NCBI GenBank assembly: GCA_905221615.1
Contig: CAJNDT010000962.1
Location: forward strand, 43,970 to 107,969
Length of the DNA stretch: 64,000 bases
Direction: 5' to 3'
Source: Symbiodinium sp. CCMP2592
Taxonomy: Eukaryota; Sar; Dinophyceae; Suessiales; Symbiodiniaceae
How positions within the stretch are numbered: position 1 is the first letter of the stretch; each line of letters starts with the position of its first letter. The notes beneath the pieces were generated by a model. The model saw only the letters and a program-made list of their open reading frames with translations, did no database searches and had not been told where the DNA came from. Made by a program: the position numbers and the translations under genes. Shown in pieces: positions 1-64,000 of this stretch.

Positions 1-191
1 CATGGCTGTGTGATGCAATGAGTGCTCGCCCCAAAGGGAAGAAGGTAGGAGGGAGGTGAAGCCGCGCAGGGGTGACTTTGGACCTCAGCGCTTGGTTTGA
101 ATGTGAATCTCTGACTGTGTGACGCAGGCTTGTGCCAAATCAAGCACGCATAGCAACTATTTGATGTTTGGCCACGTAGGTCCTGCCCCTA

Positions 192-1286
192 GTGATGGTG
201 ACCGTCATTGAGCTCCTACTTTTGGTGGTTCTGATGTACATGGGCATCAACATCTACAACATGCACCACCACGACAACCACGACGAACCAGACAAGAAAA
301 AAAAGAGTAAGAGACAGGCTAAGGAGAAGGCGGAGGCTTTGGAGGCATTGGACGAGGACGAGGCTGCTGCAGAAACAAACATCATCATTCGCATTCAACG
401 TCTTGAAGCATCAGTAGCACAAGGTATGGACAATGTGATGCAACGACTCGACGGCATCGAGAAGTCGGTGCTGTGGACACACGGACGCTTCAAGGAGATC
501 ACGGACGAAGTAGCTTTACTTCGAACGACCCACGAGGAAGCAAAGAACAAAAGTAGTATGGAATTGGAGAGGCTGCGCTACGAGGAGAACGAGATTCTGC
601 AGGGCATTTTTGCAATGCGGCATGAACAGGAACAGTGGGGGAATCGCTTCTTGGCAAAGTTCCAGCAGCTCCAGGAGAAGGACGGCACCAACGACCAGAA
701 GCAAAGCGGCCCGTCAGACGACATCCCGGAAATCCCGAGGGTCCCATGGAAACAGAATCCGACGCACGAGCCTTCAAGTACAAAGCCCACCAAGGGACCG
801 GAGCGTGCACAGCCCCCCATGACGGATGAAAGAAAAGCCAGTCTCATGGCCGCCGCATGGTGGGCACGTTCTCTGGAGGCGGCCAAGGACAACAACGCAT
901 TCCTGGATGAGTGGATCGACAAGTTTTCAAAACAGGAAAGAAAAGCCTTCTCATCCCAAGGGGGCGTCCGAGAGGAGAACGTCTCAATTCACGGAATTCA
1001 TAGTTTCACAGGGCCGGATGGAACACATTATGGAGACGTCGGCCACTACTACTTTGCCAGAGTGTTTGAGGAGCTTTTTCCAAAGGTCTCAACGGAAATA
1101 CGACAGATGAACGACGCAAGCAAGGCGGACTTCGTGAGGGCAGTCCTGGCCACAGCGTACTTGGTTTTGGACGAGGGGCAGAATGACCTGAAGCAGAAAA
1201 CGACGCAGGCACAACGGACAACGTTAGAAACCCTCAGGAACAACATGGAGCACTTCGCATTGCAGTTTCGCGGTGGTCGAGCATGA
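192..1286 (+). CDS. Hypothetical membrane-anchored coiled-coil protein (paralogue-like of 1856-3157)
   Basis: This is a 364-codon ORF starting at the first ATG after an upstream non-coding leader. Residues about 3-22 form one hydrophobic helix, a likely signal anchor or membrane segment. A His/Asp-rich patch (about 25-31) and a Lys-rich patch (about 35-45) follow. Residues about 60-170 are strongly charged with heptad spacing, suggesting a coiled coil. The C-terminal 150 residues look globular and include GPDGTHYGDVGHYYFARVF. I do not recognise the family. The next ORF (1856-3157) has the same anchor, charged linker and coiled-coil order, and the DNA before both starts is related (about 1-40 and 1772-1810), which suggests a tandem family. 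The function is unknown; it could be cellular or the product of an unrecognised mobile element. Confidence 0.55.
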   Translation: MMVTVIELLLLVVLMYMGINIYNMHHHDNHDEPDKKKKSKRQAKEKAEALEALDEDEAAAETNIIIRIQRLEASVAQGMDNVMQRLDGIEKSVLWTHGRFKEITDEVALLRTTHEEAKNKSSMELERLRYEENEILQGIFAMRHEQEQWGNRFLAKFQQLQEKDGTNDQKQSGPSDDIPEIPRVPWKQNPTHEPSSTKPTKGPERAQPPMTDERKASLMAAAWWARSLEAAKDNNAFLDEWIDKFSKQERKAFSSQGGVREENVSIHGIHSFTGPDGTHYGDVGHYYFARVFEELFPKVSTEIRQMNDASKADFVRAVLATAYLVLDEGQNDLKQKTTQAQRTTLETLRNNMEHFALQFRGGRA

Positions 1287-1855
1287 GATTCAGGGACATT
1301 GTTTTTGACATGGAGTTCACGTATGTGTCCCTGGACAGAGGTTTCACATCAATCTTCCGTAATGACTTCAGATTCATGTCATTATGAAGATCAGAGCTAC
1401 GGATGTGCGTGCAAAATGTCGTCCGGTTTCGAGTGTGCTCACACGGACACGACCCACCATCCACTTCAGCCTTTGAACCTCCCAGGTGAAGTCTCACAAC
1501 GGATTCCTGGAAGGTGGCAGCGAGGCCCGGCGCATGCCCTTAAGAAGTGCTGGGTAGTGATGTCTCTGACAGGAAAGTGGTCAATGTATTCCTCGAGACG
1601 TACAAGAACGACGGAAACCGCACGTCTTAAACTTGGCGCTGATGTCTCTCACACCCTAAACCCCCCGTGTGGCTCGCGACCTGCAGGCATGACCACGACC
1701 ACCATGACCACCACGACCACGACGACGCCAGGGAGGCCGGGAAGGTTTCGGAAGTGGTTCGGATGCCAGTCCATGGTTGTGTCAGTGTGATGCAGTGAGC
1801 AGTAATCTCTCAAGCTTCCAAAAGGAGAAAAAGGCCGCACGTAGCCCTTTGCATC
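1287..1855. other. Spacer with degenerate duplicate of the upstream gene start
   Basis: No convincing gene lies here. Around 1688-1728 a run of CAC/GAC-type codons (His/Asp-rich in one frame) resembles the His/Asp patch near 259-290 in the preceding gene. The sequence at 1772-1810 resembles the leader at 1-40. The spacer therefore looks like part of a tandemly repeated gene unit. Confidence 0.35.
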
Positions 1856-3157
1856 ATGACGCCGACGGAGTTGCTGCTTGCTGTGGCATTGCTGTTGGTC
1901 GCCGCCCACATCTTCATGAACCAGATCAACAAGGGGAACCCGATAACGGCCAAGCGGGAGGAGGACAACGAAGAGGAGACGAGACGCAGGAGGAAGAAGG
2001 CCTGGCGGGCGCATCTCATGGAGGAGGAGGAGGAGGAGGAGGAGGAGGAGGAGGAGGAGGAGGAGGAGGACACATGCACGGGGGCCGAAGCATCAACCTC
2101 CCAGGCGACAGCACGACCAGAAGATCCAACGGCAGCAACACCACCAGTAGTGCATCCAACCAAAGGGATGCAAGAAGAGCAGTTGAAGGAGTTTGCCAGG
2201 AAGAAGCTCGAAGAGGCAGCAGCAGAACAGGAGAAGCGAGACAAAGACGACGAGTGGCAAGCCAATGCAGAGGATGCGGTCCACCGCGTTGAAGAGGCCG
2301 TTGCAAGGGCGAGTGGAGTTGTCGAGAAGGTGAAGAAGTCCGAGGAAACTGTCCTCAAGTCAGAGCAGCAGCTGAAGAACATCGTCAAGGAAGTAGACGA
2401 TATGAAAGAGAAGCAAGACCACGCACTCCAGTTTTTTAGCGTTGGACCGAACTCAATCAAGGAACTCCAGGAAGCAGTGAAGCACCTTGCCCAAGGCATG
2501 GACGGAGTCGAAGGCCGGGTAACGGAGATTTCGGACTTTTTGGAGCAGTATGTCGCTGACGCTACGGCAGAGTATGAGGAAGTGCAACGCCGAGAACAGG
2601 AACAACAGCAAAGAGAGGAAGAAAACGAAGAACCTATGATTGTGATCCAGTCTCCGCGGATTCAGATGCCGAATGAACTTACTTACTTCCCGAAAATTGG
2701 CTACGTGTGGGAGTTCAGCAAGCTCAACCAAACGTACAGGGCGAAAGGAAGAGACAAGGGAAATGGGAAATGTGACAACTTGGGAGCTTTCGGCAAAGGA
2801 CCAGAATTTTCACCAGTGAAGGGAAGAGCTCTCTTCAACGCCGTGGTGGATGTCTACAAGAAGTCAGGACCAAAACAGATATGGTGCAACAATCAGAAGG
2901 AAGTGGAAGAAGCTAAGGCTAAGTTATGGGAGCTTGAAGTCCTGGAGACAATGAACAAACGGAAGCAGCAGGCTGCCTCGTCGACGGGTTCCACCAAAGG
3001 AACCAAAGGAATGCCAGAAGAGCAGAACAGGAAGGGCGTTGGCAAAGGGCCAGGCTCAGAGCCCGGCAAAGGGCCAGACAACTGCGGCTATGTCGATTGG
3101 GGCAAGACCTACGGCGATGGCAGCAGATATGAGTTTGACGATTGGAGCAAGCAGTGA
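1856..3157 (+). CDS. Hypothetical membrane-anchored, poly-Glu, coiled-coil protein
   Basis: This is a 433-codon ORF. Residues about 4-22 are a hydrophobic helix (LLLAVALLLVAAHIF), followed by an Arg/Lys/Glu stretch and an uninterrupted run of about 17 glutamates. Residues about 100-270 are charged, heptad-like coiled coil. A compact segment at about 265-365 contains YVWEFSKLNQTYRAKGR and VDVYKKSGPKQIWCNN. The tail is Gly/Lys/Ser-rich and probably disordered. The family is not recognised. Its layout matches the ORF at 192-1286, so the two are probably paralogues. The poly-Glu tract is a coding trinucleotide microsatellite and may vary between alleles. Confidence 0.55.
   Translation: MTPTELLLAVALLLVAAHIFMNQINKGNPITAKREEDNEEETRRRRKKAWRAHLMEEEEEEEEEEEEEEEEDTCTGAEASTSQATARPEDPTAATPPVVHPTKGMQEEQLKEFARKKLEEAAAEQEKRDKDDEWQANAEDAVHRVEEAVARASGVVEKVKKSEETVLKSEQQLKNIVKEVDDMKEKQDHALQFFSVGPNSIKELQEAVKHLAQGMDGVEGRVTEISDFLEQYVADATAEYEEVQRREQEQQQREEENEEPMIVIQSPRIQMPNELTYFPKIGYVWEFSKLNQTYRAKGRDKGNGKCDNLGAFGKGPEFSPVKGRALFNAVVDVYKKSGPKQIWCNNQKEVEEAKAKLWELEVLETMNKRKQQAASSTGSTKGTKGMPEEQNRKGVGKGPGSEPGKGPDNCGYVDWGKTYGDGSRYEFDDWSKQ
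2021..2070 (+). repeat. (GAG)n microsatellite encoding poly-Glu
   Basis: About 50 bp of uninterrupted GAG/GGA repeat, in frame within the coding sequence at 1856-3157. Confidence 0.9.
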
Positions 3158-4380
3158 GTGGCTCCATGTACACTAGGAAGTTTTTGTGAGCCCTGATGTA
3201 GTTACGGACCTAGACAGTAGCAGCGCTAGGACAGTGATTTTCCAGGCTCACACGCAGCTTCCCAAGAGGAACAGACCAGGTTTGGGAGACGTCAGCTAAT
3301 TGGTGCCAAACAAAGAGCAGGTAGGAAAAAAACCCTGCCTGGTCCGGGCCTCTCTACGTACAGATGCACAGGAAGCTTAATCCCTGCGCATAGAGTTTTT
3401 GAAATCATCACTCAGCAGACAGTACGCTGAGGCAAAAAACCTTCCGGCGATGCCTTCTGTCGTTCATGCTCCCTGAGGTCGAACCCATAACAAGATTGCT
3501 TTGCTCTGCTCGCACAGGTGTGGCCTACTTGGTTTTGCCCCATCCTGAGGCAAGTTTATTGTTTAATCTGGTGTGGTTCATTCAAATTTCCCACCAGGCT
3601 GGGAAATGGAGACATGGGGTGGACCAGTTCAAGTATTGTGCCAACGCCTCAGTCACGTTGTTCTGGATGGTTTGGGAAGAACACCACGTAGTTACATCCA
3701 AAGTCTGCTACAGCACGCAAGAATGCAAGCAGGTGGCAAGGCACTCAGCTGTTATGCTTGCACCAGAAGTTAGTTGGAAGCATGCTTGCCTGGCATCACG
3801 GCAATCCAGGCCCAAAGCAATGTAGATTCACAAGTCAACAGACAGATTCAGACATCCGACGGAAATTAGCCATCTTTTCCATTGCCATGACGATACTACG
3901 GCGCATCTCTAGCAGCAGCAGCAGCAGCACGTCGCAGGAGAACTGGCGACAGCCGTAGGAAAGGAATATCATAAATTTGAACATGGAGGAGCTGGACCCG
4001 GAGTCCAACGACAAGTTGAGTGATAATCAACTCAACTACTTGGACTTCGCCGGTGATTTTCTACGACTGTGTCCAGGCCTGAAACCTGCATTCCATTGCA
4101 CAGCGCAGCCTTAAGTATCTCGGCAGGAATGGCCCGCTTCAAAAAAGACATGCAGGAACGAACTCTTACTTATGTGTCGGATTGCCACTTGGCACATCGG
4201 CTCTGAGCCCTTATGCGTCAGCCCTGTAAGCGGAACCTCAGGCAGTGGAACAGAAACACCTCTGATGGTGTTACGTATGCTCTTGGGAAAGGAACAGGTC
4301 GCTCATTTGTACCTCATCTGAACATGGACTTGCAAGTAGTACCATCCTAAGGTTTTCTGGGTTGCTGCTAAGGTCAGGAA
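3158..4380. other. Region without a recognisable gene
   Basis: Only short overlapping ORFs occur (for example 3466-3825 +), none recognisable. A short CAG microsatellite lies at 3911-3930. Upstream exons of the methyltransferase that follows could be hidden here, but I cannot find a convincing motif I (the glycine-rich SAM loop). Confidence 0.4.
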
Positions 4381-6198
4381 GTGAACGAAAAAGAAGTGCA
4401 CGAGAGTTTCTGCAAAGGAACTTCGACTTTGAAGGAGTCCCGCTGTGACTCAGTTTCCGGGGAGGCTGCTTGGCAAGTCTGTGCTATCCAGTCCAAGCAC
4501 ATGAAGTCACTCAGGCTTGCAGACGATATGTTGAAAGCGAATGTTAGTTGGTTGCAAGACAAGGCCGGCCGGACCTGCAGGAAGTCTGTCAGTGACATTG
4601 CAAACAATGTGCAGGTATCCCTCTATGTGTCTGGCTTCCCATGCACTCCATTTTCGATGCTCCATCATTTATCCAAGATGCTGGAAGATAAGAATGCGAA
4701 GCAGCTATGGAAAACAATCAGGAACATCAAGGTAATAAACCCCCCAGCAACTTGTCAACATGATCAAGCAACTGAGATGATGGCTGTCTTGGAGAATGTC
4801 AAGCAAGCAACTGAGATGGTTATCTTGGAGAATGTCATGGGGTTCGAGCGATGTATGAAGATCTTCAAGCAGACTGTGAAATCACAGCTACGAACGACGC
4901 TTGGCTACAGCAATCAAATCCGTCGACGGCTCAGCTTGAACATGGCCTGATCGAGGTATGAAATGGCAGTGTTGATGATAGATCCGCGCTCGAGCTGCAC
5001 ATAAGATTCGCCAACTGAGTGTCAGACGCCACCAGAGCAAGGCTGCAGCATGGAAGCCCGATCAGTCGCAAACGACTGTATATTCTGTTGGCCAGACGGG
5101 ATTGCTTGCATTCCGACGCCAAGCAGAACTTTCAGTCCTACACAGAGGAAGTTCTCAGGGAAATGCATTGCAAACCAAAATACTCCTGGAGACTTGGCTT
5201 TGTTTTGATGCAGATGCAGGTTCAGTGCCGTTATGCATGTCATGCTTTCCAAGGACAGACCTCTTGTTGCACAGTTCTCACCCAGCGGTGTGCCACGCGA
5301 GGGAGAGACGAAGTCATGGAAGAACAAGACGCAGGATCGCAATAATGTAGCAGCCAAAAAACATGTGTTCCGGTATGTAGTTCCCTCGTCGAGACAGGAA
5401 CACAAAGAAGAAGCACGTGAAGTGGCCTGCACAACACAACATCTGGGCAAGAGAGAACAACGCTTGGTCCTCGGTTCAGGGTTTCGGGTTCCCATTATTA
5501 CCTTCGGACACATTGACTTAAGGTATCCAGGAAGCGAGCCCATGGCTGCTTCGAAGCTGCTTGCCCGAAAGCAGCATCCCAAGTTTCAACAACAAGGGAA
5601 ATGGACCTCTTGGACTTGGTCTGGGCAAAGAACGGAGGCCAGTCACTGACAAGCAAGAAGGCAAGCTGACTGTTGCCTGAGTTGTCAGGCTCAATGGAAA
5701 TGGTCAACACGTCGCAGTCTCTGCGACGAACGCATGTCATGAAGAAAGGAAGGCCAGGGTGTGAGGCAGTTGCCATTGTCTTGCCCAGAGAATCGATGCA
5801 GGCCGCTACAGTGCCTCACACCTGGCGGCCGATTCCTGGTTCTGGGAAAACATCAACGATATTTACTAGGCCTGCAGTCCATATGTAGGAGCTCCATGAG
5901 TTGGGAGGCAACATGAGGCAATTTCATCCATCGGGTATTTTGACAGGCAGAGAGGTGATGCTGCTGATGGGCGCTCCCATCAACAAGCTGAGTCTGGAGA
6001 ACCTGTCAGAGCGTGTCCCAGGGCAGCAGTATGTTTCCTTTTTGGCCATATCCATGCATTGGGACCAGAGCTTCAATCTTGCAGGAGCTCCATGATTTGG
6101 GAGGCAACATGATGCACTTTCGAAGCATCGGGGCCGCCATTTGCGTTTTGTGCAGTGCGGTAGATGTCGCGCATGTGTTCGGAGAGTCGCGCACATAA
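4381..6198 (+). CDS. C5-cytosine DNA methyltransferase-like gene, split over several frames (intron-containing or decayed)
   Basis: Conserved blocks of the DNA (cytosine-5) methyltransferase family occur in the right order on one strand but in different frames. Motif IV is VSGFPCTPFS near 4625-4655 with the catalytic Cys present. Motif VI is LENV near 4790-4840, in two tandem copies. Motif VIII is GSPISRKRLYIL near 5055-5090, preceded by an IDPR block near 4980. A late block is LTGREVMLLMGAPI near 5935-5970. A motif X-like block is LGGNMMHFRSIGAAICVL near 6095-6150. Such enzymes methylate cytosine C5 using SAM. No motif I is visible, so the N-terminus is missing or unrecognised. Frame changes near 4950, 5200 and 5650 are separated by gaps that look too short for ordinary introns, so decay is likely, though non-canonical dinoflagellate introns are possible. 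C5 methyltransferases carried by dinoflagellate retroelements are reported in the literature (from memory). Confidence 0.7.
4766..4836 (+). repeat. In-frame tandem duplication of the methyltransferase ENV motif
   Basis: The sequence aagcaactgagatg...cttggagaatgtc occurs at 4766-4800 and again at 4805-4836, a 39-bp (13-codon) step. The result is two successive LENV motifs where the family has one. Confidence 0.8.
5887..6112 (+). repeat. Two copies of a 30-bp direct repeat in the methyltransferase 3' part
   Basis: The repeat aggagctccatgagttggg... occurs at 5887-5916 and, with one change, at 6083-6112, encoding LHELGGNM and LHDLGGNM. The second copy fits motif X (family consensus LAGNxM). The first may be a partial duplication of the exon end. 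Confidence 0.7.
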
Positions 6199-6419
6199 CA
6201 GAAATGCGTCTCAGTTGCGGAATCGCCCGCAATGCAATCGGTTGTCCGGCACTTTTGCAGCAAGCTTGTGGAAGCTCATTGCTCTGTTTGTGTGGCTCAG
6301 TATGACCGAACCGGGGAGTCACCTACAATAGGATGAAACCAATGTCAGACCAATCCTGAATACAATGAACATGGCTCAGGGCAGCATGACTTGAGGATTA
6401 AGTCAGGAACACAGCAGCT

Positions 6420-9317
6420 ATGCCGCCGCAGTTCGATCTGCAAGGGTTCATGAATGGAGCTCCCAGCTCCAGCAGTCAACGTATCCCAGAACGACGTATT
6501 CAACCCAATATTCCGCTGCAGCGGTACGAATTGACAGAGTCAGAGTCTGAGTCGAGGAAGAAGAAACGCAGAACTGGTGGGCTGCAGCGCTACGAATTGA
6601 CGGAGTCAGAGTCTGTGTCCCAGCAAGGGTTTGGGGTCTATTATGTTCAGGCTGAACCTTGAACCTAAACCCGGATTGCCAAGGCCATCCGAATCCGACG
6701 AAGACGAATCCTACGAATCCGACGATGAAAGCTCCTCCTCCTCCTCAAGTACCGCGTGGGCACGTGTGGACCTGACCCTGGACCGGCTGGAGTGTTTGCA
6801 CTCGGTGCGCTGCGATGAAGATAGGGAAATGGATGCGTACAGCAAGAACGGCCTGAAACCGAATCGCATTGCACAGGCTTGCAAGCGTCCCTGCAGCTGT
6901 GAACGCGGCTGCCACGTACCGAAAAAAACCATGACGAACGTGTGCTCTCGTTTCTGGAGCTTGTCCAAAGCGGCCCAGGACGGATTGTTGTGGTCTTTAC
7001 AACAAGGTGGCGGGAAGAAGCTGCGCTACAGTATCGCAGGTCATGCAGTTTGCAGGCAGGCTTTTCTGTGCCTTCTAGGAATCGGACGGAGCAGGCTGAG
7101 GCGCTGCAAATCCGTTTGTCATGGGATGGACCTACGGAAAATGAGTTCGTCGAAACGGCCAGCCTTGAAGCAGGCTTCTCTGAGAGTTTTCTGTATGCAC
7201 ATGTACCACAGTGCAGCAGAGTCGATGACCACGAAGCGTCTTGGCTTCTTTGTGATACAAACATGGTGCAGGATTGTGATTTGTACTTTTCGAGTCGGAG
7301 GGTGCATCGCAAGTCCAAGGTTCACTACAGCGGAGGTCTTGTCTACCAGCACGCCCGAGTTGCAGAAACGGATGTTGACACGACTCATTGCGTACAAGAC
7401 GCAGACCGCAACGGAGCAGATCAGTTTTGATATGGATCCTACGCAATTGCCAGTCCGAGAGCTGCCACACAGCAGCGGAAGCACCTTGTTCACGCAGTAC
7501 CAAGCATTTTGTGCAAGGGGATCCCAGGATGTGAATGTGGCAGGAAGGTCGCTCTTCTACTCGGAGTTTGTGCGCTGGTCACCGTGCCTTCGTTTCAGGA
7601 AGAAGTCCACGCACTCTTTATGTTTTACCTGCTCCAAACTAAAAGCAGCCATCGCAGAGAGCAAGAAGGACTTCACCCTCCATGTACGACTATGCAACGA
7701 GCTTCTTGATCATCATATCACACAATGGAGGGACCGTGAGGTCTATTGGCAAGCACGTGAACGTAGCAAAACACAACGAGACTTGCTTTGCGTCATACTG
7801 GACAGCTACGACAAGGCGAAAGCCATGCTCCCGAAATTTCCAGATCAACGAACTCCGAAATTGTCCGCGTTTGAGAAGAATCCACGTGTCTTGCCTTGGT
7901 TAGCATGAGGGATGAGTTGCAACCCATGTGTCCGCAGTGCAACCGTGACATATTTCAGTAGTCGACTCCCCAGCATTCCTGTGAGGCATCCATGTAACCA
8001 TCACCCTTGTCCTGGTGCACGGAGTTGGTGCATTCTTCTACACATGTGATGAGGGCATGGGCCTTGGGGCGAATTGGACGTTGGAGATTGCAGCTCAACC
8101 GCATTCCGGATTCGAGTGCTTCTTTTTGTTGCGGTCCGGCCGCCGGTGTGCCTGTATGTGCCTGTATGTGGCTGTGCTGCTTCTGAGCTCATGCGCGCGA
8201 TGGACAAAGCATTCTCCTGGTACAGAAGAAGGAATCTTCCTTTCCCCCACGAGTGTCCTGGCATGACTCAGGCACCGCGTGTCTCAGTTCATCACTCCGA
8301 CGCAACTCTCGGTGAACCAAGGTTCTACTTACAAGCAGACAACACAACGAAAGAAGTTCGCCATCAGAGCACTTCAAAGCTTCTGTGCGCTTTGGTGCAA
8401 ATGAACTATTTCCGAGCAAGTTCACACAACCATCTTCAGGTAGGCCACACGCATGAGGATGTGGGATACTCGGCAGCAGGGATTCTGTTCTTTAAGTTAG
8501 TTTTTTGCCGCATGGTAGCTGATGCACAGCAATGCACTGTTGATGAGCTGAATGTGTTTACTGAGACGCCACACTGGCCCTGGTGACAACGGCTTTAAAT
8601 CAAACTACGGACATCCAGACACCTCAAGACATCAGCAGAATCCTCACGGACAGTCTCGGGCCGATGTTTCGAGATAAAGGAATGATGATGCAGTGCGAGC
8701 ATGTGACGCAGGCCAGACTATGAGCTCCAACTCAGCACACGCAGTCGGGTAAGTTTGAGGCCGCACATTAGAAGCTGCAGTCTGCCGCAGGTTCGCAAGT
8801 GGGACGAGCTCCTTCCAGATGCGGTGCAGTTGTTCCATGCGTATCAGGAACGAGCCGAAGGCAAGTCTGACAAGCGGGTGCCACATGTCTTCCAGTTTCT
8901 TCCACGCGAAGGCGGGGAGCATCAAAGTGTAAGGCAGATGTCAATCCGAGCCAGAAGCATCCCTGAATTTGGGCCCTGTTTGCAGCTCTGCCGGATCATG
9001 GCCGTGGCATTCAGCTATCAGAACGCTTACCTGTTCGCATGAGGAACTGCGGCAACCAGAGTGACGTATTTGCCATCATGAAAATGTACATGAGTGACAA
9101 GCAGGCCAGTCAAGCACCGCTACTGTGCTGGCCCACTGCTGTTCGCAGCGACACGGAAGAGTTTTTCAGACAAATAAATAAAACGACTGCAACAACCGGG
9201 CCAGAAATGAGCGAAGATAGAGCCAAGCAAGTGCTGGAGCTGGCGGAAACCATTGAAAAACACTATCCGCACTACCGCAGCGTCGCAACACGTGTCAGGC
9301 AGGAGGGATACCCCTGA
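6420..9317 (+). CDS. DUF7869-like, transposase-like gene in several pieces
   Basis: Consecutive + strand pieces give one recognisable protein layout. 6420-6662 holds a repeated LQRYELTESES peptide. 6631-7908 has an N-terminal AGHAVCRQAFLCLLGIG block, then LRFRKKSTHSLCFTCSKLK (Cys/His, zinc-binding-like), QWRDREVYWQ and ILDSYDKAKAMLPKFP. 8001-8586 has YLQADNTTKEV followed by VGHTHEDVGY. 8755-9042 has KWDELLPDAVQ and VPHVFQFLPRE, and 9039-9317 carries the tail. From memory this is the family with an LQxDN...GHTHED core called DUF7869, abundant in dinoflagellates and suspected to be a transposase with an RNase H-like fold; catalysis is not proven. Gaps near 7910-8010 and 8590-8750 could be introns or decay. 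Proximity to a DNA methyltransferase suggests, but does not show, one mobile unit. Confidence 0.6.
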
Positions 9318-9799
9318 CTGGAACTCATAAGAAACGGACCGAGACCTCGAGGAATCTTGGTTTGGAATCCGGTTGTTTAGATGTGGTAAGACTGCTTCCA
9401 CTACTATCTATTGAACTTTCAGTCTAACTCAGGAATGATGAACGTCCAGCTTGCACCTCCGCACCGCCACGAAGCTTTCCACCTCAGGGTGGCATTCCGG
9501 AGGAGGTAAGATGTTCTGGCCGAGTCTGGTTTCTCTGCGCACACCAGATCGCAGGGCGAAGGCGAACATGGTCAAGACGAGTTTCAAGGATGTAACTCGA
9601 CAAACTTGAGTTCAACACGAACTTCAAGGATGCAGTGACGTACTTTGTGCCGCGATAAGACAGAGAAGTGTCCCATCCGTGCAGTTCGTGTCGTGTGCCC
9701 TGACCTGAATCTGCCCCTGCACTTAACTTCTCGTGATTGCTCAGCATTTGGCTAGTCCTGAAAGCACGGATAGCCCGGTTCTGACGAAACGTAGCAAGA
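9318..9799. other. Region without a recognisable gene
   Basis: No coding signature or repeat stands out on either strand. Confidence 0.4.
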
Positions 9800-10862
9800 A
9801 TGGCGACGAATGACACGGACACGCCGGAGATGCCGGCCGTTATGCAGAAGATTCATGCGCAGTTCGAGGTTATGCTGAAGAAAGGAAACATCGGGCAACA
9901 AGTTGCAGACCGCATGACAAAAGACAGTATGAAAGAGGCTCGGGCAAAACCAGTGTCGCACTCCTCCAGTGGATAACATTGTCGTGTGACCCCTTGACAG
10001 GCCATCAACAACTTAGTCATGACGCAGCCTGCGACCACGGAGCAGAGAGTTATCACCTCCGTCCCAACAGAGAACTGTGAGGGTTGGCTTCCCTTGTCGG
10101 CGTTCTTGTTTGATCACACCATGAAGAACGGTCTGCATGCAGCAAATGTACAAACAAAAACGCACTTCTTGGAGTTTCTGTTGCGTGGCTACCGCCCCAG
10201 CGAGTCAGTGGACGTGAAGTTTCCTCACTGCCAAAGTGCCTAGTCTGCAGCGATGATGTAGCACAGGAACTTCAAGTTCAATACCCCTGACAATAAATAG
10301 TAAATCCAGAGGTGATCGATCTTTCAGCGAGCACGGAGCGGACTTTGCTGTCGGTGTTACGGACGGACAAACGAAGTTGACGATCATGCAAGCCATTGTC
10401 AGCATTGTTTACCACCTGGAACTGACAGACGAAGAACTGCACGACCCACAACTCGTGTTCACCCTGAACTCGTTCCGTTACATCAGATGCAGCTTCTCCT
10501 TCCACGCAAATCCCGCTGAGTATCACTACGAGGCACTTCGCTGCTTGGCCGCACATGCACTCATGTTGAGCATCGCAGTTTCATAAATTCAAACTCCGCA
10601 GAAATCAGTGTTCCCTTGAGGCAATGGTTACCTTACTTCAGAGAAGCAAGCACCGAGTCCGCTGGTCTTGGCTGCAGAAATGGCAGCCGCAATCGAAATT
10701 GAACAGAATCATGGAGGAAGATCCAAGAAGGCACCCCTCCGGGATGCTCTCGGCGCTGCGGTTGCCAACTATAACAAGAGAGTCACTATAACCAAACACA
10801 GAATCAACGCCGGACGGAAGAACCTAATTATGAATCTGCTGCTCGGCTTTTCTCTTGTGTAA
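9800..10862 (+). CDS. Series of exon-like ORFs of unknown function
   Basis: Four short + strand ORFs with protein-like composition follow one another: 9800-9976 (58 codons, starts MATNDTDTPEMPAVMQKIHA), 10019-10243 (contains WLPLSAFLFDHTMKNGLHAA), 10377-10586 (contains YHLELTDEELHDPQLVFTL) and 10668-10862 (contains AVANYNKRVTITKHRINAG). Spacing is 40-135 bp. They may be exons of one gene or remains of it. I do not recognise the family. Confidence 0.3.
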
Positions 10863-11078
10863 CAGCCCGCAGTGCAACCTCTCCGCTCTACTGGTTCAAC
10901 ACCATCCACCACATCTGAGGCTCAGATCGACAGCCGAATTCAGAGAAATCATCCGAGCTCACTACGACGACTACAAGCATGAAGTCTCAGGATTGGCGCA
11001 ACCCTAATCAACCCTTAAGCCTTGCCTCAACCCTGAACCGCTTCAGCTTGTGTTTTCCTGAGCGGTCTTTTGACAGGT

Positions 11079-11566
11079 ATGCCGATCGACGTACTGGCAG
11101 CTGATTGGTGGCTGCCAAATCAACAGAGGCAGGTTCAACGCTTCAGGCAGAGTGAGCTATGGGGGTCCATCATGCAAACAACGGACGGATCTGCGAGCGC
11201 GTGGGCGACACGTGTCATCAAGGACGTCATATTGTTCAGTTAGCAATATGACACAAATGAAACAGTGGTATAAATTCATTCGTATCATGGCCAGGACTTC
11301 AATCGCGAGGTGACCACGAGATCCAGCACCAAAGCCAAGGCCGTACTGTTCCACAGAGTTCAATTATTGGGTTTGCTTCGATGAGCGTGTCGTAATGTGC
11401 ACATGATGTAGCTTGGCAGAAAGCAGCACAACTCTCCGACGAGAAGCAGATGGAGCTTCACGACATCGTCTTGCTGTGGTTGTACATTTTGCCGAAGTTG
11501 CAGAAAATGTTCCCAACGGAGACAGTTGCGCAGCAGCAGGAAATGTTCGAACGCGGGCTGCCCAGC
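11079..11566 (+). CDS. Two more exon-like ORFs of unknown function
   Basis: 11079-11243 encodes 54 residues (contains DVLAADWWLPNQQRQVQRF). 11450 onward encodes MELHDIVLLWLYILPKLQKM and runs into the AT-rich repeat at about 11567. They may continue the gene suggested upstream. No family is recognised. Confidence 0.25.
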
Positions 11567-12137
11567 AGTTTGGTTTCCTTTAATTATTATCCGATTTGGT
11601 TTGGTTTCCTTGAACTATTACCCGATTTGGTTTGGTTTCCTTGAATTTATATATGTTCGGCGATGGTTTCCTTGAATTTATATATGTTTGGCGATGGCTT
11701 CCTGGAATATATATATATATATATGTTTGGCGATGGCTTCCTGGAATTTACAGAAAATCAAGGAAACCATTTGGCAACCATTTGGCCGGACAGAATCAAT
11801 CACAATTTGGAAGTTGGCTCACGGCCGAAAGTGTGATTGGTTTTCTGGAGAATCGATCGCGTTTTGATATTGCAAAAATGAATCGATCACGTTTTGGCCA
11901 ACGGCCCAACACCGAGATTGTGATTGATTATTTTTTGCAATATATAATTGTGATTGGTTTTCTGGAGAATCGATCGCGTTTTCGAAGTTGGCCCAAGACG
12001 GAAAATGTGATTGATTTTTTGAGTTTTTGTTTGTGTTTCACTGATTCGGATTTGGATTTGGTTTGGTTTCCTTGAACTTTACCCGATTTGGTTTGGTTTC
12101 CTTGAATTTATATATGTTTGGAGATGGCTTCCTTGAT
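11567..12137. repeat. AT-rich complex tandem repeat island
   Basis: Short modules recur: gatttggtttggtttccttg (11604 on, and again near 12050 and 12087), tttatatatgttyggcgatgg (at least five variants) and gattggttttctggagaatc (near 11836 and 11953). The outer modules occur on both sides of the inner ones. The composition is far more AT-rich than its surroundings, and the island appears to interrupt the ORF beginning at 11450. Confidence 0.7.
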
Positions 12138-12436
12138 ATATTCAACATGAATTAGGCTTGGATTCACTCCATGTGCTGTGGAATGGAGGTGCCGCAAATA
12201 CCTTCCAAGTTGAAAAAACACTTCGTATATTAATTCCATGAAAGCAAACCAGTCAAATCCGGCAGGGTGGATCAGCAAAGTTAAAGATAACACTGAGGCT
12301 CCTGGACAACGAGCTCGCAGCAGCCATTAAGTCGGCATCGAACGGATTCAGCTGGGAGAGGTTCTCGAGGCATGAGGGAGACCCGTAAAAGGGAACCCTT
12401 CTAAACGATTCTAAACCTTGCTTCTGGATCCAGTCT
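12138..12436. other. Region without a recognisable gene
   Basis: Nothing recognisable on either strand. Confidence 0.35.
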
Positions 12437-12917
12437 TTGGTAGAAGTTCTTTTTTCATTATTGCCGTTTCCCCTTAAACCAAACTCTCAGGCCAAGGGGT
12501 GTGTGGTCAATGACCTCATCGCCCAATCGCAGTGTCGCACGACTCGAGCGTTGGAGAAGGCAAACAAAGCCGCCTTTACCTCGTGGAAGGAATTAGTTCT
12601 GTCGGACGAAGCCCAATACGAACAGGATTCATTGCAGTCACTTGATTGAATGCATCAGCAATTGCGTGAGAGTCCAGGGTCTAGCTCGTACGCACGGTGT
12701 GCACCTGAGGCGGACCGCAGACATGGAGAAGACAAGGAACAACATCGTGGAGCTGATGGAGGACACGAGCCGAATGTATAAAGGAATCCGCTTAACAAAG
12801 CCTCTAGTTAGGTCTGAAGTCAATTTGTTGCAGGAGGCGCACGAACGAGCATGGAAGAAAGTAGGCTTGCACATGACGGACGGACAATCTGCGCTTGTTC
12901 CACACCACTACGCGTGA
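12437..12917 (+). CDS. Two overlapping exon-like ORFs of unknown function
   Basis: 12437-12649 contains VVNDLIAQSQCRTTRALEKA. 12642-12917 contains ADMEKTRNNIVELMEDTSR and KPLVRSEVNLLQEAHERAW. The helical, charged composition looks like genuine protein. The family is not recognised, and the pieces may be the 3' part of the gene suggested at 9800-11566. Confidence 0.3.
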
Positions 12918-13145
12918 CATGGAGAGCACGGTATTGCCCTCGGTCCAGACATACATCAGGCAGGAAGCTGCCAGCGTAAATGTCGTGTGGTGCTCACTGC
13001 CGACTGCGGGAATCGTGACTGCAACGAAAACAAGTGGCATCCTCACGGCGATCACGAAGATCTTGGCCTCCAGCCCTGCGAACAGCATGGCAATTGTGGT
13101 GTTGCCCAATCGTGCGCAGAATTTGCTCACCGAGAGGCAATGCGG

Positions 13146-14392
<1,247 letters not shown>

Positions 14393-15433
14393 AGCTCAGC
14401 TCTGTCGCGCTATGGCGTTAGCAAGCCCCGAGCGCTGCTCCCGATCCACCCTGATCTGCGCAGCAATCATCTGCGTGGCCGACGAGTTGCTAAGCTGCAC
14501 CGTAGCTTCATAGAGCGAGCGGGCTAGCTCACCACGAAACGGATATTGCAATGCGAAGGCTACGCTCTCGCCTGACATGGAGTTGGTCACCGGTCGCAGC
14601 GGGTGAAATTTTGTCACCGAGTCGGGCTTTTTGACGCCCTCCAAAAGTGACGTGAGAGCAGCTTTCACTTCCGAGTGGGGCTGCGGTCCTTGTTGACAAT
14701 CTGGGTACGCTGTGCTGGGTCCCACGAGAGATAAGCCCACGTCCATGACGAGGAGCTGGAGTCAAGCCATCCAGCCTTGGTAAGGCGATCACGCACTGCC
14801 TGCTGATCTGGGTCCTCCAGCTTCTGTATACGATGCAGAAGAACCTTGAACACACACTCCATCAGCGTGTTGCGAAGGGTTGTGGTGATCTTGGCCGGCT
14901 GGTTTTTGCGAAGCTCACGCCATCCAAGCTGTGACTTGTAGATGTCGTTGACCAAGGATGCGTCCACACCGATGCGGAAGTGAATGATGAACGCCACCTC
15001 CTGCCGCATCAAGCCTAGCGCGTCCTCGTGACGCAGCACAATCTTTTGAAGCATTTGAACCTCGTTCCGAAGCTGCGCTACCTCCGAGGGCGAAGCATAT
15101 GAAGCGTACGACTGCCATCCATGCCACGAATCATGTGACTCCTGAGCTGGGTCTCCGCTTCCGCCTCCGAACCGCCACCGCCACCGCCACCACCTCCCTC
15201 GCGAGAGCGAAAGTGGCCTAGAAAGCTGCGCTGATTGCCACGATGGGGCCCTTGATTGGACTGGCCGAACTGTTCACGATCTCGTTTGGAATCTCCGCGT
15301 CCTTTGCCTGGCGCGCCTTTGTTGTTGTCACGTCTCTGCCACTTGGTATCTCGGTATCTCGTTCATCTTCATGTGGCGCGGAGAATGCCGGCCCCGTTAG
15401 GCGCATAAGAGGCGAGAAAATCAAATGATGCAA
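14393..15433 (-). pseudogene. Retroelement-associated ORF1-like protein (Gly-rich linker, VLRHEDALGLMRQE domain), frameshifted
   Basis: Read on the minus strand, a basic N-terminus (DTKWQRRDNNKGAPGKGRG near 15340) leads to a poly-Gly tract near 15170-15200. A domain with VAQLRNEVQMLQKIVLRHED (near 15060) and W..LRKNQPAKITTTLRNTL follows, and the end is KFHPLRPVTNSMSGESVAF to about 14396. I recall similar proteins in dinoflagellate LINE-associated reading frames; the role is unknown. At least two frame breaks are needed (in the Gly tract and near 14680), so it is decayed. It lies just downstream of the LINE-USP ORF2 in the same orientation, which suggests either a third ORF of that LINE or the 5' ORF of a neighbouring tandem copy. 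Confidence 0.55.
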
Positions 15434-15483
15434 ACTCCTCGGCCTCAGTCAACATAACACCTAAGGGTCAGCAAGGTGCTGCG

Positions 15484-18400
15484 CTACTGTCCGGATTGAG
15501 CCACTCGTGTAAGCACCAGAATGTATGAGCCACGGAGATGCTGTGATTGCAAAGCCGTGCGATGAGAACAGACATGATCATTGGTATAAAACCAGCAGCC
15601 ATCGGCCTGAAGCAAGGCGCGGTAGTGCCCTGTATGAGGAGACCGGCCTAGGTGAACAATGATGGAGGTGACAGAGTAGCGCACCCAGGTAACCGACAGC
15701 GAATCCGCTGAAACAAACGAGGGGATATCAAGGGCTTGTGGAATGTTAATAGGATGCGCAAGCTTACGATAACCCGGGTACCGGCCAAGCTGAATGCACA
15801 ACACTGGAGGGCTGGCGCTTAGCGCATGGGTAAAATGCTGCACATGCCAGTCCTGAATCGACTGCTGCAAATTTGAACCGGAACGAGAAAGGTCTAGGGT
15901 GATAAGTAAACCACGGTCCCGCACTTGTACCCCTTCGTGTTGCAGCCTGGACTGCCACGCTTCATGCATGAGAAACTGAAGCAATAGCGTGAGATACTCA
16001 GCGGCATCCTGCTGACGTATGCCGAAAAACCAAGTGGGCGTGAGTGCTACCAGTTCGGCCTGAGCTGCAATGTGAAGAGAATGAGAGGCAGAGCCGTGCT
16101 CCTGACAAATGCGAAGCACGTCATCAAGGGCACTCGGTATGGGCAGCACGTGTAGGGCGTGGCCCAACGCTAGAATGCTAGCATTGATGTAGCACTGAGT
16201 GTGCGGATTTGCCAACCTTATACGACCGGCCCAAGAACTACAAACAAGACAACCGGATTCAATCGCATTTAAGGCGGGGTAACCTAGGGGAGTAGAGATA
16301 GCACCAGCGTGCCGGCTGAAGATGCTAGGGATGCTAGGGTCACGAGGGGCAGGACTAGTGTTTGTGACTGTACCGGGGCTCCGCGTGGTTGGAGCTGCAG
16401 CCGCAGCCGTATGCGAACCTCGCGAGGTGCTGCTACTCGTTTGGGGCTGACTAGAAGCTTGAAAGGCTTTAGCCAGGGGCTGCGATGCAGGATTGTATGT
16501 TGTGTACGCAGCTGTACGCTCAGATTGGCGCTGGCCTGGGCCCGCTTCCTTCTGGAGCTCGCCCAGCGTGCAGCGCTTGCGATGCAGAATCCTGACAGCA
16601 AGCAGTTGAAACATGGCCGGGCATTGCGCCGAATGGGCTTTGGGGTCTTTGGCTGTGCTGGAGCAGTATTGGCATGGGACGCTAAAGGTGGCACATAGGC
16701 TTCTGGCGTGACTACGAGCTTCTACCTCTGCAAGCTGCCAGGCAAGAGCATGAGTCTTGCGCCAGTGGTCCTTAATGCGGCTTGCATCCTGGAGGCGTTG
16801 CCCGCAGAGAGCGCACGCAGTGGTGTATTGACGAACCGTGGGCACCTGCTTGATAACAGATGGGAGGCACTGCCGGTGCTCGGGCCCATAGAAGAGCAAG
16901 GCAGAGCTACTGGAGATGCCTACTGGTGGGATCGGGGGGTCAATGAGCTCGTTCTCAACAACAGACTGAAAAATGGCCTCAATGTTAAACCCTCTACCAA
17001 CTCCAGCTTTGATGACCGGGCACATGCCACAGGTGATATGCTGTTCAAGAACCTGCCAGCTGTGATGCACAACACGGCAGAAGCGGCAACGCGGTACACC
17101 ATGAAGAGCATGTAAATGACGTTTGAACGCAACCTTTGCAGTCTGATTGATCTCGGGATGTTTGGAATTAATGTGCATGACCAGATTGTGGCTCCCCGCA
17201 AATGACTGACCACAGACAGAACACTCTGCAATGGCGGTGGCGCTAGCACAAAGCCGAACAAGCGAAGTTGTAGGGGTTCCGGAACTGCATTCAATGGCAA
17301 CATCAAGACTCTCAATGACTTCCTGCGCACGCTTGAGCTCGTGGTGTTTGAGGGAGGGGGATCGGCCTGTGTCAGACTCGATGGCACGCAGCTGCGCTGC
17401 GGCGCGCTTGCGGAGATCATCCTGAGGGGCGATGCCCGCACGTTGTAGTACGGAGTGATTGGTGACTCCTTCCTGATACACGCGCAGAACTTTACACAGA
17501 TGCTGGCACAGCTTGGACTGAATCACCCTGTAGCTGGCTTTCGTGAAACCGACCCCGGCAAGACCGTAAACTAGGCAGCTATGCACACAAGCTGTATATA
17601 CCCGCTGACGCTGTCTGTCCGAAAGGGGACCATTGGTGCGAAGTACTTTGTGTAAGCGCGCAAAGTTAGCATCAGCCTTGCTGGCACGGAACATGGCACT
17701 TTGGAGCTCAAAATGGTGATAGCTTAGAATGACCCCAAGGTACTCCAGAGTTTCCCCCAAAGGAATATGCAGGTCCGCAGGCTCCTGGCGCAATCGGAGG
17801 CACAGCATGCCGTCACGCCAGCAGAAGTGTCTGCGCTGTGCTCGGTGAGAACCCAAACCTTTCAGCGCACAGACCGCAGAGGACTTACTAAAGTTGATCC
17901 GCATCCCAAGACGGGTGAGAGTTTGGATGATTGTTGTCAGCTGCCCGACTGCAACATCGAGCTCGGCGACATTGTTGATGCTCCAAAAGCAGTGTGTGTC
18001 GTCCGAAAACAAAGTCAAATGAGATTGGCTCCAACCCGACCCCAGGACCGCATCAATGCACTTGCACACTCTTACAGACCAAGCCGCGAAGATATATGGC
18101 GCAATGGGACATCCTTGACGCAGCCCGCGCGACATGGCAACGACTTCGCAGGAAGAACCATGCAAAATGACGCACTGTGTTGAGGCATGAAGGTGAACAA
18201 TCAGCCTACATAAAATGTCATCAACTCCTGCGTCACACAGCGACTGGTAAATCTCTGAGTACGGCAAAGTGTCAAATGCCTTGGCCAAGTCCAGGTTGGC
18301 CATGAGGCCACCGACAAGCTCAGTCCTATGCCTACCGGAAAGCTTCGAAGTAAGATCTGTCTTGAGCGACTCAAGCTGACGCCGCATCTGGGCGCAGTGT

Positions 18401-19683
18401 CCTGAAGAGCGAAGTATGGCATCATGTGTAGAGACCCCAGCTCTGTACGCGTACTGCGGAGTGTGCAGTAGTGCAGACATGATGGGGGCCCGGATGTGCT
18501 CTTTGATGATGTGAAGGAGAGCTTTCTGATCCCCGGACATTAGTCCGATGGTGCGCAAGTTAGACGGGCAGGAGGGGCACTTGTTAGGCTTTGGTAGCCA
18601 AGCAATCTGTACCGAGACCCATTCAACTGGAATGACGGGAGATTCGGCACCAATGCTGCGAGCCACGACTCCCTCTAACGCACTACTGAGCTCTTTAGCC
18701 TGGTCCTTCCAGCTAGCCAGTGGTGGCGTGAAAACAGGGACAGCCTTATTCCGAGGAATAACCCTGAAGGCCTCGAGCCATCGCGCAGCCGAAAAGAGCT
18801 CTGTCGGCACGGGAAGAAGCTGGGGAAGGGTCCAGGCTTGACCTTTAAACAGGGATGCCGCGTAGTTGGCGAGGATTTTGCATTCCCCGCGCTGATCTAC
18901 GAGTCCACCCTGATCATCACGGAGCCTTATGCGTTGGGCATTGGTTTTCGGGCTAAGGAGCTTGACAAACCGGTAGAACCCGCCAGCCAATTTCTGTGCC
19001 GCCGCATCCTCTGCTTGCTGGAGGACTGCTAAAATACGGGCACGTTTAGCCTGGCGCAATCTGCGGTCTACGTCCCGCTTTGCAGCTTTAAGTCGCGCAC
19101 TCAAGTGCCAAGCAAGGAGAATGCCACGCGCATCTCGCCAGCGAAGCTTGCTCACACGTCTGCGGAGTTGCCAGAAACCGTGGATATGCTGGTCTACATT
19201 CGCTCGCTGCGGCATGCTTGGTCGAGGGTCTGGCCTGGCTGAGCTAGACTGCAGCGCTACGTGCAAGGGCTTGAGCAGACCCTCAGCGTATCCAAGGCTG
19301 TCTTGGGCGGCTCGTATGGCATCATCTTTGACGCTCCTGGAGAGTGCCCAAGGTTTCCAGGAGGGGCGCAAACTGGCAACAAGAGGCTTGTGTCCCGCTG
19401 AACGCCACCCAGCTAGTAGAGACTCGTAGGGTCTACAGGTCTTCGCCCATCCATCCGCCAAGGGCACCCGTGTCGCTATGAAATCAATTTGCGACCTGCC
19501 TTTAGGATGTTGATACGTGGCTGTCGGCCGACTCCAGCTGTTGAGGATGCAGAGTTGATGCGCTTGCAGAATCTGCATGAAGAGCGCCCTATCTTGCTTG
19601 GCAGCCTCTGTCTGTGGACCCGGGAGAACACCAGTGCCGACGAGCCTGGCAAGAGGCGTCACGCTGCAATTCATATCACCTCC
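15484..19683 (-). CDS. LINE-USP ORF2, main part: endonuclease C-terminus, RT, C2H2 fingers, USP deubiquitinase domain
   Basis: In order on the minus strand. The endonuclease C-terminal half has LGGDMNC (19680), QIDFIATR and GHKPLVASL. The reverse transcriptase has LDLAKAFDTL (near 18290), SRGLRQGCPIAP (near 18110) and TLFSDD (near 18000, in place of the usual YADD). C2H2 fingers include CSVCGQSFAGSHNLVMHINS (near 17220) and CALCGQRLQDASRIKDHW (near 16790). The C-terminal 350 residues form a peptidase C19 domain: Cys box NPHTQCYINASILAL (Cys codon near 16193), QQDAAEYL (near 16000), and His box SPHTGHYRALL followed by WFYTNDH (15,575-15,640). The catalytic Cys, His and Asn/Asp positions are all present. 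The ORF stays open upstream into antisense copia sequence to 20127, but those first ~148 codons are fortuitous; the LINE part begins at 19683. No RNase H domain is seen. Confidence 0.88.
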   Translation of the reverse strand, partial: GGDMNCSVTPLARLVGTGVLPGPQTEAAKQDRALFMQILQAHQLCILNSWSRPTATYQHPKGRSQIDFIATRVPLADGWAKTCRPYESLLAGWRSAGHKPLVASLRPSWKPWALSRSVKDDAIRAAQDSLGYAEGLLKPLHVALQSSSARPDPRPSMPQRANVDQHIHGFWQLRRRVSKLRWRDARGILLAWHLSARLKAAKRDVDRRLRQAKRARILAVLQQAEDAAAQKLAGGFYRFVKLLSPKTNAQRIRLRDDQGGLVDQRGECKILANYAASLFKGQAWTLPQLLPVPTELFSAARWLEAFRVIPRNKAVPVFTPPLASWKDQAKELSSALEGVVARSIGAESPVIPVEWVSVQIAWLPKPNKCPSCPSNLRTIGLMSGDQKALLHIIKEHIRAPIMSALLHTPQYAYRAGVSTHDAILRSSGHCAQMRRQLESLKTDLTSKLSGRHRTELVGGLMANLDLAKAFDTLPYSEIYQSLCDAGVDDILCRLIVHLHASTQCVILHGSSCEVVAMSRGLRQGCPIAPYIFAAWSVRVCKCIDAVLGSGWSQSHLTLFSDDTHCFWSINNVAELDVAVGQLTTIIQTLTRLGMRINFSKSSAVCALKGLGSHRAQRRHFCWRDGMLCLRLRQEPADLHIPLGETLEYLGVILSYHHFELQSAMFRASKADANFARLHKVLRTNGPLSDRQRQRVYTACVHSCLVYGLAGVGFTKASYRVIQSKLCQHLCKVLRVYQEGVTNHSVLQRAGIAPQDDLRKRAAAQLRAIESDTGRSPSLKHHELKRAQEVIESLDVAIECSSGTPTTSLVRLCASATAIAECSVCGQSFAGSHNLVMHINSKHPEINQTAKVAFKRHLHALHGVPRCRFCRVVHHSWQVLEQHITCGMCPVIKAGVGRGFNIEAIFQSVVENELIDPPIPPVGISSSSALLFYGPEHRQCLPSVIKQVPTVRQYTTACALCGQRLQDASRIKDHWRKTHALAWQLAEVEARSHARSLCATFSVPCQYCSSTAKDPKAHSAQCPAMFQLLAVRILHRKRCTLGELQKEAGPGQRQSERTAAYTTYNPASQPLAKAFQASSQPQTSSSTSRGSHTAAAAAPTTRSPGTVTNTSPAPRDPSIPSIFSRHAGAISTPLGYPALNAIESGCLVCSSWAGRIRLANPHTQCYINASILALGHALHVLPIPSALDDVLRICQEHGSASHSLHIAAQAELVALTPTWFFGIRQQDAAEYLTLLLQFLMHEAWQSRLQHEGVQVRDRGLLITLDLSRSGSNLQQSIQDWHVQHFTHALSASPPVLCIQLGRYPGYRKLAHPINIPQALDIPSFVSADSLSVTWVRYSVTSIIVHLGRSPHTGHYRALLQADGCWFYTNDHVCSHRTALQSQHLRGSYILVLTRVAQSGQ

Positions 19684-19688
19684 TAAGA
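19684..19688 (+). other. Copia target-site duplication, left copy (TAAGA)
   Basis: TAAGA directly precedes the TG of the 5' LTR and is repeated at 52135-52139. Confidence 0.92.
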
Positions 19689-19841
19689 TGCTAAAGTTTG
19701 TACCCACTTGTGTACCACGGTGTATGCTGCCATACTGAACTAATTTGCATGCTGTATGTTTTGTTTTGCTCCACTGTAGTTTAGAGCCCAATCTGAATTG
19801 AATGACTCCGCAGGCGTGTGAATCAGAGGAAAATCTTAGCA
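19689..19841 (+). repeat. Copia 5' LTR (153 bp)
   Basis: Starts TGCTAAAGTTTGTACCC and ends AATCTTAGCA. Every base matches the 3' LTR by eye. It should hold the element promoter, but no clear TATA-like signal was identified. Confidence 0.93.
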
Positions 19842-19859
19842 TGGTAGCGGAGCAGCTGG
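19842..19859 (+). promoter_or_regulatory. Candidate primer-binding site
   Basis: The sequence immediately after the LTR, TGGTAGCGGAGCAGCTGG, begins with TGGTAGC, as expected for a site complementary to the 3' end of an initiator-Met-type tRNA. The match beyond the first seven bases is not verified. Confidence 0.55.
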
Positions 19860-20109
19860 TAAGCCACTCCTGTGTGTTTGGCGAACCGCTGCTCGGGGCA
19901 GGACCCAGACCCCAGGGTAGTGGTAGTGAAAAGGGCATTGACACGTCACGGCTAGGTTCTTGGGTTCTCGGTGTGGAGGAGGCCGTTCGGAACCAGCTGT
20001 GTGCCATTGTCCAGGTTGGAACAGTGATCCAGGATTGTTTGGTGTGCATTTTCGGTGAAGTAAGCGCGGCGGGTAGCTGCAGACGTCGGGGCCGACCGAC
20101 AGTAGTGCC

Positions 20110-21273
20110 ATGGAGCATGATGCACAAGCAGCTGCACAGGCGCTAGCGCAAGCGCAAGCGCAGGCAGCTGCGATCCCGATGCCGGAGATCGATGATGATG
20201 GGCCCGAGTTGCAAGCAGCCCAGCAGAACCCTTTTAGTCCCGCGGCAAGCCCTAGCAACATGGGTATGGCACTTGAAGCAATGCTTAATCGAATGGCGTC
20301 CATGGTGGAAGCATCGACAAATGCCGCTTCAATTGCTGCCACAGCTGTGCAGTCAATGCACAATGCACAGAACATGTCAGGTGGCAGAGCTGGACTTGAA
20401 GGGCGTGACTTGCTTAAAATCCTCCCTAAGCCCGAGCCCTTTAAGGTTGACAAGGCCGAGGATGAGCATAGTCGCTGGCATAGTTGGTACTGGGTATTTA
20501 GACAGTTCTTGGTGGCAGTAGATCAAAACTTCGATGCTGAAATTTCTGAAGTAGAGCGATCCTTGAACACCCCAGTCTTGATTGTCAGTGCAGAGCAGCA
20601 AGCCAGGAGCTTTCAGCTGTATGCTCTCTTGAGTACCCTGATCAAGGGAAGGGCCTTCCAGACGGTGAAGCAGATCAGCCAGCAGCAGGGCTATGAAGCC
20701 TTGAGGATGCTGCTGTTGCAATTTCAGCCGCCCAGCAAAGTGAGGTCCTTGGGGATCCTTAGTGCGCTCACACAGATAAAAGGGTTCAACCCTAGGGAGC
20801 CTTATTTGCCACAAGTGTTGGAGTTGGAACGCGCTTTTGAGCAGTATTCCCTTGCCAGTGGCGAAGACGTGCAGCCTAGCCTCAAGAGTGCCTTGCTTTT
20901 GCGTTCGTTGTCAGGGGTGATGCGCCAACACATTTGTGCGTCGCTTCCTGAGGATGCTTCTTATGCTGTGCTGAGAGAAGCGGTCCTTCGCTACGAGCGT
21001 GTGCAGTTCAAGTGGGGTGCCGGGAATGTGTTTGCACAAGATAGCATGCTTCTTGGAAACAAGCATCATCAGGATGATGGCACCCAAATGGAGATAGATC
21101 GTCTTCAGATGAAAGGAAAAGGCAAAGGAGATGGAAAGGCCAAAGGCAAGGAAGGCAAAGGCGGCAAAGGTTATGGTGGCAAGGACAAAGGCAAAGGAGG
21201 TGGCAAAGGAAAAGGATGGGGCGCACAGGACTGGAAAGGGCATCAGAAAGGAGCGAAAGGAAAGGATCCCTAA
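20110..21273 (+). CDS. Copia gag (capsid region)
   Basis: This 387-codon ORF starts at an ATG 268 bp after the LTR. It has an Ala/Gln-rich N-terminus and then a helical capsid-like core (LLKILPKPEPFKVD, WHSWYWVFRQFLVAVD, LLLQFQPPSKVRSLGILSAL, YLPQVLELERAFEQY) typical of copia-type gag. It ends in a Gly/Lys-rich, nucleic-acid-binding-like tail and terminates at TAA just before the zinc knuckle, which lies in the +1 frame. Gag packages element RNA into particles. The tail repeats continue in the +1 frame, showing that the two ORFs are one protein by origin. Confidence 0.85.
   Translation: MEHDAQAAAQALAQAQAQAAAIPMPEIDDDGPELQAAQQNPFSPAASPSNMGMALEAMLNRMASMVEASTNAASIAATAVQSMHNAQNMSGGRAGLEGRDLLKILPKPEPFKVDKAEDEHSRWHSWYWVFRQFLVAVDQNFDAEISEVERSLNTPVLIVSAEQQARSFQLYALLSTLIKGRAFQTVKQISQQQGYEALRMLLLQFQPPSKVRSLGILSALTQIKGFNPREPYLPQVLELERAFEQYSLASGEDVQPSLKSALLLRSLSGVMRQHICASLPEDASYAVLREAVLRYERVQFKWGAGNVFAQDSMLLGNKHHQDDGTQMEIDRLQMKGKGKGDGKAKGKEGKGGKGYGGKDKGKGGGKGKGWGAQDWKGHQKGAKGKDP
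21268..21273 (+). promoter_or_regulatory. Candidate +1 frameshift site, CCC-UAA
   Basis: The gag frame ends ...GAT CCC TAA. A +1 slip of the proline tRNA from CCC to CCU continues as AAG GGA GCC AAG in the pol frame. A slippery codon followed by a slow stop codon is the layout of known +1 sites such as antizyme. The alternative is a simple one-base mutation. Confidence 0.5.
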
Positions 21274-24115
21274 GGGAGCCAAGGGCAAGGGCAAAGGTGG
21301 AGGAAAGGGCAAACTTGATGCCAACGTTTGTGCGAACTGTGGGCGCAGAGGGCATTGGAAGAATGAGTGTTGGTTTGCACCGCGCCAGGGCCGCGTGCAA
21401 CAAGTGGCCGAGGAACCGCAAATCCCGATTGTCCCTTCCTCTGCAGCGTCTACTATTTCACAGGCCACTGCGAGCACTCGTGCTCCCACGGTGTCGACTC
21501 GCCAGGTGAACCGTGTTGAGGCAGTGCACACTGTGTTTGAGAGTGATGATGAGATTGATTTGAGCGTGTTTTCGCTGGGAAGCAGTTCTAACATCAGGGC
21601 TGTTCAGCTTTGCGTGGGTATGCATGTGCAATCAGGTCCCACTCATGTGCAATCAGGTCCCACTCATGTGCAATCAGGTCCCACTCAGGTGCAATCAGAT
21701 CCCACTCAGGTGCAATCAGGTCCCACTCAGGTGCAATCAGATCCCACTCAGGTGCAATCAGGTCCCACTCAGGTGCAATCAGGTCCCACTCAGGTGCAAT
21801 CAGGTCCCGTGGAGGTGCAATCAGGTCAGGCGTCAGCGAATGCCGTAGGTGCAGAGTGGTACGACATGTCGTGTACCGATGGAGATGAACAGTGGACTAG
21901 CTCCCAAGGGGACTGTGCAATCGACTTGTCGTGTGATGGCATAGCAGTCCCAGTGAAAGGTGTCATCAGGGTGGCTGGATTCCGTGGTGAGTGTGATCAG
22001 CTGCCCGCGGTTGACGAGCTCACCGAAGTGGTGTTGGACTCAGGCGCAGATGAGTCGTGCTTACCTTATGCGTTTGCACATGTGGGTTGCAAAGCAAGCA
22101 CAAACCAGCGTGCCAACTTCTCCGACGCACAAGGGAACCCGTTGAAGGCTTATGGATGGCGGTATGCACAGGTTGTCCTCGACAATGGGGTCACCTTTCG
22201 TGAACGCTTTCTGGTGACAGATGTGACGTCACCTTTGCTTGCATGCGGAAAATTGTACAAGGCTGGATGGAGCGTTCTACACGAAAACAATGAGATTGTG
22301 TTGGCCAAGGGCTCCCGAAAGGTGCCCGTGCGCTTCAGACACAACAGCCTTGTTGTGGATGGGTGCATCAGAGTTGTGACAAGCAAGCCGCCTGAGAGCG
22401 TCGTGCGTGCGGTCAGCTTGAACCCTGTCCTTGAAGGTATGGTCAGCAGCGGCAGTGAGTTCTTCGAGGAGCTGATCCCAGGAGTGCAAGGGCTCAAATG
22501 CGAGTCCAATGCATACCTTGATGTGACGTTGTATCTACCGATGGAAGGCATGCAGTACCGCACCACTTTGGTTTGCATAGATCCTGTAATGCGCATTTGG
22601 GAGCTTTGGGAACTGTGTCGGGACATAACAACTTTAGATGTGCTTGATGAGCAATTTGATGATGGCATAGAGCGCACAGTTCTGACCATTGCCTCCAGGG
22701 AAGCTTTGACCGCAGAGCAGCTTGGGATTGTTGTGCAGGGCGATGTGCCTGAGGTGCCGGATGTTGCAATGAGTGCGCCAGCACAGGCATCAGGTGAAGG
22801 CGAGGTTGCAAGCGATGCGCAGCAGGCTGCGCAAGGTGGCATTGGCTCGCCTCCTTTCGAGTCTACTGTCCCAGGCACCCCCGACCTTGAAGCTTTGTTT
22901 GCAAGTGATGTTGAAAATGAGAAGCAGCACCATGATGGTGCAAATGTGCCTGTGGACCAGCAGGTAGCCTTGGAAGCTGCAACGCGGGATGATGATATGT
23001 CTGGTGACTTCATTGAAGTGAATGGGGTCAGAGTGACAGCCGAATCGGCATTGAGCGTCATGCGCAAAGCCTGTGAGTACCTTAACATTGGCCGCTCAGG
23101 TGGTAAAGTCAAGGTGTACAAAAGGTTGTGTGATCACTTGAAGCGTCTTGAACTTGCCGAGGGTGTACGCCAGAAGCAAGAGCTTGCACAGGCTGAAAGT
23201 CGTGAGCCCCGCGAGGTTCCACTTGTGAAGGAGCCGACACTGCATGAACGGTTGCAACACAATCTGACCCATGCACCATATCGCGAATGGTGCCAACACT
23301 GTGTGATGCACAAGGCACGAAGTGATCGAGCGAGTGCCACTGCTGAGCCCAAACGGGCTGTTTCAATCCTCTCCTTCGACTTTGGGTTCACAGGTCGTGA
23401 TCTTGACCCAGAGAACAAACTCATCACCTTGTGTGTCAAGGACCGTGCTACAGGCTGGCGAGAGGCCATCCCCACCAAACGCAAAGGCGGTCCTGAGAGC
23501 ATCAAGTTTCTCACTAGCGAGGTCGTCCGACTGTGCAATGTGCTTGGATACAATGACGTGACTATACGTTGCGACCCCGAGCCCAGTTGCAGGACCCTTC
23601 AACAGGAGGTGCAGAAGGCCAGAGGTCGACTTGGCCAAAGGACGAGGCTGGAGCAGTCAGGCGAGGAGGAGAAGGCATCAAACGGTGCAGCCGAGGAAGC
23701 AGTGGAATCCACCAGGCAGCAGACATGTGTGCTGTTGAGTGCATATGAGCACAACACTGGCAAGCAAGTGAGCAGCCTGCACCCACTTCACGCGTGGGCG
23801 GCCCGGCACGGGTCGTGGTTGCTAAACAGGTTTATTGTTGCGCGAGACCAGCAGACACCGTTTGAATGCACTTTTCAGTCTCCCTACACGGGGAAACTTG
23901 TCGAGTTCGGTGAGTGTGTGATGGCTATGTGCCGCACAGCAATGACAAACAAGCCTGTGAAAGGATCTGCGAAATGGGTCCGATCGATGTGGTTGGGCAA
24001 GGCCAATGCTAGTGATGGACACTTGGTTGTGACAGCAGGCGGTAAACTCCTCATCACTCGTTCGATCCGCCGCACGCCTGAGCGCTGGGATCCTACTTTG
24101 CATGATTGCATCAAG
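21271..24115 (+). CDS. Copia pol, 5' part: zinc knuckle, aspartic protease, integrase
   Basis: In the frame +1 to gag: CCHC knuckle CANCGRRGHWKNEC (near 21335), a 7-residue tandem repeat (21623-21835), aspartic protease with VVLDSGADESCLPYA (near 22030), a SAP-like KVKVYKRLCDHLKRL (near 23110), the pre-integrase block LTHAPYREWCQHC (near 23270), and an integrase core with SFDFGF (near 23375), IRCDPEPS (near 23570) and an SNGAAEEAVE block (near 23690) for D,D,E. The C-terminal WVRSMWLGKAN follows. The frame is cut at 24115 by the LINE-OTU insertions; the codons continue in phase at 48261. Confidence 0.88.
21623..21835 (+). repeat. Coding 21-bp minisatellite (about 10 units)
   Basis: Units catgtgcaatcaggtcccac encode VQSGPTH/Q or VQSDPTQ in the pol frame, between the zinc knuckle and the protease. 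The units are near-identical, which suggests rapid turnover of a flexible linker. Confidence 0.95.
24101..24115 (+). other. LINE-OTU target-site duplication, copy 1 of 3
   Basis: catgattgcatcaag, in frame in copia pol as HDCIK. The same 15 bp (16 if the preceding G is counted) recur at 36536-36550 and 48246-48260. Confidence 0.9.
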
Positions 24116-26411
24116 CCTTTGGCTCTAGCGACGCCTCCAGCGCATTTTGTGCACGGCCAGGGCGGGGGGGGAGTTAGGCCCCTGCAAAGATCGCTAGCGC
24201 AGTGGCTTCATGGCACCAGAGAGCGAGGGCGGTGGATGGTCCTGTGGGTCAGGGCTCATGCTGCTGCTTTGCAAACTTCGTGACCAAGGAAATCCATGTG
24301 CTGAAGGGGCTCTCGCCTACTCGGGAGCTCTGGACCGGCTGAGGGCTGCTGTGGGTGGCAGCCTTGGCTACAATACTTCAGGAACCATGTGTGAGCTTCG
24401 AGAGGAGAGTGCCGTGAGTGATGAGCCCATTTTGGGCTGTGGTGAATCTGGCTGCAGCTGTGTGGCCACTTCTACCGGGAAGGGCGATCGCCTTCTTGTG
24501 AGCGAAAGTGCAGGTGATGTTGAGAATGGGAGCGAGTTGCAGGCGGCCTCAACGAGGACACCGTCTACGGCTCGATCCACCCGGGTGACTTCATGCAATG
24601 TCGGCGGCCGCGGCAGGGCGCTGGAACGAGATGGCCATTGTGGGCGGAGAGTTCGCTGGCGTCGGGGCTCGCAGTCTCGGCTTTGTGGCGACCGCTGCTC
24701 CTTTGGCCTTCGATTGAGGCCCAAGCTTCGTTTTCGCAGGGGCCTCGTGAGGAGGACCATCACCCGGCGCCCCAGGCGCTGGCTGCTTCATCGTGGACGC
24801 CTCGGCGGAGCTCTGTTGCAGGACTTCGTCGGTGCCGCTTCTTCAGGGGTTAGGGCGGTTAGGGTTGGGGTTTCTTGCTGCACTCGCGGGAGCCGGACCC
24901 AAGGACCGAGAAGACACAAATCAAGAAATGTACCAAAAGTGAGCAAAAGAACTTATGAAGATCCGAAGGAGGACAAAGAGCTGCCATTGGCAGTCAGAGC
25001 GGGCACTTGTTGCACATGTGCCACCCCCGAACCTCAAGCTGCTGTGCCTCCTCCGTTGCGCCATGGCATTGGAGGGACCAACACTTCAGGATGCGACTCC
25101 GATCCAGCCACTGAGAGCCGTGCTGCTGCTCCTGGTGGTCGGGTTGTTCCGAAAGGGCCGAGGAAATCCACTGGTGATGCGCAGCTGGCGGGCAACTCCG
25201 AGGCTTTCGCTGAGAATCGAGCCGTCTGCCGTGCTGCTCCGCCCGGTGGTCAAGTGCTTCCGAAAGGAGCGGGAATATCCACTGGTGCTGCGCAGCTGGT
25301 GGGCCTTTCTGCTTCTACTCCTGCCGATGGCCTTCAGGGCAGTGCTGGCCTTGCTGGAGGTGATCTTCAACTTTGTGTGAGCCGCCGTGTCGCTGCACAC
25401 AGCGGTCGAGGTGTACCGAAAGGGCCGAGATCCGCTAGTGCTGCGCGACTGGTGGACTCCTCGGCTTCTGCTTCTTCAGGTTGCGACTGCAAGACGGCCC
25501 CTGGATGCCGTGCCAATGGTGCTGGAGCTCTTCGCCAGGACCTTGCGGTGAGTGCTGCTAAGGGCTTAGGGCTTAGGGGTAAGGGTTCCTTGTGCTTTGT
25601 GCGGGAGCCGGACCCGAAAACCGAGAAGAGTGAAATCAAGAAATGTACAAAAAGTGAGACAAAGAACTGTGAAAGATCCCAAGGAGGACAAAGAGCTGCC
25701 ATTGGCAGTCACACTGGGCACTTGTGTTGCTTGCGCCACCCCCGAACCTCAAGCTGCGGTGCCTCTTCCTCTGCGCCATGGAGGGCCCACTGCTTCAGGA
25801 TGCGACTGCGGCGCTGGTGCTGGCGCCACCTTAGCCCGTCGGGCTCCCCTGGGCCTCCCTCGCGACTCCTGTGCCGCCATGGTGGTTCCCAGTGTGGGCG
25901 CGAGCTCTTCGACCTCTACTTTGGCTGCTGGGCTTGCTGCCGACGATTCGGCCTTCGGCGGTGAGGCTGACTCTGCTAGGCCTGGTGGGCCGTCTTGGTC
26001 CTCGGCTACTCCGGCGAAGGTTGGGCTCCGACCTGGTTCGAGGGCTACCGCTTCGACTACTTCAACTTGCTGTGCTGCGTGTTCCACGGCGGCTTTCACC
26101 ACCGCTGATCAGGGCAACGACGACGTGGACCTCCGAGACTGTGGCTTCAACGGCGTCTTCTACCAGTTTGAGGCTTCTCTCAAAAAATGGCCTGAGAAGG
26201 AGAAGCTACCCTGCCCCGGGACAGGCTTCCCAGGCTGTTCTTTTGGGCTACGCTTGGGCAAGGTGTTCGGCTCCTGCGGCTTCGACGGAGTGGCGGACCT
26301 TCGAGCGCTTGGGGTTGCTACATTGCTACTTCCTCGGCTACCTCAACCCGCCGTTCTACGTGGGCCGGTCCAGCTGGCAGGACAGGACTTGCATGTGTTT
26401 TCACGTCGGTC
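24116..26411 (+). other. LINE-OTU copy A 5' region, with long open leader (24210-25964)
   Basis: A 584-codon ORF (24210-25964) is open here, and 585 codons in copy B (36645-38402), differing by a few replacements and one in-frame 3-bp indel. The composition is low complexity and most of the few differences change the residue, so selection on a protein is not evident. It may be 5' UTR with an internal promoter, or an extra ORF. It contains a duplicated ~165-bp block and, at 25,830-26,350, sequence related to the 3' repeats. Confidence 0.5.
24889..25767 (+). repeat. Duplicated ~165-bp block in the LINE-OTU 5' region (copy A)
   Basis: Blocks at about 24889-25054 and 25604-25767 share ggagccggaccc, gaaatgtac.aaaagtgag, ggaggacaaagagctgccat and acccccgaacctcaagctgc. 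Both can encode DPKEDKELPLAV...CATPEPQAAVP. Copy B has the same pair at about 37324-37489 and 38040-38203. Confidence 0.85.
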
Positions 26412-29400
26412 ATGTCTTGCTTTTCTTTCGGAGGGAGTGTTGTGCAGCGCATGTGCATTCCAGTGAAGCAGCTTTGTCATGACTGGAAAAATGCAACGAG
26501 AATCGGCGAAGCGAGCCATCCCGGACCCTCCCCCGCCAGTGGGAGTGCCGGGCTGCTTGACGGATTAGGTCTCAAAGACTTGATTCGTGATATGGTGAGG
26601 GAGGCTGTGAAGGAGGCGCTCCGTGAAGCCTTCGGCTCTGGGCTGGGTGCTGCCTTTGCTAGTGCGACCCCGTCCGTGCCTGCCTCTGCTGCTGCTCCTG
26701 CCCCGCCGGCAGCCAAGGGTCGAGAGAACCGAGGCGACAAAGGCAAAGGCAAGAGTGAGAAGGGCAAAGGCGGGCCGGGCAAAGGCGACAAGGGCTCGTC
26801 GGCTCAGGGCGGCGAGGCTGGACAGCGACCGGCTAAACCAAACAAACCGGGCAAAGGGCGAGGCGCGGCCCCCGCCCCTCCAAAGCCAGACACTGACGAT
26901 GGCGACTGGAAAGTTGTGAAGCGGAAGCCCGCTGCACAGGAAGAGTTCGTTCTCAGGCAACAAGACTGGGATGCACCGTTGATGCTTTTCAGTGAGGTTG
27001 CCAAGGCGATTGACGACACGCCGCCTACTGTCACCTTTAAAGCGGTAGTGCGCTGTGGGGTCGATCAGAGAGCTGTGCTCAGCCGCCTTTTATCGGGATC
27101 CAAGCGAGACTACTGCGTGCTGGCGGTAACACTTGGTCGCGAAGAGGACCAAAAGGCAGACACCCAGCGACGAGTGCCGGGGCGGTCTGGTGACAGGCTT
27201 GTGTTTAGACCTGCTACGGTCATGAAGTACATCTCCAACGCGAAAGGCACCGCGCCGCAGCCTAAGGGGATGCAACAGCATGCTGTGAAAATCGAGAAGA
27301 AACCAACCGAGGTCCTTGTTGTGCGAGTCTCAAAAACCTTTGCATCGCAGCAGCTGTGGGAGAGTTTTGAGAAAGCTCCCCAGCGAGGGGTGGTTCAGTG
27401 GCTCGCCGATAGGCACGTGCACCCTTTGGACAGCTTCGCCTGGAAGGCTGAGCAGGGCAGCGAGACGGGCCACCAGTTGTACGGCTTAGTCCGTCTTCTG
27501 AAACCCGAGGCGGAAGCGATCTTGCATGCTTCAGGACAGGACAGGGTCTTCCTTGATCCCTCACGGTCCTTGGCCATTCGCAGCAGGATCAATTGGGTGG
27601 AACGCACCAGCAAACAGGAGGCTCACGGCGAGTACCTCGCTCGAGCAGTGAAGTGTGCCGGAGACTTGGGTCTTGTAGTGAAGGGCAACAGGATCGCCAC
27701 ACGCCACACCCTGACGAGTGGCGATCGGGTTGCCAAGATCTGGATGTTCGAGCACGTGCCAATGTCTGTGGACACCGAGCAGGCGAAAAGCATCCTCGAG
27801 ACCACCTTCCAAGACATCGTCATGATGCGAGTCCGAGGAACCAAGGGTGAAAGAACCTTTTATTTCAAGGGCTCCCATGCTACCGATCCTGATGCCGACT
27901 TGGCCCCGATCAACCTTGACACGGGCGAGGGACTGATCACGACTTGGGCCAGAGTCGCTCCCCCACGTGCTGAGCGGGTCAAGCAGCGACAGCTGCCTGC
28001 TGTCGCCGTGCCTTTGGAAACCAAGCAGACCTACCGCGGTGGCACTCCCATCGCGGTCCCCACTGAGGCCTCTGACGCCGCGACTGAGGGCAATGAGGAG
28101 GCGAGCACTGCTAAGGACGGCGAGCCTGGCAACGCTTCGGAGGTCAAGTCGCACGAGAGACCCACGGGCGAGGAGCCTAAGGCGAAGAAGCTTGCGGTTT
28201 CTCCTGAGCTCCGGGCCATTCCGGCTGGGATGCGTCTGGAGGAACAACCCAAGGATGGGGCATGTGCATTCCATTGCTTCTCAGTGGGACTGCACAAGCT
28301 GTCGAAGGGGAAAATCGACAAACACCCTCGACTTCTTCGAGCAGAGGCGGTGGAACACATGACCAAACACTCGGAGGACTACCAAGCGTCGTGGGACAAG
28401 AAGGATCCCACTGGAGCTCCCATGGAGGACTGGTCTGCGTATCTTACTGCTGTCAGTGCCGAGTCCAGCTACGTGTCGGACTTGGAGCTGCGCGCTCTCG
28501 CGCGTCTGTACGACACCCGAGTCGTCCTGATACCAGCCATGGCGTGTTTTCCTCCCGTGGTGTTTCACGCAGGGCAGCGCTCTCCCAAACGCCGACTGGT
28601 GCTTTGGTACAAGGACCGCCACTTGGACCTGCTTGTCCCTGAGGAGGGCAAAAAGGTCTCCGAAGATGTCGGCTCCATCACGGCCTCCATCAACTATGAG
28701 CTTCGTGTGGGCGGGCACCCGCGCTCGCACGCGTCGGCTGCGTCGTCCTCGGCGGGATCCTGGGGTGGCCCTGGCACGGTCTTCACTTCCAGCTCTTCGT
28801 CTTCTTGGAGCACACCGGCAGGCACAGTGTGGACGCAGGGGGCTGGCGCTTCAGGTGCTGGGCCCACGCAGGCCACTCTTGGCAGTGCAGCTGCTGACGA
28901 CTGCTTCGAGGAGGAGGCTGGGCAGGACTCCGTTGCTACCAAGGCTAAGCCGAAGCCTAAGTTTTACTGGCAGGGGCACGGGGTCAAGAAGCTGAGGGTC
29001 TTCCGTTGTGAGCTTTGTGCGTACTCGGTTGCTGTGAGCAGTCCTTCGGACCTCTGTAACAAACGTTGGCTGCACTGCACTCGCTACCATCAGGGCGAAG
29101 GACTGCCGGGGCGGAAGTCCCGCTCGATCGATTACATCGGACCCATCAAGAGGGGTGCTAAGGTCGCTTGGCGCTGCCCGCTATGTCCTCATGGACTGGC
29201 GGAGGCCATTCGGTCCGGCCTCTCCGCCTCTGCCATCACTAAGGCAAAGCGCCGCCATCGGGATCTACACCACTCCGAGATCCCGCTCAGCAAGTGGCAC
29301 CGCTTATGCCGGCCTCGTGTGGGCAGTGAGATTGCGGCTCAGAGGGTTACGATTTGCAATAGGGAGCTTGCTAAGCATTTTCGGGATGATTCTCTGCATC

Positions 29401-29726
29401 GTGTGGAAGGCTTCGAGAAGTTTGTGTGGCCTCGCCCATATTCCTACGTGAAGAAACGCATTGCTAGGGTTAAGTTCCGAACTGCTTGGACGTGCTTGAA
29501 GTGCGGCCTTTGTTTCTGGCGCCGCTCGGCGCTCCCGAAACACAAGGCCAAAACTTGCTCCCTTGTGCTTGCTGCTAAGTCACGGAAGAAGCACCTTCAG
29601 GCCTTGGAGCGCACTGAGCTCTGGTGTCGCAAGCGGCCCGAAAAGCACGGCATGCAGGAGGCTGCTCTGAACAGCCTCTTCGCCACTGCTCGCGAGATCC
29701 TTGGAGGTGAGCACGTCCGCCCATGA
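26412..29726 (+). CDS. LINE-OTU ORF1 (copy A, intact): nucleic-acid-binding protein with OTU cysteine protease and zinc fingers
   Basis: 1,104 codons. The N-terminus carries RIGEASHPGP, a peptide I recall from many dinoflagellate retroelement proteins. An amphipathic helix (about 55-80) and a Gly/Lys-rich basic stretch (about 100-155) follow. Residues about 170-560 look globular, with repeated RNA-binding-like folds. An OTU-type protease spans about 600-745: PKDGACAFHCFS (Asp615, Cys618), WSAYLTAVSAESSYVSDLEL, and WYKDRHLDLL with His737. The C-terminal 230 residues hold zinc-finger-like pairs (FRCELCAY, WRCPLCPHG, WTCLKCGLCFWRRSALPKHK). The stop overlaps the ORF2 start as ATGA. OTU proteases remove ubiquitin; OTU domains are known in some LINEs such as the Dualen/RandI group. 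Likely an RNA-binding chaperone with deubiquitinase activity. Confidence 0.85.
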   Translation: MSCFSFGGSVVQRMCIPVKQLCHDWKNATRIGEASHPGPSPASGSAGLLDGLGLKDLIRDMVREAVKEALREAFGSGLGAAFASATPSVPASAAAPAPPAAKGRENRGDKGKGKSEKGKGGPGKGDKGSSAQGGEAGQRPAKPNKPGKGRGAAPAPPKPDTDDGDWKVVKRKPAAQEEFVLRQQDWDAPLMLFSEVAKAIDDTPPTVTFKAVVRCGVDQRAVLSRLLSGSKRDYCVLAVTLGREEDQKADTQRRVPGRSGDRLVFRPATVMKYISNAKGTAPQPKGMQQHAVKIEKKPTEVLVVRVSKTFASQQLWESFEKAPQRGVVQWLADRHVHPLDSFAWKAEQGSETGHQLYGLVRLLKPEAEAILHASGQDRVFLDPSRSLAIRSRINWVERTSKQEAHGEYLARAVKCAGDLGLVVKGNRIATRHTLTSGDRVAKIWMFEHVPMSVDTEQAKSILETTFQDIVMMRVRGTKGERTFYFKGSHATDPDADLAPINLDTGEGLITTWARVAPPRAERVKQRQLPAVAVPLETKQTYRGGTPIAVPTEASDAATEGNEEASTAKDGEPGNASEVKSHERPTGEEPKAKKLAVSPELRAIPAGMRLEEQPKDGACAFHCFSVGLHKLSKGKIDKHPRLLRAEAVEHMTKHSEDYQASWDKKDPTGAPMEDWSAYLTAVSAESSYVSDLELRALARLYDTRVVLIPAMACFPPVVFHAGQRSPKRRLVLWYKDRHLDLLVPEEGKKVSEDVGSITASINYELRVGGHPRSHASAASSSAGSWGGPGTVFTSSSSSSWSTPAGTVWTQGAGASGAGPTQATLGSAAADDCFEEEAGQDSVATKAKPKPKFYWQGHGVKKLRVFRCELCAYSVAVSSPSDLCNKRWLHCTRYHQGEGLPGRKSRSIDYIGPIKRGAKVAWRCPLCPHGLAEAIRSGLSASAITKAKRRHRDLHHSEIPLSKWHRLCRPRVGSEIAAQRVTICNRELAKHFRDDSLHRVEGFEKFVWPRPYSYVKKRIARVKFRTAWTCLKCGLCFWRRSALPKHKAKTCSLVLAAKSRKKHLQALERTELWCRKRPEKHGMQEAALNSLFATAREILGGEHVRP

Positions 29727-32700
29727 TGGACTCTGATCAGGAGGCCGCTCGTGGCCAGGACTTCGGGGAGGGCTTGGGCCACTCGTGTAGGGGCTCGGGC
29801 CTGTCTTTTCCACTGAGGATTGCATCGTTGAATGTCGCTCGCGCCGGAGCGTCAAAGATCCATAATACTTTAGCTTTTGCTCAAAGTTTTGAGGCTGAGG
29901 CGTTTTCTCTCCAAGAGCTCGACCTCACGCCTCTGGAGGTGCCGCGCTACGTGCATGCGTGGAGGCAGGCAGGATACCAGCTCCTACTTTCGCGACCTGA
30001 GCTTCCGCACGGCAGCAGAAGGGTGGGCCTCGCTACCTCTCTGTCGGTCAGGCCTTTTCCCTTGCAAGGGTCTCTGGCGGCCACTCGGGTGGCGGCAGGC
30101 CTGGTGCAGGTCCAGTCGGGCGGGAGGGCCAGACCTCTGATCCTCGCGGCCATGTATGGTTTCCCAGATGACCGTAAAGCCACGGAGCAGGTGGTACAAC
30201 AGTTTCTGGACGAGGTGCGCCCCTGGAGGTGCATGTTCGTCCTCTTTGGGGACTTCAACTGGCAGCGCGGCGAAGGCGGGCTCGTGGACGACCTCTTCTC
30301 CTCGGGCCAGTTGCGTTGCCTCGACGACTCCTTCGACGGGCTCTTGCCGTACACGTGCCAAACCGCGTCAGACGCATTGACTTTGGGGTGAGCCATCCGC
30401 TCGTGGCCACCACTCGGGTGGATCACGAAGATGGCCCTGCGGACCATATGGCAGTGCGCTACACGTTGGACTTTGACTTGAACTTTCAAGGCCATCGGCT
30501 TCCAGCGAGGGCCCCTTTTGTCACTGACCGCAGCGTCGAGGACATCGAGGCCAGCTTTAAGGCGGCGTGGGTGGAGCGGGACTTCACCGACTGCTTGCAG
30601 GATGGGCGGCTGGACGACGCCTGGGGCGTGCTTTCGGGCGCGGCCGAGGTGGCTCTGGGCGCGGAGCGTGGCAGTGGCGACCCTCGGGCTTTCGAGCCTG
30701 TGCCCGAGCCGTGCGAGGATCGTCGTCGCTCTCTTCGTGCTCCCAAGGCCTCGCGGGGCCTGGCAGGCCTGCGACGGCTCCAACGACGACTCAAGCAGCT
30801 CGAGTTGGAGCCCGAGGACGCCAACCTGAGACGATGTGTGAAGGCTTCGCTGTCGGGCCTCCGTGAGCTGGTACCGCAGCTCCCCTACTTCGCCGGCGAC
30901 CTCTCCGAGGCCGGTGCAGTGGTGGAGCAACTGGTGCAGGAGCTCCACACCCAGGAGGTCCAGGCGAGTGTTGAAGCGTGGCAAGCGACGGAGAAATCGT
31001 TCGCTCACTCTTGTGCTTGGATTAAACGCAAAGCTGATCAGGCACGAGCATGTTTTCAGGAACCCAAAGAGCTCCGGGCCGCGGTCGCTACACATCCAAC
31101 GAGCATTTTGGCGAGCCAAGGTGCACAGTGGTCCTCCACGTGGACACGCCCCACGGGCCGGGCTTTCCCCGACGAGGCTTTCAGGAAGATCTTAGCTGAC
31201 ATTCCCCGACCGGAGCAGCAGGACATCGCGTTGTGTGTTTCGGGGGATGCCCTTCACAAAGCTACGAAAAAGATGATCAAACGCTCTGGCGGTGCAGATG
31301 ACTGGCAAGCTTGCGACCTGCTTCGTCTTCCAATGGGCTTCTGGGAAGCCACAGCCAAGCTGTGGAACCATGCTCTTGAGCATGGCCAACTCCCCTCTTC
31401 CTGGACTAACGCGCTGGTGGTGCTCATCCCTAAACCCGACGGGCGCACCAGGCCCATTGGACTGATGTCGCTGCTCTGGAGGGCCGGGGCACGTGTGTTG
31501 GTGAGGCAGCTCCGTGCCTGGTCCAGTTCCTGGGCTACAGCACAGGCGATGGGCGGCATGGCAGGCGTGGGCGTCTCTGACGCGCACGCCTCTTGGGCGC
31601 GTACACGCGCGGCACGCGCTCCTTCTTCAGGCAGGACCTTTCACACTTTTTCGACAGTTTGTCTTTGAAAGAGTTGATCCCTCTTTTAGAGCACTATCGC
31701 GCGCCACCGGCACTGATTCGGATCGTCGGGGCCCTGTATCGTGATTCTCGTAGACTCTTTAAGGTCCAGGGCTTTACGTCCCAGGCTTTTGCTAAGGTCG
31801 ACACCGGAGTGGTACAGGGCTGTCCTCTCAGCCCGTTGCTCTCTTTGCTGGTGGGGCAGGCATGGGCAACTTATGCCGTGGGACACCTGTCTAGCATCAC
31901 TGCGATGGTGTATATAGACGATAGGGTGCTATGGCCGACGGCCTGGCAGCCTAATGCAGAGGCGGACATGCGCACAGCCCTTGGCCGCTCTGACTTCTTC
32001 GACCAGGCTTTGGAACTGCAGTGCAAACCGGAGAAGTGCGCGCTCGCGCACGACCCTGAGGACTCTTCCATGGTTGCCTTGGCTGCGGCGAGAGGGTACC
32101 AGTGCCAATCGGTGCTGGAGTTCCTCGGCATTCGTTTCGACCTGGTGTCTCAGGAGTGCACCCCGCTGAAGCTCGACCTTGGCAAGCTGAAGTGGAGGAT
32201 CCGATACATCCAGCGCCTGGGGGCTCCGCTGCCTGTGCTGCAGCAGTTGGTCTCCTCTTTGGTGGGAGCGGCGCTCTACTGGGCAGGCGGAGTTGCGCAG
32301 CCGCGAGAGGAGGACCTTCGCTGCATCGCGGACGAGCTCTACCACCTCTTCCAGGCGAACTTCTTGCGTGACACGCCACGGCTTCTTCTTCACGAGCTGC
32401 TTGGCTGGCGCACTGAGCCTCACTTCGCCTGTGACTTGGCGGCCTTCCGCGCGGTGGCGCGGTACATGACCGGTGCTTTGGCCTGGAGGGACCACGTCCC
32501 GCTCGCCGAAGCCTTCGATGGGTGGCGTCAGGTGCTTCCTCTGGCTGCGCAGGCGGCCGATCGCTTTGGCTGGCAGGTCCTGCAGGGCGGCAAGCAGTTG
32601 ATGCGCTACGACGACCTCGACAGGCAGCGCTTCTACCACTTCGGCTTTGACTCCTTCCAGGTGCTCGAGGACTGGCTCTGCATCGAGTACCGGCGTATGT

Positions 32701-33841
32701 TCCTCAACCGTTGTGGGCGAGTTCGGCAGCGGCTGCATCGCGATGGCAACTTTGCTTCGGGCCTGGACCTCCCGGCCCCTGGGACGATTGATCTTCGCTT
32801 CGAGGGCCACCGCAAGGTTTTCCATCAGGCTCCAAACCTCACAGCCCGCAGGGCTGCTGCTGGAACCGGCTGCTCTGTCTGGTATTGGACCGCAGGGATG
32901 AAGCTGAACCCCGGCGATGCGCGCACTGTCTGCCTTTGCGGAGCGCAGCAGCCCAGCCGGGCACACTTGACCTGGTCGTGCCCCAAGACGGCGCATCTGA
33001 GGCAAGGCTTGGCCATGCCCAAGAACAGATCCGAGGAGCGACTGATGGCAAAGGCGCTCCCGCAGTGGCCTCCTGCACCGGTGAGCCTCGATGAGGAGGA
33101 CTTTGTGGAGCAGCTGGCGGCTGATGCCATGTCTGCGGCCCTGGAGGCCGAAGCTCTTTCAGGTGGTGCCTTTGATTTCCAGGACTTCGAAGGTGATTTC
33201 CCTGACCGCTGGATGATTGCTGCTACGGACGGCTCCGCCTGCGACGGGGTTGCTGCCTACAGTGTGGTTTTCCCGGGAGGCCGTGGGGGTGGGAGTGGCG
33301 ATTCCAGTGAGGATCAAACTCCTTTCCGAGCGGAGCTCAAGGCCCTGGTGATTCTCTTCAAGGCGATCCTTCATGCGAGTCAACGGGGCCTTGTGCCCTG
33401 TGATCTTTGGGTCGTCGTTGATTGTCAGGCTGCTCTCGAGGCCCTTGGGCGTCCGAGCAACTCATGCCTGCCGCTTCTTGCTGAGGAGGCTGCCAGGCTC
33501 AGACGACGCTTGACAGGCCTAAGTTGGCGCATCCGCATGGTATGGTGCCCTTCGCACAATAAGCATGCGACTTGGCGCGCTCCTCCGCCTTTGTCTAGTG
33601 AGCTCTGTAGGCTACTCACAACCAAGAAGCCGACACGCAGGCACGCCAGGCCATGGGGCGACGCCTCTCAGGTTCCTTACGCAGTCGATGGAAGCCTCTG
33701 GCAGAGGAGGCCGAGGCGTGGGAGCGCAATGCTCTCTACGCCTCAGCACACGCGAGCGATGTGTATCATTCGCACCTTTCGGCACTGCAGCGACGACACA
33801 CTGAAGCTGCACAGGGAAGCGAGCATGACGCTCATGATTAA
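29723..33841 (+). pseudogene. LINE-OTU ORF2 (copy A), endonuclease-RT-RNase H, three frameshifts
   Basis: Same protein as copy B 42119-46234 but broken. One base is missing near 30356 (end of the endonuclease domain), four bases near 31588 (start of the RT core), and two extra bases near 33619 (end of RNase H). Open pieces are 29723-30391, 30229-31668 and 31593-34376. Conserved residues survive: FGDFNW, QDLSHFFDSL, VVQGCPLSPLL, YIDD, ATDGS. Relative to copy B it has six extra in-frame bases after ATDGSA. It cannot give a full-length protein without frameshifting. Confidence 0.88.
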
Positions 33842-36535
33842 GCGACTGTGCTTGTGCATGCATTTCTTAGGCGTGACGGTGCATGGTAGGCAGTGCATGT
33901 GCTCATGTGTGTATTCATGTCTGCGACTTGGTAGCTTCTTGCATGTCGCTCTGGGCAGGACTTTTGGTCAGGTGCTTCGAACGACTTGCCTTGCTTCAGG
34001 TTGCGGTCAGGACTGCGATGGCCTCGAGCGGTGCGGTGGTTTCTCCGTGGCTACGGTGGCGATGGCTGCGCTCCGGGCGTGCGGCGCCGGCGTGGGCAAC
34101 ACCTTAGCCCTTCGGGCTCCCCTGGGCCTCCCTTGCGACCTCTGTGCCGCCATGGTGGCTTCAAGCGCGGCTGCGAGGGCCTACGACTCCCTCGACTTCC
34201 ACGCCTTGCTGCTCCTCGTGTGCTGCGACGGCTCCTCCTTCACGGGCGATCTGGATGTTTCCGTGGACTTTCGGGACTTTCGCTTCAACGGCGGCTTCTA
34301 CCAGCTAGGGCGGCTCTTGGGCAAGGTCTCCGACCCCTGCGACTTCGATGGTGTGGCGGACCTTCGGGTGGTTTGATCGGCTACTTCCTCGACTACTTCA
34401 ACTTGCTGCTCTACGTGTACCACGGTGTCTACTACACGGGCGACCTGGGCAACGACTATGTGGACCTTCGGGACTTTGGCTTCAACGGTGGCTTCTACCT
34501 GCAGGGGCTGCTCGAGGACCTGGTCTCTGGCCTTGCTGTTCCTCGTGTACCGCGGCGGCTACTACATGGGCGAGCTGGGCAACGACTACCTGGACCTTCG
34601 GGACTTTGGCTACAACGGCGTCTTCTACCAGTGGGGGCGGCTCGTGGGTCAGGTCTCGGGCTTGTGCGACTTTGGCGGAGTGGCGATCTTTCGTCTTTGG
34701 TCGGCGGCTCCTTCTACTACTACATGCTGTGCTTGGTGTACCACGGCGGCTACTTCCACCGAGGCCCTGGGCAACGACGACCTGGACCTCAGGGATTTTG
34801 GCTACCCAATAGACCCGGTTAGACAGATTCCTTCGATTTAGATAGATGCTTGCGGTGGCGCACAGATTAACCTTATTCGTGTTTGCCGACGACAACAAAA
34901 GTTGACGAAGCTTCGACAAATAGTTGTCTAAACTACGAAACTATTTCGTCAGATCGTGTGGTCCAAATCTATAGATTTCTACGATTTCGACTGTTCAGGT
35001 CGGCGCACATGCGCAGGAAGTTTAGTGGAAATTTCAACTAAACTGCTTCGGGAGGCCCGGGCGAGACCCTAGCAGTTTGGAGGGCTGAGCGAAGCAGTTT
35101 GGTGGCAGTTTGCTGTGCTCTTTGACTGACGATGTATAGGCAAATCTGCGTATATACTGAAAAATGTGCCATCAAAACCACAAAACAGGTGTAGCAGTTT
35201 CAGCCGTTGAGTGAAGCAGTTTGATAGCAGTTTGGGCCGCCGCCGACTTAACTATTTCGGCAAATCTTGCCGAAATAGTCAAAACGAGCTTTGTCGAAAT
35301 CGGCAAATCTTGTGACGAAATCGTCAAAACGATTTTAATCTAATTCGTGCCACCGATTCGTCTAATTTGCGTTTCAGGATTAAACTATTTTCGGCAAAAC
35401 AAGTTGCCGAAACACTTTGACGAAATCGTAGAAATATATAGATTTACAAGGACCGAAGAGACGGCAATTTTTTGTCTAACCGGGTCTATTGGGTACGACG
35501 GCGACTTCTACCAGTGGGGGCAGCTGGGCCTGGTCTCGGGCTTTTGCGACTGTGGCGGGGTGGCGAACCTGCGCCTTTGGTCGGCGGCTTCTTCCACCAC
35601 TTCAACTTGCTGCGCTTTGTGTACCACGGCGACTTCTACCACCGAGGACCTGGGCTTCGACTACGTGGACCTCCGGGACTTTGGCTACAACGGCGACCTC
35701 CACCAGTTGGGGCTGCTCTTGGGCACGGTCCTTGGCTCTGGCAGCTTTGACGGGGCGGCGGGCCTTAGTGTGGTACGGTCGGCTGCTCTCTCGGCTATCT
35801 CAACCTGCTGCTCTGTTGGGGCCTCTGCGGGGGCGGCTTGGACGACGACTTCGGGAACCTCTGGGACTTTGCCTTCTTCGGCGGCTTCTTCCTGTGAGGG
35901 CTGCTCGAGGGCTGAGTCTACGTTTCCAGACACTGCTGATGGGTGTGATGCTGCTGCTACGACACCCTGCACTTTCTGCTCTTTCAGCTTTGGCGAGCTC
36001 CTGGAGTGCTGCTGGCTTCGCCGCTGGCCTGCACGTCGACTGATTTCCTACGACGAGCTCTGCTGAAAGACCTGAGGCGACTTAATTTGTTTTGAGTTTT
36101 CTTGCATGTGTACATGACATGCTTCATGTCGGGCCTGCTTGACACGTCTTTTAAAGTCGTATGCAGCCCACCGTAGTTTCCGAGGCCCCTTCCCACAAAG
36201 AGTTAGGGCTTCGCTGCAGTGCTTTCGCGGCCCCTTCTCACAAAGAGTTAGGGCTTCGTTTGGCAGTGTTTTACTTTGTCGCTTCGCTTGAGCTGTACTC
36301 TGTACGCGTACTTGTACTTTTGTCTCTCGCGAGGTGTCGTTGAACCTGTAGTCCCGCTTCTGCAAACCAGTCGCTGGACTTTTGGAAAGGCTGTCACTCC
36401 ACTGCACAGAAGTGTCTGTGACTTTTGGCCGTTTCTTTCTGTTTCACACCGACGTGACCAGACCCAGGACTCGCATCCTGCATCGTGCGTGCTCTGCGCG
36501 CACTTTGTCTGGGGTTGCGAGAACTTTGACCGAAG
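33842..36535 (+). repeat. LINE-OTU copy A 3' region with ~195-bp repeats and terminal tail
   Basis: A repeat family with core gtggaccttcgggactttgg begins at about 34261 and recurs at about 34454, 34584, 34777 and 35656, often followed by an ttcaacggcggcttctacca variant. Units differ by several percent and stay open in one frame (LGNDYxDLRDFGxNGxFYQ). The MITE interrupts the array at 34805-35493. After about 36065 the tail is unique except for two copies of gagttagggcttcg (36201 on, 36245 on). Confidence 0.8.
34805..35493 (+). mobile_element. 689-bp MITE with 21-bp terminal inverted repeats and TA target duplication
   Basis: The left end starts CCCAATAGACCCGGTTAGAC and the right end is its reverse complement (21 bp identical). 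TA flanks both sides. Copy B has an uninterrupted ggctacgacgg at the same place (near 47200), so the empty site is visible. The interior is AT-rich, has no ORF, and contains inner inverted segments (aaatctatagatttctacga near 34966 against its near reverse complement near 35425). The TA duplication suggests mobilisation by a Tc1/mariner-type transposase (inference). Confidence 0.9.
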
Positions 36536-36550
36536 CATGATTGCATCAAG
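36536..36550 (+). other. LINE-OTU target-site duplication, copy 2 of 3
   Basis: catgattgcatcaag between the end of copy A and the start of copy B. Confidence 0.9.
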
Positions 36551-38841
36551 CCTTTGGCTCTAGCGACGCCTCCAGCGCATTTTGTGCACGGCCAGGGCGG
36601 GGGGGGAGTTAGGCCCCTGCAAAGATCGCTAGCGCAGTGGCTTCATGGCACCAGAGAGCGAGGGCGGTGGATGGTCCTGTGGGTCAGGGCTCATGCTGCT
36701 GCTTTGCAAACTTCGTGACCAAGGAAATCCATGTGCTGAAGGGGCTCTCGCCTACTCGGGAGCTCTGGACCGGCTGAGGGCTGCTGTGGGTGACAGCCTT
36801 GGCTACAATACTTCAGGAACCATGTGTGAGCTTCGAGAGGAGAGTGCCGTGAGTGATGAGCCCATTTTGGGCTGTGGTGAATCTGGCTGCAGCTGTGTGG
36901 CCACTTCTACCGGGAAGGGCGATCGCCTTCTTGTGAGCGAAAGTGCAGGTGATGTTGAGAATGGGAGCGAGTTGCAGGCGGCCTCAACGAGGACACCGTC
37001 TACGGCTCGATCCACCCGGGTGACTTCATGCAATGTCGGCGGCCGCGGCAGGGCGCTGGAACGAGATGGCCATTGTGGGCGGAGAGTTCGCTGGCGTCGG
37101 GGCTCGCAGTCTCGGCTTTGTGGCGACCGCTGCTCCTTTGGCCTTCGATTGAGGCCCAAGCTTCGTTTTCGCAGGGGCCTCGTGAGGAGGACCATCACCC
37201 GGCGCCCCAGGCGCTGGCTGCTTCATCGTGGACGCCTCGGCGGAGCTCTGTTGCAGGACTTCGTCGGTGCCGCTTCTTCAGGGGTTAGGGCGGTTAGGGT
37301 TGGGGTTTCTTGCTGCACTCGCGGGAGCCGGACCCAAGGACCGAGAAGACACAAATCAAGAAATGTACCAAAAGTGAGCAAAAGAACTTATGAAGATCCG
37401 AAGGAGGACAAAGAGCTGCCATTGGCAGTCAGAGCGGGCACTTGTTGTACATGTGCCACCCCCGAACCTCAAGCTGCTGTGCCTCCTCCGTTGCGCCATG
37501 GCATTGGAGGGACCAACACTTCAGGATGCGACTCCGATCCAGCCACTGAGAGCCGTGCTGCTGCTCCTGGTGGTCGGGTTGTTCCGAAAGGGCCGAGGAA
37601 ATCCACTGGTGATGCGCAGCTGGCGGGCAACTCCGAGGGTTTCGCTGAGAATCGAGCCGTCTGCCGTGCTGCTCCGCCCGGTGGTCAAGTGCTTCCGAAA
37701 GGAGCGGGAATATCCACTGGTGCTGCGCAGCTGGTGGGCCTTTCTGCTTCTACTCCTGCCGGTGGCCTTCAGGGCAGTGCTGGCCTTGCTGGAGGTGATC
37801 TTCAACTTTGTGTGGGCCGCCGTGTCGCTGCACACAGCGGTCGAGGTGTACCGAAAGGGCCGAGAATATCCGCTAGTGCTGCGGGACTGGTGGACTCCTC
37901 GGCTTCTGCTTCTTCAGGTTGCGACTGCAAGACGGCCCCTGGATGCCGTGCCAATGGTGCTGGAGCTCTTCGCCAGGACCTTGCGGTGAGTGCTGCTAAG
38001 GGCTTAGGGCTTAGGGGTAAGGGTTCCTTGTGCTTTGTGCGGGAGCCGGACCCGAAAACCGAGAAGAGTGAAATCAAGAAATGTACAAAAAGTGAGACAA
38101 AGAACTGTGAAAGATCCCAAGGAGGACAAAGAGCTGCCATTGGCAGTCACACTGGGCACTTGTGTTGCTTGCGCCACCCCCGAACCTCAAGCTGCGGTGC
38201 CTCTTCCTCTGCGCCATGGAGGGCCCACTGCTTCAGGATGCGACTGCGGCGCTGGTGCTGGCGCCACCTTAGCCCGTCGGGCTCCCCTGGGCCTCCCTCG
38301 CGACTCCTGTGCCGCCATGGTGGTTCCCAGTGTGGGCGCGAGCTCTTCGACCTCTACTTTGGCTGCTGGGCTTGCTGCCGACGATTCGGCCTTCGGCGGT
38401 GAGGCTGACTCTGCTAGGCCTGGTGGGCCGTCTTGGTCCTCGGCTACTCCGGCGAAGGTTGGGCTCCGACCTGGTTCGAGGGCTACCGCTTCGACTACTT
38501 CAACTTGCTGTGCTGCGTGTTCCACGGCGGCTTTCACCACCGCTGATCAGGGCAACGACGACGTGGACCTCCGAGACTGTGGCTTCAACGGCGTCTTCTA
38601 CCAGTTTGAGGCTTCTCTCAAAAAATGGCCTGAGAAGGAGAAGCTACCCTGCCCCGGGACAGGCTTCCCAGGTTGCTCTTTTGGGCTACGTTTGGGCAAG
38701 GTGTTCGGCTCCTGCGGCTTCGACGGAGTGGCGGACCTTCGAGCGCTTGGGGTTGCTACTTCCTCGGCTACCTCAACCCGCCGTTCTACGTGGGCCGGTC
38801 CAGCTGGCAGGACAGGACTTGCATGTGTTTTCACGTCGGTC
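36551..38841 (+). other. LINE-OTU copy B 5' region
   Basis: Equivalent of 24116-26411. Here the leader from 38035 is in frame with ORF1 because copy B lacks an 8-bp duplication (ttgctaca near 26321) present in copy A. An ORF1 start upstream of 38842 is therefore possible only in copy B. Confidence 0.5.
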
Positions 38842-41800
38842 ATGTCTTGCTTTTCTTTCGGAGGGAGTGTTGTGCAGTGCATGTGCATTCCAGTGAAGCA
38901 GCTTTGTCACGACTGGAAAAATGCAACGAGAATCGGCGAAGCGAGCCATCCCGGACCCTCCCCCGCCAGTGGGAGTGCCGGGCTGCTTGACGGATTAGGA
39001 CTCAAAGACTTGATTCGTGATATGGTGAGGGAGGCTGTGAAGGAGGCGCTCCGTGAAGCCTTCGGCTCTGGGCTGGGTGCTGCCTTTGCTAGTGCGACCC
39101 CGTCCGTGCCTGCCTCTGCTGCTGCTCCTGCCCCGCCGGCAGCCAAGGGTCGAGAGAACCGAGGCGACAAAGGCAAAGGCAAGAGTGAGAAGGGCAAAGG
39201 CGGGCCGGGCAAAGGCGACAAGGGCTCGTCGGCTCAGGGCGGCGAGGCTGGACAGCGACCGGCTAAACCAAACAAACCGGGCAAAGGGCGAGGCGCGGCC
39301 CCCGCCCTTCCAAAGCCAGCCACTGACGATGGCGACTGGAAAGTTGTGACGCGGAAGCCCGCTGCACAGGAAGAGTTCGTTCTCAGGCAACAAGACTGGG
39401 ATGCACCGTTGATGCTTTTCAGTGAGGTTGCCAAGGCGATTGACGACACGTCGCCTACTGTCACCTTTAAAGCGGTAGTGCGCTGTGGGGTCGATCAGAG
39501 AGCTGTGCTCAGCCGCCTTTTATCGGGATCCAAGCGAGACTACTGCGTGCTGGCGGTAACACTTGGTCGCGAAGAGGACCAAAAGGCAGACACCCAGCGA
39601 CGAGTGCCGGGGCGGTCTGGTGACAGGCTTGTGTTTAGACCTGCTACGGTCCTGAAGTACATCTCCAACGCGAAAGGCACCGCGCCGCAGCCTAAGGGGA
39701 TGCAACAGCATGCTGTGAAAATCGAGAAGAAACCAACCGAGGTCCTTGTTGTGCGAGTCTCAAAAACCTTTGCATCGCAGCAGCTCTGGGAGAGTTTTCA
39801 GAAAGCTCCCCAGCGAGGGGCGGTTCAGTGGCTCGCTGATAGGCACGTGCACCCTTTGGACAGCTTCGCCTGGAAGGCTGAGCAGGGCAGCGAGACGGGC
39901 CACCAGTTGTACGGCTTAGTCCGTCTTCTGAAACCCGAGGCGGAAGCGATCTTGCATGCTTCAGGACAGGACGGGGTATTCCTAGATCCCTCACGGTCCA
40001 TGGCCATTCGCAGCAGGATCAATTGGGTGGAACGCACCAGCAAACAGGAGGCTCACGGCGAGTACCTCGCCCGAGCAGTGAAGTGTGCCGGAGACTTGGG
40101 CCTTGTAGTGAAGGGCAACAGGATCGCCACGCGCCACACCCTGACGAGTGGCGATCGGGTTACCAAGATATGGATGTTCGAGCACGTGCCAATGTCTGTG
40201 GACACCGAGCAGGCGAAAAGCATCCTCGAGACCACCTTCCAAGACATCGTCATGATGCGAGTCCGAGGAACCAAGGGTGAAAGAACCTTTTATTTCAAGG
40301 GCTCCCATGCTACCGATCCTGATGCCGACTTGGCCCCGATCAACCTAGACACGGGCGAGGGACTGATCACCACTTGGGCCAGAGTCGCTCCCCCACGTGC
40401 TGAGCGGGTCAAGCAGCGACAGCTACCTGCTGTCGCCGTGCCTTTGGAAACCAAGCAGACCTACCGCGGTGGCACTCCCATCGCGGTCCCTACTGAGGCC
40501 TCTGACGCCGCGACCGTGGGCAATGAGGAGGCGAGCACTAAGGACGGCGAGCCTGGCAACGCTTCGGAGGTCAAGTCGCACGACAGACCCACGGGCGAGG
40601 AGCCTAAGGCGAAGAAGCTTGCGGTTTCTCCTGAGCTCCGGGCCATTCCGGCTGGGATGCGTCTGGAGGAACAACCCAAGGATGGGGCATGTGCATTCCA
40701 CTGCTTCTCAGTGGGACTGCACAAGCTGTCGAAGGGGAAAATCGACAAACACCCCCGACTTCTTCGAGCAGAGGCGGTGGAACACATGACCAAACACTCG
40801 GAGGACTACCAAGCGTCGTGGGACAAGAAGGATCCCACTGGAGCTCCCATGGAGGACTGGTCTGCGTATCTTACTGCTGTCAGTGCCGAGTCCAGCTACG
40901 TGTCGGACTTGGAGCTGCGCGCTCTCGCGCGTCTGTACGACACCCAAATCGTCCTGATACCAGCCATGGCGTGTTTTCCTCCCGTGGTGTTTCACGCAGG
41001 GCAGCGCTCTCCCAAACGCCGACTGGTGCTTTGGTACAAGGACCGCCACTTGGACCTGCTGGTCCCTGAGGAGGGCAAAAAGGTCTCCGAAGATGTCGGC
41101 TCCATCACGGCCTCCATCAACTATGAGCTTCGTGTGGGCGGGCACCCGCGCTCGCACGCGTCGGCTGCGTCGTCCTCTTCACTTCCAGCTCTTCGTCTTC
41201 TTGGAGCACACCGGCAGGCACAGTGTGGACGCAGGGGGCTGGCGCTTCAGGTGCTGGGCCCACGCAGGCCACTCTTGGCAGTGCAGCTGCTGACGACTGC
41301 TTCGAGGAGGAGGCTGGGCAGGACTCTGTTGCTACCAAGGCTAAGCCGAAGCCTAAGTTTTACTGGCAGGGGCACGGGGTCAAGAAGCTGAGGGTCTTCC
41401 GTTGTGAGCTTTGTGCGTACTCGGTCGCTGTGAGCAGTCCTTCGGACCTCTGTAACAAACGTTGGCAGCACTGCACTCGCTACCATCAAGGCGAAGGACT
41501 GCCGGGGCGGAAGTCCCGCTCGATCGATTACATCGGACCCATCAAGAGGGGTGCTAAGGTCGCTTGGCGCTGCCCGCTATGTCCTCATGGACTGGCGGAG
41601 GCCATTCGGTCCGGCCTCTCCGCCTCTGCCATCACTAAGGCAAAGCGCCGCCATCGGGATCTACACCACTCCGAGATCCCGCTCAGCAAGTGGCACCGCT
41701 TATGCCGGCCTCGTGTGGGCAGTGAGATTGCGGCTCAGAGGGTTACGATTTGCAATAGGGAGCTTGCTAAGCATTTTCGGGATGATTCTCTGCACCGTGT

Positions 41801-42122
41801 GGAAGGCTTCGAGAAGTTTGTGTGGCCTCGCCCATATTCCTATGTGAAGAAACGCATTGCTAGGGTTAAGTTCCGAACTGCTTGGACATGCTTGAAGTGC
41901 GGCCTTTGTTTCTGGCGCCGCTCGGCGCTCCCGAAACACAAGGCCAAAACTTGCTCCCTTGTGCTTGCTGCTAAGTCACGGAAGAAGCACCTTCAGGCCT
42001 TGGAGCGCACTGAGCTCTGGTGTCGCAAGCGGCCTGAAAAGCACGGCATGCAGGAGGCTGCTCTGAACAGCCTCTTCGCCACTGCTCGCGAGATCCTTGG
42101 AGGTGAGCACGTCCGCCCATGA
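38842..42122 (+). pseudogene. LINE-OTU ORF1 (copy B), frameshifted by a 31-bp deletion
   Basis: Matches copy A ORF1 from its MSCFSFGG start through the OTU domain (PKDGACAFHCFS, WYKDRHLDLL), all present. Near 41172 a 31-bp segment found in copy A (ggcgggatcctgg..., near 28752) is missing, so the frame changes. The zinc-finger part continues in another frame (41223-42122) and ends in the same ATGA overlap with ORF2. The truncated product would keep the OTU domain but lose the fingers. Confidence 0.85.
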
Positions 42123-45100
42123 TGGACTCTGATCAGGAGGCCGCTCGTGGCCAGGACTTCGGGGAGGGCTTGGGCCACTCGTGTAGGGGCTCGGGCCTGT
42201 CTTTTCCACTGAGGATTGCATCGTTGAATGTCGCTCGCGCCGGAGCGTCAAAGATCCATAATACTTTAGATTTTGCTCAAAGTTTTGAGGCTGAGGCGTT
42301 TTCTCTCCAAGAGCTCGACCTCATGCCTCTCGAGGTGCCGCGCTACGTGCATGCGTGGAGGCAGGCAGGATACCAGCTTCTACTTTCGCGACCTGAGCTT
42401 CCGCACGGCAACAGAAGGGTGGGCCTCGCTACCTCTCTGTCGGTCAGGCCTTTCCCCTTGCAAGGGTCTCTGGCGGCCACTCGGGTGGCGGCAGGCCTGG
42501 TGCAGGTCCAGTCGGGCGGCAGGGCCAGACCTCTGATCCTCGCGGCCATGTATGGTTTCCCAGATGACTGTCAAGCCACGGAGCAGGTGGTACAACAGTT
42601 TCTGGACGAGGTGCGCCCCTGGAGGTGCATGTTCGTCCTCTTTGGGGACTTCAACTGGCAGCGCGGCGAAGGCGGGCTCGTGGACGACCTCTTCTCCTCG
42701 GGCCAGTTGCGTTGCCTCGACGACTCCTTCGACGGGCTCTTGCCGTACACGTCTCCAAACCGCGTCAGACGCATTGACTTTGGGGTGAGCCATCCGCTCG
42801 TGGCCACCACTCGGGTGGATCACGAAGATGGCCCTGCGGACCATATGGCAGTGCGCTACACGTTGGACTTTGACTTGAACTTTCAAGGCCATCGGCTTCC
42901 AGCGAGGGCCCCTTTTGTCACTGACCGCAGCGTCGAGGACATCGAGGTCAGCTTTAAGGCGGCGTGGGTGGAGCGGGACTTCACCGACTGCTTGCAGGAT
43001 GGGCGGCTGGACGACGCCTGGGGCGTGCTTTCGGGCGCGGCCGAGGTGGCTCTGGGCGCGGAGCGTGGCAGTGGCGACCCTCGGGCTTTCGAGCCTGTGC
43101 CCGAGCCGTGCGAGGATCGTCGTCGCTCTCTTCGTACTCCCAAGGCCTCGCGGGGCCTGGCAGGCCTGCGACGGCTCCAACGACGACTTAAGCAGCTCGA
43201 GTTGGAGCCCGAGGACGCCAACCTGAGACGACGTGTGAAGGCTTCGCTGTCGGGCCTCCGTGAGCTGGTACCGCAGCTCCCCTACTTCGCCGGCGACCTC
43301 TCCGAGGCCGGTGCAGTGGTGGAGCAACTGGTGCAGGAGCTCCACACCCAGGAGGTCCAGGCGAGTGTTGAAGCGTGGCAAGCGACGGAGAAATCGTTCG
43401 CTCACTCTTGTGCTTGGATTAAACGCAAAGCTGATCAGGCACGAGCATGTTTTCAGGAACCCAAAGAGCTCCGGGCCGCGGTCGCTACACATCCAACGAG
43501 CATTTTGGAGAGCCAAGGTGCAGAGTGGTCCTCCACGTGGACACGCCCCACGGGCCGGGCTTTCCCCGACGAGGCTTTCAGGAAGATCTTAGCTGACATT
43601 CCCCGACCGGAGCAGCAGGACATCGCGTTGTGTGTTTCGGGGGATGCCCTTCACAAAGCTACGAAAAAGATGATCAAACGCTCTGGCGGTGCAGATGACT
43701 GGCAAGCTTGCGATCTGCTTCGTCTTCCAATGGGCTTCTGGGAAGCCACAGCCAAGCTGTGGAACCATGCTCTTGAGCATGGCCAACTCCCCTCTTCCTG
43801 GACTAACGCGCTGGTGGTGCTCATCCCTAAACCCGACGGGCGCACCAGGCCCATTGGACTGATGTCGCTGCTCTGGAGGGCCGGGGCACGTGTGTTGGTG
43901 AGGCAGCTCCGTGCCTGGTCCAGTTCCTGGGCTACAGCACAGGCGATGGGCGGCATGGCAGGCGTGGGCGTCTCTGACGCGCACCTGCGCCTCTTGGGCG
44001 CGTACACGCGCGGCACGCGCTCCTTCTTCAAGCAGGACCTTTCACACTTTTTCGACAGTTTGTCTTTGAAAGTGTTGATCCCTCTTTTAGAGCACTATCG
44101 CGCGCCACCGGCTCTGATTCGGATCGTCGGGGCCCTGTATCGTGATTCTCGTAGACTCTTTAAGGTCCAGGGCTTTACGTCCCAGGCTTTTGCTAAGGTC
44201 GACACCGGAGTGGTACAGGGCTGTCCTCTCAGCCCGTTGCTCTCTTTGCTGGTGGGGCAGGCATGGGCAACTTATGCCGTGGGACGCCTGTCTAGCATCA
44301 CTGCGATGGTGTATATAGACGATAGGGTGTTATGGCCGACGGCCAGGCAGCCTAATGCAGAGGCGGACATGCGCACAGCCCTTGGCCGCTCTGACTTCTT
44401 CGACCAGGCTTTGGAACTGCAGTGCAAACCGGAGAAGTGCGCGCTCGCGCACGACCCAGAGGACTCTTCCATGGTTACCTTGGCTGCGGCGAGAGGGTAC
44501 CAGTGCCAATCGGCGCTGGAGTTCCTCGGCATTCGTTTCGACCTGGTGTCTCAGGAGTGCACCCCGCTGAAGCTCGACCTTGGCAAGCTGAAGTGGAGGA
44601 TCCGATACATCAAGCGCCTGGGGGCTCCGCTGCCTGTGCTGCAGCAGTTGGTCTCCTCTCTGGTGGGAGCGGCGCTCTACTGGGCAGGCGGAGTTGCGCA
44701 GCCGCGAGAGGAGGACCTTCGCTGCATCGCGGACGAGCTCTACTACCTCTTCCAGGCGAACTTCTTGCGTGACACGCCACGGCTTCTTCTTCACGAGCTG
44801 CTTGGCTGGCGCACTGAGCCTCACTTCGCCTGTGACTTGGCGGCCTTCCGCGCGGTGGCGCGGTACATGACCGGTGCTTTGGCCTGGAGGGACCATGTCC
44901 CGCTCGCTGAAGCCTTCGATGAGTGGCGTCAGGTGCTTCCTCTGGCTGCGCAGGCGGCCGATCGCTTTGGCTGGCAGGTCCTGCAGGGCGGCAAGCAGTT
45001 GATGCGCTACGACGACCTCGACAGGCAGCGCTTCTACCACTTCGGCTTTGACTCCTTCCAGGTGCTCGAGGAATGGCTCTGCATCGAGTACCGGCGTATG

Positions 45101-46234
45101 TTCCTCAACCGTTGTGGGCGAGTTCGGCAGCGGCTGCATCGCGATGGCAACTTTGCTTCGGGCCTGGACCTCCCGGCCCCTGGGACGATTGATCTTCGCT
45201 TCGAGGGCCACCGCAAGGTTTTCCATCAGGCTCCAAACCTCGCAGCCCGCAGGGCTGCTGCTGGAACCGGCTGCTCTGTCTGGTATTGGACCGCAGGGAT
45301 GAAGCTCAACCCCGGCGATGCGCGCACTGTCTGCCTTTGCGGAGCGCAGCAGCCCAGCCGGGCACATTTGACCTGGTCGTGCCCCAAGACGGCGCATCTG
45401 AGGCAAGGCTTAGCCATGCCCAAGAACAGATCCGAGGAGCGACTGATGGCAAAGGCGCTCCCGCAGTGGCCTCCTGCACCGGTGAGCCTCGATGAGGAGG
45501 ACTTTGTGGAGCAGCTGGCGGCTGATGCCATGTCTGCGGCCCTGGAGGCCGAAGCTCTTTCAGGTGGTGCCTTGGATTTCCAGGACTTCGAAGGTGATTT
45601 CCCTGACCGCCGGATGATTGCTGCTACGGACGGCTCCGCCTGGGTTGCTGCCTATAGTGTGGTTTTCCCGGGAGGCCGTGGGGGTGGGAGTGGCGATTCC
45701 AGTGAGGATCAAACTCCTTTCCGAGCGGAGCTCAAGGCCCTGGTGATTCTCTTCAAGGCGATCCTTCATGCGAGTCAGCGGGGCCTTGTGCCCTGTGATC
45801 TTTGGGTCGTCGTTGATTGTCAGGCTGCTCTCGAGGCCCTTGGGCGTCCGAGCAACTCATGCCTGCCGCTTCTTGCTGAGGAGGCTGCCAGGCTCAGACG
45901 ACGCTTAACAGGCCTGAGTTGGCGCATCCGCATGGTATGGTGCCCTTCGCACAATAAGCATGCGACTTGGCGCGCTCCTCCGCCTTTGTCTAGTGAGCTC
46001 TGTAGGCTACTCAACCAAGAAGCCGACACGCAGGCACGCCAGGCCATGGGGCGACGCCTCTCAGGTTCCTTACGCAGTCGATGGAAGCCTCTGGCAGAGG
46101 AGGCCGAGGCGTGGGAGCGCAATGCTCTCTACGCCTCAGCACACGCGAGCGAAGTGTATCATTCGCACCTTTCGGCACTGCAGCGACGACACACTGAAGC
46201 TGCACAGGGAAGCGAGCATGACGCTCATGATTAG
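42119..46234 (+). CDS. LINE-OTU ORF2 (copy B, intact): endonuclease, reverse transcriptase, RNase H
   Basis: 1,371 codons. Endonuclease/exonuclease/phosphatase domain at about 20-250: LRIASLNVARAG, FSLQELDL, FVLFGDFNW, RRIDFGVSHPLV, DHMAV. Linker with helical segments. Reverse transcriptase at about 540-760: VVLIPKPDGRTRPIGLMS, QDLSHFFDSL, TGVVQGCPLSPLLSLL, AMVYIDDRVL (aspartates near residue 734). A Cys-rich CLCGAQQPSRAHLTWSC patch near 1075. RNase H at about 1165-1310: ATDGS, RAELKALVIL, VVDCQAALEAL, WCPSHN and NQEADTQA supply the acidic residues. Expression probably depends on re-initiation at the ATGA overlap with ORF1. The protein would nick target DNA and copy the element RNA. Confidence 0.9.
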   Translation: MMDSDQEAARGQDFGEGLGHSCRGSGLSFPLRIASLNVARAGASKIHNTLDFAQSFEAEAFSLQELDLMPLEVPRYVHAWRQAGYQLLLSRPELPHGNRRVGLATSLSVRPFPLQGSLAATRVAAGLVQVQSGGRARPLILAAMYGFPDDCQATEQVVQQFLDEVRPWRCMFVLFGDFNWQRGEGGLVDDLFSSGQLRCLDDSFDGLLPYTSPNRVRRIDFGVSHPLVATTRVDHEDGPADHMAVRYTLDFDLNFQGHRLPARAPFVTDRSVEDIEVSFKAAWVERDFTDCLQDGRLDDAWGVLSGAAEVALGAERGSGDPRAFEPVPEPCEDRRRSLRTPKASRGLAGLRRLQRRLKQLELEPEDANLRRRVKASLSGLRELVPQLPYFAGDLSEAGAVVEQLVQELHTQEVQASVEAWQATEKSFAHSCAWIKRKADQARACFQEPKELRAAVATHPTSILESQGAEWSSTWTRPTGRAFPDEAFRKILADIPRPEQQDIALCVSGDALHKATKKMIKRSGGADDWQACDLLRLPMGFWEATAKLWNHALEHGQLPSSWTNALVVLIPKPDGRTRPIGLMSLLWRAGARVLVRQLRAWSSSWATAQAMGGMAGVGVSDAHLRLLGAYTRGTRSFFKQDLSHFFDSLSLKVLIPLLEHYRAPPALIRIVGALYRDSRRLFKVQGFTSQAFAKVDTGVVQGCPLSPLLSLLVGQAWATYAVGRLSSITAMVYIDDRVLWPTARQPNAEADMRTALGRSDFFDQALELQCKPEKCALAHDPEDSSMVTLAAARGYQCQSALEFLGIRFDLVSQECTPLKLDLGKLKWRIRYIKRLGAPLPVLQQLVSSLVGAALYWAGGVAQPREEDLRCIADELYYLFQANFLRDTPRLLLHELLGWRTEPHFACDLAAFRAVARYMTGALAWRDHVPLAEAFDEWRQVLPLAAQAADRFGWQVLQGGKQLMRYDDLDRQRFYHFGFDSFQVLEEWLCIEYRRMFLNRCGRVRQRLHRDGNFASGLDLPAPGTIDLRFEGHRKVFHQAPNLAARRAAAGTGCSVWYWTAGMKLNPGDARTVCLCGAQQPSRAHLTWSCPKTAHLRQGLAMPKNRSEERLMAKALPQWPPAPVSLDEEDFVEQLAADAMSAALEAEALSGGALDFQDFEGDFPDRRMIAATDGSAWVAAYSVVFPGGRGGGSGDSSEDQTPFRAELKALVILFKAILHASQRGLVPCDLWVVVDCQAALEALGRPSNSCLPLLAEEAARLRRRLTGLSWRIRMVWCPSHNKHATWRAPPPLSSELCRLLNQEADTQARQAMGRRLSGSLRSRWKPLAEEAEAWERNALYASAHASEVYHSHLSALQRRHTEAAQGSEHDAHD

Positions 46235-48245
46235 GCGACTGTGCTTGTGCATGCATTGCTTAGGCGTGACGGTGCATGGTAGGCAGTGCATGTGCTCATG
46301 TGTGTATTCATGTCTGCGACTTGGTAGCTTCTTGCATGTTGCTCTGGGCAGGACTTTTGGTCAGGTGCTTCGATCGACTTGCCTTGCTTCAGGTTGCGGT
46401 CAGGACTGCGATGGCCTCGAGCGGTGCGGTGGTCTCTCCGTGGCTACGGTGGCGATGGCTGCGCTCCGGGTGTGCGGCGCCGGCGTGGGCAACACTTTAG
46501 CCCGCCGGGCTCCCCTGGGCCCCCCTTGCGACCTCTGTGCCGCCATGGTGGCTTCAAGCGCGGCTCCGAGGGCCTACGACTCCCTCGACTTCCACGCCTT
46601 GCTGCTCCTCGTGTGCTGCGACGGCTCCTCCTTCACGGGCGATCTGGATGTTTCCGTGGACTTTCGGGACTTTCGCTTCAACGGCGGCTTCTACCAGCTA
46701 GGGTGGCTCTTGGGCATGGTCTCCGACCCCTGCGACTTCGATGGTGTGGCGGACCTTCGGGTGGTTTGGTCGGCTACTTCCTCGACTACCTCAACTTGCT
46801 GCTCTACGTGTACCACGGTGTCTACTACACGGGCGACCTGGGCAACGACTATGTGGACCTTCGGGACTTTGGCTTCAACGGCGGCTTCTACTCGCAGGGG
46901 CTGCTCGAGGACCTGGTCTCTGGCCTTGCTGTTCCTCGTGTACCGCGGCGGCTACCACATGGGCGAGCTGGGCAACGACTACCTGGACCTTCGGGACTTT
47001 GGCTACAACGGCGTCTTCTACCAGTGGGGGCGGCTCGTGGGTCAGGTCTCGGGCTTGTGCGATTTTGGCGGAGTGGCGATCCTTCGACTTTGGTCGGCGG
47101 CTCCTTCTACTACTTCTACACGCTGTGCTTTGTGTACCACGGCGGCTACTACCACCGAGGCTCTGGGCAACGACTACCTGGACATCCGGGACTTTGGCTA
47201 CGACGGCGACTTCTACCAGTGGGGGCAGCCGGGCCTGGTCTCGGGCTTTTGCGACTGTGGCGGGCTGGCGAACCGGCACCTTTGGTCGGCGGCTTCTTCC
47301 ACTGCTTCAACGTGCTGTGCTTGGTGTACCACGGCGGCTTCTACCACTGAGGACCTGGGCTTCGACTACTTAGGCCTCCGGGACTGTGGCTTCAACGGTG
47401 ACCTTTACCAGTTGGGACTGCTCTTGGGCACGGTCTTTGCTGCTGGCGGCTGCGACGGAGAGGCGGACCTCTTTGTGCTTCGGTCGGCTACTTCCTCGCC
47501 TACCTCAACCTGCTGCTCTGCGTGTGCCATGGCAGCTACTGCGGGGGCGACCTTGACGACGACCTCGGGGACCTCTGGGACTTCGACTTCAACGGCGGCT
47601 TCTTCTCGCAGAGGTTGCTCAGAGGGCAGAGTCCATGGTCCCAGACACTGCTGAAGGATGCGATGCTGATGCTACGACACCCTGCACTTTCTGCTCTTTC
47701 AGCTTCGGCGAGCTCCTGGAGTGCTGCTGGCTTCGCCGCTGGCCTGCACGTCGACTGACTTCCTACGACGAGCTCTGCTGAAAGACCTGAGGCGACTTAA
47801 TTTGGTTTGAGTTTTTTGCATGTGTACATGACATGCTTCATGTCGGGCCTGCTTGACACGTCTTTTAAAGTCGTCTGCAACCCACCGTAGTTTCCGAGGC
47901 CCCTTCCCACAAAGAGTTAGGGCTTCGCAGGTAGTGCTTTCGAGGCCCCTTCTCACAAAGAGTTAGGGCTTTGTTTGGCAGTGTTTTATTTCTTCGCTTC
48001 GCTTGAGCTGTACTCTGTACTTGTACTTGTACTTTAGTGTCTCGCGAGGTGTCGTTGAACCTTTTAGTTCTGCTTCTGAAAACCAGTCGCTGGACTTTTG
48101 GAAAGGCTGTCACTCCACTACACAGAAGTGCCTGTGACTTTTGGCCGCGTGTTTCACACCGACGTGACCAGACCCAGGACTCGCATCCTGCATCGTGCGT
48201 GCTCTGCGCGCACTTTGTCTGGGGTTGCGAGAACTTTGACCGAAG
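46235..48245 (+). repeat. LINE-OTU copy B 3' region with ~195-bp repeats
   Basis: Repeat cores (tggaccttcgggactttggc variants) occur at about 46654, 46849, 46979, 47174, 47366 and 47556, with steps of 195, 130, 195, 192 and 190 bp. The array stays open in one frame to 47654. The tail from about 47760 matches copy A. Confidence 0.82.
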
Positions 48246-48260
48246 CATGATTGCATCAAG
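48246..48260 (+). other. LINE-OTU target-site duplication, copy 3 of 3
   Basis: catgattgcatcaag followed by gactttccttggg, where copia pol resumes in phase. Confidence 0.9.
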
Positions 48261-49982
48261 GACTTTCCTTGGGACCACCCAGGGTTTGTTGCAGGTGGGC
48301 TCGGCAAGATGCGCAAGCAACGGGAGGCCAAGCCAGTTGAAGCCGTTGCGGAACCAGCGGCTGATGAGGATGGTGTGCTCGGGCCTGTGAGCCCCTTGCT
48401 TGCCGGGCCAGGTGATGAAGCCGCTTCTGATCCCGAGACCAGCTTGAATTACTCACCCAGCCTTGATGCCGGAGAGCAGCAAAGCCAAGCTGCAGATGGA
48501 AGCACAGGTGAAAGCACCAGTAGCAGCAGTTCTAGCAGCAATGGTGATGATGGCAGTGGTGCAGCTGCTGGCAATGCGCCAGTTGAGCAGCCTGATGCTG
48601 CTATGCATAGTGCCGAGGTTGAGGTGCCACCAGGAGATGCGGGAGTGTCCAGCGCAGGCGGGGATGCAAGTGCTGAGGAACGTCCGCCCAAAGCAGCCAG
48701 ATTGCGTGCTGTAACACAGAGCGAATTTTACCACAATGATGCATCAATTGATTTTGATTTTGAGGATGCTGAGCTCGATGAGCTAGAAGGCTATGATTAT
48801 GGGCTGGCTGATTACTACTTCAGTGAAGAAGCAGGCGGATCTGATGCGCCACCAGATGAACTGTGGAGGCCATTTGGGCCCACAGAGCCATGCCTTTCGG
48901 AAGCCGAGATGCTGATGATTGACAGCGCAGCCGATGATTTTGAAATCCGTAGGCTGTTGGCTATGCAAGTGCTTGAAGCCCTTACCTATGAGGCAGCCGA
49001 GCAAGCCCAGACTGAAGGATCCAGAATGTTGTCAACGAAGTTTGTCAGAAGTTGGAGAATCAAGATGCGCAAATTTGCTGATGGAACTGAACAGCAGCAA
49101 TACCTGAGGCGTTCCCGTTTCGTGGGGCGTGAATACGCCTGGATGGACAAGGATCGCACCGAGTTGTTTGCTCCTGCTTCAGGTAGCCTGCTGACTCGAG
49201 TGCTGCCATCAGCCTTCATGAGGTCCAAGGGCGATGGCCATGCATGTTGTGTTCTTGACGTGGCAGACGCGTTTCTTACTGTCGACCAGCGCATACCAAC
49301 GGTCGTCAAGGCAAGCTTCGGAGATCAGCAGTCACATGTGCAGCACTTTCGCTTGTTGAAGCTCTTACCGGGGCAACGTGACGGAACCGTCCGTTGGCAT
49401 GAGTCGTTTACTGAGTATCTTGACAGCAAGCTTGGATTGGAGCCTTATGTGCCGTGCCCAGCACTCTTCAAGCTGAAGAATGTTGCTGTTGCTGGATTGT
49501 TGCATGTTGACGACTTGTTCAGTGAAGGACAGCGGAAAGGCTTGGATGTGATGGTGTCATGTGTCCAAGAGAAATACAAGTGCACGGTGAGCTGGCTTTG
49601 TGAGCATGGGGATGAGGTTTCATTTCTCAAGAAAGCATATCGGTTGGTGCGTGATGACCTGTTGATCATCCAACCTCACCCGCGCCACGTTGAGAAGCTG
49701 GTTGAAATGTTCAATCTCAGCCGTGCGAGGAGCAAGTCCAGTCCTTTGCCGACCACTCTGCCGGTTGACGGTTCAGAGCTTGATAGTGAACAGAGTTCGA
49801 TGTTTCGCACCGCGGTCGGCGTGCTCCTTTATTTGCAGTCAGACGTGATTGAGGCGCAATTTGGGATCCGGTGGCTGGCTCAACACATGAGCCGCCCGAC
49901 TGCTGGAGCGCTGCGTGTGCTGAAGCACATAATCCTTTACCTGAGGGACACTAGTGGTTACGCCATAGGCTTCCCACCATAG
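48261..49982 (+). CDS. Copia pol, 3' part: linker and reverse transcriptase
   Basis: The codons at 48261 are in phase with the copia integrase frame that stops at 24115, so this is the rest of the same ORF; an ATG at 48309 is internal. An acidic, Ser/Ala-rich linker (to about 48900) precedes a copia-type reverse transcriptase (RVT_2): YLRRSRFVGREYAWMDKD, VLDVADAFLTVDQ, GLLHVDDLFSEGQ (HVDD in place of YVDD) and the later RTAVGVLLYLQ. The ORF meets TAG at 49980, but homology continues one base back as IGIGVS, so a single-base deletion is likely. Confidence 0.88.
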   Translation, partial: DFPWDHPGFVAGGLGKMRKQREAKPVEAVAEPAADEDGVLGPVSPLLAGPGDEAASDPETSLNYSPSLDAGEQQSQAADGSTGESTSSSSSSSNGDDGSGAAAGNAPVEQPDAAMHSAEVEVPPGDAGVSSAGGDASAEERPPKAARLRAVTQSEFYHNDASIDFDFEDAELDELEGYDYGLADYYFSEEAGGSDAPPDELWRPFGPTEPCLSEAEMLMIDSAADDFEIRRLLAMQVLEALTYEAAEQAQTEGSRMLSTKFVRSWRIKMRKFADGTEQQQYLRRSRFVGREYAWMDKDRTELFAPASGSLLTRVLPSAFMRSKGDGHACCVLDVADAFLTVDQRIPTVVKASFGDQQSHVQHFRLLKLLPGQRDGTVRWHESFTEYLDSKLGLEPYVPCPALFKLKNVAVAGLLHVDDLFSEGQRKGLDVMVSCVQEKYKCTVSWLCEHGDEVSFLKKAYRLVRDDLLIIQPHPRHVEKLVEMFNLSRARSKSSPLPTTLPVDGSELDSEQSSMFRTAVGVLLYLQSDVIEAQFGIRWLAQHMSRPTAGALRVLKHIILYLRDTSGYAIGFPP

Positions 49983-49984
49983 GC

Positions 49985-51388
49985 ATAGGGGTTAGTGTGC
50001 AAAGCAAGTCAGGGCTTGATGTGCTGGAAACGCACACAGACGCCGACTGGGCTGGGGATAAGGTGCATCGGAAGTCGGTATCAGGATGCGTGATAACCTT
50101 GAACAGTCACTTGCTAAGCAGCAGCAGCAGGACACAGAAATCGATTGCACTCAGCTCAGGTGAAAGTGAATATGCCAGTGCCGTTTCCGGAACATGTGAT
50201 CAAGTGTTTATCCGCAATGCTGTGGAGTTTGTTCTTGGAACGAAGGTCGAGTCGCATTTGCTGCTCGACTCAGCGGCAGCCAGGGGAGTGATCGCCCGTC
50301 AGGGGGCAGGCAGAATCAGACACTTGGAAGCGAAGATGTTATGGCTGCAACAGTATGCCCGTGAGAGCCTCCAGGTGCACCCTGTTGATGGCAAGCACAA
50401 TGTTTCTGACCTTGGAACGAAAAGCCTCCAAGGACCCAGGATCAAGGCACTGTTGCACAAGGTCGGAATCCGCGATGCCAATGATGATTATGCGCTTGTG
50501 GGCAATGAAGAGTTCCAGAACCTTCTTGATGGAAACACGGTGCGCAAGCTGGTGCGATTGGTCAAGCAGCAGGGCAATGCAGGCAATTCTGTTGGATTGC
50601 AAGTCGCAATGATTGTCTTATCGCACGCCTTGAGCCAGCATTCCGTTGCAGCCGCAGCGGACAGCGAGGAACAAGATGTCACAGATGATGGCACAGATAG
50701 AATGCACAGCGTCTTCCAGCAAGTACTGGAGATGATCATGCTTGTGTTCACTTTTGCAGGTGAGTATGCCCAGCTGTATCCGATTGCAGCCACGAGCTTT
50801 GTGCAAGGCTTTATGTGGGTGATCCTGATGTGCTTTGGATGGTGCATGTGTCGAAGGCGCAATGTGAACTTGAGCATGCGGGGTGATGCGTCAGGAGATG
50901 AGCCCGTATCTCCTGCATCGCCACGCGGTGCCAGGAGCAAAAGAATAAGCAAGCCACCCAAACGCAGTTATGATGATGACGATGATGGAGCACGCGGTGG
51001 CAGTGACATTGGTGCTGAAGTGCCAAGCAGCAGCCATGAATCGCCAGGTCGTCTGAACTTCAATGTGCCGTTGAATCCAGGAGCTTCGGTCAAACTTGAG
51101 GTGTCGAGTGGATGTGGAAGTGACAAGCCGCCGAGCAGCGCGGCCAGTGTCAACAGTGTCAACAGTGCAGGGGACTCCGAAGTCCCACGTGCCAGACGTC
51201 CACCCGTGAGGCCCAAGCCCAAGGCCAGGGATCATGCAGATGATGAAGTGTGGGTTTCAGGTGCCCAAGGCTACTGTTACCACAAGGCTGGATGCGGAAA
51301 GCTTAACCAGAGCAACACAGTGACGTCCACCACAAGGCGTTTGGCTGAGAGCCGTGGATACCGCGGTTGCAAGATATGCAATCCATGA
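49985..51388 (+). CDS. Copia RNase H plus C-terminal extension (membrane helix and Ada-like zinc finger)
   Basis: Frame -1 relative to the RT. RNase H: THTDADWAGDKVHRKSVSG, LSSGESEYASAV, LLLDSAAARGV and GKHNVSDLGTKSL are the copia D,E,D,D blocks (50020-50430). About 300 further residues follow. Two hydrophobic stretches lie near 50730-50850 (the second WVILMCFGWCMC then RRR), then a Ser/Pro-rich acidic linker, and finally YCYHKAGCGKL...RGYRGCKICNP, a four-Cys pattern like Ada-type metal-binding fingers. Possible roles are membrane association and nucleic-acid binding (inference). Confidence 0.78.
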   Translation: MGVSVQSKSGLDVLETHTDADWAGDKVHRKSVSGCVITLNSHLLSSSSRTQKSIALSSGESEYASAVSGTCDQVFIRNAVEFVLGTKVESHLLLDSAAARGVIARQGAGRIRHLEAKMLWLQQYARESLQVHPVDGKHNVSDLGTKSLQGPRIKALLHKVGIRDANDDYALVGNEEFQNLLDGNTVRKLVRLVKQQGNAGNSVGLQVAMIVLSHALSQHSVAAAADSEEQDVTDDGTDRMHSVFQQVLEMIMLVFTFAGEYAQLYPIAATSFVQGFMWVILMCFGWCMCRRRNVNLSMRGDASGDEPVSPASPRGARSKRISKPPKRSYDDDDDGARGGSDIGAEVPSSSHESPGRLNFNVPLNPGASVKLEVSSGCGSDKPPSSAASVNSVNSAGDSEVPRARRPPVRPKPKARDHADDEVWVSGAQGYCYHKAGCGKLNQSNTVTSTTRRLAESRGYRGCKICNP

Positions 51389-51981
51389 ACAGGTGCCACT
51401 TGCGTATAATGCTCATGATGCCCATTCCTTGAGTGAGCAGCGTTTGCGCTGTTCACTGATCGGATGGATCAACGAACAATGGATGGAGCCTGTACAGTGG
51501 CTGGCCGTGAACCTTGTACATAGACTTGGAGTGGACACAGCAAATATGCAAGGGCATCCTTATACATGCCATTTTGGCGTGTCAATCTTGGACAAATGAT
51601 CAACAACGAAGTCGCAACCGTGGAGCGGTTGAAGAGTCTGAGTGGGCAGGTTGTTACCGCCCGATGCAATTAGGCATCTAAATCCTAAGTCTCCTTGAAC
51701 TTGAATGCCAAGCTTATCTTGATTCTCGGAAAGGCCTACGCTTGGGTCAGTCAAGCAGTCATTTCACAGGCGGCCCACGCCTGGGGAAATGGCGGTAACT
51801 AGTTGTAGCTACTTGTACAGTGTAGCTTCGCGCCAACGACCTTTCAAGGCAGAGCGCTGAACTGACAAACTGTCGACAGCTGTAGGAGTCTGTGGAGCTT
51901 GTAAACTTTGTGTTTTGTCTTTCGGAGGGGCAGCAAACTTTGTTAAAGAGCTTCTCAATGTAGCTCGCTCTTTAGGCGGGG
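51389..51981 (+). other. Copia 3' untranslated region
   Basis: No ORF of note. It ends aggcggg directly before the 3' LTR, a short purine-rich run that may be the polypurine tract for plus-strand priming. Confidence 0.6.
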
Positions 51982-52134
51982 TGCTAAAGTTTGTACCCAC
52001 TTGTGTACCACGGTGTATGCTGCCATACTGAACTAATTTGCATGCTGTATGTTTTGTTTTGCTCCACTGTAGTTTAGAGCCCAATCTGAATTGAATGACT
52101 CCGCAGGCGTGTGAATCAGAGGAAAATCTTAGCA
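51982..52134 (+). repeat. Copia 3' LTR (153 bp)
   Basis: Identical by eye to 19689-19841. Confidence 0.93.
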
Positions 52135-52139
52135 TAAGA
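52135..52139 (+). other. Copia target-site duplication, right copy (TAAGA)
   Basis: Matches 19684-19688. Confidence 0.92.
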
Positions 52140-52320
52140 CCACCTGAGAGCGGTAAGGCAATGAAGCGATAAGCTCATCGAGCGTTTTCCAGAAGCCACG
52201 ACGTCTCTGATAGATCTGTTGGAGCTTGGCAGAATCGCCAAAGCCCATGGCATGCTGGTAGGCGCACACAAGGTCGATGTGTTGACCAGCGCCAAAGCAT
52301 CGCATCTGCAGCAGTCTACC
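52135..52320 (-). CDS. LINE-USP ORF2, endonuclease middle segment
   Basis: These 62 in-frame codons read on the minus strand include QHIDLVCAYQHAMGFGDSAK and RRRGFWKTLDELIASLPYRS and end in QVVL, which joins exactly to GGDMNC at 19683. The segment is a 186-bp island of LINE sequence between the copia 3' LTR and the first repeat of the Ngaro-like element. Its last five bases (TAAGA on the + strand) are the copia target duplication. Confidence 0.85.
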
Positions 52321-52449
52321 GGTATGTGTGCTTGCTCACGAGTGTTTGGTAATGTTTTGCATGCTTGCTGCACTCCATGACATTCCATGTACATTGCAGC
52401 AAGCAGGCTCGCAGCTGCCAGCTCGCCTGCATCGCAGGCTAAAATTTGT
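52321..52449 (+). repeat. Split direct repeat A1
   Basis: ggtatgtgtgcttgctcacg... is the same as A2 at 61774-61903 except for one extra A near the end of A2. Confidence 0.92.
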
Positions 52450-52563
52450 AGGCTTAACAGGCCTTTCTTTGCAAGCCCTCTAGAACAGCTCTGGAGGCCT
52501 CCAATCTGTGTGGAGTTTAGCTTCACTACATTCCTCTCCCGCTCGCGATAGGGGGAGGAGTGC

Positions 52564-55200
52564 ATGGTTTTCAGGCCAGCTGATTTTGCGGTGCTCTGTT
52601 GCATTTATTGCTTCATTTGCATTATGGAACAGTCAGTGCCTGTGAGTGATTCGTCAGTGCCTGAGTATGCTGATGATCCTGCATTGGGCAATGACATGGC
52701 TGATCTTGATCAATCTCGTTGCATTGTCAAACGGTTCCAGAAGCGGACCTCGTCTCAGCAGGATGTTTCTACACTGGCGGGGGCCTCTCCTTCGTCAGAG
52801 GTTCTTGCATCTGTGGTTTCATCCCTGCAGGGCGGTCAGGATGAGTGCCTTGCACCTCCAGCTTTAGCTGTGTCCGACAGTGATGAGCCGGTTGTGATTT
52901 CCTTTTCTGCTGCATTGGACCTGGCTGCTCAGAGCGAGGAACCCGAGACGCCTGTGCCCCTGGACAACCACACAGGCGAGTCGCGACCACCGTCGCCAGT
53001 TTACGACCCGGATTATGAGTTGGTAGATCCATTGGATGTTTCCCTGGAACTTTCTGCTTTAGCTGATAAATCTGGTTCTTCTTCGTGGGGGCTGGTCTCG
53101 CCAGCGCCTGAGACACCACCTGCATCTGTGGCACCGGAGGCTTTGCATTTCTCTCCTCTTCGTGTGGGGCGACTGTCTTTGGAGAATGCTGTCAGGGAAA
53201 TTACGGATCCTTTGTTGCCGGCCTTTTCTCAGCCGGCACTTGCGCTTTGTCCAGCTGCTTTGGAAATCCCACCGAAGACCGCTCCATTGGCTCGCCCGGT
53301 TCATCTGAGTGAGTCCAAGGGCCGGGCTATGAGTTTGCATTCTTCAGTGGCGAGGTCTAGTGAGTCGGCCAGATCTCGACCGGCTTTTGCACTCAGAGCA
53401 TCCCTGGGGATACCTAAGGCGGTGCCCAAGCCTCGGCCGGTCCCCTCGGCTCGTGGAGCTTATGCATCATACCCTTCCGAGCGGTTGCATTCGGCTGCCC
53501 AGGAATCGGGGGCGGTCTCTAAGAGCTCGCCTACCCCTCAGCACACTGCTTTGTCTTGGTCTCCGACCGTGAACCCAGGTACTTCATCTCACAAGAAGCA
53601 GGCCACTGCTCCTGGCACCAAGCGAAGCATCGAGCTTATTCATTCTGGAGAGCCCAAGGACAACTCTAAAGTGGTCAAGCAAGCTGAGATTCATTCCAAG
53701 CAATGGGCACGTGCATTACACCTGTGGGGTGAACTTTGTGCTTTCGCACTGCCGTGTTCTACATTACTTCGCGATGTGTTCGGCAGCCCTAACAAAGGTG
53801 CTTTATTGGAGCAATTGCTCCGTCGGGTTTCGGACACGACCGCTGTGAGATACATTGCTGTTGTTTGGCAGTGGCTGCATACTGTCACAGATCTTGGTTT
53901 TGACATTGCATTGCTGACACAGGTTCAGTTGATTGATGCGATACATACACTTCAACTGTCCCGTCGACATCATTCGTCGGTCCATTCTATCAACGTACTC
54001 AAGGCTGTGCGATGGTTTTCATCAACGGTCCGCCCTGCGGGCTTCCCCAACCTATATGATGGTCTGTTCCATGCTAGGTCTTGGCAGTCCCAGACTGCAT
54101 CCAAAGAGGCCTTGCCTCTTCCATTGGCTTTCATGCTTTGGATGGAAACCCAAGTCGTTTTTGGTTACTTTACACTTGAGGAAACTGCTTTTGCTGGTAG
54201 TGTTCTGGCTTGCATTTGGTGTAGTCTGCGATTTGGCGACAGTCAGCACATCCAGTTGTCTGATTTGTACATTGACTTCGACAGCTTCCGGGGTGCATCA
54301 TACCGCACAAAGACACAGAAGTACATGGCATTCGGCTGCCTCCATTCAGGCCTGCTGAGGTTACCTCGCCAGCATTGCTGGCTTATGCATTGGTTGCTGT
54401 CTGTTGAGAAACTGCTGGATCTCCAGCCTGGAGCCCATTCTATTCCCGACTACATTTTCTTTCTGATCGAGGCGGGTTGCATCAGACCTTTGACGTATGC
54501 AGAGTGCCTTTCAAAGCTCAGGGCCTTGCTTTGCATGTGGAATCAGCTTCCACCTGGACAAGAGCTACAATACACTCTCCATTCCATGAAAGTTACATTA
54601 CTTGCTTTCTTTAGGCAGCTTAACATGCCTCTGGAAGCACGGCACCTTCAGGGCCACCACAAACATTCTGCATCGTGTGCATTATATGGGCGGGACGACG
54701 TGTCCCCTCTCCTTATCACGCAGGACACCTTTATTGATAAGGTCAGGGCAGGCTGGAAGTCGCGAACCCCACTGATGCGTGGTGTTGCATTCATGCCTTG
54801 CGAACCAGACATGCAGTGGCCCCCTGATCTTGGGGCGATTTTACATTCGGCAGTCCCGACCTTCTTCAGGTTGGATGCCTTGCCAGGTTCGTCGACTTTG
54901 TCATCGGATGTGCACTCAGCGGCACCCTCTCCTCCTGTCAAGATTGCATCATTGCCTTTGGCTTCCACCCGCGAACAGGTTCCGGAAGAAGCTGAGACTT
55001 CTTCATCGGAAGACGATCTTGGCCCGGCGGAGGAGATTGCATTTCTTAGTGCATCCACTAGCAACATTATACATGCTTGCATCGAAGGCCGTCCGGCTTG
55101 CGGCTGCCGGGGCACTTTTCACTTGGTCTCGCACCCACCTGAGGGATCGCGATTTTGCAAGTCCAAACCTTGCATTTCTATTCTCACGAACCTTTCGTGA
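52564..55200 (+). CDS. Tyrosine recombinase of the Ngaro-like element
   Basis: 878 codons. Residues 1-370 are Ser/Pro/acid-rich and probably disordered. A helical core-binding domain spans about 380-500 (DTTAVRYIAVVWQWLHTVTD). A catalytic domain spans about 520-720: CSLRFGDSQHIQLSDL (Arg556), YRTKTQKY (the beta-strand Lys), HSMKVTLLAFFRQL (His673, with Lys676 where many recombinases have Arg), GHHKHSAS, and CALYGRDD (nucleophile Tyr708). The C-terminus ends in a Cys-rich stretch (CIEGRPACGCRG). It would integrate circular cDNA by strand exchange, which fits the absence of a target duplication. Its position before gag and pol is unusual: in known DIRS/Ngaro elements the recombinase usually follows RT and RNase H. 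Confidence 0.85.
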   Translation: MVFRPADFAVLCCIYCFICIMEQSVPVSDSSVPEYADDPALGNDMADLDQSRCIVKRFQKRTSSQQDVSTLAGASPSSEVLASVVSSLQGGQDECLAPPALAVSDSDEPVVISFSAALDLAAQSEEPETPVPLDNHTGESRPPSPVYDPDYELVDPLDVSLELSALADKSGSSSWGLVSPAPETPPASVAPEALHFSPLRVGRLSLENAVREITDPLLPAFSQPALALCPAALEIPPKTAPLARPVHLSESKGRAMSLHSSVARSSESARSRPAFALRASLGIPKAVPKPRPVPSARGAYASYPSERLHSAAQESGAVSKSSPTPQHTALSWSPTVNPGTSSHKKQATAPGTKRSIELIHSGEPKDNSKVVKQAEIHSKQWARALHLWGELCAFALPCSTLLRDVFGSPNKGALLEQLLRRVSDTTAVRYIAVVWQWLHTVTDLGFDIALLTQVQLIDAIHTLQLSRRHHSSVHSINVLKAVRWFSSTVRPAGFPNLYDGLFHARSWQSQTASKEALPLPLAFMLWMETQVVFGYFTLEETAFAGSVLACIWCSLRFGDSQHIQLSDLYIDFDSFRGASYRTKTQKYMAFGCLHSGLLRLPRQHCWLMHWLLSVEKLLDLQPGAHSIPDYIFFLIEAGCIRPLTYAECLSKLRALLCMWNQLPPGQELQYTLHSMKVTLLAFFRQLNMPLEARHLQGHHKHSASCALYGRDDVSPLLITQDTFIDKVRAGWKSRTPLMRGVAFMPCEPDMQWPPDLGAILHSAVPTFFRLDALPGSSTLSSDVHSAAPSPPVKIASLPLASTREQVPEEAETSSSEDDLGPAEEIAFLSASTSNIIHACIEGRPACGCRGTFHLVSHPPEGSRFCKSKPCISILTNLS

Positions 55201-55507
55201 CTGTGTCGGGCGCCTGACAAAACACCACTTACTCTTGCGGGGGCGATTCCGTTTGCTGCATCGAGTTCCATTGCTCCTTCTTTTTGCAAGTGCGGGCAGT
55301 TGCATTTGCATGTCACTGCAGTGGAGTGCTCAGAAGATTGACCATGTGGATTCCATGCATCATGGTGCTTATACTTTCAACCTCGGCTTGCAACTTCCAC
55401 AGCTTCTAAAGTCCGGACTACATTTGCACGACATTCTTTCACAGTTTGCATTGCTTTTAATCTGGCCTCTGAGCTTTGCATTTCGTGACTCCGCGAAATT
55501 TTGCATC

Positions 55508-56260
55508 ATGGAGAACATCAGGGACACCGAGGAGATCAGGAAGGCCTTGAGCTTCATTTACAATTCGGATGTCCACCAGGTGGTCAGTTGCATTAGGGGA
55601 GGACCCCCGGCTGGCCAGCGTAAGCTCCTGATGATCAGTGCTATGAGCTTCCAGCAGTCATCATCTACATCGTCTCCTCCGAAGCCGGATAAGGCCTCCA
55701 TTGCTGAGGAAAAGCACACTGCCCCGGAGGAGACGAAGAAAGATGCATCCAAGGTTGGGCATGAGGATGCAGCATCATCGTCTGGAGATGTTCCTTCCAC
55801 TACTGATGCATCCAAGGCACCCCCTTCGGGGACTGGGCCGGTTGGGGATACATCTACATCCCCAGCTCCACCGACTACGACTACATCTCCGGCGCCACCG
55901 ATCCAGCCCATTCACAGCCCTACATTCATTCAGGAGGGCATTGAGACAAAATGCCCGGTGCGACCAGACAAGGTTGCATTGCACTCTGCGGATACAGTTC
56001 CGAGGTGCCCAACGACAGCCACTTCATTGCATCCTCCACTCGCCACTCTTGCAAGGCGTGCTATCGTGCACGCATGCATTCCAAGGACTCTCAGGATCCA
56101 GGTACATCGAGTACATCCTGGGACCAAGAGTGGGGGGATGATCAATGGAGCTACGGTGACAGCTGGAACTGGTGGAAGAGGGGAGGATACTAGTTTCATC
56201 CTCCATTTTTCATCCTTGCACTTTTTCATTTTAATCAGGGCTGCTCGTGTTTTCCATTGA
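55508..56260 (+). CDS. Small ORFs between recombinase and gag: Pro/Thr-rich protein and Cys-rich zinc-finger-like peptide
   Basis: Frame 2 has an ATG at 55508 (ENIRDTEEIRKALSFIYNSD) leading into a Ser/Thr/Pro-rich region. From 55951 frame 1 encodes an 80-residue peptide with GCIALCGY...RHSCKACYRARM (two Cys pairs) and a Trp/Asp-rich end (WDQEWGDDQWSYGDSWNWW), ending at 56193. The two may be one protein joined by a frame change near 55950, or overlapping ORFs. Function unknown; a nucleic-acid-binding accessory protein is possible. Confidence 0.45.
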   Translation: MENIRDTEEIRKALSFIYNSDVHQVVSCIRGGPPAGQRKLLMISAMSFQQSSSTSSPPKPDKASIAEEKHTAPEETKKDASKVGHEDAASSSGDVPSTTDASKAPPSGTGPVGDTSTSPAPPTTTTSPAPPIQPIHSPTFIQEGIETKCPVRPDKVALHSADTVPRCPTTATSLHPPLATLARRAIVHACIPRTLRIQVHRVHPGTKSGGMINGATVTAGTGGRGEDTSFILHFSSLHFFILIRAARVFH

Positions 56261-56734
56261 CAGCCCTCGGAGTTAGCTGTGTCTACTCCATTGCTTCGGC
56301 TGCCACCACGGCGCCCAGACAGCACCTCCCAGCGAGGGAGCGAAAAAATGGCGACTGGGCTAACTGATTGCATTCTCAGCTTGCATCTGCTGATGTGTTG
56401 ATCCTTAAGGGCGGCACAATCAACACCGTGATGTTGCATCGCTTTTTGGCCTCAGCGATTGCCATGATACATCACGCTCGAAGACACGATTTTGCAACCC
56501 CTCTATTTCAGCGATAGGCCTTTTGCATTTCTTGACGACTGCATGAGCACATCTCACTTGCATCTGTGAGTCTCAGCTTCCCTGGCATTCATACCAGTGC
56601 TGAACCAGCACAGTAGTGCTGGCTTGATTTTCTCCGCGATCGGTGCATTCGCACCATTTTACAGGCCTGAGGTATGTGCATCACTTTGCTTGTTCATCTG
56701 GTGCATTTGTCAGGTCGTTATCACTCGGGGGAGT
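56261..56734 (+). other. Spacer before gag
   Basis: No recognisable feature. The tetramer tgcatt is frequent here and throughout this element. Confidence 0.4.
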
Positions 56735-57936
56735 ATGTCTTCCCCCAGTCTGGAGCAAATCCTCAAAGAGGAAAAAGTTCCTGATCTCATTGCTGGGCAG
56801 ATCACTTCGCAGCTCACCGTGCGTTCGTTTCCTTGCATCTGCGAAGGTATGGAAACCCTGCCCGATTGCATCAAGGATGTCTTGGACGTCCCGGGCCAAG
56901 CACTGCTCAATACTGTCTCCTTGGCGTGCTTGAAGGCAGCATACCATCGCTGCATTTCTTCGGTTATTTCGACTTCACCTGCAGCTACATCTGCACCTGC
57001 AGCATCGAGCGGTGGAGCTCTCAGTACATCGTCGTGGAATGAGCCCTTTCCTGCGAAGCTGAGTACGGAGCGGGTGAATACCATGAGGGCTACATTCGAA
57101 GCCTCATACCCGTCTGAAATTCTTGATGCATCCAGTATGCCTTCGTCGCGACTCCTTGCATCATGCAATAAGCAAGTGCAGGACAAGCACTATTCATACA
57201 TTGCATGGAAGTTTAGACTCAGCGAAGAGAAACAGGAAGACGTGACTTCATCCAGACCGAAGAAGATCACACGTCTTGACGACTTCATTTTCGACGATGT
57301 CCCGTGCAGGGACATCGCTGATACTGGCGTGTCGCAAATGTTCCTTTCGCATTTGTTAGACTTGATCGCCTTTGCATTTTGCTTATTAGAAGTCGCTCAC
57401 CTCAGTTCATTTCGGGCGTACAACAAGCTTTTCATTAAGCTTGCATTCCATCGTCCGCCGCCGGAGTCTGGGCTGAGAAGTCCAAACGTCTCCGAAATGC
57501 AGGCAGCGGATAAAGAAGCTTGGAAATGCATTTGCGAACTCGTGAACAAAGGATGGTGCATCGATGATGCATTACATGAGATCGTGCAAGTTCGTTGCAT
57601 TTTGCAGAGTCACCTACAGCCCAGAGTCTTCATTCAGAAGACCAAGCGACCCAGCATTGGATCGGGTCATACCACCCAGCCTGAAAATCCACTCCCAAAG
57701 GCAAGGGTGGAAAAGGCAAGGGCAAACATGGCAAGTCCAAGGACAATAAAGACCAGGGTGGCCCCAAGTGGATGGTTTCATTCTATGAGAACGGTGTGCA
57801 AAAGCAGATGTGCAAGCGTTGGAACCTTCGTTCAGGTTGCAAGCTGGATGACTGTGCATTTGTGCATGGTTGTGCTGTGGATGTCGGGGGCAAACCCTGT
57901 GGGAAAGACCACCCAGCCTATATGCATAAGTCCTGA
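56735..57936 (+). CDS. Gag-like protein of the Ngaro-like element, with -1 frameshift into a CCCH zinc finger
   Basis: From the ATG at 56735 (MSSPSLEQILKEEKVPDLIA) frame 2 encodes a helical gag-like body: WNEPFPAKLSTERVNTMRA, FEASYPSEILDASSMPSSRLL, YIAWKFRLSEEKQ. Conserved-looking coding continues to about 57690. From 57700 frame 1 carries a Gly/Lys-rich stretch and CKRWNLRSGCKLDDCAFVH, a CCCH-type zinc finger, then GKPCGKDHPAYMHKS and TGA at 57934-57936. The switch coincides with a C CCA AAG heptamer. Without the shift, frame 2 runs on to 58168 in unrelated sequence. The shifted product would be about 400 residues. CCCH fingers in this position would bind element RNA. Confidence 0.7.
57694..57700 (+). 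promoter_or_regulatory. Candidate -1 programmed frameshift heptamer, C CCA AAG
   Basis: In the gag frame the codons are CTC CCA AAG, giving the X XXY YYZ pattern CCCAAAG. A -1 slip continues as GGC AAG GGT in the frame of the CCCH finger and pol. No downstream structure was assessed. Confidence 0.5.
57934..57936 (+). promoter_or_regulatory. In-frame UGA between gag finger and pol (candidate readthrough)
   Basis: The frame of the CCCH finger ends TCC TGA GAC and the same frame is then open to 61488. Pol could be made by readthrough of this UGA or by re-initiation at the ATG at 57952. Confidence 0.45.
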
Positions 57937-60900
57937 GACAGCCCGAAATCTGTGGAGGGGCAGCTTTCTGGACCTACATCCCTCACACCCTCTTTGGAGC
58001 CGTCAGCGGGCCATACATCCACCTCTGACACTGATATTCTTGATTTGCTTCAGCAGACTTTTACATTCAATACAATCAAGTACAGATGGCAGGCCATTGA
58101 GGGGGATCGTCCCGATGCTTCTTACTTCAACCTTGGTGGTTTTTCTCAGTCGGTGCGTTTCGGCCTGACCAATCATACATTCCAATTTCAGCAGATATTA
58201 TGCCGCCTTAATGCTTGGTTGGGCATGCTTTTTCCATTAGGTACCTGGACATCGATCTGTGTTTCCCACAATGAAATGCTGAAGGTGCATCGCGACACAT
58301 CTAATGAGCCGGGTACCCTCAATTATACTGCTGCATTGGGAGATTTTTCTGGCGGAGGTCTATTGCTTGAGTCATCCTCTGGTGATCGTTCTCTGCATGT
58401 GGAGGCCTTGCAGAAATGCATTTCCTTTTCTGTGATTGACACCAGGTCCTCACCCCTTGCATTTGATGGCGGTCTTTGGCATGCAACGGAGCCCTTTGTG
58501 GGGGACAGGTGGGTTGTTACAGCCTACACCTGTAGACGGTTGAACGAGTTTCAATCATCAGACCTGGATGCTTTGCGAATGTGGGGTTTTCCATTGCCCG
58601 GTGAATCCCTGCCTAGGAAGGTTCCTCGACCTCCTGCTGTCGAGCTTCCTCAACCTGACCTACCTCAGAAGTTTTGCCTTCTGTTGGCATCCCAGCAATC
58701 TGCTACCCTTCGTGCGGGCCTTTCAACTGCGGGTCTGCCTCATGTCTGCATTGACTCCCTGGAACAGGAAGCTGTCAGGCACCCGGTTTTTCGTTGTGCT
58801 GGGGAAGGTGTTTTTGCATCTATTTTCATTGTCTACTCGTCGGCTTGGAGCGACAGCCACACTCGCTGGGTCCTTCAACTTTGCAAGGTGGCGTACTCTG
58901 CAGGTGCCACAGTGCATTTCGATATTTCAGGTTGGAGCCAATGCTGGTCTGATCAATTTTTCCTTCACTGCATTTCAACCGGTCTTCAGCACATCGTGCA
59001 AGTTCCGGCATGTGCCTACAAAGGGGTTGGCAGTAGCCCCTGGATTATGATTTCTTCCTCTGCTTCTTTTTCTGCACTGGGGCACCCTTGCTCCTGTGGT
59101 CGGTGCCGCTCATCTTCTACACTTTCCGATTATCCTCCAGCCTTTGTGGAGGCACTTTTCGAGATTTTGCGTATATCCAACCTTCGCTGCTGCTCAGGTC
59201 AATGTGACTTCTCCATTGATGAGGCTTGGTCTTGCATTCCGGTCAAGCAGTGTGATGCTCCCCCACATGCTTGGGTGGATGGCGGTGGTCTTAACAGCCG
59301 CCCTGATTGGAGTGGCAAGGACCGCTCCACCTCGGATGTTTTCAAATCCTTGCGGCATGCATTGATTGCTTGGTGTGGCAAAGCATGCATTCCTTCCAGG
59401 TTGCGACATAAACTATTGCATCCATCTGAGGCACATCTTTTCTCGGCTAATGAAATTGAAGAGCTTCGCGAGCTCTTCGGCACCTGGCTTACATCTCAGG
59501 GATGCAAAGATGTTGACTGGCGTATTAAGGAGGGCCAGCCATATTGCCTTCATTCCCTCTCTGCATTGTCCTCAGCTCTTCAGGATGCGGACATGACCTT
59601 GTTCAATGCATTGCTCAGTGGGGTTCCCACTGGCTTCAAACACGATATCCCGGTATCGGGGGTTTTTGCCCCCTCTGGTCGCACTGCCTCTGAGGATGCA
59701 TTGACTGTATGTGAAGAGAATTGGCAGGGAGCCGAGGATGACCCGGTGCTCCTCGAGGAACTGGTCCAAATCGAGGTGGACAAGGGCTGGTTACAATACA
59801 TTGAGTCTTTGGAGGCTGCCCGCACAATCTGGCCCAACGTGGCTGTTGGTAAGCTTAACATTGTGCATTCGGAAGGCCGCAAGCCTCGGCTGGTTGTTGA
59901 TTCCTCCATTTGCGGTACAAATGCATCATGCCTCATTCCTGAACGCTCAGCACTTCCTACATTACAGACTATCCAGGCTGCCTGGCCTTTGCGTGTGAAG
60001 CACGAACCTATGGCAGCCTGGTCTCTCGATGTTCAAGCAGCACACAAGTCCATTATGGTTCGTGAGTCTGAACAGGGCCTCCTTGGCATCAGGGTTGGTC
60101 CCAAGCTTTATTTCTATAAAGTTTGTCCATTCGGCGCTGCATTTTCTGCATTCTGGTTTGCGAGACTTGGTGCATTTTTCGTTCGGACTCTTCATCGTCT
60201 GATCTTCATTGCTCACTTCCTCGCCATGTATGTGGACGATTTGCTTGGATTCCAATCTGCATCGGTGGCCGAGATGAGTTTTTGCATTACCCTATGCTTC
60301 TGTGGAGCCTTTTCCATTCCTTTATCGTGGAAGAAATTGCAGTTCGGCTGCTCCATCCGCTGGATAGGATGGGAGCTCAATTTCGGCATGGGTTGCGTTT
60401 CTATTCCTTCTGACAAACTTGAGAGGTTGCATTCGGTCATTGTTTCAGCCCTGCGTGGCAAGTACACTGACCGTTCCACATTGCACAAGCTGTGTGGCAT
60501 GTTACAATGGCTTTTCAAGCTTTTTCCCTTGGCGAGGCCATGGCTCCGGTCCCTTTATCAGGACCTCAACACTCCTCGTGCCACCAATTTCAGTGTTCGT
60601 CAGGCTGATTGGCAATCTTTCATTTCATGTCTCAATGACAACTTGCATCTTGTCAGGTTGCCTTCGGGGGCTGCCATCACTGTTGGCAGTCGAGTCCTTG
60701 CAGTTCGGCATCGCAAGGTCAGCAGTAAGAGAGAGCTCTTGTCCTGCAACCTTGGCGATAAGGATATTTGGCTTCGCATTGCCGACTCTGCTTCCAAACG
60801 ACGTGCATTGAGCCCGGCTTCTCGTTATCTGCTATTTTTCTGGCTGCAATGGTCTTCATTGCCTCCTATCTGGCAATCGCTGCGTCCGATTGACCATATA

Positions 60901-61488
60901 TTGGTGGAAGCTGCTGCTGATGCCATGGGCAGTGGTCGTACATTTGCTTTTGGCGGCTATATTGCATTGCCTGCTGGGGAATTCTGGTTCTCCGAACGCT
61001 TTTCTGTGGAGGATTTTGCATTTGCTGAGCTCCCTCTCAAATCGGAAGCACACAAGGACATTACATGCTATGAGTGCCTTGGTCAGATTGCATTAGTGTG
61101 GCTTTTGAGTGCGGTGAACCCAGGATGCAAACTTTCAGTTCGAATGCATTCTTGGTGCGATAACAGTGGGGCTGAAGCCACTGCGAACAAGTTATTCACT
61201 ACATCGTGGCCTCTTGCTGCATTTGTGCAGCGACTGGCCATTTTGAGCAGTTTTACTGGTATCCATCTCGATGTACATCACATTGCAGGTCCGAAAAATG
61301 CGGAAGCAGACTTTCTGAGTCGCTGGCTTCCTCCTGCTGCTTTACCTGCTCGATGGCAAATGTCAAGACGTCGTCGCATTCCTTTGACGTCCTTATGGAC
61401 TGCGTCGCCTTCCATTTCAGTTTCACCTGCTGATTGGAAACCGTCTTTCCGCATTCCGAGTGTCTCTCCATTAGGAGCAGCACTCTGA
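57937..61488 (+). CDS. Pol of the Ngaro-like element: 2OG-Fe(II) dioxygenase-like domain, reverse transcriptase, RNase H
   Basis: The first ATG is at 57952 (1,178 codons from there); numbering uses it. Residues about 30-200 look like a double-stranded beta-helix dioxygenase: HNEMLKVHRDTSN (His113, Asp115), ALGDFSGGGLLLES, FDGGLWHATEPFVGDRW (His177, Arg186). This HxD...H-x8-R pattern would bind Fe(II) and 2-oxoglutarate. A middle part (about 240-420) begins FCLLLASQQSATLRAGL and has Cys pairs; a degenerate methyltransferase-like fold is possible but weak. Reverse transcriptase at about 620-830: RKPRLVVDSSICGTNASC, AAWSLDVQAAHKSIMV, YKVCPFGAAFSAFWFARL, LAMYVDDLLGF (Asp762/763). RNase H at about 985-1140: VEAAADAMGSG, CYECLGQIAL, WCDNSGAEA, HHIAGPKNAEADFLSRW. 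RT and RNase H are of DIRS/Ngaro type. Confidence 0.82.
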   Translation, partial: DSPKSVEGQLSGPTSLTPSLEPSAGHTSTSDTDILDLLQQTFTFNTIKYRWQAIEGDRPDASYFNLGGFSQSVRFGLTNHTFQFQQILCRLNAWLGMLFPLGTWTSICVSHNEMLKVHRDTSNEPGTLNYTAALGDFSGGGLLLESSSGDRSLHVEALQKCISFSVIDTRSSPLAFDGGLWHATEPFVGDRWVVTAYTCRRLNEFQSSDLDALRMWGFPLPGESLPRKVPRPPAVELPQPDLPQKFCLLLASQQSATLRAGLSTAGLPHVCIDSLEQEAVRHPVFRCAGEGVFASIFIVYSSAWSDSHTRWVLQLCKVAYSAGATVHFDISGWSQCWSDQFFLHCISTGLQHIVQVPACAYKGVGSSPWIMISSSASFSALGHPCSCGRCRSSSTLSDYPPAFVEALFEILRISNLRCCSGQCDFSIDEAWSCIPVKQCDAPPHAWVDGGGLNSRPDWSGKDRSTSDVFKSLRHALIAWCGKACIPSRLRHKLLHPSEAHLFSANEIEELRELFGTWLTSQGCKDVDWRIKEGQPYCLHSLSALSSALQDADMTLFNALLSGVPTGFKHDIPVSGVFAPSGRTASEDALTVCEENWQGAEDDPVLLEELVQIEVDKGWLQYIESLEAARTIWPNVAVGKLNIVHSEGRKPRLVVDSSICGTNASCLIPERSALPTLQTIQAAWPLRVKHEPMAAWSLDVQAAHKSIMVRESEQGLLGIRVGPKLYFYKVCPFGAAFSAFWFARLGAFFVRTLHRLIFIAHFLAMYVDDLLGFQSASVAEMSFCITLCFCGAFSIPLSWKKLQFGCSIRWIGWELNFGMGCVSIPSDKLERLHSVIVSALRGKYTDRSTLHKLCGMLQWLFKLFPLARPWLRSLYQDLNTPRATNFSVRQADWQSFISCLNDNLHLVRLPSGAAITVGSRVLAVRHRKVSSKRELLSCNLGDKDIWLRIADSASKRRALSPASRYLLFFWLQWSSLPPIWQSLRPIDHILVEAAADAMGSGRTFAFGGYIALPAGEFWFSERFSVEDFAFAELPLKSEAHKDITCYECLGQIALVWLLSAVNPGCKLSVRMHSWCDNSGAEATANKLFTTSWPLAAFVQRLAILSSFTGIHLDVHHIAGPKNAEADFLSRWLPPAALPARWQMSRRRRIPLTSLWTASPSISVSPADWKPSFRIPSVSPLGAAL

Positions 61489-61557
61489 CGACCTTGTCGC
61501 ACGTTTTTCATTTGGTGGAATTGATGCGCGACTTCGGTTCTCTGGCAGTTTTGCATT

Positions 61558-61773
61558 TGGGGGAAAACATGCAGATCTGTTTCACTGCAAGGTCCATTCC
61601 TTGCTCGGACAGAACGATCTGCATTCCCGCCAGAGAACAAAGGAGCGAGTGTTTGCGAGTGACTGCATCAATTCCATTTGAATATTCCTTTTGAATATTT
61701 CCTTTGCTTTATATGTATTTCCATTACATATAAAGCTGCATATAGGAAGCAGCTGCGAATACATTAACCGAAC
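61558..61773 (+). repeat. Split direct repeat B1
   Basis: 216 bp, tgggggaaaacatgcagatc ... cattaaccgaac. Matches B2 with one visible change (gaatac against gaacac). Confidence 0.92.
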
Positions 61774-61903
61774 GGTATGTGTGCTTGCTCACGAGTGTTT
61801 GGTAATGTTTTGCATGCTTGCTGCACTCCATGACATTCCATGTACATTGCAGCAAGCAGGCTCGCAGCTGCCAGCTCGCCTGCATCGCAGGCTAAAAATT
61901 TGT
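61774..61903 (+). repeat. Split direct repeat A2
   Basis: Directly abuts B1 (…gaac/ggtatg…) and matches A1. Confidence 0.92.
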
Positions 61904-62109
61904 CCCACCCACCTCTTCCCTTGTTTTGTTGGGGAGTACCTTGCGGGCAACTGCATCTGGGTGTTCCTACTTGGTTTGCTTCTCTACATGCGGATGTTTG
62001 CATCAACATCGGGCGACTTTTGTTGGCTATCTTCTAAGAAGATTGTCCATTCTGCATTCCTTCATCGGTGACGGGTCGGTGCCTTTTGATGCACCTAGAT
62101 CTCACCGGA
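61904..62109 (+). other. 206-bp spacer between A2 and B2
   Basis: Sequence with no ORF or repeat recognised. In textbook split-repeat elements A2 and B2 are close together, so this spacer is notable. Confidence 0.6.
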
Positions 62110-62325
62110 TGGGGGAAAACATGCAGATCTGTTTCACTGCAAGGTCCATTCCTTGCTCGGACAGAACGATCTGCATTCCCGCCAGAGAACAAAGGAGCGA
62201 GTGTTTGCGAGTGACTGCATCAATTCCATTTGAATATTCCTTTTGAATATTTCCTTTGCTTTATATGTATTTCCATTACATATAAAGCTGCATATAGGAA
62301 GCAGCTGCGAACACATTAACCGAAC
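62110..62325 (+). repeat. Split direct repeat B2
   Basis: 216 bp matching B1. Its end ...ccgaac abuts LINE-USP sequence cgggatgtgctc. Confidence 0.92.
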
Positions 62326-62736
62326 CGGGATGTGCTCTTGCCAATTAATGCTGTCCGCACGCGAAAAGCGTGCCCTGACCCCGATCATAACCCCCGCAGA
62401 GTTGGCTCTGGCAGAGGCAGAGTGGCAGAAGTGCCATCCTCGCTCCGACCATTCCATGGTGCGTGACCAGTGCGTTTCTTGCAGCATTACTGCATCTACT
62501 TCGTCATGACGATCAAGCCAGCAGAGAAGCTCATTATAAAGAGTTGAAGATAAACCATCGCAGTTCCACGAAAAGATCTTAAATCTCGAACCTGGTTCGG
62601 TGGAAGTGGTGGGAAGAATAGGCGTTGGTGCTGATACGGAGCCCGTAGCTCGTGCCTTCCCGACCGCCCTTCTCAGCGAAAGCTTCCGCACAACTCCGAA
62701 GGTCTGCGCGGGAATGTGCGCCCTGTCGTTCGCCAC
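62326..62736 (-). CDS. LINE-USP ORF2, endonuclease N-terminal segment
   Basis: Minus-strand reading frame with FKIFSWNCDGLSS (strand 1 and catalytic Asn of the endonuclease/exonuclease/phosphatase fold), VDAVMLQETHW (catalytic Glu) and ANSAGVMIGVRA. It ends ...WQEHIP at 62326 and joins in frame to the segment at 52320. The start is uncertain: 62736 is a GTG position, and a true ATG may lie upstream in another arrangement. Confidence 0.8.
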
Positions 62737-63174
62737 ACAGGGTGTGGCTTATGCCCAGGGCTGCAATGCCTACCCTCGTGCCCGCAGCGCATGTTGATGT
62801 CGACTGGTATTGATGTTCCTGCTGCGTCCGGACTTGGGACCGGAGTGAGCACTGATCTCCGATGCAATCCCGTGACCTGTGCATAGCCTGGAGATCACTG
62901 GTATTGAGCCTGAAGTCGGGGGGAGGTTGTTGCGAGGGAGTTGTGGACAGAATGGGAAAGTATGCTCGAATACCATTCTGAGACATAGTGGTTCACAGAG
63001 CGTGCGCTGCAACGAGGGGGGGGTCTCCATGCGGGGAAAGATGAAGCAAGTTTCCTCAATAATTCGAGGAGTGTCAGCGTTGGGCCAAAGATCAGGTGGC
63101 CGGGATATGGTATGCTGAATGCTTGAATCGCGCAGCGGAGTTGTCGATCACTGCGTACAGCGTCAGGGCGCGCA
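62737..63174 (-). other. Probable 5' part of LINE-USP
   Basis: Upstream of the endonuclease on the minus strand. Minus-strand ORFs at 62579-62986 and 62895-63236 are open but unrecognised (the latter contains CAIQAFSIPYPGHLIFGP). They may be LINE leader or ORF1 remains; the LINE 5' boundary is not determined. Confidence 0.35.
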
Positions 63175-63543
63175 GTGTGTCGACTCGAAGCAACCACAGT
63201 CCATGAGTCTCTACTCCCCCCGTTTGAACCGCTCACGGCACTTCAATGCGGAGTTTGGGTTCATCTTCATGATCATGATGTAAGTAGTATATGTGTTGTC
63301 TTTTCTGTCAGGTTAAACGAAGCGACCAAGGAGGACTTCGCCAAGAAGGAAGAAAGTGAGGAGGAAGCAGACGTGGACATGGATGCAGAGCAGAACGACG
63401 ACGACGACATGGAGGAGGAAAACGAAGACGATGAGAAGGACGAAAAACATGGAAAAGTCGACAAAGAATCCAACGTACGCAAGGTTCGCTACATGTGGGC
63501 GATCCTTGGTCTGAACATGCATTGCACTTTTTGGAGATGCTGA
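63175..63543 (+). CDS. Acidic low-complexity ORF, possible exon
   Basis: 122 codons. From about 63310 the peptide is Glu/Asp/Lys-rich (KEESEEEADVDMDAEQNDDD), ending NVRKVRYMWAILGLNMHC. This resembles the charged linkers in the ORFs at the left edge. No family is recognised and the start is arbitrary. Confidence 0.3.
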   Translation: MCRLEATTVHESLLPPFEPLTALQCGVWVHLHDHDVSSICVVFSVRLNEATKEDFAKKEESEEEADVDMDAEQNDDDDMEEENEDDEKDEKHGKVDKESNVRKVRYMWAILGLNMHCTFWRC

Positions 63544-63699
63544 CCAAATTGCTCGATAGGATGAAAGAGTTGTGTGTGTGTGCCGACAGGAAGACTGTGT
63601 GATTGTAAGTAAGTATACGTGAGCGGGTTCAAGAATCTAAAAGGATTCCCTTAGCAGTTAGTCCATCAGAAGTGAGAAATTCATTCCAGGCAGTCTTTG

Positions 63700-64000
63700 A
63701 TGCAGAAGGATAGGAACCTGACCGTCAAAGACATCACATGGATCTTCGAGAAGGCAGCTTTCATGCATTTTCACGATCATGGACTTGAATCCAAAAAACC
63801 ACTGTTGAACCGAGGATTCAGTGTACGGGAAGCGCTCCGGGACTTTGGACCCGGGCCTGCATGTTTGGATCGCGGGGCGTGGGGGTATAGGCCTGCCGCT
63901 ACCCCATGTGATATCATCAATTTGCAAACCAAGGCTGGCCTCGCAATTCTCGTGAAGGGAAGCGGAAGCATCTTCAGGAACATGCCGGGCTTCAAGAGCG
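63700..64000 (+). CDS. Partial ORF running off the window end
   Basis: Open from ATG at 63700 to the last base (about 100 codons), with ordinary protein composition (KDRNLTVKDITWIFEKAAF, DFGPGPACLDRGAWGY, AGLAILVKGSGSIFRNMPGF). Not recognised. An overlapping minus-strand ORF (63777-63995) looks less protein-like. Confidence 0.35.
   Translation, partial: MQKDRNLTVKDITWIFEKAAFMHFHDHGLESKKPLLNRGFSVREALRDFGPGPACLDRGAWGYRPAATPCDIINLQTKAGLAILVKGSGSIFRNMPGFKS

Follow-up and report, generated by a model that had tools for sequence, protein, structure and literature searches.

The window, as we call the whole 64,000-nucleotide stretch of DNA analyzed here, holds a retroelement at positions 52320–62341 that is framed by split direct repeats in the order A1–genes–B1–A2–B2, with all its features on the forward strand. 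Repeat A1, at the left (52320–52449), is 99% identical to A2 (61773–61903) over 131 columns, and B1 (61558–61788) is 98% identical to B2 (62110–62341), which forms the right end. This arrangement is typical of tyrosine-recombinase (YR) retroelements of the Ngaro/DIRS type, and by its repeats the element resembles retrotransposons of that type. An 882-aa open frame upstream of gag (52552–55200) probably encodes a tyrosine recombinase, as judged by eye from catalytic residues of the R..K..HxxK..H..Y type; Pfam gave no match to this frame, and a PDB search returned nothing useful. The recombinase-like frame precedes gag and pol in both the window copy and a related genomic copy, L031, an order that differs from that of classical Ngaro elements.

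A gag-like frame, read from a three-frame translation, spans 56570–57690, and in the window copy the frame shifts near 57690, whereas it is long and unbroken in L031, where the gag region is a single 444-aa frame, and in most other close copies. The end of gag (57700–57936) contains a CCCH zinc-finger-like segment, identified by eye, and an in-frame TGA stands immediately before pol. The Pol frame (57937–61488) encodes 1183 aa, a length common to many close copies. Its parts are a 2OG-Fe(II) oxygenase domain resembling the TET/JBP type (58027–58599), which we delimited from a structural model, fold matches, and an alignment; a decayed C5-methylase-like domain (58663–59124); the core of a reverse transcriptase (RT; 60019–60375), matched by PF00078 at E = 2e-4, under the curated cut-off; and an RNase H-like region (60880–61350) recognized by eye from VEAAADAMG, CDNSGAE, and HHIAG..AD. 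The right end of the element is overlapped by a LINE endonuclease-like frame on the reverse strand (62134–62748; NCDGL and HWS by eye). Elsewhere in the window, open frames read by eye indicate a tandem pair of near-identical long LINE-like units at 26196–47654, flanked by copia-like units at about 21113–24283 and 48240–51388.

Gag and pol share a reading frame and are separated by a single stop in the region 57931–57942. The stop is TGA (AAG TCC TGA) in 30 of 30 close copies (L001–L030), which are not independent because many of them are near-identical, and at least 359 open codons lie ahead of it in 27 of the 30. In the related copy L032, the stop is TAG; in L037, the sister of L032, a sense codon takes its place, and gag-pol is one frame of 1759 aa. 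A single in-frame stop at this place suggests that pol may be expressed by stop-codon readthrough.

Members of the 2OG-Fe(II) oxygenase superfamily carry an HxD...H triad followed by an Arg or Lys, and these residues can be read in the N-terminal domain of Pol. Numbered from 57937, they are His118 (58288–58290) and Asp120 (58294–58296), which make up the HxD motif (58288–58296), and His182 (58480–58482) and Arg191 (58507–58509), the distal pair (58480–58509); the two His and the Asp would bind the metal and the Arg would bind 2OG. The first-pass annotation had named an HRD motif, the glycine turn GDFSGGGLLLES, a distal His, and an Arg nine residues further on; all are present in the Pol N-terminus with the same spacing, each residue number being 5 higher than the one given there. 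To place these residues in a family, we built an alignment, A3, of 14 rows, comprising seven sequences from the window and the genome plus segments taken from 7 of the 45 retrieved proteins. All four residues are invariant across the 14 rows of A3 (columns H88, D90, H152, and R161), most of which share just 28–59% identity with the window. The survey of relatives that had been proposed came out in favor of the motif. Among close genomic copies, HRD..N is present in 30 of 30, H-x-D having been required by the search pattern, and the H-x8-R spacing is kept in 29 of 30, the exception being L004. Some of the proteins left out of A3 are broken: part of the motif is missing from P0007 and P0008, P0009 and P0045 begin downstream of HxD, the domain is cut short at its end in P0015 and P0037, and Arg replaces the distal His in P0040 and P0043. 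The public gene models P0005, P0006, P0007, and P0008 appear chimeric or are missing portions of the oxygenase, and annotation may therefore hide the domain. At His+11, an invariant Asn was considered as a determinant of thymine specificity (compare Asp337 of CcTET); we rejected this idea, as the phage TET/JBP alignment has a common Asn nearby.

The oxygenase domain was modeled with a pLDDT of 91.2 and a pTM of 0.88, and the predicted fold is the double-stranded β-helix of the 2OG-Fe(II) oxygenase superfamily. Strand order and the fold match indicate that His118, Asp120, and His182 would converge as a metal site. There were 74 PDB fold matches at E ≤ 0.001, and the best 50 of the 74 are TET, AlkB-type, and other 2OG oxygenases. 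A structure prediction with a fold search had been suggested as a check of the claim that an Ngaro-like element carries a 2OG-Fe(II) oxygenase fused to RT; it returned 2OG oxygenases, with TET enzymes as the best matches, and together with the invariant residues and the surrounding split direct repeats, it upholds that claim. Tet enzymes come first in all four PDB fold comparisons, with a narrow lead of about 1 Z or a minor factor in E, and NgTet1 is the closest solved structure.

The fold scores also bear on a different reading, in which the domain would be AlkB-like and serve repair or demethylation by stripping alkyl groups (e.g., from 1mA, 3mC, or m6A) off the RNA or cDNA of the element. 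A similar role has been proposed for AlkB domains in the polyproteins of RNA viruses. NgTet1 and TET2 exceed AlkB and FTO by just about 1 Z, and CcTet (10.7) is level with AlkB, which weakens the assignment to TET; against the AlkB reading stand the first rank of the Tet enzymes in every comparison and the Pfam results, in which AlkB models matched none of the 14 A3 members and Tet_JBP (PF12851) weakly matched three (best E = 0.042). Related Pols, moreover, have a C5-methylase neighbor (see below), which indicates C5 chemistry, and we regard an AlkB-like enzyme as unlikely. A direct profile comparison with the single E. coli AlkB sequence gave E = 0.85, one sequence being a weak test.

Taken alone, the window domain gave nothing significant in searches of Pfam, PDB, PHROGs, and NCBIfam. 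The PDB sequence-profile search with the oxygenase domain found no Tet, a tblastn search of phages with this domain yielded chance matches only, and a scan of viral contigs found no relatives. For profile–profile comparison, we assembled a phage TET/JBP profile of six sequences, namely S-CBWM1 gp8, which matches PF12851 at E = 4e-18 and adjoins a TET-associated glycosyltransferase, and its tblastn relatives. Aligned with hhalign, the 14-row A3 matched this profile over 185 columns (Prob 64.6, E = 8e-6, score 30.8), and the match brings HRD..N, the glycine turn, the distal His, and the Arg into register. A control with an unrelated linker gave 0.65, and the six phage proteins taken one by one gave E-values from 0.009 to 0.72.

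A profile of six PKHD hydroxylases was matched by A3 as well (score 23.9, E = 1.6e-4), and both scores exceed the maxima obtained with 60 shuffled-column profiles each (10.6 for TET/JBP and 5.4 for PKHD). The domain could accordingly be seen as a PKHD/prolyl-hydroxylase-like enzyme that would hydroxylate Gag, the capsid, or a host protein. Besides the distance between its score and the shuffled maximum, this reading draws on a match of 2OG-FeII_Oxy_3 to one of the 14 A3 members (E = 0.0036), on the presence of PiuC and PHD2 among the fold matches, and on the ten rows that remain once the copia and P0022 rows (described below) are removed, for which the order is reversed (PKHD, 23.9, E = 1.6e-4; phage TET/JBP, 16.3, E = 0.004). 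The full 14-row profile nevertheless favors TET/JBP, the four fold comparisons place Tet enzymes ahead, and the methylase neighbor hints at nucleic acid as the substrate; a protein hydroxylase thus seems improbable to us. The three copia rows alone matched neither profile (TET/JBP, 6.4; PKHD, 1.9). Hence, fold and sequence both support the 2OG superfamily, and because the score order depends on the rows used, sequence does not settle TET/JBP versus PKHD. The profile–profile check envisaged in the first-pass annotation, run here with hhalign rather than HHpred, therefore bore out membership of the 2OG families and left its TET/JBP kinship divided: TET is the best structural match, and by sequence PKHD scores higher when the copia and P0022 rows are set aside.

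The genome to which the window belongs comprises 1.098 Gb in 5383 contigs. It contains at least 150 matches to the domain (150 of 150 scored, from 4747 candidates; weakest E about 2e-28), a few of these rows being two pieces of one copy. Among the first 71 rows, which have at least 82% identity, 56 belong to frames that reach 1000 aa or more, and in 40 the frame length is exactly 1183 aa. Many rows at 33–42% identity lie in frames of 1244–1310 aa, with one of 1759 aa. All relatives of the domain from named organisms come from Symbiodinium species, which points to a dinoflagellate host, probably one of the Symbiodiniaceae. The genomic matches and the Symbiodinium proteins agree with the earlier expectation that such domains are widespread in dinoflagellate retroelements.

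Codon comparisons indicate that the oxygenase is under purifying selection, which is not uniformly strong across pairs. Between the window copy and L031, dN/dS was 0.041 for the oxygenase, 0.082 for the middle (methylase-like) domain, 0.126 for the linker, and 0.050 for RT, at dS values of 1.1–1.8 that are near saturation (1.8 for the oxygenase). Between the window copy and L002 (dS 0.2–0.4), the corresponding values were 0.085, 0.159, 0.147, and 0.009. For the pair L034–L035, the oxygenase value (0.117) is above that of the methylase (0.040), and for L032–L037, it reached 0.33 at a dS of 0.06. In L031 and L018, synonymous divergence (pS) is 0.15 in the oxygenase versus 0.48–0.62 across the other parts of Pol compared, a difference that suggests that copies have recombined or undergone conversion. 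CpG depletion was considered and set aside, as the ratio in the element (0.65, compared with 0.80 in the rest of the window) is only slightly lower and is confounded by composition.

In the related Pols L032–L036, which were read as pieces of 4–6 kb covering the domains and not the element ends or recombinases, a C5-methylase domain follows directly C-terminal of the oxygenase. The motifs of C5-cytosine methylases occur in order, namely motif I (LEICSG, LDICCG, or DLFAG), motif IV ((A/S)PPC; APSC in L036), and motif VI (ENP or EQP), and G11, P65, C67, E130, and P132 are invariant in the five-row alignment A6; on these motifs, we assign the domain to the C5-cytosine methylases. Downstream of the methylase, RT clears the PF00078 cut-off in L033 (E = 3e-10) and is weak in L032 (4e-4); Pfam found none in L034 and L035, where, as in L036, it was read by eye. 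Queried directly against Pfam and by profile against PDB, the methylase domain of L032–L036 retrieved no methylase. The methylase profile did match gp30 of Mycobacterium phage Marvin (hhalign Prob 97.5, E = 3e-11), which Pfam identifies as a C5-cytosine methylase (PF00145) at E = 8.6e-5, just above the cut-off. A tblastn search with L034 gave weak matches (E = 0.5–8) in 22 phage records; among the best 20 of the 22, which were examined, 18 are annotated as DNA methyltransferase, with 17 from related Mycobacterium phages. Of the other two, one is again this gene under the name conserved phage protein, and the second is a recombination endonuclease.

The corresponding domain of the window copy (58663–59124) is related to the methylase of these Pols (hhalign E = 8e-5, compared with 0.12 and 0.75 for linkers used as controls), and Foldseek returned DNMT3 matches for it at E = 3e-3 to 7e-3. 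It matched no phage methylase (hhalign E = 0.47–0.94), and the Gly of motif I, PPC, and E-P are missing from it, from which we conclude that the methylase has decayed in the family of the window copy. This domain is decayed yet constrained (dN/dS 0.08 between the window copy and L031), a precedent for regarding the oxygenase, too, as a structural, noncatalytic domain whose fold would be kept just for nucleic acid binding. The metal and cosubstrate residues of the oxygenase, unlike the methylase motifs, have stayed invariant at the identities seen in A3, and such a role is very improbable.

The oxygenase is also found outside the YR-type elements. A query with a copia-type protein returned 14 proteins, the query included, of which 10 carry the precomputed domain PF07727 (Ty1/copia RT), and most of these are named RE1, RE2, GIP, or Copia protein. 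The RT of P0010 was verified (RVT_2, E = 3.5e-14, above the cut-off), and hhalign joins the copia oxygenase domain to the other members at E = 3e-31. P0022 and P0023 represent a third type of carrier, with a methylase-like stretch that matches the methylase of the related Pols (hhalign E = 2e-6). The idea that copia elements carry oxygenase and methylase as one module found no support, since the stretch after the domain shows no methylase homology (hhalign E = 0.88); 3 of the 10 copia proteins were dropped from this test for lack of a motif match, as were P0009 and P0030.

Considering the predicted fold, the invariant residues, and the neighboring domain together, we favor the view that Pol begins with a TET/JBP-type 2OG-Fe(II) oxygenase that is catalytically intact and is carried by a DIRS/Ngaro-like element. 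This enzyme would likely oxidize the methyl group at C5 of pyrimidines, most probably that of 5-methylcytosine (5mC). Its target would be the cDNA or the integrated copy of the element, and oxidation could alter how host methylation and silencing recognize the element, to its presumed benefit. In the related Pols, the C5 methylase belongs to the same polyprotein, so methylation and oxidation could succeed each other on one DNA. The methylase is decayed in the family of the window copy, and the oxidase there would therefore act on 5mC made by the host or on a different base. Thymine is a possible substrate because NgTet1 was reported to be active on thymine besides 5mC (PMC12344493). Going further, the polyprotein could both write and oxidize a base mark on its own cDNA (5mC to 5hmC or, with a decayed methylase, starting from host 5mC or thymine) and so, through its very large copy number, supply much of the oxidized pyrimidine in dinoflagellate repeats, perhaps including 5-hydroxymethyluracil (5hmU); this is a speculative extension that we hold to be conceivable, though doubtful. 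In Breviolum, 5hmU has been mapped to repeats and is enriched there (PMC11071213); the accessible part of that study names no enzyme for 5hmU, and its main text contains neither JBP nor dioxygenase, TET being just the name of a promoter.

The domain occurs in two unrelated classes of retroelement, and one polyprotein combines it with a C5 methylase and RT, which makes self-marking by retroelements directly testable. The oxygenases are concrete candidate enzymes for the oxidized bases of dinoflagellates, and base-modifying enzymes on transposons show how mobile DNA confronts host silencing. No description of a TET-like domain in dinoflagellate retroelements was found among the titles and abstract openings listed for open-access papers other than preprints. 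The accessible part of PMC12344493 notes DNMT3 in elements of the copia and DIRS types and does not mention TET there.

The nearest known system is SymbioDIRS-Dnmt3 (de Mendoza 2018, PMC5890265), a group of DIRS-type elements of Symbiodinium with repeats in the order A–coding–B–A–B and with two structures in which recombinase and Pol are shuffled in order; the words TET, JBP, and dioxygenase are absent from the main text of that paper. Our element has in common with it the repeat order, a probable recombinase in a frame of its own, and, within Pol, a domain that would modify DNA. The extra domain of SymbioDIRS-Dnmt3 is Dnmt3, whereas here it is a TET-like oxygenase accompanied by a methylase that is decayed (window copy) or of C5 type (related Pols). 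With Ngaro/DIRS elements in general, our element shares the A1...B1–A2–B2 repeats, RT, a probable RNase H, and a separate recombinase-like frame, and it differs in the place of this frame, which precedes gag, and in a Pol that opens with the oxygenase. Fungal DNA transposons have captured TET/JBP dioxygenases, which passed between element types, and the same fungal survey offers a possible reason for retrotransposons without TET/JBP (Kojima 2025, PMC12730594). The TET-bearing carriers of that survey are fungal DNA transposons and Helitrons, whereas here the domain is carried by a YR-type element and by polyproteins of Ty1/copia type. Phages often encode a C5 methylase with TET/JBP (PMC12730594), and their hypermodification genes, S-CBWM1 gp8 being an example, place the oxygenase beside other base-modifying genes, as the element does; in phages, however, oxygenase and methylase are separate genes, whereas here they are domains of a single reverse-transcriptase polyprotein.
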